Positions 1-64,000 of a stretch of DNA of 64,000 bases are shown here, piece after piece. The notes under the pieces are model-generated. The model was not told the DNA's origin, did not search any database, and saw only the letters and a list, made by a program, of their open reading frames with translations. Source of the DNA: Streptomyces sp. WAC08241 (GTDB lineage Bacteria; Actinomycetota; Actinomycetes; Streptomycetales; Streptomycetaceae); assembly GCA_007858575.1 (NCBI GenBank), contig CP042279.1:2542001-2606000 (forward strand), in the 5' to 3' direction. Position 1 is the stretch's first letter, and each line of letters starts with the position of its first letter. Made by a program: the position numbers and the translations under genes.

Positions 1-347
1 GGGTGTGGACGAAGTCGAAGCTGCCGGGCTCCTCGCCGCTCACGGCCGCGTCCCCGTGGACCAGGCGGACGTTGTCCAGGCCCCGGGCGGCGACCTCCTC
101 CCGGGCCCGCTCCACCATCGAGGCCTGGACGTCCAGTCCGACGACCTCGCCCCGGGACCGACCCGGTCGGCGAGCAGGTCCATGATGCCCAGCGGGCCGC
201 AGCCGACGTCGAGGGCCCGCTCGCCCGGTCCGGGACCGCACCGTTCGAGGAGCTGCCGGGCCTCCGGGCGGAACAGCTCGCCCTGGAAGAGCATCCGGTC
301 CAGTTCGAGGCGGCGGCGCCCATCAGGTACTGGTCGGCCACGGTCAT
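1..347 (-). CDS. SAM-dependent methyltransferase (partial, runs off left edge)
   Basis: N-terminal part of a class I methyltransferase. The sequence shows the SAM-binding glycine loop (ALDVGCGPLGIMDLLADRVG) about 30 residues in, followed by an acidic strand-2 region, with at least two frame changes needed to read through. The start ATG at 345-347 overlaps the stop of the upstream small gene as ATGA, so the two are translationally coupled. It is the last visible gene of a seven-gene minus-strand operon, and would methylate a product or intermediate of that pathway (inference). The C-terminal substrate-binding part lies outside the window, so the methyl acceptor cannot be predicted. Confidence 0.75.
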   Translation of the reverse strand, partial: MTVADQYLMGAAASNWTGCSSRASCSARRPGSSSNGAVPDRASGPSTSAAARWASWTCSPTGSVPGRGRRTGRPGLDGGAGPGGGRRPGPGQRPPGPRGRGRERRGARQLRLRPH

Positions 348-664
348 GGGGCGGCTCCTTGGAGTGAAGGCGTCGTACGGGGGTCGCTCGGCGGAGGCGG
401 GGACGGGGGCAGGGCGCGCAGTCGGGTCCGCAGCCGGAGCACCGCCTCGCGCAGCGGCGTCAGCCGGGCCGGGGTCCACTCCTCGGGTACGTCCGGCCAG
501 TGCGGGCGCAGCGCGGACAGCGCGGCCGGGGTGAGCCGGACGGCGCCGCCGGCCCCGGCGGCCGCCCCGTCGAGCCGGCCGGCCTCGGTGTTCCACCGCA
601 CCGCTTCGTCGCGGGATAGGCCGGGCGGCAGCCGCAGGGCGACGTGCCGGTGCGTGACGGTCAC
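344..664 (-). CDS. Small hypothetical protein, operon member
   Basis: About 106 residues, rich in Arg, Ala and Pro, with no motif I recognise. It starts MTVTHRHVALRL and has a proline-rich end. The start is GTG at 662-664, overlapping the TGA of the oxidoreductase gene as GTGA, and its own stop overlaps the methyltransferase ATG. Both overlaps support a real gene. The position between an oxidoreductase and a methyltransferase suggests an accessory or carrier-type role in the same pathway, but nothing in the sequence shows one. No function assigned. Confidence 0.55.
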   Translation of the reverse strand: MTVTHRHVALRLPPGLSRDEAVRWNTEAGRLDGAAAGAGGAVRLTPAALSALRPHWPDVPEEWTPARLTPLREAVLRLRTRLRALPPSPPPPSDPRTTPSLQGAAP

Positions 665-1464
665 GGGTAGCCACCGGGCAGTCTGGCGGGGCCGGGCAGG
701 TGCCCGGTGTGGCTGGGGCCCGCGCCCGCGAGGGCGGCGAGGGGGCCGCGGCGGCCAGCGCCCCCACCTCGTTGAGGTGGCTCCGGGCGCGCCGGCGGAC
801 CGCGGTCAGTTCGCCGGTCAGGTCGACGGGGACCCGTCCAGCCAGGCCCGTGCGTCGAGGCCGGGCGCTTCGGGGGTGTGCAGGTGGGCGTGGTGGGCCA
901 GCAGGTGCAGTCGCCGGGGTCGGCGACGCCGGTCCGGGCGGCCAGCGCGGCGGCCAGGGTGGCGACGTTGCCCACCCCGCAGACCACCGGTGCGCCGAGG
1001 GCGGTGAGGAGCGGGTTGACGGCGTCGGGGAAGCAGGCGTTGACGAGCAGGGTGTCCGGTGCGGCCCGTTCGGCCGCCCGGGCGTAGCGCAGGACGTGTC
1101 CGGTCTGCAGGGCAGGGTCAGGGCGAACCCGGCTCGGGACACCAGGTCCGTCCAGGCGGAGGGGCGGTGCGGCTCTCCGCGGGGCTGTGTTCGGAGGTGC
1201 AGACCACCAGGACGTCGGGGCGGACGGAGGCCAGCAGGCGCTCCAGCCCGTCCGGGTCGCCGGGGTCGGCCCCGTGTCCCCGGCAGGTGGGGGAGCGCCG
1301 CTCAGTGCCGCGTGGTCACGGGCCAGCTCGGCTAGTTCGCCCGCCCGGCCCGCGTCGGAGCCGAGGACGGACAGGTCGAGCGGTTCCCGGTGCCGGGCCA
1401 GGGCGCGCAGCAGGGTTCCGGCGAAGGCGCCGGTCCCGGCGATCGCGATGCGCGGCGGGCTCAT
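661..1464 (-). CDS. NAD(P)-binding Rossmann-fold oxidoreductase
   Basis: The N-terminus reads MSPPRIAIAGTGAFAGTLLR, a beta-alpha-beta dinucleotide-binding fingerprint (GTGAFAG) right at the start. Further on, after frame changes, come LLVNACFPDAVNPLL and GVGNVATLAAAL, like the substrate-pocket region of saccharopine, homoserine or ketopantoate-type dehydrogenases. About 265 residues, short for Gfo/Idh/MocA enzymes. ATG at 1462-1464 overlaps the upstream stop as ATGA, and its stop overlaps the next GTG. It probably oxidises or reduces an amino-acid-like intermediate of the operon's pathway. The exact family is unsure because several indels break the middle of the gene. Confidence 0.65.
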   Translation of the reverse strand: MSPPRIAIAGTGAFAGTLLRALARHREPLDLSVLGSDAGRAGELAELARDHAALSGAPPPAGDTGPTPATRTGWSACWPPSAPTSWWSAPPNTAPRRAAPPLRLDGPGVPSRVRPDPALQTGHVLRYARAAERAAPDTLLVNACFPDAVNPLLTALGAPVVCGVGNVATLAAALAARTGVADPGDCTCWPTTPTCTPPKRPASTHGPGWTGPRRPDRRTDRGPPARPEPPQRGGGAGRRGPLAALAGAGPSHTGHLPGPARLPGGYP

Positions 1465-2646
1465 CGGCCGCCTCCGAGGAAGGCGTCGAGGTCGAGCAGG
1501 CGCGGTTCGGGCAGCCCGGGCAGCGTGCGCTGACGTCCAGCCGTGGCGGGCGCTGGGCGTCGGTGAAGTAGGTGGGCGTCATGCGCGGGCCGTCCGGTCC
1601 CGCGGTCCAGCTCAGCAGCGGGTTGGCCACCAGCAGGTCACGGACCCGGGGGTGTCGTTGCGTACGTACAGGCGTATCCGCTTGCGGGAGAAGTGGTTGG
1701 GCGGCAACTGGACGCGGGGGCGAACTTGCGCTTCCACTGGAAGATGCCCTTGCTGAGGAACGCCTCGGTGCCGAAGAAGTCCACGTGCGGTACGCGCCGC
1801 GCGCAGGCCCACCGCAGCAGCAGGTGGTACACCGCTTTGAACGCGCCGTCCGCGTAGTGCTGTTCGTCGCCGTCCAGGACGCCGAGGAGCCGGGTGGTGA
1901 GCGTACGGCGGTCCGGCGACCAGTGGCACAGCACGCCGGCCACCCGCCGGCCGCCGCTGGTCACGAACAGCAGCGTGCCCCGCGGCAGGATGGCGTGCGC
2001 GCCACGGGCAGGCTCGGTGCGGCTGCGGTCGCCGTGGCGGCGCCGCATGGTCGGCCGGTGCATACGCCGGTAGAAGAAGTCGAGGGCCTCCGGGAGGGGT
2101 CCTCCTGGAGTTCCCAGTCGTGCCGGCGCTGGTTGCGGTTGAACTCCCATCGTTCGCGCCGGGAGATCTGCCGTTGGAGCTCCTCCTGGGACGGGGGACG
2201 TCGACCACCAGGTGCACCCGGAAGGGCGCGGTGAGCGCGGTGGTGTCGGGCAGCCGGTCCATCCGCGCGGCGTCGGCCCCCACGACCACGAGGTCGGCCG
2301 GCGGCCACCGTCCCTCGGCGAGGTGCCGCCAGCCGATGCGGGCGGTCTGACGGTACGTCACGGGTGCGCCCAGGCGGGCGCGTTGGTGTTCGAGGAGCTG
2401 CAGGATGTTGGCCTCTCCTGGGGGAGGCCGGCGTAGGCGATGACGGGTGCGCCGGGCGGGCCGTGCGAGACGGTGGCCCGGACGCTGCGGGCGCGGTGTC
2501 GGCCAGCCGGCGGGCGGTCCGCCAGCCGACGCCCGGGCTGTTGTTCCAGGCGTACGCCGCCCGGAGCGCAGCGGCGAGGTGGGGCGGGCGGGGCCGTCGG
2601 GCGGGGCCGGGTCGGCGGTCCGGGCGGGTGGGAGGAGAGCAGGCAA
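1461..2646 (-). CDS. GNAT/FemAB-like N-acyltransferase
   Basis: Read across several frame changes. The recognisable part is the C-terminal half: a segment with TLLFVTSGGRRVAGVL, then YADGAFKAVYHLLLRWAC and VDFFGTEAFLSKGIFQWKR, the pattern of GNAT/FemAB-type acyltransferases, where a lysine-rich loop follows the last strands. About 380 residues, so a two-lobed GNAT or FemAB-like protein, larger than a single GNAT domain. The stop overlaps the oxidoreductase start. The start is uncertain: a TTG at 2646 is used here, but translation may begin nearer the DUF6002 stop at 2695. Likely role: transferring an acyl or aminoacyl group to an amine made by the upstream enzymes (inference). Confidence 0.55.
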
Positions 2647-2694
2647 GGGGTCCCCTGACGGAAGAAGACGGGCTCCGGCGCGGGCTGCCGGAGG

Positions 2695-4099
2695 TCAGGC
2701 GGCCGCCTCCCGCACCAGTGCGCGCAGGTCGTCGAGGGAGTCGACGGGCCGGAGGTGTTCGTCGCGTACGGGGCGGAAGTCGCCGCTGTGGTAGGAGCCC
2801 GAGGCGTGCACCAGGACCTCGGGGTCGGTGAGCAGTCCCCGGTCGATGGCGTTGAACACGCCGGTGAGCGCCATGACGAGCGACCACTCCCGCAGTCGGC
2901 GCGGGTCGCTCGGCAGGACGACGCCGTGCGGGGCGAGCAGCTCGCGGATCGCGGGATAGCGCTCGACGCACTCGACGAGCGACACGACGATGCCGCCGCC
3001 GCCCTGCCGGCGGATGATCTCGTTCATCCGCGGGGAGGTGGCCGGGGTGTGGGTGTAGAAGGTGGGGTCGAGCTGTTCGTCGGCCGCGTGGGCGGCGAAC
3101 GGGAAGCGGGGGTCCTCGCTCTGGACGAGGAGTCCGTCGCGGGCCTCCCACACGGGCCGGTGGTCGAAGCTGCCGTGGTGGAGGCTGGCGACCATGTCGG
3201 GCGTGCCGAGGTGCTGGACCAGGAAGTAGCCGGCGCCTTCGGCGGGCCACTGGCGGCTGGTGTGCCACTGCTGGCCGTGGAAGTGGCCGAGCAGTCCGAA
3301 GGCGCTGGACACCGCGTGGGCGTGGACGCGCGGTTCCCGCGGGAGGTTGTCGCGCTCGAAGAGGGCGCGTACGGCGTCGGCGACCATGTAGTTGCCCAGG
3401 TCCATGGTGTGCCACAGCCGGACCCCGTGGGCGGCGAAGACGGCGTCGGCCTCCGCGTCCACCACGGCCCGCGCGAGCTCCTTGACCTGCGCGGAGCCTC
3501 CGCCGTGCGAGACGGCCACCGGTGGGCGCGGCGCCGTTCCGCGTCCTGCGCGAGCGGCGAGTCCCACAGCTTGGCGGCGGAGACGGAGGGCACCACGCAG
3601 GCGATGCGCAGCTCCCGCTCGGTCACCAGGCCCGACTCGTGGGCGCGCAGCACGGCGTCGCGCAGTGCCGTGGCCTTGTTCGCGCTGGACGGGGTGACGA
3701 TCATGACCGGTTCGCCGGTGCGGCGGACGTGGGCGACGGCCCGGGCCACGATCACCAGGGAGGCGAACGTCTTGGTGGTGCGGGTCCGCGGGTTGTGCAT
3801 CAGGTTGAGCAGGCCCAGGCGGGTGCCGGCCCGCTCCCCGAGGTGGTGCGCGCTCATGGTGGAGGGCGCGAAGAACGTCTCCAGCGACGGGCTCGGCTCG
3901 GGCAGTTCCCAGCGGGGCGAGAACCCCGCGGGGGTCTCGGCGGCGTCCCCTGCCGCGGCCAGGATCCGGCGCAGTTCCCGGTCGTAGCGGGTCAGCGCGG
4001 CGGGGCACACGACGCTCTCCGGGGAGGCGGCGGGAGTGTTGGAGGCGGCGGCGGGGCCGTCGTGTCGCGGGTGGCCGGCCCGGGTGTCGTGGTCGTCAT
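2695..4099 (-). CDS. DUF6002-like protein, possible fold-type II PLP enzyme
   Basis: About 465 residues with one or two frame changes near 3530. I recall this family as DUF6002, restricted to actinomycetes, but could not check it. Two stretches look like fold-type II PLP enzymes (threonine or cysteine synthase type): NPRTRTTKTFASL resembles the loop that carries the Schiff-base lysine, and VTPSSANKATALRDAV resembles the phosphate/substrate SSGNxGxALA loop. The second half (HGQQWHTSRQWPAEGAGYFL, then PRMNEIIRRQGGGGIVVSL) is well preserved. ATG at 4097-4099 overlaps the panD stop. In an operon with PanD it may act on beta-alanine or an aspartate-derived substrate. Function is unproven. Confidence 0.6.
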
Positions 4100-4517
4100 C
4101 GGGCGGCTCCCTGGAGCACGTCGCCGCGGGTCAGTTCCGCGACGGGGGTCTCGGCGGGTCGTGGCCGACGGTCACGGGCCGGTTGCTCCGGTCCACGAAG
4201 ACGACGTACGGCTTGTTGTCCCTGGCCTCCTGCTCGGCCACCGTGCGGTATCCGATGATGATGACCAGGTCGCCCGGGGAGATCAGCCGGGCGGCCGCGC
4301 CGTTGATGCCGATGACCCCGCTGTCGGCCTCGCCCTCGATGACGTAGGTGGTGAGCCGGTTGCCGTTGTCGATGTCGACGATGTCGACCTGCTCGCCGGG
4401 CAGCAGGTCGGCCGCCTCCATCAGGGTGCGGTCGATGGTCACCGAGCCGACGTAGTGCAGGTCCGCCTGGGTGACCGTGGCGCGGTGGATCTTGCTGTGC
4501 AGCATGGTCCGGTACAT
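4096..4517 (-). CDS. panD: Aspartate 1-decarboxylase (PanD-type, pyruvoyl)
   Basis: Converts L-aspartate to beta-alanine and CO2. The start [19 protein letters not shown] is classic Pan[12 protein letters not shown] contains the Gly-Ser self-cleavage site at about residue 25, where the serine becomes the pyruvoyl cofactor. The core ends with [12 protein letters not shown]. Length (about 125-140) matches the family. A one-base shift after GHDPP gives a tail that ends in a TGA overlapping the next ATG as ATGA; unshifted, it stops near 4131. It is not next to panB or panC but between a dioxygenase and a DUF6002 gene, so it probably supplies beta-alanine to a specialised product and not to CoA synthesis. 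Confidence 0.92.
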
Positions 4518-4536
4518 GGGTACCCCTCCGGGGGTG

Positions 4537-5291
4537 TCAGCCGGCTATCTGGATGCGGCGCAGGTGGCGGTTGCGGTCGCTGAAGGCGTTGCGCGCGTGC
4601 AGGAGCCGCCAGTTGTCCCACACCAACATGTCGCGTTCGCGGTAGTCCACGGCGACGTGGTCGCGCTCGAAGCTCTTGTGCCAGCGGTCCTGGAGCTCCG
4701 CGACCGGGTCGTCGTCGTCCCGGATGAGGTTGTTGCAACTGAACCGGACGATCGGCCCCTCAGGGTGGTCCTCCAGAACGGGGTGGCGGGTGTGCAGGTC
4801 GAGGCCGAGCCGCTGCACGCCCTCGGTGGTCTTCCACGCGTAGTCCGTGTCCAGCAGCCGCTGCCTCTCCTGCTCCGACAGCGCTTCCACCAGGGGACGC
4901 GTGTCCATGAGGGTGGTCTCGCCGCCGGGTCCCTCGGCCGGGGAGACGCACCACAGGGCGATGTAGCGGGGCGGGGTGACGGCGAAGTCGTACCCCTCGG
5001 AGTGCGGGGTGAGGGGCGGTGTTGCCCGCGTGGTAGACGTCGTCCATGCCCGGTTCGGGACGTACGTCGCCCACCACGGCGCCCGTGTAGTTGGGCACGA
5101 AGTCGCCCAGGCTCCGGCACAGGCGCACCGGGTCGAACTCCTCGGTCACGTTGCACAGCAGCACGTAACCGTGTTCGTCCATGAGCTGGTGGAAGGTCTC
5201 ATCAGCAGCTCCTCCTGGAGCGGCTGCCGGTTGAAGTCGAGCTGGGACAGGATGCTGACGGGGAATGGGCCACGTACTCCTCCGTGGACAT
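4537..5291 (-). CDS. TauD/TfdA-family Fe(II)/2-oxoglutarate dioxygenase
   Basis: About 250 residues once a shift near 5195 and one near 5010 are bridged, starting [11 protein letters not shown] at 5289-5291. The iron-binding facial triad is visible: HSEGYDF gives the H-x-E pair, [19 protein letters not shown] gives the distal histidine and the 2-oxoglutarate-binding arginine. [18 protein letters not shown] is the usual TauD segment between them. The gene ends 20 bp before panD and heads the operon. It would hydroxylate or desaturate an amino-acid-like substrate such as aspartate, beta-alanine or a later intermediate (inference). The N-terminal boundary is likely but not proven. Confidence 0.8.
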
Positions 5292-5876
5292 GCGAGTGCT
5301 GACCACTCGGCGGTCTGATGTCCGCGGCGGCTGCCGAGCCGCGGGCGGATGTCGTAGGGCGCCGTGTCCCGCACGGCGCTTGCCGCGAAGGAACACGCGG
5401 CGACCGGGTTCGTCGGATCCGGCGGGGCGCGCGACGCGTCTGCCGGATCGAGGGGTACGCCCGGCCGGGCCTCGGCACGGGCGTCGTTCACTCCCTGGCG
5501 GCGAGGGGACTGTGCGTCCTTCCCGTCGACCGGATCGGAACACTGCCACAAGCCTCTTCCGGCCGGCCCCCGTGACCTCCAAATGCTTTCGCTAACGCAT
5601 CAGTTCACGCCGAATATGCCAGCGGGAACTCGCTTCCCGCGGGTCGCCGGAACCCTGGTCAGCCCGGCCCGCGATCCGTGCCGGGCGCACGGGACGCGCC
5701 CTCAGGTCGGCTGAAACCCTTCCCGCCGCTCCGGGGAAGCAGGGCCTCCGACAGCCCCTCCCACCCCGAACATCCCTACGCCGCACACGTCCCCCACAAG
5801 CGGAATGTCCGGTGTGGCGGGGAACCGGCCGTGCGGGCGGGCCCGCTCCTGGGCCGCGTCGGGCGGCCGAGCCCGC
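5292..5876. other. Intergenic region with hairpin, no confident gene
   Basis: About 585 bp between the TauD-type gene and the GAF gene, both on the minus strand. I see no credible coding sequence. A perfect 7-bp-stem hairpin (GCGGGAA / TTCCCGC, 5-nt loop) sits at 5622-5640. It may be a terminator for the GAF gene transcript or part of the operon's control region. The operon promoter should lie just to the right of 5291, but I cannot pick it out. Confidence 0.5.
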
Positions 5877-6356
5877 TCAGGCGTTCGCGGCGGCGTCGTC
5901 GACGATGAACGCCTCGCCCTCAAGGCCGACCAGGAAGTAGCAGAAGTTCTGCTCCACCGGGTTCTGCCGGTCGTCGAGCGCTTCGGTGTCGACACCGACG
6001 CACGCCTACCAGAACGAGCGGTCCGCATCGACCAGCGTCACGAACGCCCGCCCGGTCCCGGTGGTCCTGGCGGCCAGGCCGACGAGGTCCTCGAAGACCG
6101 CCTCGGGCCCGGTGTCCAGCAGGGCGGCGGCTTCCACCGCGGCCAGGCGCGCGGGGTCCGAGAGCGCGGCCGGCAGGCCGTCCGCCCGCGGCCCACCGGG
6201 GAAATCCGTGCTCGCCACCTGTCCGGTCGCCCCTTCCCCGCCGATGGGAGCACCAGTACGGACGAGCACAGCGTGCCGGCGAACAGGGGCCACCCTGGTG
6301 ATCCACCGGGCAGGTCCCGCGGGCCCCGCGTGGGCGACGATGGACACTGGAGTCAT
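5877..6356 (-). CDS. GAF-domain protein, short or truncated
   Basis: About 160 residues. After a variable N-terminus comes the start of a GAF domain: ARLAAVEAAALLDTGPEAVF, then TTGTGRAFVTLVDADRSFW, a frame change, and VEQNFCYFLVGLEGEAFIVD. The segment around NFCYF matches the SFCRYVV stretch of bacterial light- or stress-signalling GAF domains. It stops at DDAAANA, just after the middle of the domain, so the second half (usually WAGFPV...GTFCV) is missing. It is a truncated sensor, or a gene cut by an unrecognised frameshift. It is divergent from the phosphatase gene at 6410, with which it may share a promoter region and signalling role. Confidence 0.6.
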
Positions 6357-6409
6357 GAGCACTCTGTACGAGAGCGGCGTGCGGGCTTCGACGACGAGGG
6401 ACGCCGCCG

Positions 6410-7713
6410 GTGAGTGATCACGAGCGTGACGCGCGGGGGCGGCGGATGCTGGCCGGTCTGCTGGCCGCGAGCCACCTGATGCCGCTGGAACTGCTGCCCT
6501 CCACCGTGACCGAGCACACCAGGACCGTGGGCTTCACCCAGGTCCTGATCTACCTGGGGACCTCCAGCGCGACGTGCTGCGGCTGCTGACCGGCCGGGGC
6601 CTGGACGCCGGGCAGGACACGGCCGGCGAGGAGGCCGAGCTGAAGATCGAAGGCAGCCTGGCCGGGCGCGCCTACCAGTACGGGCAGATCCTGCCCGAGG
6701 GCCGGAGGACGCGGTCGAGAGGCATTGGTGGGTGCCGTTGCTGGACGGCACCGAACGCCTGGGCGTTTTGCGGATCACGACCGCCGACGACGACGTGCGG
6801 GCACGCGAGGACATGACCCTGCTGGCCGCGCTGATCGCCCTGATCCTGCACAGCAAGGAGCCCAACAGCGACGCGCTCGCCCGGCTGACCCGGGCCCGGC
6901 CGATGAACATCGCGGCCGAGATGCAGTGGAACCTGACGCCGCCGCGCAGCTACGCGGACGGCCGGGTGGTGATCTCCGCGTCCATGGAGCCCGCCTACAC
7001 CATCAGCGGCGACGCCTACGACTACGCCACCGCCGATCATGTGGTGCACCTGGCGGTGTTCGACGCGATGGGTCACGACACCGCCGCGGGCCTGACCGCC
7101 AACCTCGCCGTCGCGGCCTGCCGCAACTCCCGCCGCCAGGGCCTGGGGCTGGCCGAGGTCAGCGAGAGGACCGAGGAAGTGCTGATCGAGCAGTACGGTC
7201 ACAAGCGCTACGCCACCGGCATCCTGGCCGATCTCGACACCCGCACCGGCCTGCTGACCTGGGTCAACCGCGGGCATCACCCGCCGGTCCTCATGCGCGC
7301 CGGCCGCTGGCACAGCCATCTGGACTGCCGCCCCACCCATCCGATGGGCACCGGTCTGGGCCTGCCCACCACGCTGTGCCGCGAACAGCTCCAGCCCGGC
7401 GACCGGATCGTGCTCTACACCGACGGCATCATCGAGGCGCGCGACGCCGGCGGTCAGGAGTTCGGTGTGGAGCGCTTCACCGACTTCCTCGACCGCCAGC
7501 AGGCCGAGGGCCTGCCCGTGCCCGAGACCCTGCGCCGCCTCATGCACGCCGTCCTGGAGCATCACGACGGACAGTTGCAGGACGACGCCACCGTCCTGTT
7601 CTGCGAATGGCTCGGCCCCCGGCCGCGCCCAGCCGGCTGGCCGCGGCCCTGGCCGGCCTGCCGCCCGAAGAACCCGTCGCCCCGCACCACCACGCCAGGA
7701 GCACCCCCGATGA
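6410..7713 (+). CDS. SpoIIE-family PP2C serine phosphatase with N-terminal GAF-like region
   Basis: About 430 residues. The N-terminal ~150 residues (MLAGLLAASHLMPLELLPS to DMTLLAALIALILHSK) resemble a degenerate GAF sensor. The PP2C domain follows: PPRSYADGRVVISASMEPAY, then SGDAYDYATADHVVHLAVFD with the first metal-binding Asp, DAMGHDTAAGLTANLAV, RGHHPPVLM, LYTDGIIEAR and DDATVLF, all hallmark SpoIIE motifs. GTG at 6410 is preferred because it keeps the frame open. One G is missing near 6560 (YLGDLQ expected). The stop overlaps the STAS gene as ATGA. It probably dephosphorylates the anti-sigma antagonist encoded next door in a partner-switching pathway. Confidence 0.88.
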
Positions 7714-8062
7714 GCACCGGTCTCAAGGTCATCGTCCAGGAACAAGACGACCGCCTCGTCCTGCTCACCGTCGCCGGCGCGCCTTGGACCACGACACCTC
7801 CGCCGTCCTGCTCGAACAGGCCACCGCCGCCATGGGCACCCCCACCACCTGGTCCTGGACATGTCCGGAGTCACCTTCGCGACTCCTCCGGCCTCAACAC
7901 CCTCCTGCGCCTGAACCGCCACACCCGGGCCGACCACACCGCCTCACCCTGGTCGCCGTCCCCGCCCAGCTCCGGCGACTTCTGAGGATCACCGGCACGG
8001 ACACCGTCCTCACCCTGCGCGACAACCTCGCCGAGGCCCGGGCCGTCCACGACAGGACATAG
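7710..8062 (+). CDS. STAS-domain anti-sigma factor antagonist
   Basis: About 115 residues starting MSTGLKVIVQEQDDRLVLLT. After frame repairs it reads GALDHDTSAVLLEQ, then LVLDMSGVTF followed by DSSGLNTLLRLNRH. The DSSGL motif carries the serine phosphorylated by RsbW-type kinases. It ends with LTLRDNLAEARAVHDRT. Its start overlaps the phosphatase stop, so the pair is co-translated, the usual arrangement in which the SpoIIE phosphatase reactivates the antagonist, which in turn binds the anti-sigma kinase. No kinase or sigma gene is adjacent. Three small indels are needed, all in G/C runs. Confidence 0.85.
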
Positions 8063-8108
8063 ACAGGGCCACCGCCTTCGTCGTGTTCCTCCCGATGCGC
8101 GGCCCAGG

Positions 8109-8304
8109 TCAGGCGTTCAGGGCGTCTTCGAGGGTGGGGTGGCAGGGGACGACGGTGTCGACGCCGATCAAGTCCGCCACGACCCGCGGAGCCGTGCCGT
8201 CCGTAGAGCACCTCGGCGCCCGGGGCGCGGGCGAAGAAGCCGGTCGCCGCGTCGAGGTCGGGAACGGTGACCCCGATGTGGTCGATGCCGCGGCGGACAG
8301 GGCC
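8109..8304 (-). pseudogene. VOC (glyoxalase/dioxygenase-fold) domain remnant
   Basis: One frame reads GIDHIGVTVPDLDAATGFFA followed by RAPGAEVLYG, the unmistakable first beta-alpha-beta-beta module of a vicinal-oxygen-chelate protein, with the metal-binding His in DHIG. After about 45 residues the similarity ends and the reading passes into VVADLIGVDTVVPCHPTLED before a stop. A normal VOC protein is 120-150 residues with two modules, so this is the 5' piece only. It may be a decayed gene or one truncated by rearrangement. The start is not visible, because the stop of the gene to the right lies only a few codons upstream. Confidence 0.55.
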
Positions 8305-8313
8305 GCGTGGGGC

Positions 8314-8552
8314 TCAGGAAGCGGCGCCGGACGGACGCAGACGGCGTAGGGGCTGTTCGAGTTCGCGCTGGTAGAAGTCGATGAATCCGTCTTCTCCAGG
8401 ACGTCCTCTTCGCGCACGGTGGCGGTGGCCGCGTCGAAGTCGACCGGGTTGGGCAGTTCGCTCATGACCTTCCATCCGGCCAGCGCCCACCGTGACGTCC
8501 TCAGCACTTCCCGGGCGGCGGTGCGCTCGTCCGGCGCCCAGGCCGCGGGCAC
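8314..8552 (-). CDS. Hypothetical protein, uncertain limits
   Basis: Reads MPAAWAPDERTAAREVLRTS, then WKVMSELPNPVDFDAATATV and, after a frame change, KTDFIDFYQRELEQPLRRL before stopping at GAAS. The composition is that of real coding sequence on the minus strand. The DFIDFYQRELEQPL stretch loosely resembles the start of region 2 in ECF sigma factors, but nothing else of that family follows, so I do not assign it. It may start at ATG about 8470 (MSELPNPVDF). It lies just upstream of the VOC remnant, in the same direction. Confidence 0.35.
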
Positions 8553-9038
8553 CTCCGCGTACCCGAACCCGGAGCCGCCGGGTGAGCCGGTCGGTACGGC
8601 TCCACTGCCACGAGCCGTACAGCCCCTCGGGTCCCGGCCGGCCGCGGTGGACGCGGTCCGCCGCCCGTAGGCACGGGCGCCTCCATCGGCGTCTTCCCGG
8701 AGCGGTGAACCCTTCTTGCCGTGCGGTCCGATCGGCCCTCAGGGCTTCCCCGCCGGGCCGGATCCGTGAAGGGGATGAAGGCGGGCACCGGTCACGGCGT
8801 CCCGACGGTTCGCGGTCGCCGTCTTCGCTTTCCGGACGACGGCGGTCCCGGTCCTTCGCTCGTGGCACCACTGATGTCGACCGGAAGGGGCAGAGACGAT
8901 GACGGAAACGAGTCACCCCTTCCGAGAGCGGGAACCGATGAGAGAGCAGAACCAGCGGGTCGGCGGGTTCGCCGTCCGTGAGGTGGAACCGGTGCGGTCG
9001 CGCCGTGCCTCCACCGTCCACGCCGTGGCGGTGCCGCG
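8553..9038. other. Region without a supportable gene
   Basis: About 485 bp of G/C-rich sequence before the permease. Open frames exist on both strands, but their products are arginine/proline-rich with no motif or consistent codon pattern. It presumably includes the permease promoter. I see no strong -35/-10 pair, repeat or hairpin. Confidence 0.4.
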
Positions 9039-10366
9039 ATGAGCGCCGGTTCCGCCGGCACTTCCCCGCCCGGTCTTCGGCGCGCCCTGACCACTCCCCT
9101 GCTCTACTTCTTCATCCTCGGCGACGTGCTGGGCGCCGGGGTGTACGTCCTGGTGGGGCAGGTCGCCGCCGCCTCCGGGGGCGCGGTGGGTGCCGCTCCT
9201 CGTGGCCCTGGTGCTGGCCCTGCTGACCGCCGCCTCCTACGCGGAGCTGGTGACGAAGTACCCGCGGGCCGGCGGCGCCTCCCACTACGCCACGCGGGCG
9301 TTCGGCCCGGCGGTCGGGTTCGTCGCCGGGTTCTGCATGCTGGCGGCCGGCGTCGTCTCGGTCGCCGCGCTCGCCTGCGGCTTCGCCGGCGACTACCTCG
9401 GCGCGTTCGTCACCCTGCCCGTCGCGCTGGTGGCCGTGGTCTTCCTGATCCTGCTGGCCCTGGTCAACACGCGGGGCATCAAGGAGTCGACCCGCGCCAA
9501 CGCCGTCGCCACCGTGGTCGAGGTCGGCGGCCTGCTGGTCGTCGTGGTGCTCGGTGCCTGGCTGCTGCTGCGCGGGAGGGCGATCCGGGGCGCCTGTTCC
9601 AGCTCGGCACGCCGGAGAAGGGCGCCGCGGCGGCCGTGCTGAGCGGATCCGTCCTGGCCTTCTACTCCTTCGTCGGCTTCGAGACCTCGGTGAACGTCGC
9701 CGAGGAGACCCGCGACCCCCGGCGCTCCTACCCCCGCGCCCTGTTCGCCGCGCTCGCCACCGCCGGGGCCGTCTACGTCCTGGTGGGCGTCGCCGCCTCG
9801 CTCACCGTGCCCACCGGTGTCCTCGCCTCCTCCAGCGGCCCCTCCTGGAGGTCGTCCGCGAGGCCGGTGGCGTCCCCTGCGGCTGTTCAGCGCCGTCGCC
9901 CTGGTCGCCGTCGCCAACGGGGCGCTGCTCACCGGCATCATGGCCTCGCGCCTGGCGTACGGATGGCACGCGACGGGCTGCTGCCCGCCGCCCTGACCCG
10001 GGTGCTGCCCGGCCGCCGCACCCCTGGGCGGCGATCGCCGCCACCACCGCCCCCGCCCTCCTGCTGGCCCTGACCGGCAGCGTCGCCACCCTGGCCTCCA
10101 CCCTCGTGCTGCTGCTCCTGGTGGTCTTCCTGATCGTCAACACCGCCGTCCTCGTGCTGCGTTCCGACCCGGGCGAGCCGGACCACTTCCGGGCCCCGAC
10201 CGTCCTGCCCGTCCTCGGCGCCGCCTCCTGCGTGCTGCTCGCCACCCAGGTCGAGGCCGAGGTGTGGCTGCGCGGCTCGGTGGTCCTCGCCCTGGCGGTG
10301 GTCCTCGCCGTCGTCGCGGCCAAGCGACGCCGCCGCCCGGAGACGGAGGAGGACGCGAAGGCCTGA
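9039..10366 (+). CDS. APC-family amino acid permease
   Basis: About 440 residues, essentially all membrane helices. The start RRALTTPLLYFFILGDVLGA is the conserved first helix with the GxGxY-type turn (GAGVYVLVGQ). It is followed by YPRAGGASHYATRAFG (the conserved PxxGG loop), FYSFVGFETSVNVAEETRDP (the F-x-G-F-E consensus of APC helix 6) and MARDGLLPAALTRV. About 12 helices are implied. At least four single-base gaps must be bridged. It probably imports amino acids or amines by cation symport. It stands alone between the small hypothetical genes and the convergent glycosyltransferase operon. Confidence 0.88.
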
Positions 10367-10391
10367 ACGGTCGGGTGACACCCCGGTGAGG

Positions 10392-11227
10392 TCAGCGGCT
10401 GGACCCGGTGCGCGGGGCGCGCACCGGGTCCAGTCGTCGGTGACGGGGTCGTGGCGCACGAGTCCGAGGCGGGCGAAGTCGCGCAGCCATCCCTCCATGG
10501 GCCAGGTGCCCCATCGTTCCCGGTACACGGCGCCGTTGCGGAGGATGTCGTCCAGGTGCTCGACGGGCGGGCGGCTCACCGGGTGGTGCTGGTGGTGGGC
10601 GGGGCGCCGCCGACCCACCACAGGTCCACGTCCCGCGCCGCCGCGGTGCGGCCGAAGTCGGTGTCCTCGCCGCCGTATCCGGTGTAGCGCTCGCAGAAGC
10701 CGCCGATCCGCCGCCAGGTGGGTGCCGTCACGGCGAAGGACAGGGACCAGAACAGCCGGTGGTCACCGCCGGTGAGCACCTCGTCGTCCGCCGGTACGGG
10801 CCGTCCCGGATGCGGCGGTGCGAGGGCCGGCAGGGCTTCGAGGCGGTAGCCGCCCGGCGGCGGGGCGGCAGGTAGGCGACGGTGCCGCACAGCAGGGCGC
10901 CGTCGCGGGCCGTTTCGGCGTAGCGGGACAGGAGAGCGGGCCGGGGACGCAGTCCACGTCCAGGAAGACGAGGAGGTCCGCCCCGGCGTCCAGGGCGCGG
11001 CGGGCGCCGGCGTTGCGGGCGGCGGCCAGCGGGAGCCGTCCGGCGTCCCGGGCCAGGGAAGGACGTCGGCCGTGGGCCGCCGGTCCCGCAGCACCCCGGC
11101 GGCGTCGGGGTCGTCGAGGTCACGACCACGTAATGGTCGGGGCGAGGCCGGACGCGGCGAGGCCCTGCTGTTGGAGGGCGAGGTGCCGGTGGCGGCCCGC
11201 GACCAGGGTGATCACCGCGACGCGCAC
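10392..11227 (-). CDS. Family 2-type glycosyltransferase with galactosyltransferase-like C-terminus
   Basis: Starts at GTG 11225-11227 (VRVAVITLVAGRHRHLALQQ), the usual first strand of a GT-A transferase. The second half reads FWSLSFAVTAPTWRRIGGFC and YTGYGGEDTDFG. The GGEDTDFG signature is the GT7 C-terminal/GT2 metal and acceptor motif. The middle needs frame changes, and the DxD region is only just visible. The start lies inside the end of the upstream glycosyltransferase gene (16-bp overlap), so it is the last gene of a coupled set. It probably adds a hexose to a cell-surface or secreted glycan made with its three neighbours. The stop used (10392) assumes one shift near the end. Confidence 0.75.
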
Positions 11228-12223
11228 GGGTGCTCCTTCTCGTCGTCGGTGCGGGCGGCCAGGCCGTCGAGCAGCCGGGCGGCGCGAGCGGCGCCGTCGC
11301 CGGGGCCCACAGCCGCCAGCGCTCGCCGCCGGTGCGCCGGGCGGTGTCGAGGAGCGCGGGCCACTCGTGCGGTTCGGGCCAGTGTTCGCGGACGGTGGCG
11401 AGTCCGGCCCCGGCCAGGGCGCGGGCGGTGGCGTGCTGTTCGCCGTGCGGCCGGGTCTGCGGTACGACGACGGCGGGGTGCGGGCGGCGGCGCACTCGGC
11501 GAGGGCGTTCTGTCCGGCGTGGGTGACCACGACCGTGGCCCGGCACAGCAGGGGCCAGGGGTCGTCGGTCCAGCCGCCGGGACCGCCGAGCACGGTCCAG
11601 CGCCAGTCCGGTGGCCTCCGCCGCCTTCCGCACGTCGGCCTCGGTCAGTTCGGGAGCCCCCGGCGCCCATCATGAGCAGCACCTCGCGTGCTCCGGCGGG
11701 ACGTTCGGGGCGGGGCGGTCGTCGTGGCGGGAGAAGGCGCCGGTGTACTCGGTCTTGGCGCGCCACTGCGGGGCCAGCCGGGTTCGGGCAGAGTGGCGGG
11801 CCAAGGGGCGAGCAGGGCGTCGGCCAGGTCGTACGCGAGGCGGTGGGCCGGGTCGGAGCGGTCGCCGCGCATCGCGGAGACCACGACCGGCACGCCCATC
11901 AGCCGGGCCAGGACGGCGATCTCCACCGAGACGTCGCTGACGAGGAGGGCGGGGCGGCGCGTTCGATCCAGGCGGCGACGGCCGCCGACCTGGCGCGCAG
12001 TCCGGCGTGGTGGCGGGGCACCCAGTGCAGCCGTCCGTGGCCCGTGGGGTCGGCGGCGGCGTCGCCGGGCCGGTGTCCGGGGCAGGTGGATCCACTCGCC
12101 GGTCCAGCCGTCCGGGCGGGGCAGGGAGGAGAGGCCGGTGACCGGGGCGCGGGCGTGCCGGGCGACACACAGGGCGCGGTGCAGGTGGCCGCGGCCCTGG
12201 TGGTGGACGTAGTAGCCGATCAC
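11212..12223 (-). CDS. MurG/GT28-like glycosyltransferase
   Basis: Starts at GTG 12221-12223 reading IGYYVHHQGRGHLHRALCVA, the glycine-rich first loop of GT-B, MurG-like enzymes (GxGH). LLVSDVSVEIAVLARLMGVP and VVVTHAGQNALAE follow. The latter (HAGxNA) is the donor-binding loop of the C-terminal Rossmann half. The end is KEHPCASR. The start overlaps the preceding gene's stop as GTGA. About 335 residues, within the family range. It probably transfers a sugar from a nucleotide donor and is coupled to the two GT4-like genes upstream. Several indels in G/C runs break the reading. Confidence 0.75.
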
Positions 12224-13303
12224 GCGGCCAGCTCCTCGTACAGGGCGGTGTACCCGTCGGTCATGGCGTCCAGCGAGCAGAAGCGCTCGGCGCGTTCGCG
12301 CGGCCCCGCGGTCCAGGCGTACGGTCTCGTGGATCAGGTCGGCGAGGGCGCCGACGTCGTCGGCCGGGGCGAGCCGGCCGCAGTCGGGGTGAGGATCTCG
12401 CCCAGCGCGCCCCGGTCGAAGCCGCACACCGGGGTGCCGCAGGCCAGTGCCTCGGCGACGACCAGGCCGTACGGCTCGTCCCAGCAGGGGTGACCAGGGC
12501 GGCGGCGGCCCCGCCCACCAGGCGGGCCAGGTCGTCGCGGCCCAGGTGCCCCACGTACTCGACGCCGTCCCCGAGGAGCGGGGCGAGGCGGTCGGCGAAG
12601 TACCGCCGGTCCCCCACCGGCCCCGCCACGCGCAGCGGCAGCCCCGCCTTGCGGGCCGCCTCGGCCGCGAGGTGCGGCCCCTTCTCCGGGACAATCCGGC
12701 CGCTCCACACCAGGTGGGGACCGCCCGGGCCGACGGGCCACCGGCGGGTGTCGACGCCGTTGCGCACCACCCGGACCGCGGGGACGGTGGCGTGCCACGC
12801 CTTCGCGGTGTGGGCGCTGACGGCGGTGAAGGTGACCGGGCAGTGGTCCTGGGACTGGACGGCGGACTCCAGCCAGGGGTCGGCGGGGTGTGTAGGTGGT
12901 CACCACCGGCAGCCGCAGGGCGGGCGCCATCGCGACCGGCAGGTGGTGGAGGCTGTTGTTGTGGACGACGTCGAAGCGCCGTTCGCCGTCCCGGGCCAGG
13001 TCCAGCATGAGCCGGAGATAGGCGTGGTGCTCGGCCATCCAGCCGGCCGCGGGCATGCTGACGTCCGCGCGGGCCGCCTCGGTCAGCACCGGTCGGCGCA
13101 CCGGCAGTTCGTTCAGTCCGAGGGACGGGTCGGAGCCGGGCGCGGCGAACAACCCGACGTGGTGCCCACGCTCGGTCAGCGCCTTCGCCAGCGTCCAGGT
13201 GTGGGCTTCGAGACCGCCCGCGAACGGTTCGCGGACGGGGAAGCGGGCGGAGGCGATCAGGGCGATCCGCAGAGGAGCCGCGCGGGGGCGCGGGGTTCCT
13301 CAT
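12220..13303 (-). CDS. GT4-family glycosyltransferase
   Basis: About 355 residues. After a shift just beyond the ATG it reads RIALIASARFPVREPFAGGL, the N-terminal Rossmann loop with the GG turn, then ERRFDVVHNNSLHHLPVAM. The C-terminal domain has VRVVRNGVDTRRW, VWSGRIVPEKGPH and CWDEPYGLVVAEALACGTPV, the EPxGLxxxEAxxxGxPV signature of GT4. The ATG at 13301-13303 overlaps the previous stop as ATGA, and its own stop overlaps the MurG-like GTG. A retaining transferase using a nucleotide-sugar donor. The donor and acceptor are unknown. Confidence 0.85.
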
Positions 13304-14409
13304 CGCAGCAGTCCGTCGTAGAGCTCGCGGTGGGCGGCGGCGATCCGGGCCCGTTCGGCCGCCCGGTCGTCGGCCGAGGCCCGCCGCACCGGCTGCGTTC
13401 GGTACGCTCGCGCACCGCCTCCTCCAGCGACCCCGCGTCGAGGCCGTCGCGCTGGGAGTGGCCGTAGGTGAGGCAGGGGCGCTGCTGGGCGTAGTACCCG
13501 CAGTCGGGCGCCGCGACGGCGGTGCCCAGGTCGTGGCACGCCTCCAGCCAGCCGGAGTGGGTGCCGAAGGTGTAGGGCAGCACGGACAGGTCCAGGCCGC
13601 CCAGGTACTTCCACAGGTCGTCGTCGTCGTCGAAGTAGTCGTGCACCCGCAGGGTCAGCGCCCCGCGGTCGGCGAGCTTCCTCAGCTCCGCCATGAGGAC
13701 GGGGTCGTGGGCGTGCGCGGCCGGGTCGTCCACGTCGTGGTGGATGTTCACGGCCAGTTCCGCGCCGTCCAGTCCGGCGACGGTCTCGGCCAGGACGCGC
13801 ACCACCGGCAGTACGGCCATGTTGGCCCGCAGGCTCTTGGCGTGCACCCCGACCCGGAAGCCCTCCCGGTGCGGGCGGGGCGGGTGACGAGGGCCGGCTC
13901 CACCACGTGCGGGTGGGGCAGCACGGTGGCCGTGCGGTTCCACCGGGCGGCGATCTCGGCCGCCGCGCCGGGGTGAGCGTGATCAGCCGGTCGGCCGCCG
14001 GGACCAGCACGTCCAGGGCCGCCAGGTGGGGTCCCGGATCGGCCTGGTGCGGGTTGCGCAGGTCGTGCGCGGTGTAGACGAGCGGCTTGCCGTGGCGGCG
14101 CAGGGCGGCGACGAGGGCGGCGAGCGCGTCGGGCCCCTGGGCGTCGAAGCCGAAGTGGAGGTGGAAGACGTCGAACTCCTCGTGGTGCGCGTCCACCCAG
14201 TCCGGGTCGAGCATCACCGGCGGCCACCAGCGCTGGAGGTGCTCGGCGCCCCGTTGGGCCGCGGGTCGGCGAGGCGTACGACCCCGTCCGCCCCGTCCGG
14301 GTCGGCGCAGTGCCGCACGTAGACGTGTCCGGCCGGCACGGAGGCCACCCGCACCACGTCGCGGCGGCGGGACGACCGAACGGTCCGTCCCGCCACCGAC
14401 GAGGGTCAC
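13300..14409 (-). CDS. GT4-like glycosyltransferase
   Basis: About 365 residues over several frames: VYVRHCADPDGADGVVRLAD, FDVFHLHFGFDAQGPDALAA (the acceptor-side HLHFGF strand), PLVYTAHDLRNPHQAD, FRVGVHAKSLRANMAVLPV, VNIHHDVDDPAAHAHDPVLM and LDLSVLPYTFGTHSGWLEAC. The last two match the C-terminal half of GT4 enzymes, with HSGWLE replacing the usual E-x7-E loop. GTG at 14407-14409 overlaps the DUF5133 stop as GTGA if one base is restored. It is the first of four coupled transferases, which points to a shared glycan product. The exact start is uncertain (alternative about 14396). Confidence 0.72.
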   Translation of the reverse strand: MTLVGGGTDRSVVPPPRRGAGGLRAGRTRLRAALRRPGRGGRGRTPRRPAAQRGAEHLQRWWPPVMLDPDWVDAHHEEFDVFHLHFGFDAQGPDALAALVAALRRHGKPLVYTAHDLRNPHQADPGPHLAALDVLVPAADRLITLTPARRPRSPPGGTARPPCCPTRTWWSRPSSPAPPAPGGLPGRGARQEPAGQHGRTAGGARPGRDRRRTGRRGTGREHPPRRGRPGRARPRPRPHGGAEEARRPRGADPAGARLLRRRRRPVEVPGRPGPVRAALHLRHPLRLAGGVPRPGHRRRGARLRVLRPAAPLPHLRPLPARRPRRGVAGGGGARAYRTQPVRRASADDRAAERARIAAAHRELYDGLLR

Positions 14410-14614
14410 TCTCGCGGAACGTGCCGGACAGGCGCTCACGAGCGGCGAGCAGGGCCGCCTCGGGATCCTTGACGCCCGTCGTCACGCACAAGGTGTAGGA
14501 GACGTCCTCCAGCCGCTGCCGTGTCTCGGTCACCTCCTCCCCGGCACTCAGGAGAGCCAGTGCCTCGTACTGCTCCACGAGGTTCCTCAGTACCGTCGGG
14601 TGCGCCATCAGCAT
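14406..14614 (-). CDS. DUF5133-domain small protein
   Basis: About 68 residues starting MLMAHPTVLRNLVEQYEALA, followed by TRQRLEDVSYTLCVTTGVKD. This N-terminus is characteristic of the Streptomyces DUF5133 family, which often accompanies secondary-metabolite or regulatory loci. No biochemical role is known to me. A clear Shine-Dalgarno (AAGGAG at about 14624-14629) precedes ATG at 14612-14614. The stop is ambiguous: reading on without a shift gives a longer tail, but a shift ends it at a TGA overlapping the glycosyltransferase start. It heads the glycosyltransferase operon. Confidence 0.75.
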
Positions 14615-14860
14615 GGGTCGTTCTCCTTGAGAAGGGGCGCTCGGCCCGTGCCCGGTCCGGTGGGCGTCATGCGTGACGACGGCCTCCAGAGCCGTGCGGA
14701 CTGCCCGGTACAGCCGGGTGCCCCCACGGCGGCCGGGGAAAACCCCGCCTCGCCGAATGACCTCAGGTCTTCGCGGAGGGACTGCGCCGGTTCGTTCCAC
14801 GGCCGGAACTCGTCGTACGTACGGCGGGCGGGGGCGGAGGATTCACGCTCGGCGGCGGGT

Positions 14861-15807
14861 TCAGCGGTCGGCGTCCTGGAGGGTGGCGGACGGCGGGACG
14901 CCGTAGGCGTCGCGGTAGGCGGCGGCGAAGCGGCCCTGGTGGGCGAAGCCCCACTTCATGGCGACGGCGCTGACGGTGGTGCCCGGGGCGGCGGCCTTCA
15001 GCTCGGCGTGGGCGCGGTCGAGGCGGACCCGGCGCAGGTACCCGAGCGGGGTGGTGCCGGCGTGGCGGTTGAAGGCGTACTGGGCGGCCCGCGGGGTGAC
15101 GTACGCGGCGGCGGCGATGTCGGCGAGGCCGATGTCCCGGTGCGCGTTGTCCTCGATGAAGGCGACGGCCCGGCGCAGGGTCGCGCCGCCGGCGTCGCGG
15201 CTGTCCACCCGGTCGGGCTCCTCGTCCCTCGTGGAGTTCGGCAGACAGGCGAGGGTGACGGCGGCCAGGTGGCGGACGGCGGTGGCGATGACCAGACCTC
15301 CGGCGTCCGGGTCGACGAGGACGTGGTCCCGCAGGAACGCCATGGTGGCGCCCAGGCGCCGGTTGGCGGCGGGGTCGACCGCGCGGTTGCCGGTGAGGGC
15401 GACCGGCCCCGGGTGCACGCGCCGGTGACGGCGACCTCGGTCAGCAGCTCGGTGTCGAACATGACGACCGTGTAGCGGGCGGCGCGGACCTCGCCGGTGT
15501 AGGGCCGGTCGGGCTGGGTGATCAGGAACGACTCGCCCGGACCGTAGACCTCGTCACGGCCCTGGGTGGTGGCCGTCAGCGCGCCGGTGTGGAGGGTCAG
15601 CAGGGCGACCCGGTTCAGCGCTCCGGCGTCGTAGGCCATCGTGAAGTCGAGCGCCACCTTGTCGACGTTGATCCTCTCGGCCGCCGTACGCACGATGCGG
15701 GCACGCGTGTCGCGCGGCCGGCCGCCGATCCGCATCGGGGCGTACGCCCGCGACATGAACGCCTCGGTCTCCTCCAGGTTGCCGCTGTCAAAACGAAGGG
15801 TTTCCAC
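14861..15807 (-). CDS. AraC-family transcriptional regulator
   Basis: About 315 residues from GTG 15805-15807 (VETLRFDSGNLEETEAFMSR). The N-terminal ~170 residues form an AraC-binding-like sensor (ALLTLHTGALTATTQGRDEV, GESFLITQPDRPYTG). The C-terminal ~105 residues are the double helix-turn-helix: ATLRRAVAFIEDNAHRDIGL, DIAAAAYVTPRAAQYAFNRH, GTTPLGYLRRVRLDRAHAEL and AMKWGFAHQGRFAAAYRDAY, ending in YGVPPSATL. This sensor type occurs in regulators of aromatic or stress genes. The catalase gene lies upstream in the same direction, so regulation of katE is possible but not shown. One shift near 15425. Confidence 0.85.
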
Positions 15808-16148
15808 CCCAGTGCCTCCAGGCCCGATCCGTCCGGGATTGTGCCCGGCCCTTCGACCGTACGCCCGACCACGGATCACGTGCGAACGCTTGTTCTGTCC
15901 GGGCTGCCGGACGGACACGGTCGCAGGCGATGTCCCGCCGGTCCGTCCCGGGGACCTGCCGAGCGTACGCGGGCCGCACGGGATCCGACTGCCGCCTATC
16001 CACCAAACGAAACCTCCGGGGACGGGGCCGGAGCCGCACATGCCGGACGCCCTGCCGGCCTTCATCGACGGCCATGCCGCCGAATCGATCCCCTCACCGT
16101 CCGCCCCGCGGGCCTCGGGCGGCCGGCGGGGCGGAGGGAGGGGAAGGG
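15808..16148. other. Intergenic region upstream of AraC regulator
   Basis: About 340 bp between the catalase stop and the AraC start. I see no gene. Sequence near 15850-15900 is slightly less G/C-rich and could hold the regulator's promoter. No clear repeat or terminator hairpin was recognised. Confidence 0.35.
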
Positions 16149-18414
16149 TCAGATCGCCGGGGAAGCGGTCCCAGACGCGGTGTTTGGCCAGGAGGGGGTC
16201 AGGCCGGCCAGGACCGCCTGGCCGTTGTCGGCGAGACCACGCCGGGTGCGTCGGTGGGGACGGAGGAGGCGTTGAGGACGGTTTCGGCGCCGGCCCAGCC
16301 GCCGATGGCCTTGGCGTGCCGGAATGCTTCGGAGAGGAGGAGTGCCAGGCGCGGGTCGACCGGCGTCGTGCCCTGGCCGGGTGTGCCGGCTTTGGCGTCG
16401 CGGGCTCCTTGGGCGTCGGCGCCGGGGGCGGGGCGCCGGCGACGATGAGGGCGTCGAACTCGATCGAGCGGGCGGTGGCGAAGGTGCGCTGGACGGTGAT
16501 CGGGTCGTCGGTGTCGCCGATCGTGCCGCCCGCGGGTGCGATCACCAGCGGGACCATGCCCGCCTCGAGCACCGCCCGGCGCAGGGTCCTCACGCCGTCG
16601 GCGTCGGTGGAGGCGTCGGTGACGATGCCGATGACCCGCCCGTCGGCGGGCCACTCCCGGCCGATCTGGGAGAGCGCGGGGCTGGGCTGGGCGTCGGGTG
16701 CGGGTGCGGTGGCTGTCGGGACGGGCAGGCCGAGGCCGGTGGCGACCTGGGTGCACAGTTCGGTGTCGATGTTGGCGAGCGCCTGGAGCTGGCGTTCCTT
16801 GATGGCCTGGTCCCAGCACTTGCCGAGTTCGAAGGTGTAGGCGGCGATGATGTGCTCGCGTTCGACCGGGGTCATGCTCAGCCAGAACAGGCGGACCTGG
16901 CTGAAGTGGTCGGCGAAGGAGGCGGGTGCCTTGCGGACCTTGCGCGCGGCCGGCAGCTCCACGGGGACCTCGACGAAGGCGCCGGTGTCCGCGCCCGCGA
17001 AGAACGGGCAGCCGCCGTCCAGCGAGTTCGGCTTGTAGGGCGCGACGCCGGTGTGCACGGCCTGCTGGTGGAAGCCGTCGCGGAGCATGTCGTTGACGGG
17101 GGCGTGGGGCCGGTTGATCGGGATCTGGTGGAAGTTGGGTCCGGCCAGGCGGGTGATCTGGGTGTCGAGGTAGGAGAAGAGGCGTCCGGCGAGCAGCGGG
17201 TCGTCGGTGACGTCGATGCCGGGCACCAGGTGGCCGACGTGGAAGGCGACCTGCTCGGTCTCGGCGAAGTAGTTGGACGGGTTGCGGTCCAGGGTGAGCA
17301 GGCCGATGGGCTGGACCGGGGCGAGCTCCTCGGGCACGATCTTCGTCGCATCGAGCAGGTCGATGCCCTCGAAGGTCTGCTCGGGGGTGTCGGGAAGGTC
17401 TGGATGCCCAGCTCCCACTGCGGGCAGGCGCCCGCCTCGATGGCATCGGCCAGGTCCCGGCGGTGGAAGTCCGGATCCACGCCGCACGCGATCTGCGCCT
17501 CCTCCCAGACCTGGGAGTGCACGCCCAGCTTGGGCTTCCAGTGGAACTTCACCAGCGTCGTGGCGCCCTCGGCGTTGACCAGGCGGAAGGTGTGGACGCC
17601 GAAGCCCTCCATCGTCCGGTACGAGCGCGGGATGCCCCGGTCGGACATGTTCCACATGGTGTGGTGCTGCGCCTCGGTGTGCAGGGAGACGAAGTCCCAG
17701 AAGGTGTCGTGCGCGCTCTGCGCCTGCGGGATCTCCCGGTCCGGATGCGGCTTGCCCGCGTGGATGACGTCGGGGAACTTGATGGCGTCCTGGATGAAGA
17801 AGACCGGGATGTTGTTCCCGACCAGATCGAAGACACCCTCCTCGGTGTAGAACTTCGTCGCGAAGCCCCGGGTGTCACGAACCGTGTCGGCCGAACCACG
17901 CGAACCCAGCACGGTCGAGAACCGCACGAAGACCGGCGTCTCGGCGTCGGCCGCCAGGAACGCCGCCTTCGTCACGCCCGCCGCACTGCCGTAGGAGCGG
18001 AAGACGCCGTGCGCGCCGGCACCACGGGCGTGGACCACGCGCTCCGGGATCCGCTCGTGGTCGAAGTGCATGATCTTCTCGCGCAGGTGGTGGTCCTGGA
18101 GCAGGACCGGCCCGCGCGGACCCGCCTTGAGCGAATGATCGGTGTCATACAACCGGGTGCCCTGCGCGGTGGTCAGGTACGAGCCGCTCTGCGCGACCCG
18201 CGCCTGCTCCGCACCGGTGGGCTGGCCGGTGGGCTGACCGTCTCCGGACCGCTCTGGTCCGGCTTCGGCGGCAGCGGCCCGCGCGGCTCGGTGGGCTCCT
18301 CCACCGGCACCGCCTCCGGGGAAGGGGCCCCGGGGACGCCCTCGGCGGGGCCGTTCTCCCGGAAGGGCTCGGTCAGCTTCTCGACAGCCGCTTTGAGGGG
18401 GTTCTCGGGGACAT
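16149..18414 (-). CDS. katE: Large-subunit (HPII-type) catalase
   Basis: Decomposes hydrogen peroxide. About 745 residues, the large clade-2 catalase size. After a charged N-terminus come [37 protein letters not shown] with the catalytic His, [40 protein letters not shown] with the distal Asn, and [18 protein letters not shown] with the haem-ligand Tyr. The C-terminal GATase-like flavodoxin domain ([25 protein letters not shown]) ends near [11 protein letters not shown]. The start chosen is ATG 18412-18414 behind a GAAGGAAG ribosome site, which needs one base removed to give [13 protein letters not shown]. Other single-base shifts lie near 17395 and 16430. Confidence 0.93.
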
Positions 18415-18908
18415 CGTCTTCCTTCGAGCTCGAAACAGGGACCGTGCGGGACTGCCACAGCCATGACCGCCGTCGCCGACGCCGTAACGGATGGGCCGCC
18501 GTCGTCCGCCCAGCGGCACAACCTCTGCACACGGGTGCCCCTGCACCACCGGGGAACCACAGGATTTCGTTCAGTGGACGAAACGACCGCGGCTGCGGGA
18601 GACGACGGAAGGACGCGGTGCTCCCCACCCACCCTGCGCACGGATCGGCCGATATGCCCGCCCGGACCGGTGCCCGAGGCCCGTTCGAGGGGCCGTTACG
18701 GCACGACGGACGACACGGGGAGCACGCGCGGACCCCACGGGACCTGGGAAGAAGCCCGGAGAGGGGCAACGGCCCGTCCAGGTGTGAACCATGTGCGCGA
18801 GCTTGGGCCGGACGGGAGCGCCGTGTCGCTCCGCCTGCGGTTCCGGGCCGTGCCGTGCCGTGCGAAGTCGCACGATCGAGGTCTGCGAAGACCGGGCGGC
18901 CGCACCGT
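18415..18908. other. Intergenic region upstream of catalase
   Basis: About 490 bp. Includes the presumed katE promoter just right of 18414. Open frames on either strand give proline/arginine-rich products without motifs. No coding claim is made. Confidence 0.4.
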
Positions 18909-19289
18909 TCAGGGGCGCGGGTTCACGCGGTGCCACCGCGGGCGGGCGTCGGGGCCCCGGCGTCCGGCGACGGACGCGCAGCGCGGGCACACCCGCCGTA
19001 CCCGGTCGGCGGCGCCACCGGACTCGGGGAAGGTGTCGGTCCAGGCGACGTGCGACAGCCGCGTCAACCGGGAGCGGTGCAGGGAGAGTCCGCACACGGT
19101 CTGGTTGAGGCCGGGTTCCCAGGCGTGCACCTCACCGGCGGGCAGACGGCGTCCGTCCTCCTCGTCGGTCCAGATGCCCGAGGCCGCGACGGCGTAGTGC
19201 TTCTTTCCTGCCACGTCGGGCGACTGCCCCGAGCGGCGGCGGCCACGCGTGCTCGCATCCGTTTCCGCACGGGACACGGGAGCGTTCAC
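18909..19289 (-). CDS. Hypothetical protein with C-terminal CxxC motif
   Basis: About 126 residues from GTG 19287-19289 (VNAPVSRAETDAS). The central part reads KKHYAVAASGIWTDEEDGRR, then EPGLNQTVCGLSLHRSRLTR, with WTDTFPESGG and VRRVCPRCASVAGRR near the end. Two spaced cysteine motifs (VCGLSLH and CPRC) suggest a small zinc-binding fold seen in Streptomyces hypothetical proteins. The start overlaps the stop of the isochorismatase-like gene as GTGA, so they are co-translated. No function assigned. Confidence 0.6.
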   Translation of the reverse strand: MNAPVSRAETDASTRGRRRSGQSPDVAGKKHYAVAASGIWTDEEDGRRLPAGEVHAWEPGLNQTVCGLSLHRSRLTRLSHVAWTDTFPESGGAADRVRRVCPRCASVAGRRGPDARPRWHRVNPRP

Positions 19290-19842
19290 GCCTCCGGTTC
19301 GGTGGAGTCGAAGGTGAGGGCGTCCAAGGAGCAGACATGGGCGGACATGTTGTGCTCCATCATGCGCAGGGCGGCGTCGGCGAGGTCCGCGTCGATGTGG
19401 GCGACGGCTTCGGGGGCGAGGCTGACGTCGAAGTGCCGGATGTGGGCGTCCAGTGCCGAGTAGAGGATGCACTGTTCGGTGACCTGCCCGCACAGGACCA
19501 CGCGCCGGACCTCCAGATGTCCCAGGAGGTAGGCCAGGGGGTTTCGAAGAAGGCCGAATGCCGGGCCTTGACGACGAAGAGCGACTCCTCGTCGGGGGCG
19601 ATGGTCTTGACCAGGTCCGGGTGACGGCCGGCGAGTGCCGCCTCGAGGATCTCACCGTGGTGGGAGCGCCATCGGCCGAAGTTGTCGTTGACGTAGATCA
19701 CCGGGGCGCCGGCCTTGCGAGCCCGCCTCAGGAGCTCTTCCACGCCCGGTAGCGCCTCGCGCACGGAGGGGACGAGGAGGTCGGCGTCCTCGTGTTCGTA
19801 GGCGTTCAGCATGTCGATCACGACGAGCGCTGTCCGCGCCAT
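19286..19842 (-). CDS. Isochorismatase-family cysteine hydrolase
   Basis: About 185 residues starting MARTALVVIDMLNAYEHEDA. The catalytic triad is visible: Asp in VVIDMLNAY, Lys in FVVKARHSAF, and Cys in GQVTEQCILYSALDA. GAPVIYVNDNFGRWRS and HIRHFDVSLAPEAVAHID complete the fold. Family members hydrolyse amides or vinyl ethers such as nicotinamide, N-carbamoylsarcosine or isochorismate. The substrate cannot be told from sequence. ATG at 19840-19842 sits behind AAGAAGAGG. One shift near 19540 is bridged. Its stop overlaps the downstream hypothetical gene. Confidence 0.88.
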
Positions 19843-20108
19843 GGTGGTCACCTCTTCTTCCGCTCCTCCCGCCGGAGCCGCTCCTCCCGCCGGAGCCGCT
19901 GCGCCCGGACGGACACTGCGCCCGGGCGGGCACTGCGGTCGGCCGGTGCGGTGATGCGCGTCGACGGGGCCCGACCGCCCGGGGGCCGGACGGCAAAGGC
20001 TCTGCGCACGGCTGTCCGTCCGGAGGACGACGGGGTGAAGACCGTGTCGCCGGTCCCGAGGGAGGCGCCTGCCCCGGGCGACGCGTTCGTAATATCGGAG
20101 CCGTCCGC

Positions 20109-20943
20109 TCAGGCCGGCGCCGTCTTCCTCCGGGCGGTGGCGGGCTCGCGGGCGGCCGGGCGGCGGGGTTCGGGACGCCAGGTGGTGACCAGGGCGGCGG
20201 CCAGGAGCAGCTCGGCGATGTCACCGCCGTAGTACATGATCTCCGCGCCCGCCCGGACCTGCGGGACGGGCGCGTGGATGTCGGCCCAGAAGCCGCCGTA
20301 CATCATCTGGGAGACGACCGCGTGGATCGCGACGGCGACGCCGAGGTAGACCAGCCGTGCGCGCACGCCGGGGCGGGAGGGGCGGGGTCGGGGCCGGCGA
20401 TGGCGTGGGCGAACAGGCAGCCGGACAGCAGGAAGTGCGCGTGCAGCAGCCAGTGCGCGGCCGGGTTGTGCGTGGTCGCGTTGTAGAGGGGGGTGAAGTA
20501 GAGGATGACGAGGCTGCCCGTGGACAGCGTCAGCGCGACCGCGGGGTGGGTGGTCAGCCGGACGGGCGGGCTGTGCAGCACGGCCGTCAGCCGCCGTCCC
20601 CCGGTTGTGGGCAGGGTGCGCAGCAGGAGGGTGACGGGGCCGCCAGGACGAGCGCGAGGGGCGCGTACATGCCGATGAGCATGTGCTGGGCCGCGTGGCC
20701 GCGGAAGTCCTCGTGCGCGAAGGGCGCCAGGGGCGGCAGGAGGGCGACGCCGAGCAGGGCGGTGCCGGTCAGGAAGCCGGCCGTCCGCCGGCGGCTCCAG
20801 CCCAGGACCGGGTTGCGGCGTCGGGCCCTGCGCACGAGGAGCAGGTAGGAGCAGGCCGCGGCCGACAGGAGGAGTACGGGCAGCGGCCACCCGGGAAGGC
20901 CGCCGCCCGTGCCGTGCCCGTGTGCGGGCATGTCGTGGTCCAT
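20109..20943 (-). CDS. CtaG/caa3-type cytochrome c oxidase assembly membrane protein
   Basis: About 277 residues with 7-8 membrane helices. The N-terminus is MDHDMPAHGHGTGG (His-rich). Signature segments include HEDFRGHAAQHMLIGMYAPL, HNPAAHWLLHAHFLLSGCLF, MMYGGFWADIHAPVPQVRAG and EIMYYGGDIAELLLAAALVT, with the repeated His and YYGGD motif typical of CtaG_Cox. It would help deliver copper to, or assemble, terminal oxidase. The start overlaps the DUF2243 stop as TGATG. Both are membrane proteins and likely co-expressed. Two small frame changes near 20370 and 20640. Confidence 0.85.
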
Positions 20944-21505
20944 CAGGCCCGCCGCCCTTCGCCGTACTCGGCCGGGGTGCCCGGGTCGAAGGGCCGGCCG
21001 CCGCGCCGGAGCAGGTGACCGCCGGCCAGGAACAGGCCGCCCAGGACGAGGAAACCGGCGTCCCACCAGGCCTGGTGGGGGCCGCCGTGGACGTGGTGGA
21101 TGCCCAGGATCTGGTGGTCCAGGAGTCCTTCGACCAGGTTGAACAGGCCCCATCCGGTGAGCATCCAGCCCCACAGGACCGGCGAGGTCCACACCGCCCG
21201 CCGGTTGTGCGTGACCCGCGAGTAGAGGACGGCCAGGCCCAGCAGGACGGCGATCCAGCACACGGTGTGGAAGACGCCGTCCCACAGGGTGTTCATCTCC
21301 AGCCCGGAGACGGTGCGCGGGTCGTAGTACTTCACCCGATGCGGTCGTGGTTGGTGCTGGTGAGCATGTGGTGCCATTGCAGGAGCTGGTGGAGCAGGAT
21401 GCCGTCGACGAACCCGCCCAGCCCCACCCCGAGCACGATGCCCGGCAACCGGATACTGGCGGGTTGCGGGAGGCCGGCCTGCGCCCGGCCCGTCGTGGTG
21501 GCCAT
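20943..21505 (-). CDS. DUF2243 membrane protein
   Basis: About 187 residues from ATG 21503-21505 (MATTTGRAQAGLPQP). Reads ASIRLPGIVLGVGLGGFVDG, ILLHQLLQWHHMLTSTNHDR, WDGVFHTVCWIAVLLGLAVL, GWGLFNLVEGLLDHQILGIH and HQAWWDAGFLVLGGLFLAGG. The GGFVDGILLHQ and HxxxGLHH-type motifs define DUF2243. Four to five helices with conserved His suggest metal or haem contacts, but the function is not established. It commonly sits next to CtaG-like genes, as here, hinting at a shared respiratory or copper role. One shift near 21340. Confidence 0.85.
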
Positions 21506-21544
21506 CATTCGTCTCGGCTCCTGGTTCCGGCCCTCCCCGGAAGG

Positions 21545-21780
21545 AGATGCCCGAGCCCAGGTTCCCCTCCTCGTCGCTGAGGCGCACCTCGCCGAGGGCA
21601 ATGTGGCCGAGACCCTGCGCCACTACGCCGGTACCGCGGCCGGCTGCGCGACGAGTCGGGCATCACTCCCTCACGCGGCCGCAGAGCGCTGTTCGCTCCC
21701 TTCCTCGCCCGGCCCCTGGACCCGTGGGACGCGACGCGACGAAGACGCGTGCCGTCGCCGTCCTCCGGGCGCACACATGA
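21545..21780 (+). pseudogene. BTAD-domain fragment of a SARP/AfsR-type regulator or similar
   Basis: One frame gives LVAEAHLAEGNVAETLRHY and, after shifts, RDESGITPSR before running to a TGA. The order 'EGN..ETLRHY...L.DE.GI.PS' is the end of a bacterial transcriptional activation domain, the TPR-like part of SARP regulators. Only about 70 residues remain. The DNA-binding and helical N-terminal parts are absent, because the DUF2243 gene begins just to the left on the other strand. So this is a 3' remnant left by a rearrangement. Confidence 0.5.
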
Positions 21781-21991
21781 GGCCGCGCACCGGCACGAGG
21801 AGCGCGTAGCCGGCCGGTCCGCGCCGGCGGGAAGCCGCCCCGAGTCCGTTTCGCCACTCGCTGGTGGGTGAGAGGCGGTTCATGACGTACGAACCGGATT
21901 TCGAGGGTCGTCTTCCTGCGGACGGCGTCGTACGGCGGGTGCTGAAACGCGCACTGCCGGCGGCGTCGGGTCCCGGCCGGGTCCTGCGGGC

Positions 21992-22863
21992 ATGGACCGT
22001 CTGGAGCGCGCCGCCGTTCTCGACGGCTGTGCCGGACGCCTGGCCGACGTGGTCCGGACGCTCCCCCTGGGCCGGGGCGGGACGTCCTGCACGGACGGTG
22101 GCTGGGCCACCCCGTCCATCCGGTGATGGTGCAGGTGCCCATCGGTGCCTGGTTCTCGGCGGCGGTGCTCGACGTGGTGCCCGGACAGCGGCGGGCGGCG
22201 GGCACGCTGATCGGCGTGGGACTCGCGGCCGCGGCTCCGGCCGCCGTGGCGGGCTGGGTCGACTGGGCCGAACTGGAGCGCCGCCAGATGCGGGTCGGTC
22301 TGGTGCACGCGGCGGCCAACGCCACGGGAGTGGTCCTGTACGCGGGGTCCCTGGCGGCACGGGTACGGGGTCGGGCCTTCCTGGGCAAGGCCCTGGGATT
22401 CGCCGGCCTGACCGTCGTGGGCGTCGGCGGGGCGATCGGCGGCCACATGGCCTACCGGCAGGGCTCCGGCGTCAATCGCGCGGCGTCGGCACCGGAGCTG
22501 GTGGCGCCGGGGTGGCACGGGATCGGAACGGTCGAGGACCTCCCCCTCGGCCGGGCGGTCCGGCGGCACGTCGGCGACGTGGCCGTCCTGGCCGTGCGCG
22601 AGGACGCGGACCGCGTGCACGTCCTGCTCGACGCGTGCGGCCACGACTCCGGCCCCCTGTCCGAGGGCGTGGTCGAGGACGGCCGGGTGCGCTGCCCGCT
22701 CCACGGGTGCGTCTTCCGCCTGGAGGACGGCTGGAACGTGCGCGGTCCCGCGACCGCCCCGCAACCCGCCTTCGACACCCACGTGGCCGACGGGCGGGTC
22801 GAGGTGCGGCTGCGGGCCCCTGAGACGCGGGACACCGGCTCCTCCTCCCCCGACGAGACGTGA
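21992..22863 (+). CDS. DUF2231 membrane protein with C-terminal Rieske [2Fe-2S] domain
   Basis: About 290 residues. After MDRLERAAVLDGCAGRLADV comes the DUF2231 signature LHGRWLGHPVHPVMVQVPIG, with four helices to MAYRQGSGVNRA. The last ~100 residues are a Rieske domain: ACGHDSGPL supplies the first Cys-x-His pair and VRCPLHGCVFRLEDG the second Cys-x2-His pair, ending in VEVRLRAPE. The fusion of a small membrane domain to a Rieske ferredoxin is known in actinobacteria and suggests electron transfer at the membrane. One frame change near 22075 separates the two parts of the start. An upstream ATG at 21882 is possible. Confidence 0.85.
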
Positions 22864-23462
22864 CGTCTCCGCACGGTTGACACGGGCGGAACCGGTGGAC
22901 CGGCCGGGCACCTCGGCACCGGACCCGGGCACGGGGAGGGCGGCCACCACTCCCTTCCGCCGGCCGACGACGTACGACAGGAGGATGGAATACGGACCGG
23001 CCGTGGCGGACGCGCGGGGAAGTGGCAGGTGCCGGGACCAGCGGGCGGTCACCGCGTACGAGCCCGGAACGTCGAGCCACGGCACGCCCCAGGGGTCCCG
23101 GTTCCGGTGACCGGGCACGACGGACGTCCCGCGACGACCACTCCGCGGGGGTGTAGGGCCGGTCGGCCGCCGCGACGGCGGGCAACGGCCCGTGCCGTAC
23201 GGAAGGCCACGGGATCGAGAGGGCTCATCCGGTCACTCGTCCCCTTCCGGACCGGGGCGACCGTCGCCGTAGGTGACGCGATCGCTCTCGGCGTACGGCA
23301 TGCTCCTCCGAGTGGGTGGGTGGTCTTCGGGCCGGAGTCAGGGCCGGGTGCGGCGCGGCCGACACGGTGGTGGTGGCGCCGGGAGGGCAGTGCACGAGCC
23401 GTTCGCCGAGGCCTTCGCGCCGTGCGGCGTCGAGGAAGGCCGAGAGGGGCGACCTCGACGAG
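22864..23462. other. Region without a supportable gene
   Basis: About 600 bp. Minus-strand frames give runs such as VPAVAAADRPYTPAEWSSRD but no family motif, and plus-strand frames are arginine-rich. It may include decayed sequence belonging to the fragment that follows. No terminator or repeat recognised. Confidence 0.35.
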
Positions 23463-23806
23463 ATGGCGCAGCGCTTCGTCCAGGACACCGCCCGCCGCAC
23501 CCCGCGCTTCGTCGCCAACGAACCCGGCGCCCGTGACGTCGCCGAGTACCGCGCCAAGACCGAACAGGTCCGCGCCGACAACGACCTGCCCGACACCGAG
23601 GGCCTCGTCTTCATCGAGGTCACCGTCACCGACCCCTCCGAGTTCGAGGCCGGACTCACCGTCCGCGGCGAGGTGCTGCATGGCCGCTACCACGTCCTGA
23701 CAGTCGAGGCCTCCTCGGCCAGGGCGAGGTCGCCCCGGTCACCCGCGAGATCCTGCGCGAGGCGGAGCCCGACCGGGACCGCCGCCCCCGCGTCCACGTC
23801 GGCTAG
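23463..23806 (+). pseudogene. C-terminal remnant of an actinobacterial transporter-like protein
   Basis: Starts MAQRFVQDTARRTPRFVANE and reads [20 protein letters not shown], then [20 protein letters not shown]. After an apparent internal deletion it reads [20 protein letters not shown] before a TAG. From memory this matches the soluble C-terminal domain of a Streptomyces APC-type permease family whose tail ends in APVTREVLREAEP. The membrane part is missing and a middle segment of about 30 residues seems deleted, so I call it a remnant. Its stop (CTAG) is shared tail-to-tail with the APC permease on the other strand. Confidence 0.5.
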
Positions 23807-25653
23807 CGCGGTCCGAGCCGGAACCTCAACCGGCAGATCACGGCGTCGGTGTCCCTGCGCACGGCATGGGCGACGACCGCGCCCCGCTGGTTCTGCAGCA
23901 GACGCTGCCACAGGCGTTCCGGTTCCACCTCGGGGACCAGGACGATGATCCGGGTGTCCGGCTCGGCCGCACGCAGCTCGCGCACGTAGGCGGCGATGGG
24001 CCTGCCGAGCGTGCGCTTCTCGGAGGGGAGCCGGATCAGCGACACGCCGGGACTCCACAGCGTCCAGTCCCGCTCCAGGGCCTCGGTGGCAGCCAGGTCC
24101 TCGGCGTCCGGGTGGCAGACGGTGACGGCCCGCACCTCGTCGCCGAGGGAGACCGCGGCGGTGAGGGCCTCGCTGGTGAGCCGGGTCAGGGAGGAGACGG
24201 GAACGAGGACGAGGGAACGCTCGCGGTGCGGCGGCTCGGGGAGCCGGCCGACGCCGAGGCGCTCGCCGATCCTGCCGTACGACCGGCGCACGGACTCGAA
24301 GAGGAGGACGAGGAGGGCAGGGCCACGAGGATCAGCCAGGCGCCGTCGTGGAATTTGGTGATCGTGACGACGATCGCGGAAACACTGTCAGAACGGCACC
24401 GAGGCCGTTGAGGAGGGCTTTCGCAGCCCAGCGGGTACCGCGTTCCCGACGCCAGTGCAGCACCATGCCGGTCTGGGCGATCGTGAAGCCGACGAACACG
24501 CCGATCGCGAAGAGCGGGACGAGGGTGTTGGTGTCGCCTCCGGAGAAGACCAGCAAGGCGGCGGAGACCACGGCGAGCCCGACCACACCAGTGCCGGTGC
24601 ACCTGCCGGTCGGCCTTGAGACCGAAGACGTGCGGCAGGTAATTGTCCCGGGCGAGCAGTTTGAGCAGGACGGGCAGGCCACCGAAGGAGGTGTTGGCGG
24701 AGAGCGCGAGCAGCACCATGGTGGCGAACTGGACGACGTAGAAGGCCCCGTTGTGCCCCAAGGAGGCGTCGGCGAGCTGGGCGAGGACGGTAACGCCTTC
24801 CACCGGCTGGAGTCCGAAGCGGGAGATCAGTACGGACAGGCCGATCAGCATCACGCCGAGCAGCGCGCCGAGCGCGACCTCCGCGCGCATCGCCCGGCGG
24901 GCCGCTGGGGTACGGAACGACGGCACTGCGTTCGCGATCGCCTCGACCCCGGTGAGAGCCGAGCAGCCCGAGGCGAACGCCTTCAGCAGGAGCAGGGCGC
25001 CCACGGTGGTGGCGTTGTCGGTGAGGACGGAGGCGTGACCGGCGGAGGCGGCTGTGGAGACGGGAGCGTCACGGAACAGGCCGACGACGATCAGGAGCAG
25101 GATCGCGCCGATGAAGACGGCGGTCGGGGCGATGAAGGCGCGGGCCGAGTCGACGATGCCCCGCATGTTCACGGCCGTGATGAGCACGAGGACGCCGAGA
25201 CAGAGCACCAGCCGGTCGTCGTAGAGGCCGGGAAGGCGGAGGTGAGGGCGGCGACGCCGGCGGTGACGGCGACGGCGACGTTGAGGACGTAGTCGAGGAC
25301 GAGCGAGGCGGCCGCGACCAGGCTCGCACGGCGGCCGAGACGGGCCTTGGCCACGGCGTAGGAACCGCCACCGTCCGGGAAGGCCGCGATGACCTGCCGG
25401 TACGAGGCGACGAGGACCGCCAGCAGTCCCGCGATGGCCAGAGTGACCGGGAGGGTGAAGCCGAGCCCGTGACCGCCGGCGGCCGCCAGGACGAGGACGA
25501 TCGCCTCGGTCCGTACGCCACCGACGCCATCGCGTCCAGCGACAGCGCGGCGAGACCGGTGACGGTGGTCAGTTTGTGCCGACTCCCGGCGTCGGGCGGT
25601 TCGGCACTGGGGGTGGCGCTCTTCTCGGCGATCAGAGCGGTCGGAGCGGTCAT
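23803..25653 (-). CDS. APC-family permease with cytosolic C-terminal domain
   Basis: About 615 residues. The membrane half starts [20 protein letters not shown] and [17 protein letters not shown], then [40 protein letters not shown] and [11 protein letters not shown], typical of the long APC permeases fused to a USP-like tail. The tail reads [20 protein letters not shown], then [20 protein letters not shown]. About 12 helices. Three or four single-base gaps around 24300-24600 and 25240 are bridged. It probably takes up amino acids or related cations. It is read divergently from the small membrane protein at 25853. Confidence 0.88.
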
Positions 25654-25852
25654 GCGGACGGATCCCTTCGGATGTGGCTCCGCCCAGCGTGAGGCCCGAG
25701 AACGAGGCCCCGTTCACTCCTGGCACGTTCTTGGCGCCGGTCGGCCCGTTCCTCACGCTTCCTTGACGCCGGCCCGGCCTCGGCGTCAGGGAAGCGTGAG
25801 GACTTCCGGCCCGAGGACCCGCTCGGAGCTCGTTCGGCCTACGGTCCTGCCA

Positions 25853-26034
25853 TGAACAGGTACGACGGGAGGACGTCCGCCGACTGCCGTGTGCGCCGCG
25901 TTTCGGTAGCCCTCGCCGCTGCGGTCGTGCCGGTCGGCACCTTGGGGGTGGTCGCCGACAGCATGTGGTTGCTCGGTGCGGCCGCGTGGCTCCTCATCGT
26001 CGCCTTCCTCATGGAGCTCGTGTACCGCCCTTGA
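25853..26034 (+). CDS. Small single-pass membrane protein
   Basis: Sixty residues: MNRYDGRTSADCRVRRVSVA, then a hydrophobic stretch (ALAAAVVPVGTLGVVADSMW, LLGAAAWLLIVAFLMEL) and a short VYRP end. One long or two short membrane helices with a basic N-terminus on the cytosolic side. No family recognised. It lies 200 bp from the divergent permease and is followed by a gap. The intact frame and hydrophobic pattern support it being real, but no neighbour hints at its role. Confidence 0.5.
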
Positions 26035-26339
26035 GCTCTCTTGCGCCGCCCGAGTCGGGTGCCCCATCGAAGATCGTGGATACCGCGCTCGGCCACCTCC
26101 TCGGTTCCGAGCAGACCATCAGCACGACCGGTGCCGGACACGCCGACGACGAACCGCCTCCGGCTCGCTCCGTGACCACCATCGCCCGACCAGCGGTCAG
26201 GTAAGTCGGCAAGAGGTCAGCATCGATCCGATCGCACCCTGACACACGAGGCCGGACACGGGACAGGATGCGGATCGAGGGTCCCGCCATGGTGGCCGCT
26301 AGTGGGAGCATGGCCGACTCGGCCATGGGTTTCCCCAGG
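26035..26339. other. Intergenic, no supportable gene
   Basis: About 300 bp. Short frames on both strands lack motifs. It separates the small membrane gene from the pirin remnant and probably marks the left chromosomal flank of the integrase element. Confidence 0.35.
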
Positions 26340-26512
26340 TCAGCGCACCCGCCCGCGCGGCTTCAGCGGAGTGGTGGGCAGTGCCGGGGCGGGCAGGCGG
26401 GCGCCGTCGTAGCCGTGCACCTCGCCGAACCGCAGGCTCTTCTCCCAGTCGCTTCGCGCCTGTGCGATCTCCTCACCGGATCGGGCGACGAAGTTCCACC
26501 ACATAGCACGGG
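26340..26512 (-). pseudogene. Pirin-family C-terminal remnant
   Basis: The minus strand reads MWWNFVARSGEEIAQARSDW, then EKSLRFGEVHGYDGARLPAP and a basic end before TGA. MWWNFVARSxEEI is the conserved start of the pirin C-terminal segment. The preceding ~230 residues of the cupin fold are not present to the right, where the integrase element begins within about 85 bp. So the gene is cut near its 3' end. Pirin genes are known integration targets in Streptomyces (phiC31 attB lies in a pirin homologue, from memory), so insertion here is plausible. Confidence 0.65.
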
Positions 26513-26556
26513 TTTGCCGTTTCTTCCCAGCTCAGGGGCTTGATCGACCATCCGGG

Positions 26557-26575
26557 GTCAGCAAAGGTCAGCAAG
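26557..26575 (+). repeat. Tandem direct repeat GGTCAGCAA upstream of integrase
   Basis: Two exact 9-bp copies (GGTCAGCAA) spaced one base apart, period 10, beginning about 40 bp before the integrase ATG. Helically phased direct repeats next to an integrase gene and a truncated target gene are candidate arm-type binding sites for the integrase or excisionase. This is inference only. No matching copy was searched for elsewhere. Confidence 0.45.
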
Positions 26576-26595
26576 ACGCCCGGGAGTCGACAACC

Positions 26596-27749
26596 ATGGC
26601 CACCATCAAACTCGTCCGCGGCATGGGCAGCTTCTTCAGGAGTGCGGGCACCCCGAGAGCCGATGGCCGAGGTGCCCGCACGAGTACAAGATCCGCTACC
26701 GCAACGCGGCCGGACGGCAATCCGAGGAATCCGGCTTCTCCACCCAGGACAAGGCCAAGGCCCGCCTCGCCGAGATGTACCAGGCCCGGAAGAACAACCC
26801 GCACAACCAGCACAAGGCCGAGCGCATCCAGAAGTACAGCCCGATGCAGTTCAAGCAGTACGTCACCGAGTGGAAGGCCGGCCAGCGCGACCTCAGCCCC
26901 AGCTCCCTGCGCCACCTCAACTCACTGCTCGTCCACCACCTCTACCCCGCCTTCCAGAGCTGCCGGATGGGCACCTTCGACCACAAGGTCGTCGAAGCCT
27001 TCATCCAGACCATGGAACGCAACGGCGTCGGCCTGGCCACCCAGTCCAACGCCTTCGACAAACTCAAGTCGATCCTGCTGGACGCCCACCGACTCGGCCT
27101 CTACGACGACAACCCGCTCGACGGCGTCAAGCCCCCGCAGTACGACCCCAAGCGCGCCGTCATCCCCTCCCCCGCCCAGCTCCACGACATACGCACCGCC
27201 GGCGACGACGTGTTCCGCCTCGTCACCGACCTCATGAGCGGCTGCGGCATGCGCAACGGGGAAGCACTGGCCGTCAACATCAACAACATCGTGGCCGACG
27301 ACGTATACCGGATCACCGAGCAGGTCAACCAGACCACGAAGACCTACGCGCCCCTCAAACACCGCAAGGCCGGCGACTACCGAGACGTCCCGCTCCCGGC
27401 CCGGGTCAAGCTCTCCATCGAGTGGTACGCGGACACGTACGGCACCGTCGACGGCTACCTGCTCCGCAACCCACGAGACCTCTCCATGCCGATGCCCAAC
27501 CACTACATCGGGAACCAGTGGAGGCGCATCAAGAAGGACGGCCTCGTCGAGATCCCCGAAGGCATGGTCGTCTACGGCTTCCGCCACTTCTTCGCCTCCA
27601 ACTGCCTCACCCACAACATCCCCATCACAGACGTCGCGGAATGGATGGGTCACCACAGCCTCGACATCACCTTCAAGATCTACCGACACCTCATGCCCGG
27701 CTCGATCGGCCACGCCGCCCAGGTCCTGGACCTCGGCCTCGCCGCCTGA
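26596..27749 (+). CDS. int: Tyrosine recombinase / site-specific integrase
   Basis: About 383 residues. After a short frame break near 26635 the N-terminus reads YKIRYRNAAGRQSEESGFST, then a core-binding domain (MQFKQYVTEWKAGQRDLSPS, HLNSLLVHHLYPAF). The catalytic domain shows Arg in LMSGCGMRNGEALAVN, Lys in PLKHRKAGDYRDVPLP, box II VYGFRHFFASNCL (Arg present, with Tyr where His usually starts the HxxR), and WMGHHSLDITFKIYRHLMPG with the second His and the nucleophilic Tyr. ATG 26596-26598 is used. It catalyses integration of an element, here apparently at the pirin remnant, and is followed by a terminator. Confidence 0.92.
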
Positions 27750-27756
27750 GCCCACA

Positions 27757-27781
27757 GGCCCTCCCCCGGGCGGGGAGGGCC
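27757..27781 (+). terminator. Intrinsic-type terminator after integrase
   Basis: Perfect 10-bp G/C stem (GGCCCTCCCC / GGGGAGGGCC) with a 5-nt loop, starting 8 bp after the integrase stop. No T-run, as is common in streptomycetes. It can serve both the integrase and the convergent excisionase-like gene. Confidence 0.75.
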
Positions 27782-27805
27782 TTGCACGCATCCGATCGAA
27801 CGATC

Positions 27806-28024
27806 TCAACCACTCGACAGCCGCTGCTGTTTCACCCACGCTTGAACCTCAGCCACCTTGAACTGAAGCTTGGCGTTCCGCCCGCGCCCGAACCTGTACG
27901 GAACGAGACCCGCGCGAGCAGCCTCGCGATACACCCACGGCACCGACATGTTCAGATACTCCGCGGTTTCCTTAGCGTTCATGAAAATCTGGCCCATCGG
28001 GTCCCTCTCGACGACATTCGGCAT
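27806..28024 (-). CDS. Excisionase-like helix-turn-helix protein (AlpA/Xis type)
   Basis: About 72 residues from ATG 28022-28024 (MPNVVERDPMGQIFMNAKET). An alternative start is MGQIF at 27995-27997. The core ETAEYLNMSVPWVYREAARA, then LVPYRFGRGRNAKLQFKVAE, is the MerR-like winged helix of excisionases (AEYLxxSxxxVYR..). It is convergent with the integrase, sharing the terminator. It probably bends attachment-site DNA to direct excision. Unlike typical pSAM2-type elements, it does not sit upstream of int in one operon. Confidence 0.8.
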   Translation of the reverse strand: MPNVVERDPMGQIFMNAKETAEYLNMSVPWVYREAARAGLVPYRFGRGRNAKLQFKVAEVQAWVKQQRLSSG

Positions 28025-28089
28025 CCGCCAGAGAGGATTACATGCAAAGAATCGTTTGACTGAACCGAAAAATACGCTATTAAGCATCA

Positions 28090-28620
28090 CCCTGACTGGA
28101 CGACCGAAGCCGTCTTTTACATCAAGCGCAAGGAGACGGCGCGGGGCGGGCTCGCGGTGAACATCATCGAGTGCTGACTCCGTGGGCCCTGACCAGCGCG
28201 TTTCCGTCTTCCAGCGCCGTCAGGACCTTCCTTGTTTACACGACGGAAAGTACCTGAATCCCCCTAGGGCAGATGTAAAATCCCTGAGAGGCATCCGGGC
28301 CTCTCCATGCGTTGAAGGGTTACGGAGCTGCCTTCCAGGCCGGAGCGGTGGGAGGCCACGCCAGCGGGCTACCGCTATGCGGTCGCCTCACTCCACCAGG
28401 CAGGGTTGCCCCGCCCTGGCCATCACACAGCAGGGGCAAGCCCTCCAACTGCCGCCAGGCCTCCCTTGCGGCCGGCATCCACTTCGGCACTCCTTCCGCC
28501 CTCGCCCGTTCAGAGGTCCCGGCTTCGTTATACGGACACAGGCAGCCGGCTCCGCCACCCGGGGACGCCGCGTAGGTACTGCCACCCCTACCGGGCGCAG
28601 CAGCAAGACAGCGAGTCCGG
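28090..28620. other. Region without a confident gene; possible short coding tail
   Basis: About 530 bp right of the excisionase-like gene. The plus strand at 28098-28176 reads WTTEAVFYIKRKETARGGLA before a TGA, which looks like the last ~25 codons of a lost gene. The rest gives no credible protein on either strand. No tRNA or hairpin recognised. Confidence 0.3.
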
Positions 28621-28812
28621 CTACGGGGTGGGCAGGCGGCGGGCGAGATCAGCGGCGAGTTGTCCGGCCGCCGGGCCGCGCCCGTCGGGGTCGAGCTGTT
28701 CCAGGGTCTGGAGGCACTCGATCGCTTCGCGGGCTTCGGTGTCGGTGAGCAGGGCGAGGCGCGGCTCGTCCGGGTAGGTACCGACTACTGGCTCAGTGGT
28801 GTCGTAGCGCAT
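28621..28812 (-). CDS. Small hypothetical protein
   Basis: Sixty-three residues from ATG 28810-28812: MRYDTTEPVVGTYPDEPRLA, then LLTDTEAREAIECLQTLEQL and a C-terminus rich in Ala and Arg (AADLARRLPTP). Acidic N-terminal half, amphipathic helix in the second half. No family recognised. Such short acidic proteins are common in streptomycete integrative elements. The reading frame continues open to the left of the start codon, so the exact start is a judgement. Confidence 0.45.
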   Translation of the reverse strand: MRYDTTEPVVGTYPDEPRLALLTDTEAREAIECLQTLEQLDPDGRGPAAGQLAADLARRLPTP

Positions 28813-29854
28813 ACCGTGATCAACTTTCTCGTCCTCGCAGAGGCACGGCCGGACTTGGGCTCGATCGGCATGTGCCTCTGTAGGGCGGTACGCGACAGAG
28901 GTCATGGTGCTTGCCCCAGTGCGGGAAGGCAGAAGACGTCCAGCGGAAGTAGGCATAGTCCAGGACGGTGGCGTCGAAGGTGTCGCGCACGGTGCGGTCC
29001 AGACCGGGGAGCCGGGCAGGCGCACCGGGCGAGGACCTCGGCAGATCGTCGCGAGTGATCCGTCTCCGCTACCGTCCCGCATGATTTCCATAGTGAGATC
29101 ACCGAGGGAGCTGCCACCCCGTGGGGCAGCTCCTCCGTCGACGAGTGCCCCGCAGTACCAGGCCAGCCTCGACGAGCAGTTCACTACGTGGGGAGATGGG
29201 ACGTCAGCCGGCAACCTGGCAGTCACGGCGTCCTGCGGCTCGAATATTTTCCGACTGACGAGTTCTTATTCCGTTTGACTGCTACGTCACCTTTTCTACA
29301 CCTGCATACGGCACGCTTCTCGCAAGCCGCAAAAACCTGGGCAGAGCCCGATACTGCAAACACTCCCCGCACCGCCCTGACACCCTGCACTTTCACCACT
29401 CCATTACGACCGTGATTCGCTTAAGCACATTCGCATTTTTCCCATCTGCACGACCGGTCTCCGACGGACGTGACGGTTCCGCTTAGGAGGCCGGAGGGCA
29501 CCTGAAGGTTGACCGAACGGAAAGGGTTCTCACCTGCACTTACTTCACAAGTGATCTGTTTCGATCATAAAGAAAGCGCACTACGCGTCAGAAAGCTCCT
29601 GAAACTACATCCTGGCGATCATCTCTTTGGCGAATAGCCGGTCATTGTCGCTCATTTATTGGAGCCGTTGCAGGAGATAGGCGGTTGCATGACGAGAAGG
29701 TCGAATGACGTGGTGCGAATCCACTGGGTGTGACTATATGGTGGCTCTCAGGCACGCAGTCCGATGATGGCTGCCAGCGTGCAGATGGCCCCGGGGTGCC
29801 TCCCGGGGCCATCGCAATCAGCCATCAAACCTCAGGATAGAGAAGAGGAATTTC
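28813..29854. other. Gene-poor, partly low-GC stretch with a possible gene fragment
   Basis: About 1.04 kb. On the minus strand near 28900-29000 the frame TVRDTFDATVLDYAYFRWTS, then AFPHWGKHHDLC, has a natural composition and ends at a TGA near 28823. It may be a gene fragment, unidentified. From about 29230 to 29760 the sequence is clearly richer in A/T than its surroundings and has no long frames, as in a control region or recently acquired DNA. I saw no tRNA in it. Confidence 0.35.
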
Positions 29855-30135
29855 ATGACCTCCGGAGCGAACCGGGAGCCTGTCACGACTCCCCGGCTCA
29901 CCCCCAGGGCATTATCCCGTCCAAGGACACGGGTGAAACCAATTGGTCCTCGCTGATCGACTTCCGTCTGTGCGGAAGCTTCCTCGTCGTCGTGGTGGTG
30001 ACGGTCGTCATCGTCGTCGTGCTCTCCGGGCCGTACGCCGCTGACTTCTGGCCCTTCCTGCTGCCGGTGGTGGCAGTGCTGGTGAAGGTCAGCCGCCGGA
30101 GCATGGTGCGCGTGGTGCGCGTCTACCAGGTCTGA
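29855..30135 (+). CDS. Small membrane protein, element cargo
   Basis: About 93 residues. It starts MTSGANREPVTTPR behind an AGAGAAGAGGAA ribosome site. After a one-base shift it reads KDTGETNWSSLIDFRLCGSF, then a valine-rich helix (LVVVVVTVVIVVV), SGPYAADFWPFLLPVVAVLV, and a basic end (SRRSMVRVVRVYQV). Two membrane helices are predicted by eye. It lies upstream of the zinc-finger/HTH gene in the same direction. No family recognised. Confidence 0.5.
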
Positions 30136-30242
30136 CCCCTTTCCGGGTGCGGGCCGCTTCACGGCGGCCCGCACCCGGCCTTGGCCGCTTACGCCCTGAC
30201 GCGGCGGGTGACCACCCGCGGGGCAGCGAAGGGAGAACACCG

Positions 30243-31257
30243 ATGGCGACGCCATCACCGGAGGCCCGGTGCGAGTACTGCCTGGGTCCCGTCAAACGTT
30301 CGACGAGGGGCGGACGCCCCCGTATCTACTGCCGACCTCTCTGCCGGCGCCGGGCCCAGCGCGAACGGGACCATGCGCAACGTGCGCCCCGGTCCGCGGG
30401 TCTGTCATGGCAGCCGATCGCCCACGACCTGGTCACCAACACCCTCTACCTCCACGGCAACAAGAAACTGCCACTCAAGGACGTCCTCGCGCTCGCCGGC
30501 AGCGTGGGCAGGGACGCGGAGTGCCTGGCGGCCGTGGCGGTTGACGCCGCTCGGAACGGAGGCGAGGGCTGGTCCGAGATCGCCGTGGCGGCGGGCCGCA
30601 GCGAAGCGTCGGCGAGGGCGAAGTGGGGCGGTTCTCAGGTCTCCCGCCTGGTGGCCGCACGCCGGCCCGTACTGGCGAAAATCGAGTGGGACCCGGCGAC
30701 GGTTCCAACGAAGGTTTCCCGCGTACCGCGTCAGGGCGGGCGAGCCGCGGCGTCTTCGGGGGTCCCGGGGGCTCGGGTCCGCGCTGCGCACGCTGTACCG
30801 GAAGGCGCGGACGAGCCTCGTGCGGGTGTCGGCCGCCACCGGCCTGCCCGTCTCCATGGTCTCGGCCCTGCTGGAGGACCGGACGGTGGCCTCCTGGCCG
30901 GAGGTCTACGCCCTCGCCCACGCGCTGGGCGGGGAGCCGGAGGACCTGCGGCACCTGTGGGAGTGCACCGCGCAGGACGAGGTGGCTCTCGACCCGAACG
31001 GGGAAAGCGAGCGGTTGGCCGCGGCGCTGCGCGGTGCCCGGCTGGCGGCCGGGTCGCCGGCGCTCGCGACCGTGTGCCCGCCCGGCATCGAGGTCAGCGC
31101 CGTGCAGGCGGCCCTGCGGGGAAGAGCCGTTCCGCCCTGGTCGGTCCTGCGGGTTTTCCTCGCCGCCCTGGGGGCGGATCCGGTTTCCTTCGAGGCTTTG
31201 TGGCTGGCCGCACGCGTGGCGGACCTGGCTGAGCGGGAAGGAGAACTCCGGTCATGA
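30243..31257 (+). CDS. Zinc-finger and helix-turn-helix regulatory protein
   Basis: About 337 residues. The N-terminus MATPSPEARCEYCLGPVKRS, then RIYCRPLCRRRAQRERDH, is a C-x2-C / C-x3-C zinc ribbon as seen in many streptomycete hypothetical proteins. The middle (GWSEIAVAAGRSEASARAKW) is a winged HTH-like segment. After a shift near 30740 there are two XRE-like segments, SLVRVSAATGLPVSMVSALL and GIEVSAVQAALRGRAVPPWS. The gene ends ATGA-coupled to the next one. It probably regulates the element or host genes. Function not known. Confidence 0.6.
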
Positions 31258-31679
31258 GGCGGGCTCGCATCTCTGATATCCGGATCGGGTTCGAGGCGTT
31301 CTGCGAGGCGAACAGGGAGCCCTACGTCCGGTACGCCGAGAAATGGATCGACGACCTCGCGGAGGCAAGGCGCTGTGTCGAGGCTGTGTTCGATGCCCTG
31401 GAGCCCCGGTGGGTGAGCGTGCTGGGCACGCAGTCCCCCGCCGCCCGGGTCTGGAAGGACCTGCGGGCCGAGGCCGCGCACCGGACACCGGATGTCGGCA
31501 GCCCGGCGGGGAAGTTTCACGCCGTTCTTCGTGACGACCAGGCCGACATCGTCCTGCTCCACCACGACCTGCGTCTGCCGCTGGAGCGCGCTGCCCGCCT
31601 GATGGGCCTGGACAGGCCCATCGCTCAGGCCCTTCTGCGCGGAGCCGAACGCGATCTCAGCGAGCGGTTCGAGGCGTAA
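31254..31679 (+). CDS. Sigma-factor-like small protein
   Basis: About 141 residues starting MRRARISDIRIGFEAFCEAN, then REPYVRYAEKWIDDLAEARR and VEAVFDALEPRW, like region 2 of an ECF-type sigma factor. The second half (ADIVLLHHDLRLPLERAARL, MGLDRPIAQALLRGAERDLS) resembles region 4. Conserved core motifs are weak, so it may be a DNA-binding relative and not an active sigma factor. ATG overlaps the stop of the zinc-finger gene, and a strong terminator follows, so the two form a small operon. Confidence 0.55.
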   Translation: MRRARISDIRIGFEAFCEANREPYVRYAEKWIDDLAEARRCVEAVFDALEPRWVSVLGTQSPAARVWKDLRAEAAHRTPDVGSPAGKFHAVLRDDQADIVLLHHDLRLPLERAARLMGLDRPIAQALLRGAERDLSERFEA

Positions 31680-31682
31680 CCC

Positions 31683-31719
31683 GCCCGGCGCACACCTGCT
31701 CCCCGGGTGTGCGCCGGGC
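31683..31719 (+). terminator. Strong intrinsic-type terminator
   Basis: Perfect 14-bp stem (GCCCGGCGCACACC / GGTGTGCGCCGGGC) with a 9-nt loop, followed by CTTTC. It begins 4 bp after the sigma-like gene and ends that operon. Confidence 0.85.
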
Positions 31720-31856
31720 GCTTTCATGCCCGGCGTCTCGCGTATCTGACCATCACTGCACTCATCAGAGTGACTAGCCGTCAGCTATCTCCCCTCCTAG
31801 GATAAGTCCTTACATCCAGGCAGAGTTGGCCCAGACCAGGGTCCAGGGGAGCGCGT

Positions 31857-32688
31857 ATGGCCTACGGGGAGAAACCCCAAACTCACGTCATCGACAGCAG
31901 TCATGCCAGCGCGGCGCGCATGTATGACTGGCTCTTGGGGGAACGCAGAACTACGAGGTCGACAGGTCCGCCTGCGCGAAGCTCCTGGAGATCGCGCCGA
32001 GCACCCAGCATCTGGCCCGCAACAACCGTGACTTCCTCCGGCGGGTCGTACGCTTCCTCGCCGAGAAGAAGCACATCACCCAGTTCCTCGACCACGGCAG
32101 CGGCCTGCCCACCCAGGACAACGTCCACGAAGTCGCCCAGCGCGTCTACCAAGACACCAAGGTCGTGTACGTCGACAACGACCCGATGGTCCTCGCGCAT
32201 GCCGAGACCTACCTCGACGACAACGAGAACACCATGGTCGTCAACCTCGACATGCGGCGCACGCAGGAAATAAGGAAGGCCACCAGCGACTTCCTCAACT
32301 GGGACGAGCCCATCGCCGCCCTGTTCGTCTCCGTCCTGCATTGCATCCCCGACACCGAGGACGAGAACGATCCGGCCGCCGTCATAAGGGCCGTCGCCGA
32401 GCAGCTCCCGGCCGGCAGCTACATGGTCATCTGCCAGCTCGTCAGCGACGACGAGAAGGTCCGCGATGGCGTTACCCAGCTCATGCGGGACGCAACCGAA
32501 GGACGATGGGCCGCGTACGCGAACCCGACGAGGTAAGACGCTACTTCGACGCACTCGACATCATCGACCCACCTGGGCTGGTCGACGTGATCGACTGGCA
32601 TCCTGACACCCCACCGCCGCCCAAGGACATGCGGTTGACCGACTGGATCGAGTGGGGCGGCGTCGGCCGCGTCAAGAAAACCCAGTGA
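31857..32688 (+). CDS. DUF574-family SAM-dependent methyltransferase
   Basis: About 275 residues. Starts MAYGEKPQTHVIDSSHASAA, then RMYDWLLG and, after a shift, QNYEVDRSACAKLL. The family hallmarks are ARNNRDFLRRVVRFLAEKKH, QFLDHGSGLPTQDNVHEVAQ (SAM loop) and VVYVDNDPMVLAHAETYLDD. A second shift near 32500 restores EGRWGRVREPDEVRRYFDAL, DIIDPPGLVDV and an acidic end. These proteins are very common in Streptomyces. The substrate is unknown. It stands alone before the convergent Scr1-type regulator. Confidence 0.88.
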
Positions 32689-32722
32689 CACCACGCGGAG
32701 CAGCCGACCCGCAGCCCCGCTT

Positions 32723-33556
32723 CTAGCCCGGCTGCTCCGCCGTCAGCCCCTCCCAGTGCGCAACAGCCCGCTCCAGGGCCTCGGTGTTCTTCTTGCTCTT
32801 GTAGACGTTGGCCCGGAGGTTGTCCAGCAGCTTCCGGGTGCGGTCCAGCTGGGTCTTGTTGGTGATGTAGTTCGCGCCGTCCGCGTGTTCCGAGTACGCC
32901 AGCTCCTTGCTCTGCCCGTCGTCGAAGGTCATGTGGAACACCGATGTCGGAGGAGCGATAAAGCCCTCCGGGAGGATCCGCACGCTGGCGTTCTTGGCAG
33001 AGTGGGTGTCACGGAGGAAGCGGATCTGTTCCGCCATCATGCCGGCGGGCCCGTAGGGCTGGTACAGGACCTTCTCCCAGATCAGCGCCACGAATCGGGG
33101 CCGCCGCTGGCCGAGCATCAGCTGACGCTGCTTCCTGAGCCCGACGATGAGTTCAACCTCATTGTCGGAGCGCTCCAGCTCTATCATCCGGGTCAGCGCA
33201 CGCGCGTAGTCCTCGGTCTGCAAAAGCCCGGGAACCACACGGGACTCGTAAACAGTGATCCAGTCGGCAGAGCGCTCCAGGCGGATGAGCCGCTTGAGAT
33301 AGGTCGGCGTCACATCGGCGAACCGCGCGAAGAGGTCCTCGTTGCTCGTCTGCTGGTAAAGCTGCTCGAGGTCGGCACGCTCAAGCCGGGAAACGCCGTA
33401 GAAGAGCGCCAGGTCGTTCAAGTCGCGGTACTTGACAGGGCTCTGCCCCCGCTCCATCCGGCTGATCTTCGACGTCGACCCACGGATCACCCGCGCCGCG
33501 TCCGCCAGCGTGTAGCCCCGCCGCTCACGGTAGACCCGAAGCTCATCGCCCAGCAT
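32723..33556 (-). CDS. XRE regulator with DUF5753 (Scr1 family)
   Basis: Intact 277 residues: MLGDELRVYRERRGYTLADA, then ARVIRGSTSKISRMERGQSP is the N-terminal helix-turn-helix. DUF5753 follows (SADWITVYESRVVPGLLQTE, DYARALTRMIELERSDNEVE, RPRFVALIWEKVLYQPYGPA, LRDTHSAKNASVRILPEGF, PPTSVFHMTFDDGQSKELAY). Pairs with the DUF397 protein encoded upstream in the same direction, the usual regulator/partner arrangement in streptomycetes, thought to control antibiotic or developmental genes. No frame defects, in contrast with many neighbours. Confidence 0.92.
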   Translation of the reverse strand: MLGDELRVYRERRGYTLADAARVIRGSTSKISRMERGQSPVKYRDLNDLALFYGVSRLERADLEQLYQQTSNEDLFARFADVTPTYLKRLIRLERSADWITVYESRVVPGLLQTEDYARALTRMIELERSDNEVELIVGLRKQRQLMLGQRRPRFVALIWEKVLYQPYGPAGMMAEQIRFLRDTHSAKNASVRILPEGFIAPPTSVFHMTFDDGQSKELAYSEHADGANYITNKTQLDRTRKLLDNLRANVYKSKKNTEALERAVAHWEGLTAEQPG

Positions 33557-33631
33557 CCTGTCGCTGAGGCGGTCTCCCCGCCCTGCATCGGCACTACCAA
33601 CGCGCTACGGTCAGGCTGACGCATGTGAGCA

Positions 33632-33704
33632 GCGGCGGGCATACAGTCTCCGGCAGATTGTGGGCAGTCATTTATCCACAGAATGCAGGAGAGATGCCCG
33701 CCGC
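33632..33704. repeat. 11-bp inverted repeat between DUF397 and XRE genes
   Basis: GCGGCGGGCAT at 33632-33642 and its exact complement ATGCCCGCCGC at 33694-33704, separated by 51 bp. Lies in the gap just upstream of the regulator start. Could be an operator for the regulator or a long-loop hairpin. The loop contains a perfect TTATCCACA (33672-33680). Confidence 0.5.
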
Positions 33705-33740
33705 CACAAATTATGGCCAAAGCCTCACTCGGTGTTCACC

Positions 33741-34034
33741 TCAGACATCGAGGCGGTCGAACTCCTCCGCCTTGGCGCCCGACAGGAAGGCACTCCACTC
33801 CGCTGGCGTGAACACCAGGGCCGGCCCCTTGGGGAACCGCGAGTTCCGAAGAGCGACCGCACCATCCTCCAGACCCGCGGCCTCGACGCACTCCCCGGCG
33901 CCGATGCTCGCGCTTGCCTTCCTCCACGTAACACCCTGGATGGCATCCGCCGGGATACCGTTCTCCACCACCATCGCCGCGACCTCCCTCTCTGTCGACT
34001 CTACCGGCTGCGACCCCTTCTGCCCAATTCCCAT
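33741..34034 (-). CDS. DUF397 protein
   Basis: About 97 residues starting MGIGQKGSQPVESTEREVAA. An ATG four codons earlier is possible. The domain is clear: VTWRKASASIGAGECVEAAG (the W-x-K-S-S...G-x-CVE motif), then VALRNSRFPKGPALVFTPAE and WSAFLSGAKAEEFDRL. DUF397 proteins are small partners of Scr1-type XRE regulators, and one is encoded 185 bp downstream. Function is not biochemically defined. Confidence 0.9.
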   Translation of the reverse strand: MGIGQKGSQPVESTEREVAAMVVENGIPADAIQGVTWRKASASIGAGECVEAAGLEDGAVALRNSRFPKGPALVFTPAEWSAFLSGAKAEEFDRLDV

Positions 34035-34253
34035 ACGGGAACCCAAAGAGCCGCAGATGCAACATTAGAAGCCCACCCCTGCATGGTCATTTCCCCGAAA
34101 GAGTGCAGTTCGATTCCTCTTTCGAATAATCGGATCTTCGCCAGATACCCGCGGTAAATCTTCCGCACACAAGGCGTCCAGCTTCCGAGTCGTCTACCGA
34201 AGAGCTCTCTGTTCTGCTGCCGGCAGGACAAGGTCCCACTACCGTGGACCGGC

Positions 34254-35121
34254 ATGACGATCCTGATCATCGGAGCAACCGGGTTTCTCGGAAGCGAACT
34301 GGTACGCCAGGGGTGTTCCGCAGGGCGTGCGACGGCCGCGACCTTCCGCTCCTGTCCCGGGAACGTCCCCGGCGTCCTGTGGCATCACCTGGACCTGCGA
34401 GATCCCCTGCAGCTCGACGCGGTCCTCGATGCGGTGGCGCCGGAGTTGGTGATCAACGCCTCCAGTGGCGAGGCCGACTGGGCGACCACCGCCGACGGCC
34501 CCGTCCGCCTCGCCGCGACCACCGCACGACGCGGCATCCGTCTGGTGCACGTCTCCAGCGACAGCGTTTTCTCCGGGGCCGACTCCCCTACGACGAGACG
34601 GCCCTGCCCGACTCCGGTGACCCCCTACGGGGCGCGAAGGCCGCCGCCGAGACCGCCGTCCGTCTCTCCACCCCGACGCGGTCGTCGCCCGCACCTCGCT
34701 GATCATTGGTGACGGTGGCTCCTCCCACGAACGGATCGTGCACGAGCTGGCCACCGGCACACGGGAAGGGGTTCTGTTCCGTGACGACGTCCGCTGTCCC
34801 GTGCACGTCGCCGATCTGGCAGCCGCCCTGTGGGAACTCGCGGCGTCCGGCGCCACCGGGGTCTTCCACCTGGCCGGCCCCGACGCCGTCAGCCGCTACG
34901 AGCTCGGCATCCTCATCGCCCGGCGCGACGGCATCGACCCCGCCCTGCTGCTCGCCGGGCGCCGCGTGGACAGCCCCTTCCCCGGCGCCCTCGACGTACG
35001 CCTCGAAAACACCGCCACACAACGCCGGCTCCGCACCCGGCTCCGCGGCGCCCGGGAGTTCCTCCGCACCGGCCCAGGACCCACCGCAGCCGGTGAGGGT
35101 CCCGACGACGCCCCGTCCTGA
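34254..35121 (+). CDS. SDR-family sugar-nucleotide reductase (RmlD-like)
   Basis: About 288 residues. MTILIIGATGFLGSELVRQG is the extended-SDR GxxGxxG loop. VLDAVAPELVINASS and RGIRLVHVSSDSVFSG give the catalytic Ser region, and after a shift YDETALPDSGDPLRGAKAAA contains the region where the Y-x3-K pair is expected, here with R-G-A-K. VARTSLIIGDGGSSHERIVH and GVFHLAGPDAVSRYELGILI complete the RmlD-like fold. It probably reduces a dTDP-keto-sugar or similar. Stands alone, with no sugar-pathway partners nearby. Shifts near 34590 and 34665. Confidence 0.8.
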
Positions 35122-35133
35122 GCCTCCCGGCGG

Positions 35134-35253
35134 TCACCGGTTCATGGACCCGTAGCGGTTCAGGCACGAGCGGGCCTTGGACTCGGTGATGCCGAGCCCC
35201 TCCACGACGGCCTCGTCCGGGACGTCCGCGAGCCCGATCCGCTCGTCTTCCAT
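35134..35253 (-). CDS. Very small hypothetical protein
   Basis: Thirty-nine residues: MEDERIGLADVPDEAVVEGL, then GITESKARSCLNRYGSMNR. Acidic start, basic end. The frame is open further upstream, but that part is arginine-rich. No known family. Composition looks like real coding sequence, but this is weakly supported. Confidence 0.3.
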   Translation of the reverse strand: MEDERIGLADVPDEAVVEGLGITESKARSCLNRYGSMNR

Positions 35254-35406
35254 CGCCGCCTCCCAGCGCTCGCACACACATGTGCCCCGCAGGGACGAGC
35301 GGAGCGCCCCGGGGCGGTTCCGCAACCCGGGGAGCGCGGCGCCCGGCGGGAGAGCGCCGCTCCCGCCTCGCTCGCCCACGATCGGCGGACGCCGGCAAGA
35401 CGTTCC

Positions 35407-35851
35407 CTAACGGCGGCCCGACGTCCCCTCCTGCTCGTCCAGGGCGGCCAGGAGGCGGCGGAGGGAGGCGCGCGTGGCGCGGATCTCCTCGTCGGGGAGG
35501 TCCGCGAAGAGGGAGCGGTGCCGTTCCTCGGCCCGTGCGGTCACGCGGGCCAGCGCGTCCTTGCCGGCGGGCGTCGGAGTCAGTAGGGGCGAGGACCGGT
35601 GGTCCGGGTTCACCGCGAGATCGGCCAGCCCGAGCGCCACGAGGTCATGGGCGACGCGCTGGACGTTCTGCCGGCTGACGCCCAGGCGCCGCGCGGCCTG
35701 GGGGCCGTGAGCGGCTCCTCGGACACGACGCTCAGCACCTGCCACCGTGCCTGGGTGAGTCCTTCCGCGCCGGCGGTCTCTCACCCAGCCGCCGCAGCGC
35801 GCCGGCTGCCTCGTAGACGTCGGCGATCAGCAGAGCCGCCTCGTCGGGCAT
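35407..35851 (-). CDS. MarR-family transcriptional regulator
   Basis: About 147 residues once a shift near 35770 is bridged. MPDEAALLIADVYEAAGALR is the dimerisation helix. The winged helix-turn-helix follows: LTAPQAARRLGVSRQNVQRV, AHDLVALGLADLAVNPDHRS (wing) and LTPTPAGKDALARV. Ends with LRRLLAALDEQEGTSGRR. It is divergent from the hemerythrin gene, and the shared gap carries two copies of an ACATGT-centred palindrome, so it probably represses itself and that gene. Confidence 0.88.
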
Positions 35852-35865
35852 CACGCACTCCTCTC

Positions 35866-35899
35866 TTGACAACATGTTACCTTAAGCGCAACATGTTGC
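35866..35899. promoter_or_regulatory. Putative MarR operator with embedded promoter element
   Basis: Two CAACATGTT half-repeats 18 bp apart: CAACATGTTA at 35870-35879 and the perfect 12-bp palindrome GCAACATGTTGC at 35888-35899. A TTGACA hexamer (35866-35871) overlaps the first. Placed between divergent MarR and hemerythrin starts, this is a textbook MarR-type operator that would block the promoter when bound. Confidence 0.75.
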
Positions 35900-35933
35900 C
35901 ATCTCATCCGTTCTCGATCCCCCAGGACACGAC

Positions 35934-36617
35934 ATGCCCAGGACCGACCTCTACCGGAATGTTCACATGGGACAGCGCGCCCGCATGTTCGCGCTGGCCA
36001 CCGACCTCGGAGCCGCCGACCTCGACGAGCCTGGCGCCCTCACGGCGCACGCCGAGCGCTGCCTCGCCCTGACCGAGGAACTCCGCCGGCACGCCGACCA
36101 CGAGGACACCTTCATCCACCCCCTGCTGCGGGAGCGCGCCCCGGCCGCCGCCGAGGCGCTGGACGCCGAACACGTCCGCCTCGACGCCGCCTTCGTCGCG
36201 CTCGACGCACGCGCCCGCGACCTGCCCGCCACCCCCGCCGACGGCCTGCCGGAAGCCCGGCACGAGCTGTACCTGGCCCTCGACGAGGTGGTCTCCGCCT
36301 ACCTGGCCCATCTGCACGCCGAGGAGACGGTCGCGATGCCGGCCCTGTGGGAGCACACCGCCGAGGACGAGCTGGAGGCCGTCTTCGCCGCCTTCCGCGC
36401 CTCCCGCACCGCCGACGAGACCCTGGCGGACCTCCGCGCGATGCTGCCCGCCCTGCCGGCCCCGACCCGGGCCGCGATCGTCCGCGGCGCCGTCGCGGCG
36501 ACGCCGGGCGAGGAGCACCGCACCCTGGCCGCCGTCACCACCACCCTCACCCCCGACCAGCGCCACCGCCTCTACGCCGACCTCGGCCTACCGGAGGCCT
36601 GGGCACTCCACGGCTGA
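35934..36617 (+). CDS. Hemerythrin HHE-domain protein
   Basis: Intact 227 residues. The di-iron ligands are visible: AHAERCLALTEELRRHADHE, then DTFIHPLLRERAP (H..HxxHE..FxHP), LDAEHVRLDAAFVALDA and AYLAHLHAEETVAMPALWEH (HxxxE). The C-terminal ~80 residues (HRTLAAVTTTLTPDQRHRLY) form an extra helical region. Such proteins bind oxygen, nitric oxide or store iron. The divergent MarR gene and shared operator suggest induction by a redox or toxic signal. The start MPRTDLYRN is 35 bp from the operator. Confidence 0.9.
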   Translation: MPRTDLYRNVHMGQRARMFALATDLGAADLDEPGALTAHAERCLALTEELRRHADHEDTFIHPLLRERAPAAAEALDAEHVRLDAAFVALDARARDLPATPADGLPEARHELYLALDEVVSAYLAHLHAEETVAMPALWEHTAEDELEAVFAAFRASRTADETLADLRAMLPALPAPTRAAIVRGAVAATPGEEHRTLAAVTTTLTPDQRHRLYADLGLPEAWALHG

Positions 36618-36683
36618 GAGCCGGACCCCGCGCACCGCATCGGCGCCGGGTACTTGGAAGGCCGTCACCAAGGCCACCGACGG

Positions 36684-36887
36684 TCACGCGGGGCCGATGC
36701 ACCCGAACCAGGACTGGTCGTACGGTGTCCGGCCGGGCGGGTGGACCGGCCATTCGGCCAGGGCAGCGGTGTAGCGGTAGACGGTGTCGTCACCCCAGGC
36801 GTGGCCGGCCACGGGCTGGCCGTCGGCGCGGACGTAGCTTCCGGCGAGCCAGGCTTCGAGGATCGCGCGAGGATCGGGTGCTTTCAC
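36684..36887 (-). CDS. Small hypothetical protein
   Basis: Sixty-seven residues from GTG 36885-36887: VKAPDPRAILEAWLAGSYVR, then ADGQPVAGHAWGDDTVYRYT and AEWPVHPPGRTPYDQSWFGC. The protein-like composition (conserved Trp, Tyr and Gly) supports a real gene, reading towards the hemerythrin gene. I do not recognise the family. It may be co-transcribed with the PIN gene just upstream, from which it is separated by 10 bp. Confidence 0.5.
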   Translation of the reverse strand: MKAPDPRAILEAWLAGSYVRADGQPVAGHAWGDDTVYRYTAALAEWPVHPPGRTPYDQSWFGCIGPA

Positions 36888-36897
36888 CTGCGCCAGG

Positions 36898-37413
36898 CTA
36901 TCTCCTTGGCCGCCTCGGCCTCCTTGGCTGCCGCTGGGTGGAGGGTGTCCGTGCCCGGATGCCGACGGGCAGGAGCGTGAAGTGGCTGTTGTGCGGTCCC
37001 AACGGGCGTAGGGCGAGGAAGTCGCGCTTGTCGAGGGTGAAGACGTAGGTGGTCTGCCAGGTTGCGGACAGGACGACGGTGGTGGCGTCGGCCAGATCGA
37101 GCATGAGGTCGGCATAGTGTTTTCGGATCTTCTGGGCGCGCTCGATGTCCAGGGAGGTGAGTTCGGGGACCACGAGTCGTCCCTGGGCCATCTTCTGCTG
37201 GAGTTCGTCGAGCATGGACATCGCGGTTCGGTACCCCATTCGCTCGCGGCCGAGGTGGTCCAGCTCCGCGAGGACGAGCGGCGACATGATGAGGGTGGGT
37301 GCGGCGTCGAGCACGTCTCGGGCCGCTTTGTGGTCGGGATCGGCCTGGTGGTACCCGGCGAGCACTGCCGAGGTGTCGGCCATGACGACGTTTCGCCCCG
37401 CGGGCAGAATCAC
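36898..37413 (-). CDS. PIN-domain ribonuclease (VapC-like toxin)
   Basis: About 171 residues from GTG 37411-37413 (VILPAGRNVVMADTSAVLAG). The acidic active site is present: Asp in MADTSAVLAGYHQAD, Glu in MSPLVLAELDHLGRE, and Asp in HYADLMLDLADATTVVLS and FTLDKRDFLALRPLG. Ends with an unusual basic tail (QRQPRRPRRPRR), possibly a frame-slip product. The GTG overlaps the TGA of the preceding gene, the usual toxin-antitoxin coupling. It would cleave RNA when the partner is lost. Confidence 0.85.
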   Translation of the reverse strand: MILPAGRNVVMADTSAVLAGYHQADPDHKAARDVLDAAPTLIMSPLVLAELDHLGRERMGYRTAMSMLDELQQKMAQGRLVVPELTSLDIERAQKIRKHYADLMLDLADATTVVLSATWQTTYVFTLDKRDFLALRPLGPHNSHFTLLPVGIRARTPSTQRQPRRPRRPRR

Positions 37414-38045
37414 GGGGTGTCGCCCTTGGGCGTCGGCACGGCAGTTTGGAGCAGTGCTGCGATCAGTTCTTCGTCGTCCTCGTCGAGCTGCTCCGGCTGC
37501 ACGACGATGAAGGGAAGTGCTCGTCGTGTACGGCGGTTTCGAGGGTGTGCCGGACCTGCTGCATGGCGTCCAGCCAGAGGCCCACGAAGTCGTCGAGTCC
37601 GGGGCTGGGGCGGGCTGCAGCTTGCCTTTCAGTTGGTGGATCAGGGTGGTGTCAAGGGGCTCAAGGTGCAGCAGCCGTGTGAACATCGCTTGCCAGGCCT
37701 GGCGGTCGCGCCGGCGGGCGATGCGGGCGGCTGCGAGCAGGTCGCGCGTCTCGGGTTCGATGTTGATGCCGGTGTGCTTGGCCTCGAAGGCGCGGCCGGT
37801 TCCCCCGACGAACAGGGTGATGTCGGAGTTCTGGCTTTCTGCGGGCGCCGTCTCGGCAGGCAGGCTGTGCGAATCCTCGAAGAAGGGCTCGTCCCAGACG
37901 CGGTGGGCGAGGACGGCTTTGTGGATGCTTCGCGGATCAACTCGGCTGTGGTGCGGCCAGTCTGTCGAGCAATGTCGTTGAGGGCTTCGATGTCAGCCGG
38001 GTCGGCGAGTTCCGGCGGGAGGACGGTGGGATCGAGGTCTGCCAT
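37410..38045 (-). CDS. Putative long antitoxin or partner of the PIN protein
   Basis: About 210 residues over three frames: MADLDPTVLPPELADPADIE, then ALNDIARQTGRTTAELIREA (a ribbon-helix-helix-like start), RAFEAKHTGINIEPETRDLL, and the end ALPFIVVQPEQLDEDDEELI before GDTP. The acidic tail and coupling to the PIN gene (GTGA overlap) fit an antitoxin. At about 210 residues it is much longer than typical VapB or RelB proteins, so it may be a two-domain antitoxin or another regulator. Start ATG 38043-38045. Confidence 0.6.
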
Positions 38046-38126
38046 GACACCAACCTAGTTTGGTCGGCGCCGACAAGACGCCGGGTCCCGGCATACCGGC
38101 TCGGCGGGGCAAACCGGAATGGGTAT

Positions 38127-38271
38127 TGAACTTTACAGAACAGACAAACTACCCCAGCCCTCCTACCGCCCTGGTCAAGGTCCGCACGGAAAGTGCGGAG
38201 CGCGGGCGGGCGGGGCCGAGCCGTGCGGCGAGTGGTGGGCTAAGGACGGCTTGCCTGTTCCGTAAAGTTCA
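38127..38271. mobile_element. 145-bp MITE-like element with 21-bp terminal inverted repeats
   Basis: TGAACTTTACAGAACAG... at the left and ...CTGTTCCGTAAAGTTCA at the right are inverted repeats matching at 19 of 21 positions. They enclose about 100 bp of non-coding sequence with a small internal hairpin (GTCCGCAC / GTGCGGA). No flanking target duplication is obvious. The shape fits a miniature inverted-repeat element or a long-range regulatory hairpin between genes at 38045 and 38386. Confidence 0.5.
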
Positions 38272-38385
38272 GTCACCGAATCAAATGCACCGGAAGAGCA
38301 CCCGCACCCCCAGGCGGCCCCGTACGACACTCCCCGGAGAGGTCCCCGCCGGCGCACGACCGGCGGGGACTTCGGGCCGGGCGGG

Positions 38386-38616
38386 TCAGTCCGCAGCGCT
38401 GTCGTCGACCGCCGCCTTGAGGCGGGCGGCACAGATGGTGGCACGGGCCTGGATGCAGGCGGCGGCCAGGGCGGTGATGCAGGCGGCGATGACGATCACG
38501 TAGTCCCCCACGGGTCGGGGGTCTCCAGCCGGGCGACTGGCGATGCGCAGGACAGTACGAGGAGGCCGGGAATCCGGCTCGACAATGCCCCGACCTGCCC
38601 ATATCACTCTCCGCAC
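38386..38616 (-). CDS. Small membrane protein, weakly supported
   Basis: The well-formed part reads VGDYVIVIAACITALAAACI, then QARATICAARLKAAVDDSAA before TGA. A single hydrophobic helix with a polar C-terminus. The upstream part of the frame to ATG 38614-38616 is arginine/proline-rich, and the true start may be the GTG-type codon near 38506. No family recognised. Confidence 0.4.
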   Translation of the reverse strand: MRRVIWAGRGIVEPDSRPPRTVLRIASRPAGDPRPVGDYVIVIAACITALAAACIQARATICAARLKAAVDDSAAD

Positions 38617-38848
38617 CCACGAACCTATCCCTTATTAGAGGTATGCACCTATTTGCGGCATGACCTCCGCAGGCCTGTGACCTGCGGTTTCACCCGCGCC
38701 AGCGATTGCCCGGCGCTGAACACATCGGTTACGGAACGTATCCGGCGCCGCCCCGGTGGGGCACTGGCCCGCCCCGGCCGGACAGCCGGTGCGCCGAGCG
38801 GGAAGAGGAAGTTGGCCCGGCGGCACGGAGGGGCAAGAATCCCCGTCC

Positions 38849-39658
38849 ATGAACGAAGACACCTGGACGGCGATATCCGCCGTCGCCACCGCGGCGTCCG
38901 CCGTGACGACGGCCCTGGCATTCGGCGCCGTGGTGTGGCAGTCCCGCCTCACCCGCAAGGCCCTTAGGGTCTCGCAGGACGTCGCCCTGGACACCGCCCG
39001 CTCCCGGCTCGACGCCGGGGCGCCGCAGGTCACCGTCCGTCTTGAAGAACCCACCTGGCCGCCGCTCGCACCCGCGCAGTTCGGTATGCCGCTCGGCCCC
39101 TGGCCCGCGACCCATTCCTGGCACTTCCCCGGGGCCAGGACGACCGCATCTTCCTCCAGGCCGAGGTCGTGATCGAGAACCACGGCAGCTGGCCCGTCCA
39201 GGTCCAGTTCGACGGCGACCTCGTCACCCCCGTCGGCGAGGACCGGCGCATCCGTCCGGCGCCCTCCCCGCCCTCGTCCCGGGTCGGGAAGCCTCCGGTG
39301 CCCCGGGCGCGCTCCGGGTCTTCCTCCAGAAGGCGTACACCATCCAGGAGTTCACCGAGAACCACGACGCCCACGAGGCCGGTCAGCCTCTCCCCACACC
39401 GTCACCGGCACCGTCACCGTCCACGACGACCGCGACAACGGCGTCGTGGACACCTGAACCTGCTGCTGACCGGCCACCCCGTCATGCCCGACCCCAACCG
39501 GGGCAGCGTCTGGATCGTCGTCCCCGAGCACATCGACGGCTCCTCCGGGCGGCGGAGCCTCACCTACGACCTCTCCCCCGCGCGAACGCACCTACTGGGT
39601 CTCCCGCCGCCGCCAGGAACCCCTGGACGCCGCCCCCGCCCCGCGGCAGGCCGGATGA
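38849..39658 (+). CDS. Hypothetical membrane-anchored protein
   Basis: About 265 residues. MNEDTWTAISAVATAASAVT, then TALAFGAVVWQSRLTRKALR is one N-terminal membrane helix followed by a basic linker, a layout common in streptomycete proteins of unknown role. The soluble part reads APQVTVRLEEPTWPPLAPAQ, FLQAEVVIENHGSWPVQVQF, TVTVHDDRDNGVVDTWNLLL and NRGSVWIVVPEHIDGSSGRR, suggesting a beta-rich domain. Three or four shifts are bridged. No function assigned. Confidence 0.6.
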
Positions 39659-39862
39659 GCGTCCTCGCGGGCCGTCGCCGTGGCGTCCTGCGTACGCACG
39701 GAAATCGGGGAACCTACGGATGATGGGGCATTCCACCGCCACGTCCCTGCCCACCCGTCGAAAGGCCGATCCCACGCCTCTCCCTTTCACCGGCACCCCA
39801 GCGCCCCGCCCTGCCCGGCCGCGTCCGGTCCTTCGTCCGGCGGGCCCGAGGTCGGCTCCGTC

Positions 39863-40205
39863 CTACGCTCCCGCGTAGGCCAGGCGGAACAACTCGACGG
39901 CACGCTCCACGTCCTGCCCCGAGCGGAGCTGGACCTCCAGGTCCCCGTGCCGTGATGCCCCAGGTCCGTCACGTCCCGGGTGAAGCCCTCCTCGACGCCG
40001 ACGTCCGCCGGCACACAGCGGAGGTACACCAGGAGCTTGTCCTTGCGCGCCGTGACGCAGGCGAAGTTCCGCAGGCGCCGGTAGGCGTCGTACTGCTTGC
40101 GCCGGACCTTTGCCACGTCCTCACCCAGCCCCAGCAGCACCTCTCCACCGCCGCCGCCAGCTCCGCCATGGCGTCGGCCGTTCGGCGGTCGCGCTCCCCA
40201 GCCAC
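39863..40205 (-). CDS. DUF5655-type protein
   Basis: About 113 residues. The sequence LLGLGEDVAKVRRKQYDAYR, then RLRNFACVTARKDKLLVYLR, GFTRDVTDLGHHGTGDLEVQ and LRSGQDVERAVELFRLAY matches the DUF5655 fold (GFTRDV...GHxGTGDLEV), found in predicted transport or endonuclease-associated proteins. One shift near 40130 and one near 39950. The frame extends leftwards of the proposed start to about 40320, so a longer N-terminus is possible. Function unknown. Confidence 0.7.
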
Positions 40206-40473
40206 CGTCCGGCGCCGAGGTGCGCGCGGGGCCCGCTTCCCTGCCCGGCGGCCGATGCGACCGTCTCCAGGGTGATGTGGTGATCGCCGTAGAGCCGGTA
40301 GCGCACCAGGTCGAACCTAGCGGCTCCCGCCCCGGCCGAGCGCCGGATTCGAAACCGGATCGGCCCCGCCCGAAGCCCGCAGGGGCCATCCGTGCCGCCG
40401 ACGCCTCCCATCCGTCCGCCGGTACTGGCATAGTCGGTGACCTCGGCTCCGGAATCGGCGGTCCCGGTGCCTC

Positions 40474-40775
40474 CTACGGCCACAGCAAGTGGTGTTCCCA
40501 GGGCGCATCGGCCGTGTTCCGTTCGTAGTTCAGGCGGGTGTGAGCACGGCTCGCGTCCGCCTGCCAGAACTCCACGGACGTAGGGGCCAGGGTGTAGAGC
40601 GTCCAGCTCTTGTCGACGAGCGACGGGTCCTGTTCGACCAGGTTCAAGGGCGCCTCGATCGCCGCGTCCCGCTGGGCGGGGCCCTCCAGGTGCTGGCTCT
40701 GGCGGCCCAGCAAGGCCTCCGCGCGGGCCGTCGCCGAGCGGGCGAGGAAGTCCGCCGCCGCGTCTTCGGGCGACT
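40474..40775 (-). pseudogene. Pyridoxamine 5'-phosphate oxidase C-terminal remnant
   Basis: Reads DFLARSATARAEALLGRQSQ, then KSWTLYTLAPTSVEFWQADA and LNYERNTADAPWEHHLLWP before TAG. The VEFWQ...R-x-H-x-R-x-x-Y-x-R...W...L-x-P pattern is the conserved C-terminus of PNP oxidases. Only about 100 of the normal ~215 residues remain. The FMN-binding N-terminal half is missing, and moeA-like sequence of the opposite strand starts immediately to the right. Confidence 0.7.
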
Positions 40776-40784
40776 GGACCCACC

Positions 40785-41195
40785 GACCGGCTGCGCCGGC
40801 TGCTTGCCGACCACGGCGCCCGCATGGTGGTCGACACCGTCGCCTGCCGTCCCGGCCACCCCATGCTGCTGGCCGAACTCTCCTCCGCACGATGGGTCGT
40901 GGGGCTCCCGGGCAACCCGTACGCGGCCCTGGTGGCCGCCCGCACTCTTCTCGGCCCGCTCGTCGCGGGCCTGTCCGGACGCCGGCTCGGTCCGCTCGTC
41001 CCGATGCCCGTGCACGGGCAGGTGAAGCCAACTCCCGGCCACACCCGTCTCGTTCCCGTCGCCTGGGCCGAGGACGGATGCAGGATCATCGGCGGCCACC
41101 GCGCGGCGTTCTGCGCGGGGCCGCCCGCGGTGACGCCCTGGCCGCGATCGGACCCGAATGGACCGACGGCGCCCCGGCGCCCGTCATGTTGCCGG
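40785..41195 (+). pseudogene. MoeA (molybdopterin molybdotransferase) C-terminal remnant
   Basis: Reads LRRLLADHGARMVVDTVACR, then PGHPMLLAELSSARWVVGLP, GNPYAALVAARTLLGPLVAG and TRLVPVAWAEDGCRIIGGHR. The K/R-PG-x-P...GLPGNP motif is the MPT-binding loop of MoeA domain 3, followed by domain IV. The first ~270 residues are absent. The fragment begins where the PNP oxidase remnant ends, so one junction removed the 5' halves of both genes. A frame change lies near 41120. Confidence 0.7.
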
Positions 41196-41227
41196 GGCGT
41201 GAGCGGACTCCTCCCACTCCACCGGTG

Positions 41228-41375
41228 TCAGGGAAGGCCGATGTGGACGTTGGTCGACTCCACCCGGGCGGTCACCGTGGCCCCGACGCCGAGCGCCGCT
41301 TCTCCGACGGCCTCGCGGGGCACGAGCGACACCAGCAGGTGCGGACCGGACCTCCACCCGAGCAGCCTGCCTCAT
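41228..41375 (-). pseudogene. TOBE-domain remnant (ModC/molbindin-like)
   Basis: The minus strand reads RSGPHLLVSLVPREAVGEAA, then LGVGATVTARVESTNVHIGL before TGA. VTARVESTNVHI is the final strand of a TOBE domain, as in the tail of molybdate ABC transporter ATPases or molbindins. Only about 50 residues remain. Convergent with the moeA remnant, consistent with a former molybdenum locus. Confidence 0.5.
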
Positions 41376-41484
41376 GCTGTACGGCGCCACCGTCGCACCT
41401 TGACGGGCTACCCCGGGAACGGCCCTGAGGCGTGGGCCCCGGGGCCCAGCGGCCTGGCGGGTCGGCGATTGCAGGGCCGGCCCG

Positions 41485-41538
41485 TCACTCGTACTGGTAC
41501 GTCAGCGGTGCGGGCGGCTGGACGAGGGCGTCGGTCAT
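41485..41538 (-). CDS. Seventeen-codon coupled ORF
   Basis: MTDALVQPPAPLTYQYE, with its ATG overlapping the TGA of the upstream gene (GATGA). It may be a genuine leader-type peptide, or the surviving start of a gene whose remainder was lost to the left. Not recognised. Confidence 0.25.
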   Translation of the reverse strand: MTDALVQPPAPLTYQYE

Positions 41539-41936
41539 CGCTGGGTCCCGGCGATCGTGACGTGGTGGCCGACGTGCGCGAGGCGGAGGGCGTAGCGGAC
41601 GAGGCCGGGGCCGTAGAGGCGATCGGCGCTCTCGCGGACGCAAGTGTCGGAGAGCGAGGTGATCAGCTCGGTGTCGCCGTACAGTAGGGCGGCCCTGGCG
41701 GCGGTCCGCAGCGCGGCGATCTCCTCAGCGGCGAGGTCACCGCTCGCAGCAGTGATGCGGTGGGCCCGGTCTGCCTTGGATCTGTGGAAATGGTTGTGCA
41801 GATGGCCTCGTCGAGTCGATGGCGAGGGCCTTCCGGGGGTCCCGGTGGTGTGCGGCGGGGCAGCGTACAACCCCCACTGACAATTCTTCCGGGTCTCTTC
41901 GTCCAGGTTGCAGAGGGTCTGAGCACCTGCTTTCAT
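41535..41936 (-). CDS. Hypothetical protein next to the cas operon
   Basis: The convincing part is the C-terminal ~85 residues: DRAHRITAASGDLAAEEIAA, then LRTAARAALLYGDTELITSL, RLYGPGLVRYALRLAHVGHH and VTIAGTQR, a helical, well-formed domain. The N-terminal part (MKAGAQTLCNLDEETRKNCQ) may be out of frame, and the start is uncertain. It is divergent from casA with only about 85 bp between them, so it could share its promoter region. No homology to known cas or regulator proteins that I recognise. Confidence 0.45.
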   Translation of the reverse strand: MKAGAQTLCNLDEETRKNCQWGLYAAPPHTTGTPGRPSPSTRRGHLHNHFHRSKADRAHRITAASGDLAAEEIAALRTAARAALLYGDTELITSLSDTCVRESADRLYGPGLVRYALRLAHVGHHVTIAGTQR

Positions 41937-42019
41937 CTCCCCATCCAGCCAACCTGATGGATAGTCACAAACCTTTGGCCAGTGCTTACTTGCATGCCGT
42001 TCCTAGGGGAGCTCCACCC

Positions 42020-43692
42020 ATGCCGAGCCCGTTCACCGTGGCCGAAGACCCGTGGATCCCGGTCCGTATCCGCACCGACCTCACCGCCGACGAGCGTGCC
42101 GAGCTCCTCCGGGTCCTGCCCGCAGCCGAGGAAGGCCGTCGCTGCCTCGTCGGTCTGCGCTCCCTGTTCACCACCGCTCACCTCATCGCCGACCTCGACC
42201 TCGATCACCCGCCCGTCGAGTCAGTCCTGCGCCGCATGCTCGCCGCGATCACCGCCCGCGTCACCGGTCTGGACACCGGTACCGGCGATGACTGGCTCGA
42301 CGAGCGCGACGGCGTCCTCACCACGGGCCGCTTCACCTCGAAGGCCGTCGACGCCTACTTCGACGAGCACGCTCCCCGCTTCGGCCTCCACGGCACACCC
42401 CGTCCCTTCCTGCAGGATCCTCGCCTCGCCAAGGAGTGCACCGGTGGCCCCGCCCGGCCGCCTCGCCATGAACCGGGCCTCCGGAAACAACCCCGTGTGG
42501 GGCAACCACACGCCCGAGACCATGCCCTCACCATGGCGGACGCCGCCGGCTGGCTCCTCGCCTGGCACGGCTACGGCCCCGCCGGCATGGGCGCCGTACG
42601 CACCCACGCCGGCCGCAGCACCAAATCCTGCAAGGCGGGCCCCTACCGCTGCCTCATCTCCTACTTCCCCACGACCCCAACAGCCTCTTCACCACCCTCA
42701 TCGTCTCCGTCCCCGCCCCCGCGGCCTGGCTCACCAACCCCGGCGACGACCACGCCCCTGGGAAACCGACACCCTTCCCGACCCTCTCCACCCCTCCGCC
42801 CCCGCCGGCCTCATCTCCCTCCTTACCGGTCGGACCTCCCACGCCACCCTCCTCACCCCCAGGAGGACCACCGTCAGATCACTGGCTGCCGCGTTGCCTG
42901 GGGCACCGCCACCGACCTCCCCACCGCCATCGACCCCTACGTCGTCGACCGCGAGAAGGGCGGCCCTCTCCGAGCCGACCGCACCCGAGCCGTCTTCCGC
43001 GACCTAGACGCCCTCCTCCTCAAACACCGCCCCGGCAGCAAGATCGCCGTCCGCCGCCCCACCGTCTTCGACTCCATCGCCGACCTGCCCCCGCACACCC
43101 TCACCACCCTCGGCATCCGCGCCCTGGGCTGGGACCAGGACAAGCAGGACAAGAACTTCGGCTGGTACGCCGCCACCACGCCCCCGTCTGCCACTACCTC
43201 GAAGAACGCGACCCCGACGGCGCCACCGCCCTCGCCACCCTCCGCGCCCACACCGAAGCCACCGCCTCCGACCTCTACAAGGCCCTCGCCACCGCCTGGC
43301 ACGCCCTCAACCCCCGCCGCAAGGACGACGAGCGCGCCGCCTTCACCACCCCGGCCATCACCCGCTTCTACGCCCTGGCCGAACCCGAGTTCTGGAAGAC
43401 CGCCGAGAACCCCGCCCAACGCCCCGCCTTCAAACGCACCGCCATCGCCGTCTTCGACACCGCGACCACCAGCATGGCCACCACCGTCCGCGCCATGGAC
43501 GCCGTCGCGAAGGCCCGCGCCAAGCTGACGAACCCTCCAAGCGCCGCTGACCTGCTCTCTTACGCGCCCGGAGCCATCAACGCGGCCCCGGGCAAGACGG
43601 CCCTTCCTCTGCACAGCGCTCGCCCCCCGGTGATGGCGCCCGCTCGCCGCGCGCACGACTCCTCCGCCACAGCCCGCCGCCCGAGTGCATAG
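42020..43692 (+). CDS. casA: Type I-E Cascade large subunit Cse1/CasA (Cas8e)
   Basis: About 555 residues after three frame repairs. Starts MPSPFTVAEDPWIPVRIRTD, the typical CasA opening (F-x...PWIPV). Then LDLDHPPVESVLRRMLAAIT, YFDEHAPRFGLHGTPRPFLQ, GNNPVWGNHTPE, CRVAWGTATDLPTAIDPYVV, DIADLPPHT-type and IRALGWDQDKQDKNFGWYAA segments follow. It recognises the PAM and recruits Cas3. The C-terminus after KARAKLTN looks abnormal, and the stop at 43690-43692 may follow a shift. First gene of the effector operon. The 5' gap holds its promoter. Confidence 0.9.
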
Positions 43693-43784
43693 CCAACCGC
43701 CCGAGCCCGCCGTCAACCACCCAACGGCACCACCACCGCCTTCCCCGCGCACGCCAAGACCCCTGAACCCCCGAAAAGAGCACC

Positions 43785-44383
43785 ATGACCGACACCACCC
43801 CGGCCGAGACGCCGACACCCCCGCCCCGCCCGACTGGCTCACCGGCCCGATCGCCTTCATGGAACGCGTCGCCGACGTCTGCGCCACCCCCGGCGGCCGC
43901 GTCGACCTGCGCACCGGCACCACCCGCAACGGCCTCGCCGAACCCTGGCGGATGCTCCCCCACCTCAACGCCTACATCCCCGCCACGGCCGCGACGCCGA
44001 GACCGCGCACCTGGCCGTCGCCGCCATGTACGCGGCCCAGGCCGACAACCCCACCCTCAAGGGCGCTAGCCGCACCGGCGGCTACGACCCCGCCCACGGC
44101 AACCTCGGCGCCACCTCGCCCACGCCGTCCGCCGCGGCGTCCTGCGCGAGGAATCCGCCGCCGAACGCCTCCAGTCCCTCGCCCGCCAGAACACCCTCGA
44201 CGACCTCCTGCGCCAGCTGCGCCCCTCGTCGACCGCCTCGCCGGCGAGAACCTGCCGCTGTCCTGGCCGCTGCTGCTCAGCGACGTACGCCGGTGGCCTA
44301 CCTACCGCACCGACATCGCCCGCGCCTGGATGCGCACCTTCTACGCCCCCGTCCCCACCGACTCCGAGGAGAACCCGAAGTGA
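43785..44383 (+). CDS. casB: Type I-E Cascade small subunit Cse2/CasB
   Basis: About 200 residues with shifts near 43830, 43995 and 44225. Reads DWLTGPIAFMERVADVCATP, RVDLRTGTTRNGLAEPWRML (PxWR-type motif), MYAAQADNPTLKGASRTGGY, REESAAERLQSLARQNTLDD and LPLSWPLLLSDVRRWPTYRT, ending IARAWMRTFYAP. All are Cse2 signatures. Dimers of this subunit form the belly of Cascade. Its stop overlaps the casC GTG as GTGA. Confidence 0.92.
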
Positions 44384-45568
44384 CCGTCTTCATCAACATC
44401 AACGTCCTGCACCCCTTCCCCTGTCCAACCTCAACCGCGACGACCTCAACAGCCCCAAGATCGCCGTGTACGGCGGCGTCGAACGCTCCCGCGTCTCCTC
44501 GCAGTCCACCAAGCGCACCACCCGCCACCAGACCGAGAAGACCTCGGCGACAAGGCGCTGCGCACCCGACGCGTCCCGGCCAAGGTCGCAGCGGAACTCC
44601 AGGACCGCGGCTGGACCAAGGAAGAGGCGGACAAGGCCGGGCAGGCCGTCGCCCTGGCCTCCGGCGTCCGAGGCCTCGCCATCGCCGAGGCCGGCACCAC
44701 CACCGTCATGCTCTACCTCCCCGAGGCCGGCATCAGCGCCCTGGCCGACCTCGTCGAGAAGAACCGCGACACCATCACCAAGGCCGCCGCCCACGCCGAG
44801 GCCGAAGCCGCCGCGGACAAAACGGGAAGCAAGACCAAGGCACCCAAGCTCGACAAGGAGACCGCCGCCGAGGTCAAGGCCGTCCAGGCCGAAGTCCGCG
44901 CGATCCTCGCCTCCCGCAACGCCTCGATCGCCGCGTTCGGCCGCATGCTCGCCAACACCCCCGAGGTCACCGTCGACGGCGCCGTGTCCGTCGCCCACTC
45001 CATCACCACCCACGCCACCGCCGAACAGAGCGACTTCTTCACCGCCGTCGACGACGTCCCCGGCACCGACAACGGCTCCGCCCACATGGGCAACGCCCCC
45101 ACACCTCCGGCACGTTCTACAAGCACGCCACCGTCAACGTCGGCGAACTCATCCGCAACCTCGACAGCGACACCAACACCGCCCGCGACTTCCTCACCTC
45201 CTTCCTACGCGAGTTCACCGTCTCCGTCCCCCAGGCCAAGAAGAACTCCACCGCCCCTTCACCCCGCCCGCCCTCACCTACTCACCGTGCGCACCGACCA
45301 GCCCATCAACCTGGCCACCGCGTTCGAAGCACCCGTCACCGCCACCGACACCTCCGGCTACACCACCCCGAGCATCACCGCCCTGACCAAGCACGTCGAA
45401 GCGGTCAACGACTTCTACGGAACCACCGGCCTCAAGGCCGCCGCGTACTCCGGCACCGCCCCCACCCTCGACCAGGCCACCACCCTCGGAACCCACATCA
45501 AGAACCTGGACGACCTCGTCGAGCACATCGTCAACGCCGCCCTGGACACACAGGAGAACGCCGAATGA
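44380..45568 (+). CDS. casC: Type I-E Cascade backbone Cas7e/CasC
   Basis: About 395 residues from GTG 44380-44382. Reads VTVFININVLHPFPLSNLNR-type start, then SPKIAVYGGVERSRVSSQST (the RVSSQSxKR RNA-binding loop), FTAVDDVPGTDNGSAHMGNA, SGTFYKHATVNVGELIRNLD, FLTSFLREFTVSVPQAKKNS and ITALTKHVEAVNDFYGTTGL. Six copies polymerise along the crRNA. Four single-base gaps are bridged. It is GTGA-coupled to casB and ATGA-coupled to casD. Confidence 0.93.
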
Positions 45569-46294
45569 CCAGCGGCTTCCACCTCCACCCGACCGGCCCC
45601 TCCAGTCCTACGGCGGCCCCCAGGGCGGCCGCGTCCGCGACACCCACCCCCACCCCACCCGCTCCGCCCTCACCGGCATGATCGCCGCCGCACAAGGCCG
45701 ACCCCGCGGAACCGACCTCACCGACCTCGACGCCCTCACCTACACCATCCGCGTCGACCGGCTCGGCGAACGCCTCCGCGACTGGCACACCGTCGGCGGC
45801 GGCTATCCCAAACACCAGACCGTCATGACCGCCGACGGCAGCGCCGCGGCGCCGCCGTCATCTTCGAGGACTACTTCCTCGCCGACGCCGCCTTCACCGT
45901 CGCCGTCACCGGCCCCCAGCACTCCTGGGCCAGGCGGCCACCGCGCTCGCCCGTCCTGTCTTCCCCCGTACCTCGGCCGCCGCGCCTGCCCGCCCGCACT
46001 CCCCGTCCTCATCGGCACCAGCACCGACCCCATCACCGACCTCGACCGGCTCCCCTCCACCGCGAGCAGCCACGCAAGGACCAGCCCACCGTCGACATCC
46101 TTTCATCGCCGAACACCCCCCGCCGACGAACCCCACAGACCACCCACCCGGCACATCAGCGACGCCCCCTGCCTGACTGCCGCTACGCCGCCCGGCCCGT
46201 CTGGGAAACCCGACGTTCCCTCCCCGCCGCCCTCTGCACCGGCTACGGCACCCCGTACCTCACGGCCCTCACCGCGACCCGCACCATCACCTGA
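45565..46294 (+). CDS. casD: Type I-E Cascade Cas5e/CasD
   Basis: About 240 residues. After repair the start reads GFHLHLTGPLQSYGGPQGGR, then THPHPTRSALTGMIAAAQGR (P-T-x-S-x-x-x-G-x-x-AAAxG, the Cas5e signature). RLGERLRDWHTVGGGYPKHQ, AVIFEDYFLADAAFTVAVTG and PVFPPYLGRRACPPALPVL follow. It binds the 5' handle of crRNA. ATG overlaps the casC stop. Shifts near 45600, 45845 and 45930. The stop is taken at TGA 46292-46294. Confidence 0.92.
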
Positions 46295-46348
46295 CCAACC
46301 CGACCGACCCGCACCCGCACTCGCGGGAGTCCTCCACCGGAGCCCATC

Positions 46349-47035
46349 ATGACCACCATCTCCGCCACCGCGTACCTCACCCGCGTCCAGCTCAACCCCC
46401 GCAGCCGTGAAGCCGCCCGCGACCCGACCGACGTCCAAAACCTCCACCGCCGCGCCATGTCCCTCATCCCCGACCAGCTTCGGCTCCGCCGAAACCCGCC
46501 AGGCCTCCGGCCTCCTCTACCGCCCTCGAACGCACCCCCGCGCCCACACCCTCCTCCTTCAGTCCTACGCCCCCTCGACCTCGACGCCCTCCCCGTCGGC
46601 TACGCCCTCGCCACCGACGACCGCGACCTCACCCGCCTTCTCCACTGGCTCGCCCCCGGCCGCACCGTCCGCTACCGCATCGACGCTCAGCCCTACCGCT
46701 CCTCCCCAGCCCCGTCGACGACCGCGACACCGAAGGCTGCCGCAAGCGCGGCACCAAGATCCACATCTTCGGCGACGACGCCATCACCTGGTGGCATCGC
46801 AAAGCCACACAAGCCGGCCTCACCACCACCAGCGGCGTCCTCGCCACCCAGCAGCCCGACGTCACCGGCTGGAAAGACGACCCCGCGAAACCGGCAAGCG
46901 CATCCACATCTACGGCAAACGCACCCGCTTCGAAGGCACCGCCACCATCACCGACCCCGACGCACTGCGCACCGCGATCCTCCAAGGAGTAGGGCGTAAC
47001 TGCGCCTACGGCGCCGGCCTCCCTCCATCGCCCCC
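46349..47035 (+). CDS. casE: CRISPR pre-crRNA endonuclease Cas6e/CasE
   Basis: About 225 residues starting MTTISATAYLTRVQLNPRSR. Reads LTDVQNLHRRAMSLIP (His of the active site) after a shift, GSAETRQASGLLYRLER-type, TLLLQSYAPLDLDALP, RYRIDAQPYRS, RIHIYGKRTRFEGTATITDP and GVGRNCAYGAGLLSIAP, the glycine-rich RNA-binding loop of Cas6e. It cuts at the base of the repeat hairpin. The end is unclear: no stop is in frame before the first array, probably because of base errors near 47030. Confidence 0.9.
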
Positions 47036-47161
47036 TCAACCACACCCGACCTCCGACAACCCACGAAAGAAGGCACCGGCCAGAACCCGCTCTTCGCAGC
47101 CCCGACGTTCTACATTGGCAAAGAAAAGCAAAGCCCACCCAACGCCGCAGGTCGCGAAGGG
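47036..47161 (+). promoter_or_regulatory. Putative leader of CRISPR array 1
   Basis: About 125 bp between the end of casE and the first repeat. It holds an A/T-richer segment (ATTGGCAAAGAAAAGCAAAG at 47114-47133), unusual for this genome. Position and composition fit a leader/promoter. The first repeats next to it are the most conserved, and the degenerate ones are at the far end. Confidence 0.6.
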
Positions 47162-47619
47162 GAGCGACCCGCACGCGCGGGAGTCAACCGACGGCCAGCT
47201 CGGTGGCGGTCTGCCTGTGTGCGGAGCGACCCGCACGCGCGGGAGTCAACCGGTGTTCGCGCGGCCGCGGACGATGCCGGACCCGAGCGACCCGCACGCG
47301 CGGGAGTCAACCGCGCACGAGCTCGGGGCCGTGCCCACCGACCCAGAGCGACCAGCACGCGCGGGAGTCAACCGCTCTACCTGGGCGAGCAATCCGAATG
47401 GCGGGCGAGCGACCCGCACGCGCGGGAGTCAACCGAAATCCGCGAATCCGGTGGAGAGGTCACGACCGGAGCGACCCACACGCGCGGGAGTCAACCGGCG
47501 TCGGACTCCACGAACAGGTCGCCGAGGGAGAGCGACCCGCACGTGCGGGAGTCAACCGTTCCGCCGCGCCAAGCGGGTGCAGGCGACCGCGAGCGACCCG
47601 CACGCGCGGGAGTGCACCG
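47162..47619 (+). CRISPR. CRISPR array 1 (type I-E, eight repeats)
   Basis: Eight copies of a 29-bp repeat with core GACCCGCACGCGCGGGAGTC, starting GAGC and ending AACCG, period 61-62 and spacers of 32-33 bp. Starts near 47162, 47224, 47285, 47346, 47407, 47469, 47530 and 47591. Copies 4, 6 and 7 carry single substitutions in the stem, and copy 8 ends GTGCACCG, so decay runs left to right. The GAG...AACCG frame matches the E. coli type I-E repeat on the same strand, so transcription from the casE side is expected. A vestigial repeat half may remain near 47661. Confidence 0.95.
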
Positions 47620-47810
47620 GTCCAACCGGTGTGGTTGATGTCCTACCGCTACTTGGCCTGCATCTGCGGGAGTCGGCCGGCGGGGTACTCGGTGAGGTCA
47701 AGTATCCGAAGGCTGCCTGCCTACGCCGGAGTGCGGCGACAGTCGATCAACGTGCGAACCGGGCTCGCCTGCATGTGCGAACGCACTTGATGGCGTGCAT
47801 GAGGAGTGAG
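47620..47810. other. Gap between array 1 and cas3
   Basis: About 190 bp with a degenerate repeat-like piece (CTGCGGGAGTCGGCCGG at 47664-47680) and otherwise non-coding sequence. It ends with the cas3 ribosome site GAGGAGTGAG immediately before ATG 47811. Confidence 0.5.
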
Positions 47811-50565
47811 ATGTCTGACCGGGTTGGTGTATGGATCTGGGCCAAGTTCAGCAATTTGCCGTGGCCGTATCCGCTGATCTGCCACATGCTCGACACCGCT
47901 GCGATGGTCGGTGTGCTGTGGGACGAGTTCCTCGACGAAGGGCAGCGCCGGCAGATCGCCGACGGCTTCGGTACATCGGTCGACGAAGCCCGGGCCATGG
48001 CCATGTTTTGGGCTGGGCTGCACGACATCGGGAAGTGCTGTCCGCACTTCGTCGGCCAGCCCTCCGGGCCGAAGCCAGAGCTCCTTGACGAGCCCGAGTT
48101 CGCTGCGGCAGCCGGGTGGATGCACGAGGAACCGATCCGGCACGAACGGGTCTCGCACCTGGTGGTGCCGACCCTCCTGGCCCGGTACGGCTACCCGGCG
48201 GGGTTGCGGCCGTCGCGGTCCGTCGCGCACCAGGTGGGGCAGATCCTCGGTGGCCACCACGGCCGGTACGGACTGGCGCTGGATAGGGCCACCATGGCCG
48301 ACCCGGGCAAGGCCGAGCCCCGTGTCGGAACGGCGTCCGGCTGGGTCGCACAGCGCCATGCCCTGACCGACGCCCTGTTCGACGCATGCGGCCGCCCTGT
48401 CCCGCCTACCCGCGTGGCGCCGGCCGGAACGGCGGTGATCGTGACCGGGCTGATCGTCCTGGCCGACTGGCTCGCCTCCCAGACCGACTGGCTCCTCGCC
48501 CGAGGAACCCAGTGGTACACCGCCAAGGACGATGACCACGTCGCGCACTACGCCCGCGCCGTCAAGGCCGCTCCCAGACATGTACAGGCCGCACAGCTCG
48601 GCACCGCCTCCTGGAAACCCGCCGGCACCTTCCAGGAGGTCTTCCCCACATTACCCGCCCCCACCCCTCCAGGCCGACCTCGCAGCACACCTGCCCGACG
48701 TGACGAAGGGACCGGGACTGCTGCTCGTGACTGCGCCGACCGGCGACGGGAAAACCGAATCCGCCCTCTACGCCGCCCGCATCATGGGCTAGGCCTCAGG
48801 CCGGACCGGCCTGGCACTCTTCCCGCCGACGATGGCCACCACCGACGCCATGTGGCTGCGCACCCGCACCTACACCGCCGCCTCGACGCTCACCGACACC
48901 CCGGTCACCCTCGTCCACTCCATGGCCTGGCTGAACACCGACTACGACCATGCCGGTGACATCCTCACCGAGGGCTGCACCAACACCTTCGCAGGAGACT
49001 GGATCCGCGGCCGCCACCGCCCCTGCTCTCCCCCGTCACCGTCGGCACCTGGGACCAGGGCACGATCGCCACTCTGCCCGTCCGCTTCAACGCCATGCGC
49101 TGGCTCGCGATGTCCGGGAAAACCATCATCGTCGACGAAGCCCACGCCTACGACGCCTTCGGCCACGCCCTGACCGTCCGCCTCCTCGAATGGCTCGGCC
49201 ACCTCGGCGCACCCGTCATCCTGCTCTCCGCCACCCTCGCCGGATCGATCGCCCGCCGCCTCGTCGACGCCTACCGCACCGGCGCCGGCCACACCACCCC
49301 CAGCACCACCACCCCCGCCTACCCCGGCTGGCTCTACACCGACGCCACCACCGGCCACATCACCGCCTCCGACACCATCCCCACCACCCGCGCCCGCTCC
49401 CTCACCGTCGACCTGCTCGACACCCGGCACACCCACGACCCCACCGACACCACCGGCCGCGCCTCCGCCCTCGACCAACTCCTCGCCCCGCTCTACGACA
49501 CCACCGCCGACTCCGGCGCCGCCCTCCTCGTCTGCAACACCGTCCCCGACGCCCAAGCCACCTACCGACAGCTGACCGCACGCACCGGAACCCGCCGCCC
49601 CCGCATCCTCCTTCTCCACGCCCGCATGCCCTCTGGCAACGCGACGAGACCACCCGCAGCCTCCTCGCCATCCTCGGCCCCAAAGCCACCCGCCCCACCA
49701 CCCCCGTCATCGTCGTCTCCACCCAGCTCGCCGAACAGTCCCTCGACATCGACGCCGACCTCGTCGTCAGCGACCTCGCCCCCTCGCCCAACTCCTCCAG
49801 CGAGCCGGCCGCGGCCACCGCCACGAACTCGGCACCCGCGGCACCCGACCGGCCTGGGCCCCCACCCCCGCCCTCGCCATCCTCAACCCCACCGGACAAC
49901 TCCCCCACGCCCCTGGGGCAACGTCTACGACCCAGCCCTCCTGCGCCGCACCCGCGACCTCCTCACCAGCCGGAAAGACACACCGATCGACGTACCCGGC
50001 CACATCGCCACGATGATCGAAACCGTCTACGCCGACCTCAACGAACTCGCCGACCAAGCCCTCACCGACGACCAGCAGCGCGCCGCCCGCGAAGCCGCCG
50101 ACACCGCCACCGGCGATGCCCGCACCATCCCCACCCCGGCCACGGTCACCGACCTGTACCCCTCACCACCTACGACGGCGACGAAGACGACCTCGTCACC
50201 CGACTCGGCGCGGACAGCCTCCGCCTCCTCCCCACCTACACCACCCCCGACGGCCAGACCTACCTCGACCCCGCCTGCACCCGCCCACTGCCCACCCCGC
50301 CACCCGAGCACAAACAGCTCGACCGCGACACCGTCGCCGCCCTCGTACGCCTCACCGTCACCCGCCCCGGCACCTACCTCCCCACCAGCGACCCGCACAC
50401 CAAACCCCCGCCGACTGGTCCCGCACCCCCATCGCACGAGACCTCCGCCTCCTCCCCCACCCCACCACCGCAGGCATACCGCAGCCGTATACCGCCGGCA
50501 GACACACCCTCCACCTCGACCCCGAACTCGGAATCGTCCGCACCCCTGTCACACCCCGCCATTAG
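47811..50565 (+). CDS. cas3: CRISPR-associated nuclease-helicase Cas3 (type I-E), with an internal amber codon
   Basis: About 910 residues. The HD nuclease domain is clear: MLDTAAMVGVLWDEFLDEGQ (first His), MFWAGLHDIGKCCPHFVGQP (HD) and VGQILGGHHGRYG (HH). The helicase has Walker A TAPTGDGKTESALYAARIMG, the DEAH box IIVDEAHAYDAFGHALTVRL, motif III LLSATLAGSIARRLVDAYR, and VIVVSTQLAEQSLDIDADL with the Q-x-x-R-GRxHR segment after a shift. The C-terminal domain ends LGIVRTPVTPRH. An in-frame TAG at 48790-48792 follows Walker A where Gln is expected. Other defects are single-base shifts. It degrades target DNA once Cascade binds. Confidence 0.93.
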
Positions 50566-50597
50566 ACTCCGCCCAGCCACCGCACCTTGACAAAGAA
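50566..50597 (+). promoter_or_regulatory. Short leader-like sequence before CRISPR array 2
   Basis: Only about 32 bp separate the cas3 stop from the first repeat. It contains TTGACA at 50587-50592 followed by AAGAATCC. The same sequence recurs at the internal cas3 relic (about 53387-53411). It could be a -35 element of an array promoter or the trailer flank, since the array's direction is unresolved. Confidence 0.45.
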
Positions 50598-53185
50598 TCC
50601 GTCCCCGCAGATGCGGGGTCTTCCGCGGGACCAGATCCGCCAGTACGGCAACGCTGTATCGTCCCCACCCCTGCGGGGTGCGCAGACGCCGACGATCTGG
50701 CCCGGCCCGTACGCCCCGCGCTTCCCGACCAACGGGGTGTACCGGCGTGGGCGGCCTGGCGCGCCTTGCCGGTGTACCGCTGGCGTAGTGTGTTCTCGCC
50801 GAAGCGAGGGTCTTCCGGAGTTCTGGTGCCCGGTCGGCATGGAACGGGCGTTATCCCGGCGCCTGCGGGGAGGGGGCGCCTCGGTGCTGCGTGCCCGGGT
50901 GGCGGAGATGGTCGTCCCCGCGCCTGCGGGTTTTACTCCCGCGCGGTCGCCAGGGCGGCGTAGACGCCGGCGTCGTCCCCGCGGCCGCGGGGTTGCTCCT
51001 TGTCCTGGGTCTCCTTCTTCGAGCCGGTACCATCATCCCCGCGTCTGCGGGGTTGCTCCGTCCAGCTTCGCGCGACCGCTTTCCATCACCTGTCGTCCCG
51101 CGCCCGCGGGGTTGCTCTACGCAGGTCACCAAGCAGGACGTGACGCGCGGGTCATCCCCGTGCCTGCCGGGTTGCTCCCACATACGGATATCCGTATGCG
51201 ACGGTCCCGGATCGTCCCCGATCCGCAAGGATTGCTCGTACGCCGGCCCGGCCGCCCACGGCCTCGATGTGTCGTCCTCGCGCCCACGAGGATTGCTTTG
51301 CGGACTCGGCCGTACTGACCACCCAGGCCGAGGCCGTCCCCGCTTCCGCAGGGATTACTCGCCGAGTGTGGTGCCGAGATGCCGGAGCATGAGGTTGTCC
51401 TCGTGCCCGCGGGGTTGCCCTCCACGCTCCCCGACGCGGCGATCGAAGTCTCGTCGTCCCCGCGCCTGCGGGGTCGCTCCCCCTCGACGCGGCCCCCGAC
51501 CGCCCTCGGTGTCGTCCTCGCGCCCGCTGGGGGTCCCCGTCGTCCCCGCGCCCGCGGGAATTTCTCGCCGAGCGGGCCGTCGACCACCTCACCGGCCGCG
51601 TCGTCCCCGCGCCCGCAGGGGTTGCTCCGGGCGGCCGTCCAGGAGGGAGCGGCCGATCGGGTCGTCCCCGCGCCCGCGGGGTTGCTCCTGCAGCCGGAAT
51701 CCGACAGCCAGCCGGCCATCGTCGTCCCCGCGCCCGCAGGGGTTGTCCGCACGCCTGCGCCATCGCACTCCTGGACCACCCGTCGTCCCGCGCCCGCGGG
51801 GTTGTCCCGGTCCCACGCCTGGGCGGCGCTCCTCGCGCTCGTCGTCCCCACGCCCGCGGGGGTTGTCCGGTGGCGGTCATCATCACGGCCACCGGCATGA
51901 TGTCGTCCCCGCGCCCGCAGGGGTTGTCCCTCGCTCGCTTTGTAGCCCCACTGGTCGGCGCGTCGTCCCGCGCCCGCGGGGTTGTCCCCACGTCGCACAG
52001 ATCGCCCCTGCTGGCTCCTGGTCGTCCCCGCGCCTGCGGGGTTGCTCCCGATGGTGATCCACCGGCTCTCCGACCTGCTGTCGTCCCTGCGCCCGCGGGG
52101 GTTGTCCCGTGACGGTGACGGGGGTGCCCGGAAGCGCGCCGTCGTCCCCGCGCCTGCGGGGTTGTCCCGGGTCGCTGGACTCGGCGCATTTGGCGGTGTC
52201 GTCGTCCTCGCGCCCGTGGGGTTGTCCCTGGCCGAGGCGATGCAGCACCACCGCGTCCCGGTCGTCCCGTGCCCGCGGGGTTGCTCGGCCCAGATGCGGG
52301 CGCGGGCCTCCCGCTCGAGTCGTCCCCGTGCCCGCGGGGGTTGCTCGGCCCAGATGCGGGCGCGGGCCTCCCGCTCGGAGTCGTCCCGCGCCCGCGGGGT
52401 TGCTCCCCGAGACCCTCACCGTCCTCGCCGCCGGGCTGTCGTCCCGCGCCCGCGGGGTTGCTCATTGGTCGTCTTGACCTCGTCCTTGGACATCTGGTTG
52501 TCCCCGCGCCTGCGGGGTTGTCCCGCGATGGCCCGGCGGCTCGGACTCCAGGGGCCGTCGTCCCCCGCGCTCGTGGGGTTGCTCGCCTGCCGCTCAGACC
52601 GGAGGGACCCCCGCTCGTCGTCCCCGCACTCGCGGGGTTGCTCGGACCTGCTGCTCGAAGACCTCGCCAACTAGTCGTCGTCCCCGCGCCGGCGGGGTTG
52701 CTCCACCTTCCTGCTGGGGTTCTCCGGGCTTGGCTTGTCGTCCCCGCATCCACGGGGTTGTCCCGTGCACGGCGGGATCATCGACGAGCTGCTCGTGTCG
52801 TCCTCGCGTCCGCAGGGGTTCTCGACGAACGCCGCACTCCCGGACGGGACGAAGGTGTCGTCCCGCGCCCGCGGGGTTGTCCGGTGTACGTGAGCGGGAC
52901 GACGACGGCTTGGTTGTCGTCCCCGCGCCTGCGGGGTTGTCCGCAGGTCAAGGAGCGGTACGCCGCCCGACGGTACGTCGTCCCCGCGCCCGCAGGGATT
53001 GCTCGACCTGGAGCGCCACGTAGGCGCGAAGGGGTATGTCGTCCCTGCGTCTGCGTGGGGTTGCTCCCGGGAGAGGACACAGCCGGATACCGCGTCGTCG
53101 TCCCCGCGCCCGCGGGGCTGCTCGTACTACACGAGCGGACCCGACCCGCGCTGGAGGTCGCCCCGGTGCCCACTGGGGTTTCCCC
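50598..53185 (+). CRISPR. CRISPR array 2, first segment (about 42 units)
   Basis: Repeats with core GTCCCCGCGCCCGCGGGG, preceded by GTC and followed by TTGCTC or TTGTCC, total about 28-29 bp at a 61-bp period with 32-bp spacers. The first four or five units (to about 50900) are strongly degenerate (for example TCCCGACCAACGGGG and TCGCCGAAGCGAGGG), after which copies are regular. Two adjacent spacers near 52286 and 52346 are identical. The palindromic stem and the strand pattern are those of type I-E repeats. Ends at the internal cas3 relic. Confidence 0.95.
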
Positions 53186-53411
53186 TCGTACGCCTCACCA
53201 TCACCTATCTCCCCACCAGCGACCCGCCCCTCCCCGTCGACTGGGCCCGCACCCCCATCGCACGAGACCTCCGCCTCCTCCCCCACCACCGCAGGCATAC
53301 CGAAGCCCTACACCGCCAGCAGCCACACCCTCCACCTCGACCCCGAACTCGGAATCGTCCGCACCCCTGTCACACCCCGCCATTAGACTCCGCCCCAGCC
53401 ACCGCACCTTG
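53186..53411 (+). pseudogene. cas3: Second copy of the cas3 3' end inside the array
   Basis: This stretch is a diverged copy of 50343-50597. It contains the same end of the cas3 C-terminal domain (CACGAGACCTCCGCCTCC, then ACCGCAGGCATACCG), the coding end at TAG 53384-53386, and the post-stop TTGACAAAGAATCC that leads straight into a repeat. It differs from the main copy by a ~14-bp deletion near the start and scattered substitutions. Only about 200 bp of cas3 are present, so it is a relic. It shows that a [cas3 end + array] unit was duplicated or two arrays were fused. Confidence 0.88.
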
Positions 53412-54149
53412 ACAAAGAATCCATCCCCGCACATGCGGGGTTGCTCGATCTCGGCCAGCACGGCGAGGTCGCCGTTGATGTCGTTCCCGTGCCTGCGGGG
53501 TTGCTCCAGCTACAGGTTCCGATCCGGCAGTGGGCCTGTGTCGTCCCCGCGCCCGCGGGGTTGCTCCTCCTTCGCGTCGCCCGTCAGGGCCGCGCCGAAG
53601 TCGTCCCGCGCCCGCGGGGGTTGCTCGACCCACGCCTTCACCATGCCCCCGCCCTCGTGTCGTCCCGCCCCCGCGGGGTTGTCCCGTGCACGGTGGGATC
53701 ATCGACGAGCTGCTCGTGTCGTCCTCGCGTCCGCAGGGGTTGCTCCTCGAGTCGGCCTGCCTGGAACTGACCCGCCTCGTCGTCCCCGCACTTGCGGGGT
53801 TGCTCTGCCTGAGCACCTACGGATTTTTCGGAGGTGGCGTCGTCCCCGCGCCCGCGGGGTTGCTCGCGGACGGCTGTTTCACTGAGTGAAACGCGCGAAG
53901 TCGTCCCCGCGCCCGCAGGGAATGCTCCCGGCTCACCGTCCCGTACGAGCTGCCCGCCGGGTCGTCCCCGCGCCTGCGGGGTTGTTCGTCGATTCTCTTC
54001 CGCGGTGGCACGGGTTCCTGTCGTCCCCGCGTCCGCGGGGTTGCTCCTGCGGGACGACGCCGGATCGCAGGTACCTGAGTCGTCCCCGCGCTCGCGGGGG
54101 TTGCTCGTCGACGGGGCAGCAGCGCCGCATCGAGCAGATCCTCGGCAAC

Positions 54150-54330
54150 GTCGACACGGTCCTCCCCTGCCGACGCGGGGGTGTTCCGATCGTCTGGTTT
54201 ATGCGGTCCTGGAGCAGTATGTCTTCTGTCAGTGCAGGGGCGCTCCCTAGCTGAGGCCGCCGCGCGCGAGCTGGATCTCGTTCTCCTCACCGACACGGGG
54301 GTGTTTCGACGGACAAGACACCTAGGAGGT
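54150..54330 (+). repeat. Diverged CRISPR block, copy A
   Basis: Contains spacers S1 (GATCGTCTGGTTTATGCGGT...) and S2 (TAGCTGAGGCCGCCGCGCGC...), flanked by atypical repeats such as CCTGCCGACGCGGGGGTGTTCC and GTCAGTGCAGGGGCGCTCC in shortened form. Partial and the most diverged of four copies of the same spacer series. Confidence 0.75.
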
Positions 54331-54904
54331 CAGCGACTGGGTTTTCCCCGCCTCCGCAGGGGTTGCTCCCCGCGGCCGCTGACGAGGAGGGCGAGGCGTC
54401 GTCCCCGCACCTGCGGGGGTTGTCCGAACGGGCTTGCGCAGGACGGCACCGAGGCGCTGTTATGCCCGCGCCCGCGGGGTTGCTCCGGATGATCCGGGGC
54501 GAGTTCGTGGGCAACGTGGTAGTCCCGCGCCCGCGGGGTTGCTCCAGCTCGGCGCGGGCCTTCTTCCGCCCGGCACCGTCGTCCCCGCGCTCGCGGGGGT
54601 TGCTCGACGTGGGTCTGTACCGCCGTATGCGGCTGTGGTCGTCCCCGCGCCTGCGGGGTTGCTCGACCGTCGCGGCAGTCGGCTCCCCGGCGCTCGCGTC
54701 GTCCCCGTGCTCGCGGAGGTTGCTGGCCCGCTGGGATTTGGAGCGCGCCGAGCTGATGACAGTCCCGCGCCCGCGGGGTTGTCCCCGCGCCGCCTGGACC
54801 GGGCCTGAGCCGCGTAGTCGTCCTCGCACCCGCGGGGGTTGCTCTCAAGGGAAGGTCGAGAGCAGGCCCGCCGTATCGTCGTCCCCGCGCCTGCGGGGGT
54901 GTTC

Positions 54905-55185
54905 GGCTGGCCTGATCGCCTTCCTCCGCCTCACCGCGTCCTCCTGCCGAAGCAGGGGTGTTCCAATCGTCTGGTTGATCCGGTTCTGGAGCGGGGTGGC
55001 TTCCCCGTCAGCGCGGGGGCGCTCCGTAGCGAAGGCTGCCGCGCGCGAGCTGCATCTCGTCCTCCTCACCGGCGCGGAGTGTTCCATGGCCGTACGGTCA
55101 CGCCAAGAACATGAGGTTGTCCTCCCGCTGACGCGGGGCTGCTCCTGGCCGAACGGACCGCCGGCCTGCAGCCCGAGGTCGCCCT
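54905..55185 (+). repeat. Diverged CRISPR block, copy B
   Basis: Five consecutive spacers S0-S4: starting GGCTGGCCTGATCGCCTT, CAATCGTCTGGTTGATCC, GTAGCGAAGGCTGCCGCG, ATGGCCGTACGGTCACGC and GGCCGAACGGACCGCCGG. The repeats between them have a stem of the form CCCGTCAGCGCGGGGGCG or CTCCCGCTGACGCGGGGC, clearly different from the array consensus. The most complete copy together with D. Confidence 0.8.
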
Positions 55186-57902
55186 TGCGTCTGCGGGTTT
55201 ACTCGACGATCGCCCACGACAGGCGGAGTGCCTTCTCGTCGGCCCCGCGCCCGCAGAGGTCGCTCCCTGACAATGACTGGTGGTGGCAGCCTCGCCGGGT
55301 CGTCCCGCGCCCGCGGGGTTGTCCCGTGAAGCCGCTCCCGTACGACAGGAGCATCACGTCGTCCCCGCGCCCGCGGGGTTGTCCGCCCCACTCCTTGGGG
55401 TGCACGCGCATGGAGAAGTCGTCCCCGCGCCCGTGGGGGCGTCCCCACGCCCGCGGGGGTTGCTCGTTCTGGCACTTCGGAGGAGAGAAGCTCGTCTTGT
55501 CGTCCCCGCGCCTGCGGGGTTGCTCGGCACCCGCCCTCGTGGCGCGCGGGAGGCACCGGGTCGTCCCCGCGCCCACGGGGGTTTCCCAGCTTCTGTTCGC
55601 CGGCCACGAGCGACGTAGTGTCGTCCCCGCGCACGCGGGGTTGCTCGGAAGTCCGCGTCGCGTCCGGCACCGCAGGCACGTCGTCCCGCGCCCGCGGGGT
55701 TGCTCCTTCTCCATGCCGCTCGGGTAGAGGCTCAGCACGTCGTCCCCGCGCACGCGAGGGTTGCTCGTCGCCCTGTGTGTCCGGCGCGTGCGGGTCGACG
55801 TCGTCCCCGCGCCTGCGGGGTTGTCCCTGCGTGACGCTGTCGACGGACGGTGTCCCGGTGTCGTCCCCGCGCCCGCGGGGTTGCTCGACCGCCCGCGACG
55901 ACCTCGCGTTCCTCGCCCAGTCGTCCGCGTCCGTGGGGGTTACTCCGACGACACGGTGAACGCCAGCGCGATCCTGTCGTTGTCCCCGCGTCCGCAGGGG
56001 TTGCTCCCTCGGGCCGCTCACCGTGTACAGGCCGGACGGGTCGTCCCCGCGCCTGCGGGGTTGCTCGCGACCGACGACATCGACACCCAGGTGATCGAGT
56101 CGTCCCCGCGCCAGCGGGGTTGCTCCTTCGGGTTGCTCGCGGCAGCCTCTTCCAGCTCGTCGTCCCTGCTCCCGCGGGGGTTACTCCGTGAGGGTGGTCA
56201 GGAGCTGCGGCGGAACTGGTCGTCCGCGTCCGCGGGGGTTGTCCGAGGTCGGGCTCTAGTGATCAGGGTCGTCCCCGCGCTCGCGGGGGTTGCTCGTTCT
56301 GGCGCGGCGTGTTCACCGGGACCCTCATGTCGTCCCCGCGCCCGCGGAGGTTGCTCTCTGGCCGGCACGTACCAGTCGGCAGGGCAGTAGTCGTCCCCGC
56401 GTCCGCGGGGTTGTCTGCCGCCGCGCGTTGCGGCTGACCAGTACGGAGCGTCGTCCCCGCGCCCGCGGGAGTTGTCCCGCGATCACGAGCGGGGCGATCA
56501 CGAGCGTCGTATCGTCCCCGCGCCCGCGGGGGTTGTCCCGAGTCCCTGTCCGACGCGGCGGAGCAGCTGCGGGTCGTCCCCGCGCCCGCGGAGGTTGCTC
56601 GAACTCGGTGGCCGCGTACGCGGCGTTCCAGCGGTCGTCCCCGCGCCCGCAGGGGTTGCTCCTCGGAGGCCGGCCTGCAGTAGAGACGGCTGGAGCCGTC
56701 CCCGCGCCTGCGGGGTTGCTCCCCGTAGTTGTCGTGCTCGGGCGTGATCAGACGGTCGTCCTCGCGCCCGCGAGGTTGCGCCCTGGTCGGTCTCGGATTC
56801 TCAGACCCGTACCGTTGTTCCCGTGTCCACGGGAGTTGCCCCGGTGGACACGACATCCAGATCGCCATGGGCCAATTCTTCCCGCGTCTGCGGGGTTGCT
56901 TCTCGTCCGGGCCCGGCCCTCGGCCGCGCGCTTGTCGTCCCCGCGCCCGCAGGGGTTGCTCCGCGGCGGCCATCTTCAGCACCCCGACGCCCAGGTCGTT
57001 CCCGCGCCCGCGGGAGTTGCTCCCTGCGGTAATCACCCCGGAGGGGGTACTGACCGTCGCCCCCGCGCCTGCGGGAGTTGCTCCGCGCACGAGATCGAGC
57101 GGACGGTCGCCTCGGGGCCGTTCCCGCGCTCGCGGGGTTGCCCTCCGGGCACGTGCCCGGAGGGCAAGGTGGTGGTCGTCCTCGCGCCCGCGGGGGTTGC
57201 TCGGGGGCCGTCAGGGGCGTTAGGACGGCCGATGTCGTCCCCGCGCCCGCGGGGGTTGCTCCCGCGCCGCCGACACCACCCAGCAGTAGCCCGCGTCGTC
57301 TCCGCGCCCGCGGGGTTGCTCGGCTGCGAGCTCGGCAGAGGCAGCGCCCGCGTTGTCGTCCCCGCGCCCGCGGGGGTTGCTCACTACGGACATGCAGGTC
57401 GGAGGGGATCCGGCGTCGTCCCCGCGCCCGCAGAGGTTGCTCGGGCGACCACGTCACCCGCATGGGCCAGGCCCTGCCGTCCTCGCGCCTGCGGGGGTTG
57501 CTCGACGAGGCCGGTTGGCTGCGCGCGCAGATGGCTGTCGTCCCCGCGCCCGTAGGGGTTGCGCCGGCACGATGTCGAGATCGATGCCGGACAGGCCGTC
57601 GGCCCCGCGTCTGCGGGGTTGCTCCTGCTGCCGGGTGCTGAGGATGATGGCTCCGTCGTCGTCCCGCGCCCGCGGGGTTGCTCGACGACGCAGGCCTCGC
57701 CGGACGTGCTGAGCGCGTCGTCTCCGCGCTCGCGGGGTTACTCGACGGTGAGCAGGGCGCACCGTTCGGCGGTCATGCCGTCCCGCGTCCGCGGGGTTGC
57801 TCGTGGACGGCACCTGCACCATGCTCGACGCGTCGTCGTCCCCGCGTCCCCGTGCCTGCGGGGTTGCTCAATTGTGAGCGAACGGAACCGTCGCTACCTG
57901 CC

Positions 57903-58065
57903 GTCGTCCCCGTCAGCGCGGGGTGCTCCGTAGCGAAGGCTGTCGCGCGCGAGCTGCATCTCGTCCTCCTCGTCGGCGTGGGGTGTTCCATGGCCGTACG
58001 GTCACGCCGAGAACATGAGGTTGTCCTCCCTGCTGACATGGGGGTTGCCCGGCCAAGATCGTCAG
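57903..58065 (+). repeat. Diverged CRISPR block, copy C
   Basis: Spacers S2 (GTAGCGAAGGCTGTCGCG...) and S3 (ATGGCCGTACGGTCACGC...) in the same order as in copy B, with repeats CCCGTCAGCGCGGGGTGC, CTCGTCGGCGTGGGGTGT and CTCCCTGCTGACATGGGG. Normal repeats flank it on both sides. Confidence 0.8.
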
Positions 58066-61000
58066 TGGGGAGCTGTCCCACGGGTCGTCCCCGCGCCCGC
58101 AGGGGTTGCCCCTGGGCATCGATACGGCCTCGTCCGAGGTGGACGTCGTCCCCGTGCCCGCGGGGTTGCTCGCCGCTCATGGTCAGGACGGACACCCAGA
58201 CCGCTTCGTCCCCGTACCCGCGGGGTTGCTCCGCTTGGCGGCACCTGACCGCCGTCGCCCGCGCGTCGTCCCCGCGCCCGCAGGGGTTGTTCGTAGGGCA
58301 CACCGTGGAAGATCATCCGGAGCATGTCGTCCCCGCGCTCGCGGGGTTGCTCCAGGAAGGTCGTCGCGGTGACCGCGAGGGCGACGTCGTCCCCGCGCCC
58401 GCGGGGGTTGCTCCCGGCCTGCCCCAGCGCCGACTCCCCCGACCGTGTCGTCCCGCGCCCGCGGGGGTTGCTCGGGCATCGCCGCAGGTGAATACGCCTA
58501 CGGCGCGTCGTCCCCGCGCCCGCGGGGTTGCTCCGTGGTCGTCGAGCCGGCCATGAAGCTGATGCGGCCATCCCCGCGCCTGCGGGGGTTGCTCGGACTT
58601 CACCTGCGAGGCCGTGGGCCTCGGGGGCCGTCCCCGCGCCTGCGGGGTTGCTCCCGCACGGACCTGAAGGGGCTGTGCGACTACCTGTCGTCCCCACGCC
58701 TGCGGGGATTGCTCGGCAGCAGGAGGGAGCACGGCCCCAAGAGCAGGGTCGTCCCCGCGCCTGTAGGGGTTGCTCGACCGCTTGGGCGCCTCCGCCCGGC
58801 TCGATCAGGTCGTACCCGCGCCTGCGGGGTTGCTCAGCCTTGCGCAGGGCGGCGCTGACGGCCTGGTGGTCGTCCCCGTGCCTGCGGGGTTGCTCGCCGC
58901 GGGTGACCGGGGCGCTCGTGTGGTGCTCGTCGTCCCCGCGCCCGCAGGGGTTGCTCAACCACCGCCCCCAGCCCTCACCTACCCGGCGTCGTCCGCCCCG
59001 CGGGGTTGTCCGAGCGCGACCGCGAGGTGCTGACCGAGCCACAGTTCGTCCCCGCGCCTGCGGGGTTGCTCGCGGCGCCCGCTGGTCGAGCAGGACCGCG
59101 ACATGTTGTCCTCACGTCCGCGGGGGTTGCTCCGGCACGTCGACGGACACTTCCGAGGGCCGGGGTCGTCACCGCGCTCGCGGGGGGCGAGCTTGTCGAC
59201 TATGGGGCCCGCGACGTCGCCCCTGCGCCTGCGGGGGTTGCTCGCACTACCGCGTCGGCCCGTCCCGGGACTGGGGGTCGTTCCCGCGTCCGCAGGAGTT
59301 GCTCCATCTAGGTCAAGGTTCTCGGCCGGGCGGTCTCGTCGTCCCCGCGCCCGCGAGTTGCTCGACGAGGACGGACCGAGAGATCCTGTCGTCCCCGCGC
59401 TCGCGGGAGTTGCTCCACCCCGGCGTCCAGCAGTACGCCGGCTCGCGTCGTCCCGCGCCCGCGGGGGTTGCTCAGCCATGGTGGGAACCACGATCTGCCG
59501 GACCGCGTCGTCCCCGCGCCTGCGGGGGTTGCTCGGCACAGCTCGCCGGTGAGATGCGGGACCTGGTGTCGTCCCCGCGCCCGCAGGGGTTGCTCCGCGG
59601 CGGCCATCTTCAGCGCCCCGACGCCCAGGTCGTTCCCGCTCCCGCGGGGTTGCGCCGAGACGGTCAGCGCGGCCGGGCGGATGACGGGGTCGCCTCCGCC
59701 TCTGCGGGAGTTGCTCCATCTGAGCTGGCGAGATCGGCACCTACGAGGGCCGTCCCTCCCCCGCAGGGGTTGCTCGGTGCCGTCACGGGTCTCCGGCGGC
59801 CCTTCGACGTCGTCCCCGCGCCCGCGGGGATTGCTCCCACCGTGAGTCGTCCCTGCGCTCGCGGGGTTGCTCCCGGCCGCATTCCTCACCGCCGGCCGCG
59901 CGCTGTCGTCCCCGCGCTCGCGGGGTTGCTCGGCGTGCACCTTTACCCGTAACGCGGCTCCCACGTCGTCCCTGCGCCCGCGGGGTTGCTCTCCGGCTTT
60001 CAGGACGTGCCGCTGCCGCTCGGAGTCGTCCCCGCGTCCGCAGGGGTCCCAGGTACAGCGGCGGCGCTCGCCGCGATCCCTTGTCGTCTCCGCGCCTGCG
60101 GGGTTGCTCCTCCGGCATGGCCAGGCCGGGCGGATCGTCGTCATCCCGCGCCCGCGGGAGTTGTCCTCGGAGTGTTCGGCAGGTGTGGGTCAGGCGGTCG
60201 GTCGTCCCGCGCCCGCGGGGTTGCTCGTGCGTGCCATACTCCTGCACGATCGCGGGCACGTCGTCCCGCGCCCGCGGGGGTTGCTCGGCGGGTATGCCCG
60301 ACTGGTACATCAGCGTCCGGTCGTTCCCGCGCCCGCGGCGGTTGCTCGGCCGCGCGGAAGGACTACCCGTCGACCCTGACGTCGTTCTCGTGCCCGCGGG
60401 GTTGCTCCTGGCCGAGCGCACCGGGGCCGAGTCCGTCACCGTCGTCCCCGCGCCCGCAGGGGTTGCTCCATGACGCTGAACCACTTCGCGGACGTCTCTT
60501 GTCGTCCCGCGCCGCGGGGGTTGGTCCCACTGGGGGCGTGAGCTCTCACGTCGGAGGCGTCGTCCCCGTGCCCGCGGGGTTGCTCGACCTCCGCGCGGGA
60601 GCGCCGTGGCACCGTGGTGTCGTCCCCGTGCCCGCGAGGGTTGTCCGCCGTTCAGGCGCAGCAGCCGGATGGCGTGTCCGTCGTCCCTGCGCCCGCCGGG
60701 GTTGCTCCGCGCCAACCGTCGCCGAGCTGACCGCTGGCGCGTCGTCTCCGCGCCCGCAGGTGTTGCTCCGCCGCGCATGAGCGCGCCCAGCGGGTCTTCG
60801 CGTCGTCCCCGTGCGCGGAGGCTGCTCGCCCGTGTCAGCCGTCCGGGTCGAGACCTGGAGGCCATCCCCGCACTCGCGGGGTTGCTCGGTCGAAGGAATC
60901 CTCCCGTTCCACGCCTACGTGTCGTCCCCGCGTCCGCAGGGATTGCTCGACCCACCTCGCCGCCTGCGCAGCCGTCTGGTTGTCGTCCCGCGCCCGCGGG

Positions 61001-61429
61001 GTTGCTCGAGCGCCACGAGCACCGCGTACGGCATCAACCGGTCGTCCCCGCACACGCGGGGATCGCTCCACCGTCTACCACGTCGACAAGATCCCCGTGA
61101 CGTTGTCCCCGCGCCTGCGGGGTCGTCCACACTTGGCGGCCGGGAGGCTCGCGCGGGTGTCGTCGTCCGCAGGGGTTGTTCCTTCGAAGGCCGGCCGACG
61201 CCGTAGTAGTACAGATCATCCTCGCGTCCGCGGGGTTGCTCCACCCTCGTCGTCACCAAGTCCCGTGCCCGCATGTCGTCCCCGCGCCTGCAGGGGTTGA
61301 TCGGCCCTGAACGCCCTGGAGGGCCTCAACCTCGCGTCGTCCCTGCGACTGCGGGGTTGCTCCACGGGCAGCGCCCGGTCGTCCTGTTCGTGCTCGTCGT
61401 CCCCGCGTCTGCGGGGTGTTTCGGCCAGC

Positions 61430-61700
61430 CTGATCGCCTTCCTCCATCTCACCGCGTCCTCCCTGCCGAAGCAGGAGTGTTCGGATCGTCTGGTTGATCC
61501 GGTTCTGGAGCGGGATATCTTCCCCGTCAGCACGGGGTGCTCCGTAGCGAAGGCCGCCGCGCGAGCTGCATCTCGTCCTCATCGCCGGCGCGGGTGTTCC
61601 GTGGCCGTACGGCCACGCCAAGAACGTGAGGTTGTCCTCCCCGCTGACGTGGGGCTGCTCCTGGCCGAACGGACCGTCGGCCTGCACCCTGAGGTCGCCC
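61430..61700 (+). repeat. Diverged CRISPR block, copy D
   Basis: Spacers S0-S4 again in the same order (CGGCCAGCCTGATCGCCT..., CGGATCGTCTGGTTGATC..., GTAGCGAAGGCCGCCGCG..., GTGGCCGTACGGCCACGC..., GGCCGAACGGACCGTCGG...), differing from copy B by a few percent of positions. Repeats are of the same diverged type (CCTGCCGAAGCAGGAGTG, CCCGTCAGCACGGGGTGC). Confidence 0.8.
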
Positions 61701-62123
61701 CGCGTCCGCGGGGTTGCTCGCGGTCGGCGGCGAGCGGGGCGGCCATCACGCAGTCGTCCCCGCGCCTGCGGGGTTGCTCCTCGGGGCGGCGCCGTCCGCG
61801 TCGACCCGGGTGTCGTCCCCGCGCCCGCGGGGGTTGCTCCCCGGGTACGGGCGAGCCTGCCCGACCGACTGAGTCGTCCCCGCGCCCGCGGGGTTGTCCG
61901 ATCAAGACCTACAGTCGGTCGCCCGTCATCTGGTCGTCCCTACGCCCGCAGGGGTTGCTCGTCGACGATGCTCCGGGCGATCCTCGACGCGCTGTCGTCC
62001 CCTCGTCCGCGAGGGTTGCTCGCCGCGCCGGCTCGGGTACGTCCTGGAGCAGCTCGTCGTCCCCGCGTTCGCGGGGTTGCTCCAGGCCCAGGGGCAGTCG
62101 ATCAGGAGGTCGTCGCCTTCCCG

Positions 62124-62206
62124 TGTCCGGTCTCCGTGAGGGTGGCGAGTGTCCCGCTGCTCCTGACGAATTGGCTGGAGCCATGCCGTTACGGCTGGCC
62201 GTGCCG
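62124..62206 (+). repeat. Left terminal inverted repeat of the cassette
   Basis: Pairs with 62738-62820 in inverted orientation. The first 16 bases (TGTCCGGTCTCCGTGA) are identical, the whole ~83 bp are about four-fifths identical by eye. Ends just before the ATG of the enclosed gene. Confidence 0.78.
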
Positions 62207-62221
62207 GTCGTTGAGGTCGTT

Positions 62222-62756
62222 ATGGCTATGCGTGAAGGTTCTTCCCGGTCCTGCGTGATGTGCAGTGCCGGTCTTCTCGGCGGTACGGCGTATCTGGTCG
62301 AAGGTCACCGGGGACGGGGCGCCGGATCCCGGCTCGCTTCCTGATCTGCGCGGCGTGCTACGAGCGGGGGTGTCCGGACCCGGACACGGGCCTGACTCAT
62401 GGCGGCCTCCACTCGGCGAACCGAGTCCGCCGAGTGGTGGGCCCTGGCAGGCCGGGCGCGGCCCTTCCACCTCAGGCGTGCGTCGCCGGATGCGGCCTGG
62501 TGGTGGTGCGCGGGGCGGAGGCGCTGATGCGGGGAGTGACCTGCTCGCGGGCCTGCCGGACATCCCTCACGCGCAAACGTAACGGGGGCGCGGGTCGGGC
62601 CGTTCCTGCGGCGCCTGCGGCGAGACCGTTACGGCTGGGCGTGCAGATTCTGGGTACTGCGATGCCCGGTGCCGCCAGAAGGCCTACCGCCGACGGCAGA
62701 CCGGCCAAGCGCGAGACCCGACCGACAGACCAAACAACCCGCACGGACAGCCGTAA
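62222..62756 (+). CDS. Cysteine-rich multi-zinc-ribbon protein carried in the array cassette
   Basis: About 178 residues, start ATG 62222-62224 (MAMREGSSRSCVMCS; a second ATG is at 62228), stop TAA 62754-62756. Three or four frame changes are bridged. Cysteine pairs occur throughout: SCVMCSAG, LICAACYERGCPDPDTGL, ACVAGCGLVVVRG with GVTCSRACRTSLTRKRN, and RSCGACGETVTAG with YCDARCRQKAYRRRQTG. The last two have the C-x2-3-C...C-x3-C form of treble-clef or HNH-associated zinc ribbons, followed by basic segments. It probably binds nucleic acid. It is the only gene between the inverted repeats. No homology to Cas or anti-CRISPR proteins that I recognise. Confidence 0.7.
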
Positions 62757-62820
62757 CGACACGGCCCAGTCGATTCATCAGGATCAGCGGGACGTCCGCC
62801 ACCGTCACGGAGACCGGACA
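62738..62820 (-). repeat. Right terminal inverted repeat of the cassette
   Basis: Inverted counterpart of 62124-62206. It includes the last six codons and stop of the zinc-ribbon gene. Followed at once by a CRISPR repeat. Confidence 0.78.
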
Positions 62821-64000
62821 TCCCCGCGCCCACAGGGGTTGCTCCCTCGACGTGTCCTCGGCATCCCCCATCACCCCGTCGTCCTCGCGCCCGCGGGGTT
62901 ACTCCCTCGACCGGCTCGCCTGTGGGCTGACCGTTCAGTCGTCCCCGCGCCCGCGAGGGTTGCCTCCGCAGGCCTTGGTACCCGGAGCCGAGGCCGCGTC
63001 GTCCTCGCGCCTGCAAGGAGTTGCTCCCACATACGGATATCCGTATGTGACGGCCCCGCGCCTGCGGGGTTGCTCGGCGGGCTTACTCCTCACCCTGGAC
63101 GGTCTCCTGTCGTCCTGCGCCCGCGGGGTTGTCCGATCGGCGGAAGCTCCGCCCGCCCCTGCTGCTGTCGTCCCCGCGCCTGCGGGGGTTGCTCCCTACG
63201 GAGGGACGGACGGGTCCTTGGTGGTTCTTCGTGCCCGCGCCCGTAGGTTGTGCTCGCTGCGCGAGGCCGAGCTCGCCGGATACGACGGGTCGCCTCCGTC
63301 CGCAGGGTTACGTCGTCCCCGCGCCTGCGGGGTTGCTCCTTGTGATCGAGTGGGTCTACACCAAGGGCATGTCGTCCCCGCGCCCGCGGGGTTGCTCCTC
63401 GCCCGCCTCGCCCACGCCATCCACCTCGTCGTCGTCCCCGCGCTCGCGGGGGTTGCTCCCAGGACTCCGACATCGCACGGGCAATCATGGCGTCGTCCCC
63501 GCGCCTGCGGGGTTGCTCGCCGCGGTGGTCGGCACGCTCCTCGGGTTGCCCGTCGTCCCCGCGCTCGCGGAGGTTGCTCGGCGTGGCTCATCTTGAGCGC
63601 GCCGACGCTCAGGTCGTCCCCGCGCTCGCGGGGTTGTCCGGTCACGGCGGCGGAATTGCCCGCCGTGGTGCCGTCGTCACCGCGCCCGCGGGGTTGCTCG
63701 TTGGCTACTCTGACGGCATGACGAGCCGATCGGTCGTCCCCGCGCCTGCGGGGGTTGCTCGCGCCTGACGGTGGTGGCCACGTCGGTACCGGAGTTGTCC
63801 CGCACCCGCGGGTGTTGCTCGGAGACCGTGAGGAAACCCGCACGGCCGCACTTGTCGTCCTCGCGCCCGCGGGTGTTGCTCGGGCAACCACGTCACCCGC
63901 GTGGGCCAGGCCCTGTCGTCCCCGTGCCCACGGGGTTGCTCCTCGGCAGTAACAAGCGGCACCCGACCGTCGGCGTCGTTCCCGCGCCCGCAGGGGTTAC
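62821..64000 (+). CRISPR. CRISPR array 2, last visible segment (about 19 units, runs off the right edge)
   Basis: Array continues with the same repeat family and 61-bp period to the end of the window, where the last bases (GTCGTTCCCGCGCCCGCAGG) are a repeat. Repeats here are no more degenerate than in the middle, so the array end is not near. Contains relatives of spacers seen earlier (near 63030, 63580 and 63881). Confidence 0.95.

Follow-up and report, generated by a model that had tools for sequence, protein, structure and literature searches.

Genes that sit within CRISPR arrays raise the question of how they came to be there and whether they act on the array, and a 697-bp segment carrying one gene for a cysteine-rich protein raises both in Streptomyces sp. 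WAC08241. We analyzed a 64-kb stretch of this genome (the window; contig 1, positions 2,542,001-2,606,000), in which the segment splits a single repeat of a long array (Table 1). The genome measures 7.28 Mb in 2 contigs. Since reading frames break within the window, as read by eye in a catalase-like gene near 17 kb (15000-18600), the assembly is probably rich in single-base insertions and deletions, a suspicion that the completeness estimate of 55.78% fits.

A cassette with inverted ends splits one repeat of a type I-E-like array

The array extends from about 50.66 to about 66.96 kb, about 16.3 kb in total, with a period of 60-61 bp. Allowing up to six edits, 228 repeats lie between 50601 and 67000 (the final 3 kb being taken from locus L047), eight of them exact, and none were returned by one shuffled copy. 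A looser count with up to eight edits over 46001-75000 gives 253 repeats versus 34 in one shuffle, 45 of the 253 being 4 or 5 edits from the consensus. The cas region lies 5' of the array; beyond its cas5e- and cas6e-like pieces, the remaining genes are presumably cas genes by resemblance, and we take the repeat to resemble that of the E. coli type I-E system. We infer the orientation of the leader from where the cas genes lie and from this likeness. A second small array at 47162-47497, with the cas6-like piece on one side and the following large ORF on the other, contains one 16-mer six times at array spacing. Within the main array, 61602-61900 resembles 55087-55385 (76% over about 300 bp, apparently spacers included), apparently an old or error-laden segmental duplication.

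The cassette occurs once in its own genome. Its two ends (89 and 88 bp) align in inverted orientation at 84% identity (E 1.2e-19) and their outer 16 bases are identical, which bears out a first reading made from the sequence alone. No transposase was recognized among the ORFs read between the ends, again as that reading had stated. The array continues on both sides, with 169 repeats to the left and 59 to the right at up to six edits, the split repeat included in the right count, and the insertion point is about seven tenths of the way along the 16-kb array. The likely effect here is a divided array with 59 repeats, the split one among them, on the side away from the cas genes.

Excising the 697 bp and one 5-bp duplication copy in silico joins the two flanking pieces into a 28-nt repeat after a 32-nt spacer. 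This restored repeat starts 59 bp past the start of the previous repeat and 61 bp ahead of the next, and the array register is regained. The right boundary was already described as lying inside a repeat; the restored register places both boundaries in the same one. The restored repeat is 4-5 edits from the consensus and the presumed target duplication matches at four of five positions, imperfections that we put down to what appear to be a frameshift-rich assembly and a degenerate array. The empty site is a reconstruction from the window sequence, not an observation in another strain: the sequence-only reading had looked to sister strains for an empty repeat or for an ancestral segment between two arrays, and among the matches listed for 40 other genomes of relatives only repeat-level similarity to this part of the array is found.

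Table 1. Features of the window around the interrupted CRISPR repeat
Feature	Positions	Strand	Basis
cas region, frameshifted, 5' of the array	41819..50590	+	cas5e- and cas6e-like pieces by tblastn
CRISPR array, type I-E-like	50658..64000, about 3 kb more past the window end	+	repeat search
Spacer before the split repeat, 32 nt	62083..62114	+	array register
Split CRISPR repeat, left piece	62115..62123	+	register restored minus element and one duplication copy
Presumed 5-bp target duplication, left copy, TCCCG	62119..62123	.	4/5 match to right copy
Whole mobile cassette, 697 bp	62124..62820	+	similarity to S. griseus element L041:2917-3646 begins and stops here; inverted ends
Left terminal inverted repeat, begins TGTCCGGTCTCCGTGA	62124..62212	+	outer 50 bp 43/50 identical to right end
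Core site 1, left end, CGTTACGGCTGGCCGTGC	62187..62204	+	motif match
Core site 2, overlaps start codon, 31 bp past site 1	62218..62235	+	motif match
Zinc-protein gene, split over three frames here	62222..62756	+	three overlapping tblastn pieces, frames 3, 2, 1; start and stop by homology
Core-like site, inverted, inside coding region	62567..62584	-	motif match
Core site in coding region, encodes VTAGRA	62627..62644	+	motif match
Right terminal inverted repeat	62733..62820	-	alignment to left end
Core site, inverted, right end, contains stop codon	62741..62758	-	motif match
Presumed 5-bp target duplication, right copy, TCCCC	62821..62825	.	4/5 match to left copy
Split CRISPR repeat, right piece	62826..62844	+	register restored minus element and one duplication copy

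Similar ends flank different cargoes in other Streptomyces

Local alignment of window positions 62123-62820 with S. griseus NCTC13033 (L041:2916-3646) gives 76.7% over 735 columns, running one chance base past the left end; beyond the element the two loci are unrelated. This comparison keeps the right end at 62820 and moves the left one, which had been set at 62113, to 62124, the bases 62113-62123 being flank. The S. griseus element (L041:2917-3646, 730 bp) has the same gene, the same ends and a perfect duplication, GAAGG/GAAGG. Searching with the outer end sequence identified two further elements with other cargoes. On S. uncialis plasmid NZ_CP109292.1, an element of 493 bp (L079:6001-6493; ends pairing at 45/50 positions; duplication CCCTG/CCCTG) carries not the zinc gene but a gene for a different, 115-aa protein. 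On a Streptomyces chromosome (G444), an element of 6651 bp (L154:690-7340; ends pairing at 47/50; duplication CTCAC/CTCAC) carries IS5 fragments, genes for a 448-aa hypothetical protein and a thymosin-beta-4-like repeat protein, and a later 1616-bp insertion of the NF041680 family. The thymosin-like protein is encoded at L154:4836-5354 and matches Pfam Thymosin with E 7.1e-48.

When duplication lengths of 3-9 bp were tried on the window, S. griseus and S. uncialis elements, only 5 bp matched, in the latter two; we estimate that an exact 5-bp flank match arises by chance in about 1 in 300 to 1000 tries. Bases are coordinated between both ends of an element (CTCCG in the window, CTTCG in S. griseus, CTCAG in S. 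uncialis), and the G444 ends disagree at one base that is coordinated elsewhere (TCTCGG versus TCTCCG). The ends of the family read 5'-TG(T/C)C(C/A)GGTCTNNGTGANGGTGGCGA..., are inverted over about 50-110 bp and come with 5-bp target duplications. Besides the cassette of the window, both outer ends are present in four elements. Three of these show the duplication; the fourth, from S. halstedii (L034), has weak ends (14 and 15 versus shuffle maxima of 12 and 13) and no duplication.

We conclude that the cassette is a discrete element with exact ends, 5-bp duplications at three relatives (four of five positions here), variable cargo and a restored array register. It is very probably a non-autonomous transposon with a passenger gene, of the kind called a mobile insertion cassette, placed in one CRISPR repeat by a transposase encoded elsewhere. 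The earlier suggestion of a small mobile cassette, perhaps mobilized in trans, is thus well supported by the S. griseus copy with the same ends and perfect duplication, and by ends like these that enclose different cargo in S. uncialis and G444. Because of the ends, the fixed duplication length and the exchangeable cargo, we propose that a DDE-type transposase acting in trans would cut at both ends and place the cassette in a single CRISPR repeat, 5 bp of which would be duplicated; that the target was a CRISPR repeat would be a chance event.

It had been suggested that other copies with different or no inverted repeats would speak against mobility, and the other copies have the same ends. Partial versions also occur. 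The Alt3 plasmid (L049) holds a partial copy (87.6%) with a short right end, the right end alone is present in G365 (L004), and S. omiyaensis has a right end at loci L005 and L038, which are one and the same place. Lone outer ends are found on other plasmids, including NBC_00445, NBC_01591 and NBC_00342, and G166 shows a degenerate end-to-end hairpin of about 72 bp with no visible duplication. About 9 kb from its lone end, the plasmid of Streptomyces sp. NBC_01591 carries predicted vanH-vanO-vanX glycopeptide-resistance genes (L105:22567-25090). Separately, about 60 bp of seemingly chromosomal coding sequence (L016:1501-1560) is 82% like the right end, either by chance or as the origin of the end.

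Most relatives of the zinc gene are without recognizable outer ends. On a tree of 18 rows, the outer-end label on six rows, of which L038 and L034 are labelled on weak evidence, needs 3 changes; five of the six fall in one starred clade of eight whose other three rows have no ends. The outer ends and the zinc gene may possibly be two elements, a MITE having captured a core-bounded unit (see below), with several losses or gains.

The passenger encodes a conserved cysteine-rich protein

The sequence-only reading had described a single cysteine-rich ORF, which holds for the relatives, where the gene is one intact ORF, and not for the window: here the coding sequence is spread across three frames, broken in the manner of the catalase-like frame. 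Matches at E <= 0.001 occur in 105 of 392 genomes, mostly over short stretches (about 23-90 bp) of GC-rich DNA; with true relatives of the zinc gene defined as E <= 1e-15, 12 other genomes of the 392 have one. Locus L016 was read and set aside. A scan of one genome per species found 14 loci, and the S. griseus element has matches, in part short ones, in 19 plasmid records; all of these are from Streptomyces. The zinc protein, whole or partial, is present at roughly 28 distinct chromosome or plasmid loci, and its relatives in these searches are confined to Streptomyces. In one genome (G335, L010), same-score copies of the gene lie in opposite orientation near both ends of an 8.2-Mb contig (C1:1105-1644 and 8196428-8196967), probably in the terminal inverted repeats of a linear chromosome.

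Alignment of 19 proteins reveals six cysteine pairs that make three likely zinc sites. Seven cysteines (42, 45, 86, 90, 107, 111 and 132) do not vary, and three more (129, 146 and 150) hardly do; the first pair is absent in several members whose proteins are truncated or whose aligned piece is short. The gene is under purifying selection: ten sequences allow 45 pairs, and the 21 that were computed have dN/dS values of 0.21-0.53.

Profile searches returned little, with no Pfam, NCBIfam or PADLOC family fitting the protein. Four proteins had no Pfam match at E <= 1; across all 19 members the best E value was 0.0066 (zf-C2HC_3, one member), and the most frequent weak match was the DUF2116 treble clef (6/19, best E 0.013), with the curated cut-off seen for the first member and the others judged by E value. 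NCBIfam gave one chance-level match in four proteins, PADLOC none for two proteins, and relatives of the protein matched none of the transposase families searched. The PHROG 1271 profile matches the C-terminal module with E 3.7e-06 in S. omiyaensis and 8.4e-04 in S. griseus, and this module is also weakly similar to treble clefs (DUF2116). An AlphaFold2 model from 11 sequences (mean pLDDT 57.6, pTM 0.44) is too poor for a claim about the fold; Foldseek of the model against the PDB gave no match at E <= 0.001, and hmmsearch of the protein against PDB sequences gave 0. The passenger would be a DNA- or RNA-binding protein kept for its own function, perhaps autoregulation via the 18-bp core sites described below. 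Elsewhere in the window, an ORF at 30147-31232 has a CxxC...YCxxxCR motif that by eye is similar to the C-terminal zinc module.

No transposase with the cassette ends among the genomes searched

Neither a second element with the cassette ends in the same genome nor a transposase with these ends was found, the latter in 392 genomes of the genus searched by pattern, in 293 order and 345 family genomes (overlapping draws) searched by sequence, in plasmids, phages and viral contigs, and in the eight genomes or records behind the key loci. With up to 2 mismatches, the terminal-inverted-repeat pattern matches 12 of the 392 genus genomes, the host included. The 11 others were discarded: each has a single match in a 3-kb locus with no inverted partner, and these matches look like coding sequence, one of them (L088) adjoined by a local palindrome. 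The pattern matches 0 viral contigs, and the terminal repeat has no phage match at E <= 0.01. Among the eight genomes or records, 3-mismatch end matches also occur in G392, G166, G365, G346 and the Alt3 plasmid. Three plasmids with a lone end (NBC_00445, NBC_01591 and NBC_00342) show no second end over the 31, 35 and 17.7 kb examined, the sole exception being an inner match of 18 bp at L105, which is oriented alike.

A transposase of the NF041680/DDE_5 type that adjoins the right end in G444 was considered as a partner and rejected, as it belongs to the 1616-bp insertion (L154:5632-7247), which has its own ends (CTTGTCATTTAT) and its own 5-bp duplication (CTCAA). None of seven NF041680 plasmid homologues examined, from 147 plasmid records with a match, has the cassette ends. 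An IS5-type transposase adjoins locus L011 and IS5 fragments lie inside the G444 element; members of the IS5 family mostly duplicate 2-4 bp. TG...CA termini with a 5-bp duplication and repeated binding sites are features of the Tn7/Tn402/Mu-like, IS21 and IS481 families. The termini and duplication length of the cassette fit several such families and its core sites are repeated, but no matching transposase turned up in the searches. Since no transposase with these ends was found, we do not assign the partner to a family.

Core sites recur in and around the passenger gene

An 18-bp core motif, CGTTACGGCTGNGCGTGC, recurs in the window element (Table 1). In the S. griseus and Alt3 copies each end has two core motifs 31 bp apart, direct at the left and inverted at the right, and a core and an inverted core-like site also lie within the gene; a second right-hand core site is not recognizable in the window element. 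Elsewhere the motif is rare: with up to one mismatch, it is found in 44 of 121 genomes, usually once or twice, against 9 of 121 for a reversed control, and one variant common to many genomes looks like a conserved gene. Beside the zinc gene on S. anulatus plasmids (L051:4848-6850, L052:4859-7499), inverted core sites follow on its 3' side in short runs 52-71 bp apart. At L053, three direct copies 58 bp apart lie on the 5' side. A block running from the left core site to just past the right one is common to two S. palmae copies; this smaller core-bounded unit may itself be mobile, and no clear duplication is seen there. The core sites could be operators of the zinc protein or transposase sites.

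This arrangement bears on a reading in which the zinc protein would be an accessory factor for transposition or maintenance that binds the paired core sites in both ends, the element being half of a two-part mobile system. In its favor, S. griseus and others have two core sites set 31 bp apart, about three helical turns, which at the right end are inverted; the gene itself contains another inverted pair; the S. palmae block is bounded by core sites; the zinc gene is conserved; and the G444 element, which lacks the zinc gene, retains one exact core site at each end. However, the S. uncialis element has neither zinc gene nor core site and yet has the outer ends and the 5-bp duplication, while the position of core site 2 over the start codon fits autoregulation equally well. 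We regard an accessory role as unlikely. A bolder form strikes us as unlikely too: the three-zinc-module protein would be an end-binding factor for the 18-bp sites, which are paired at 31 bp in the ends and recur within the gene, and would cause a foreign transposase to work on these ends, so that the transposase-less cassettes of Streptomyces plasmids and chromosomes would make up a two-component mobile system.

A probable chance insertion rather than a CRISPR-seeking element

In the reading preferred here, the array would be an incidental target. The sequence-only reading had raised the opposite possibility, that the element targets CRISPR repeats or that its zinc protein acts on the array, and nothing beyond this one insertion links the element to CRISPR; neither possibility is supported. 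Deliberate targeting of CRISPR repeats or of hairpin-forming repeats, guided by the element's own protein or by the partner transposase, could draw on the position of the insertion within a repeat and on the Alt3 plasmid copy, which is 2.4 kb from another, clean type I-E array. Yet none of the 37 loci examined that carry a relative, be it of the element or of its ends, has the element inside an array. These loci are partly redundant and many come with 1.5-3 kb of flank; the array detector, which needs exact 16-mers, misses degenerate arrays and picks up just two short runs in the long array of the window. The duplications GAAGG, CCCTG, CTCAC and TCCCG/TCCCC are also without evident consensus. 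We hold targeting to be very improbable. The element also lacks the make-up of a CRISPR-associated transposon, being 697 bp with one gene and with neither transposase nor CRISPR effector inside.

It is very unlikely, too, that the segment is no insertion but ancestral flanking DNA lying between two arrays, or a join made in assembly: what looks like an error-prone assembly, with its 2 contigs, completeness of 55.78% and broken catalase-like frame, leaves room for it, but both flanks fit one repeat in register and the same boundaries recur at an unrelated place in S. griseus.

Comparison with known systems

Mobile insertion cassettes are known from other bacteria, MIC231 of Bacillus cereus among them. 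The qnrS2 cassette of Aeromonas plasmid pAC3 is another, a passenger-carrying "non-autonomous derivative" with 22-bp ends, as its report describes it (PMC5444012). The Streptomyces cassette resembles such elements (MIC/MICE) in having terminal inverted repeats around a passenger gene; it differs from the pAC3 cassette (PMC5444012) in that its family has ends of 50-110 bp and no partner insertion sequence was found in our searches. Its passenger is also an uncharacterized zinc protein, with 18-bp sites in and around the gene. The C-terminal CxxC...YCxxxCRQxAYR module of this protein is like the zinc fingers of phage HNH endonucleases (PHROG 1271), whereas the match spans only positions 182-247 of the 361-position profile and two more Cys4 modules lie upstream in the zinc protein.

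The statement of the sequence-only reading that it knew of no such element described from within a CRISPR array was too strong. In Haloquadratum walsbyi HBSQ001, the MITE HqIRS37 sits in a CRISPR spacer and is likewise a transposase-less inverted-repeat element that breaks an array; it differs in being in an archaeon, in a spacer rather than a repeat, and in a residual array, the strain having no cas genes, and the Haloquadratum MITE with a likely ORF is reported to belong to another family, HqIRS32 (PMC3119063). In S. avermitilis, the CRISPR II locus is divided by four transposase genes, so that a Streptomyces type I-E array is again broken by mobile DNA, there by transposase-encoding elements (PMC4762764). 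Further reports describe insertion sequences in cas genes, together with a MITE search there (PMC10359306), and a 1.9-kb pseudo-spacer in Sulfolobus (PMC3718332). Among the open-licence PMC papers listed in our searches there was no closer Streptomyces element of such kind in a CRISPR array, and no description of a Streptomyces cassette family with these ends and a 5-bp duplication.

Taken together, the proposed mechanism is ordinary and insertions into arrays have precedents, while the cassette family is new. Our analysis defines this Streptomyces family by its ends, its duplication length and three different cargoes. It offers a clean example of a CRISPR repeat split by a cassette with cargo, no CRISPR-seeking element being shown, and the part of most interest is the conserved, unannotated zinc protein with its paired 18-bp sites.
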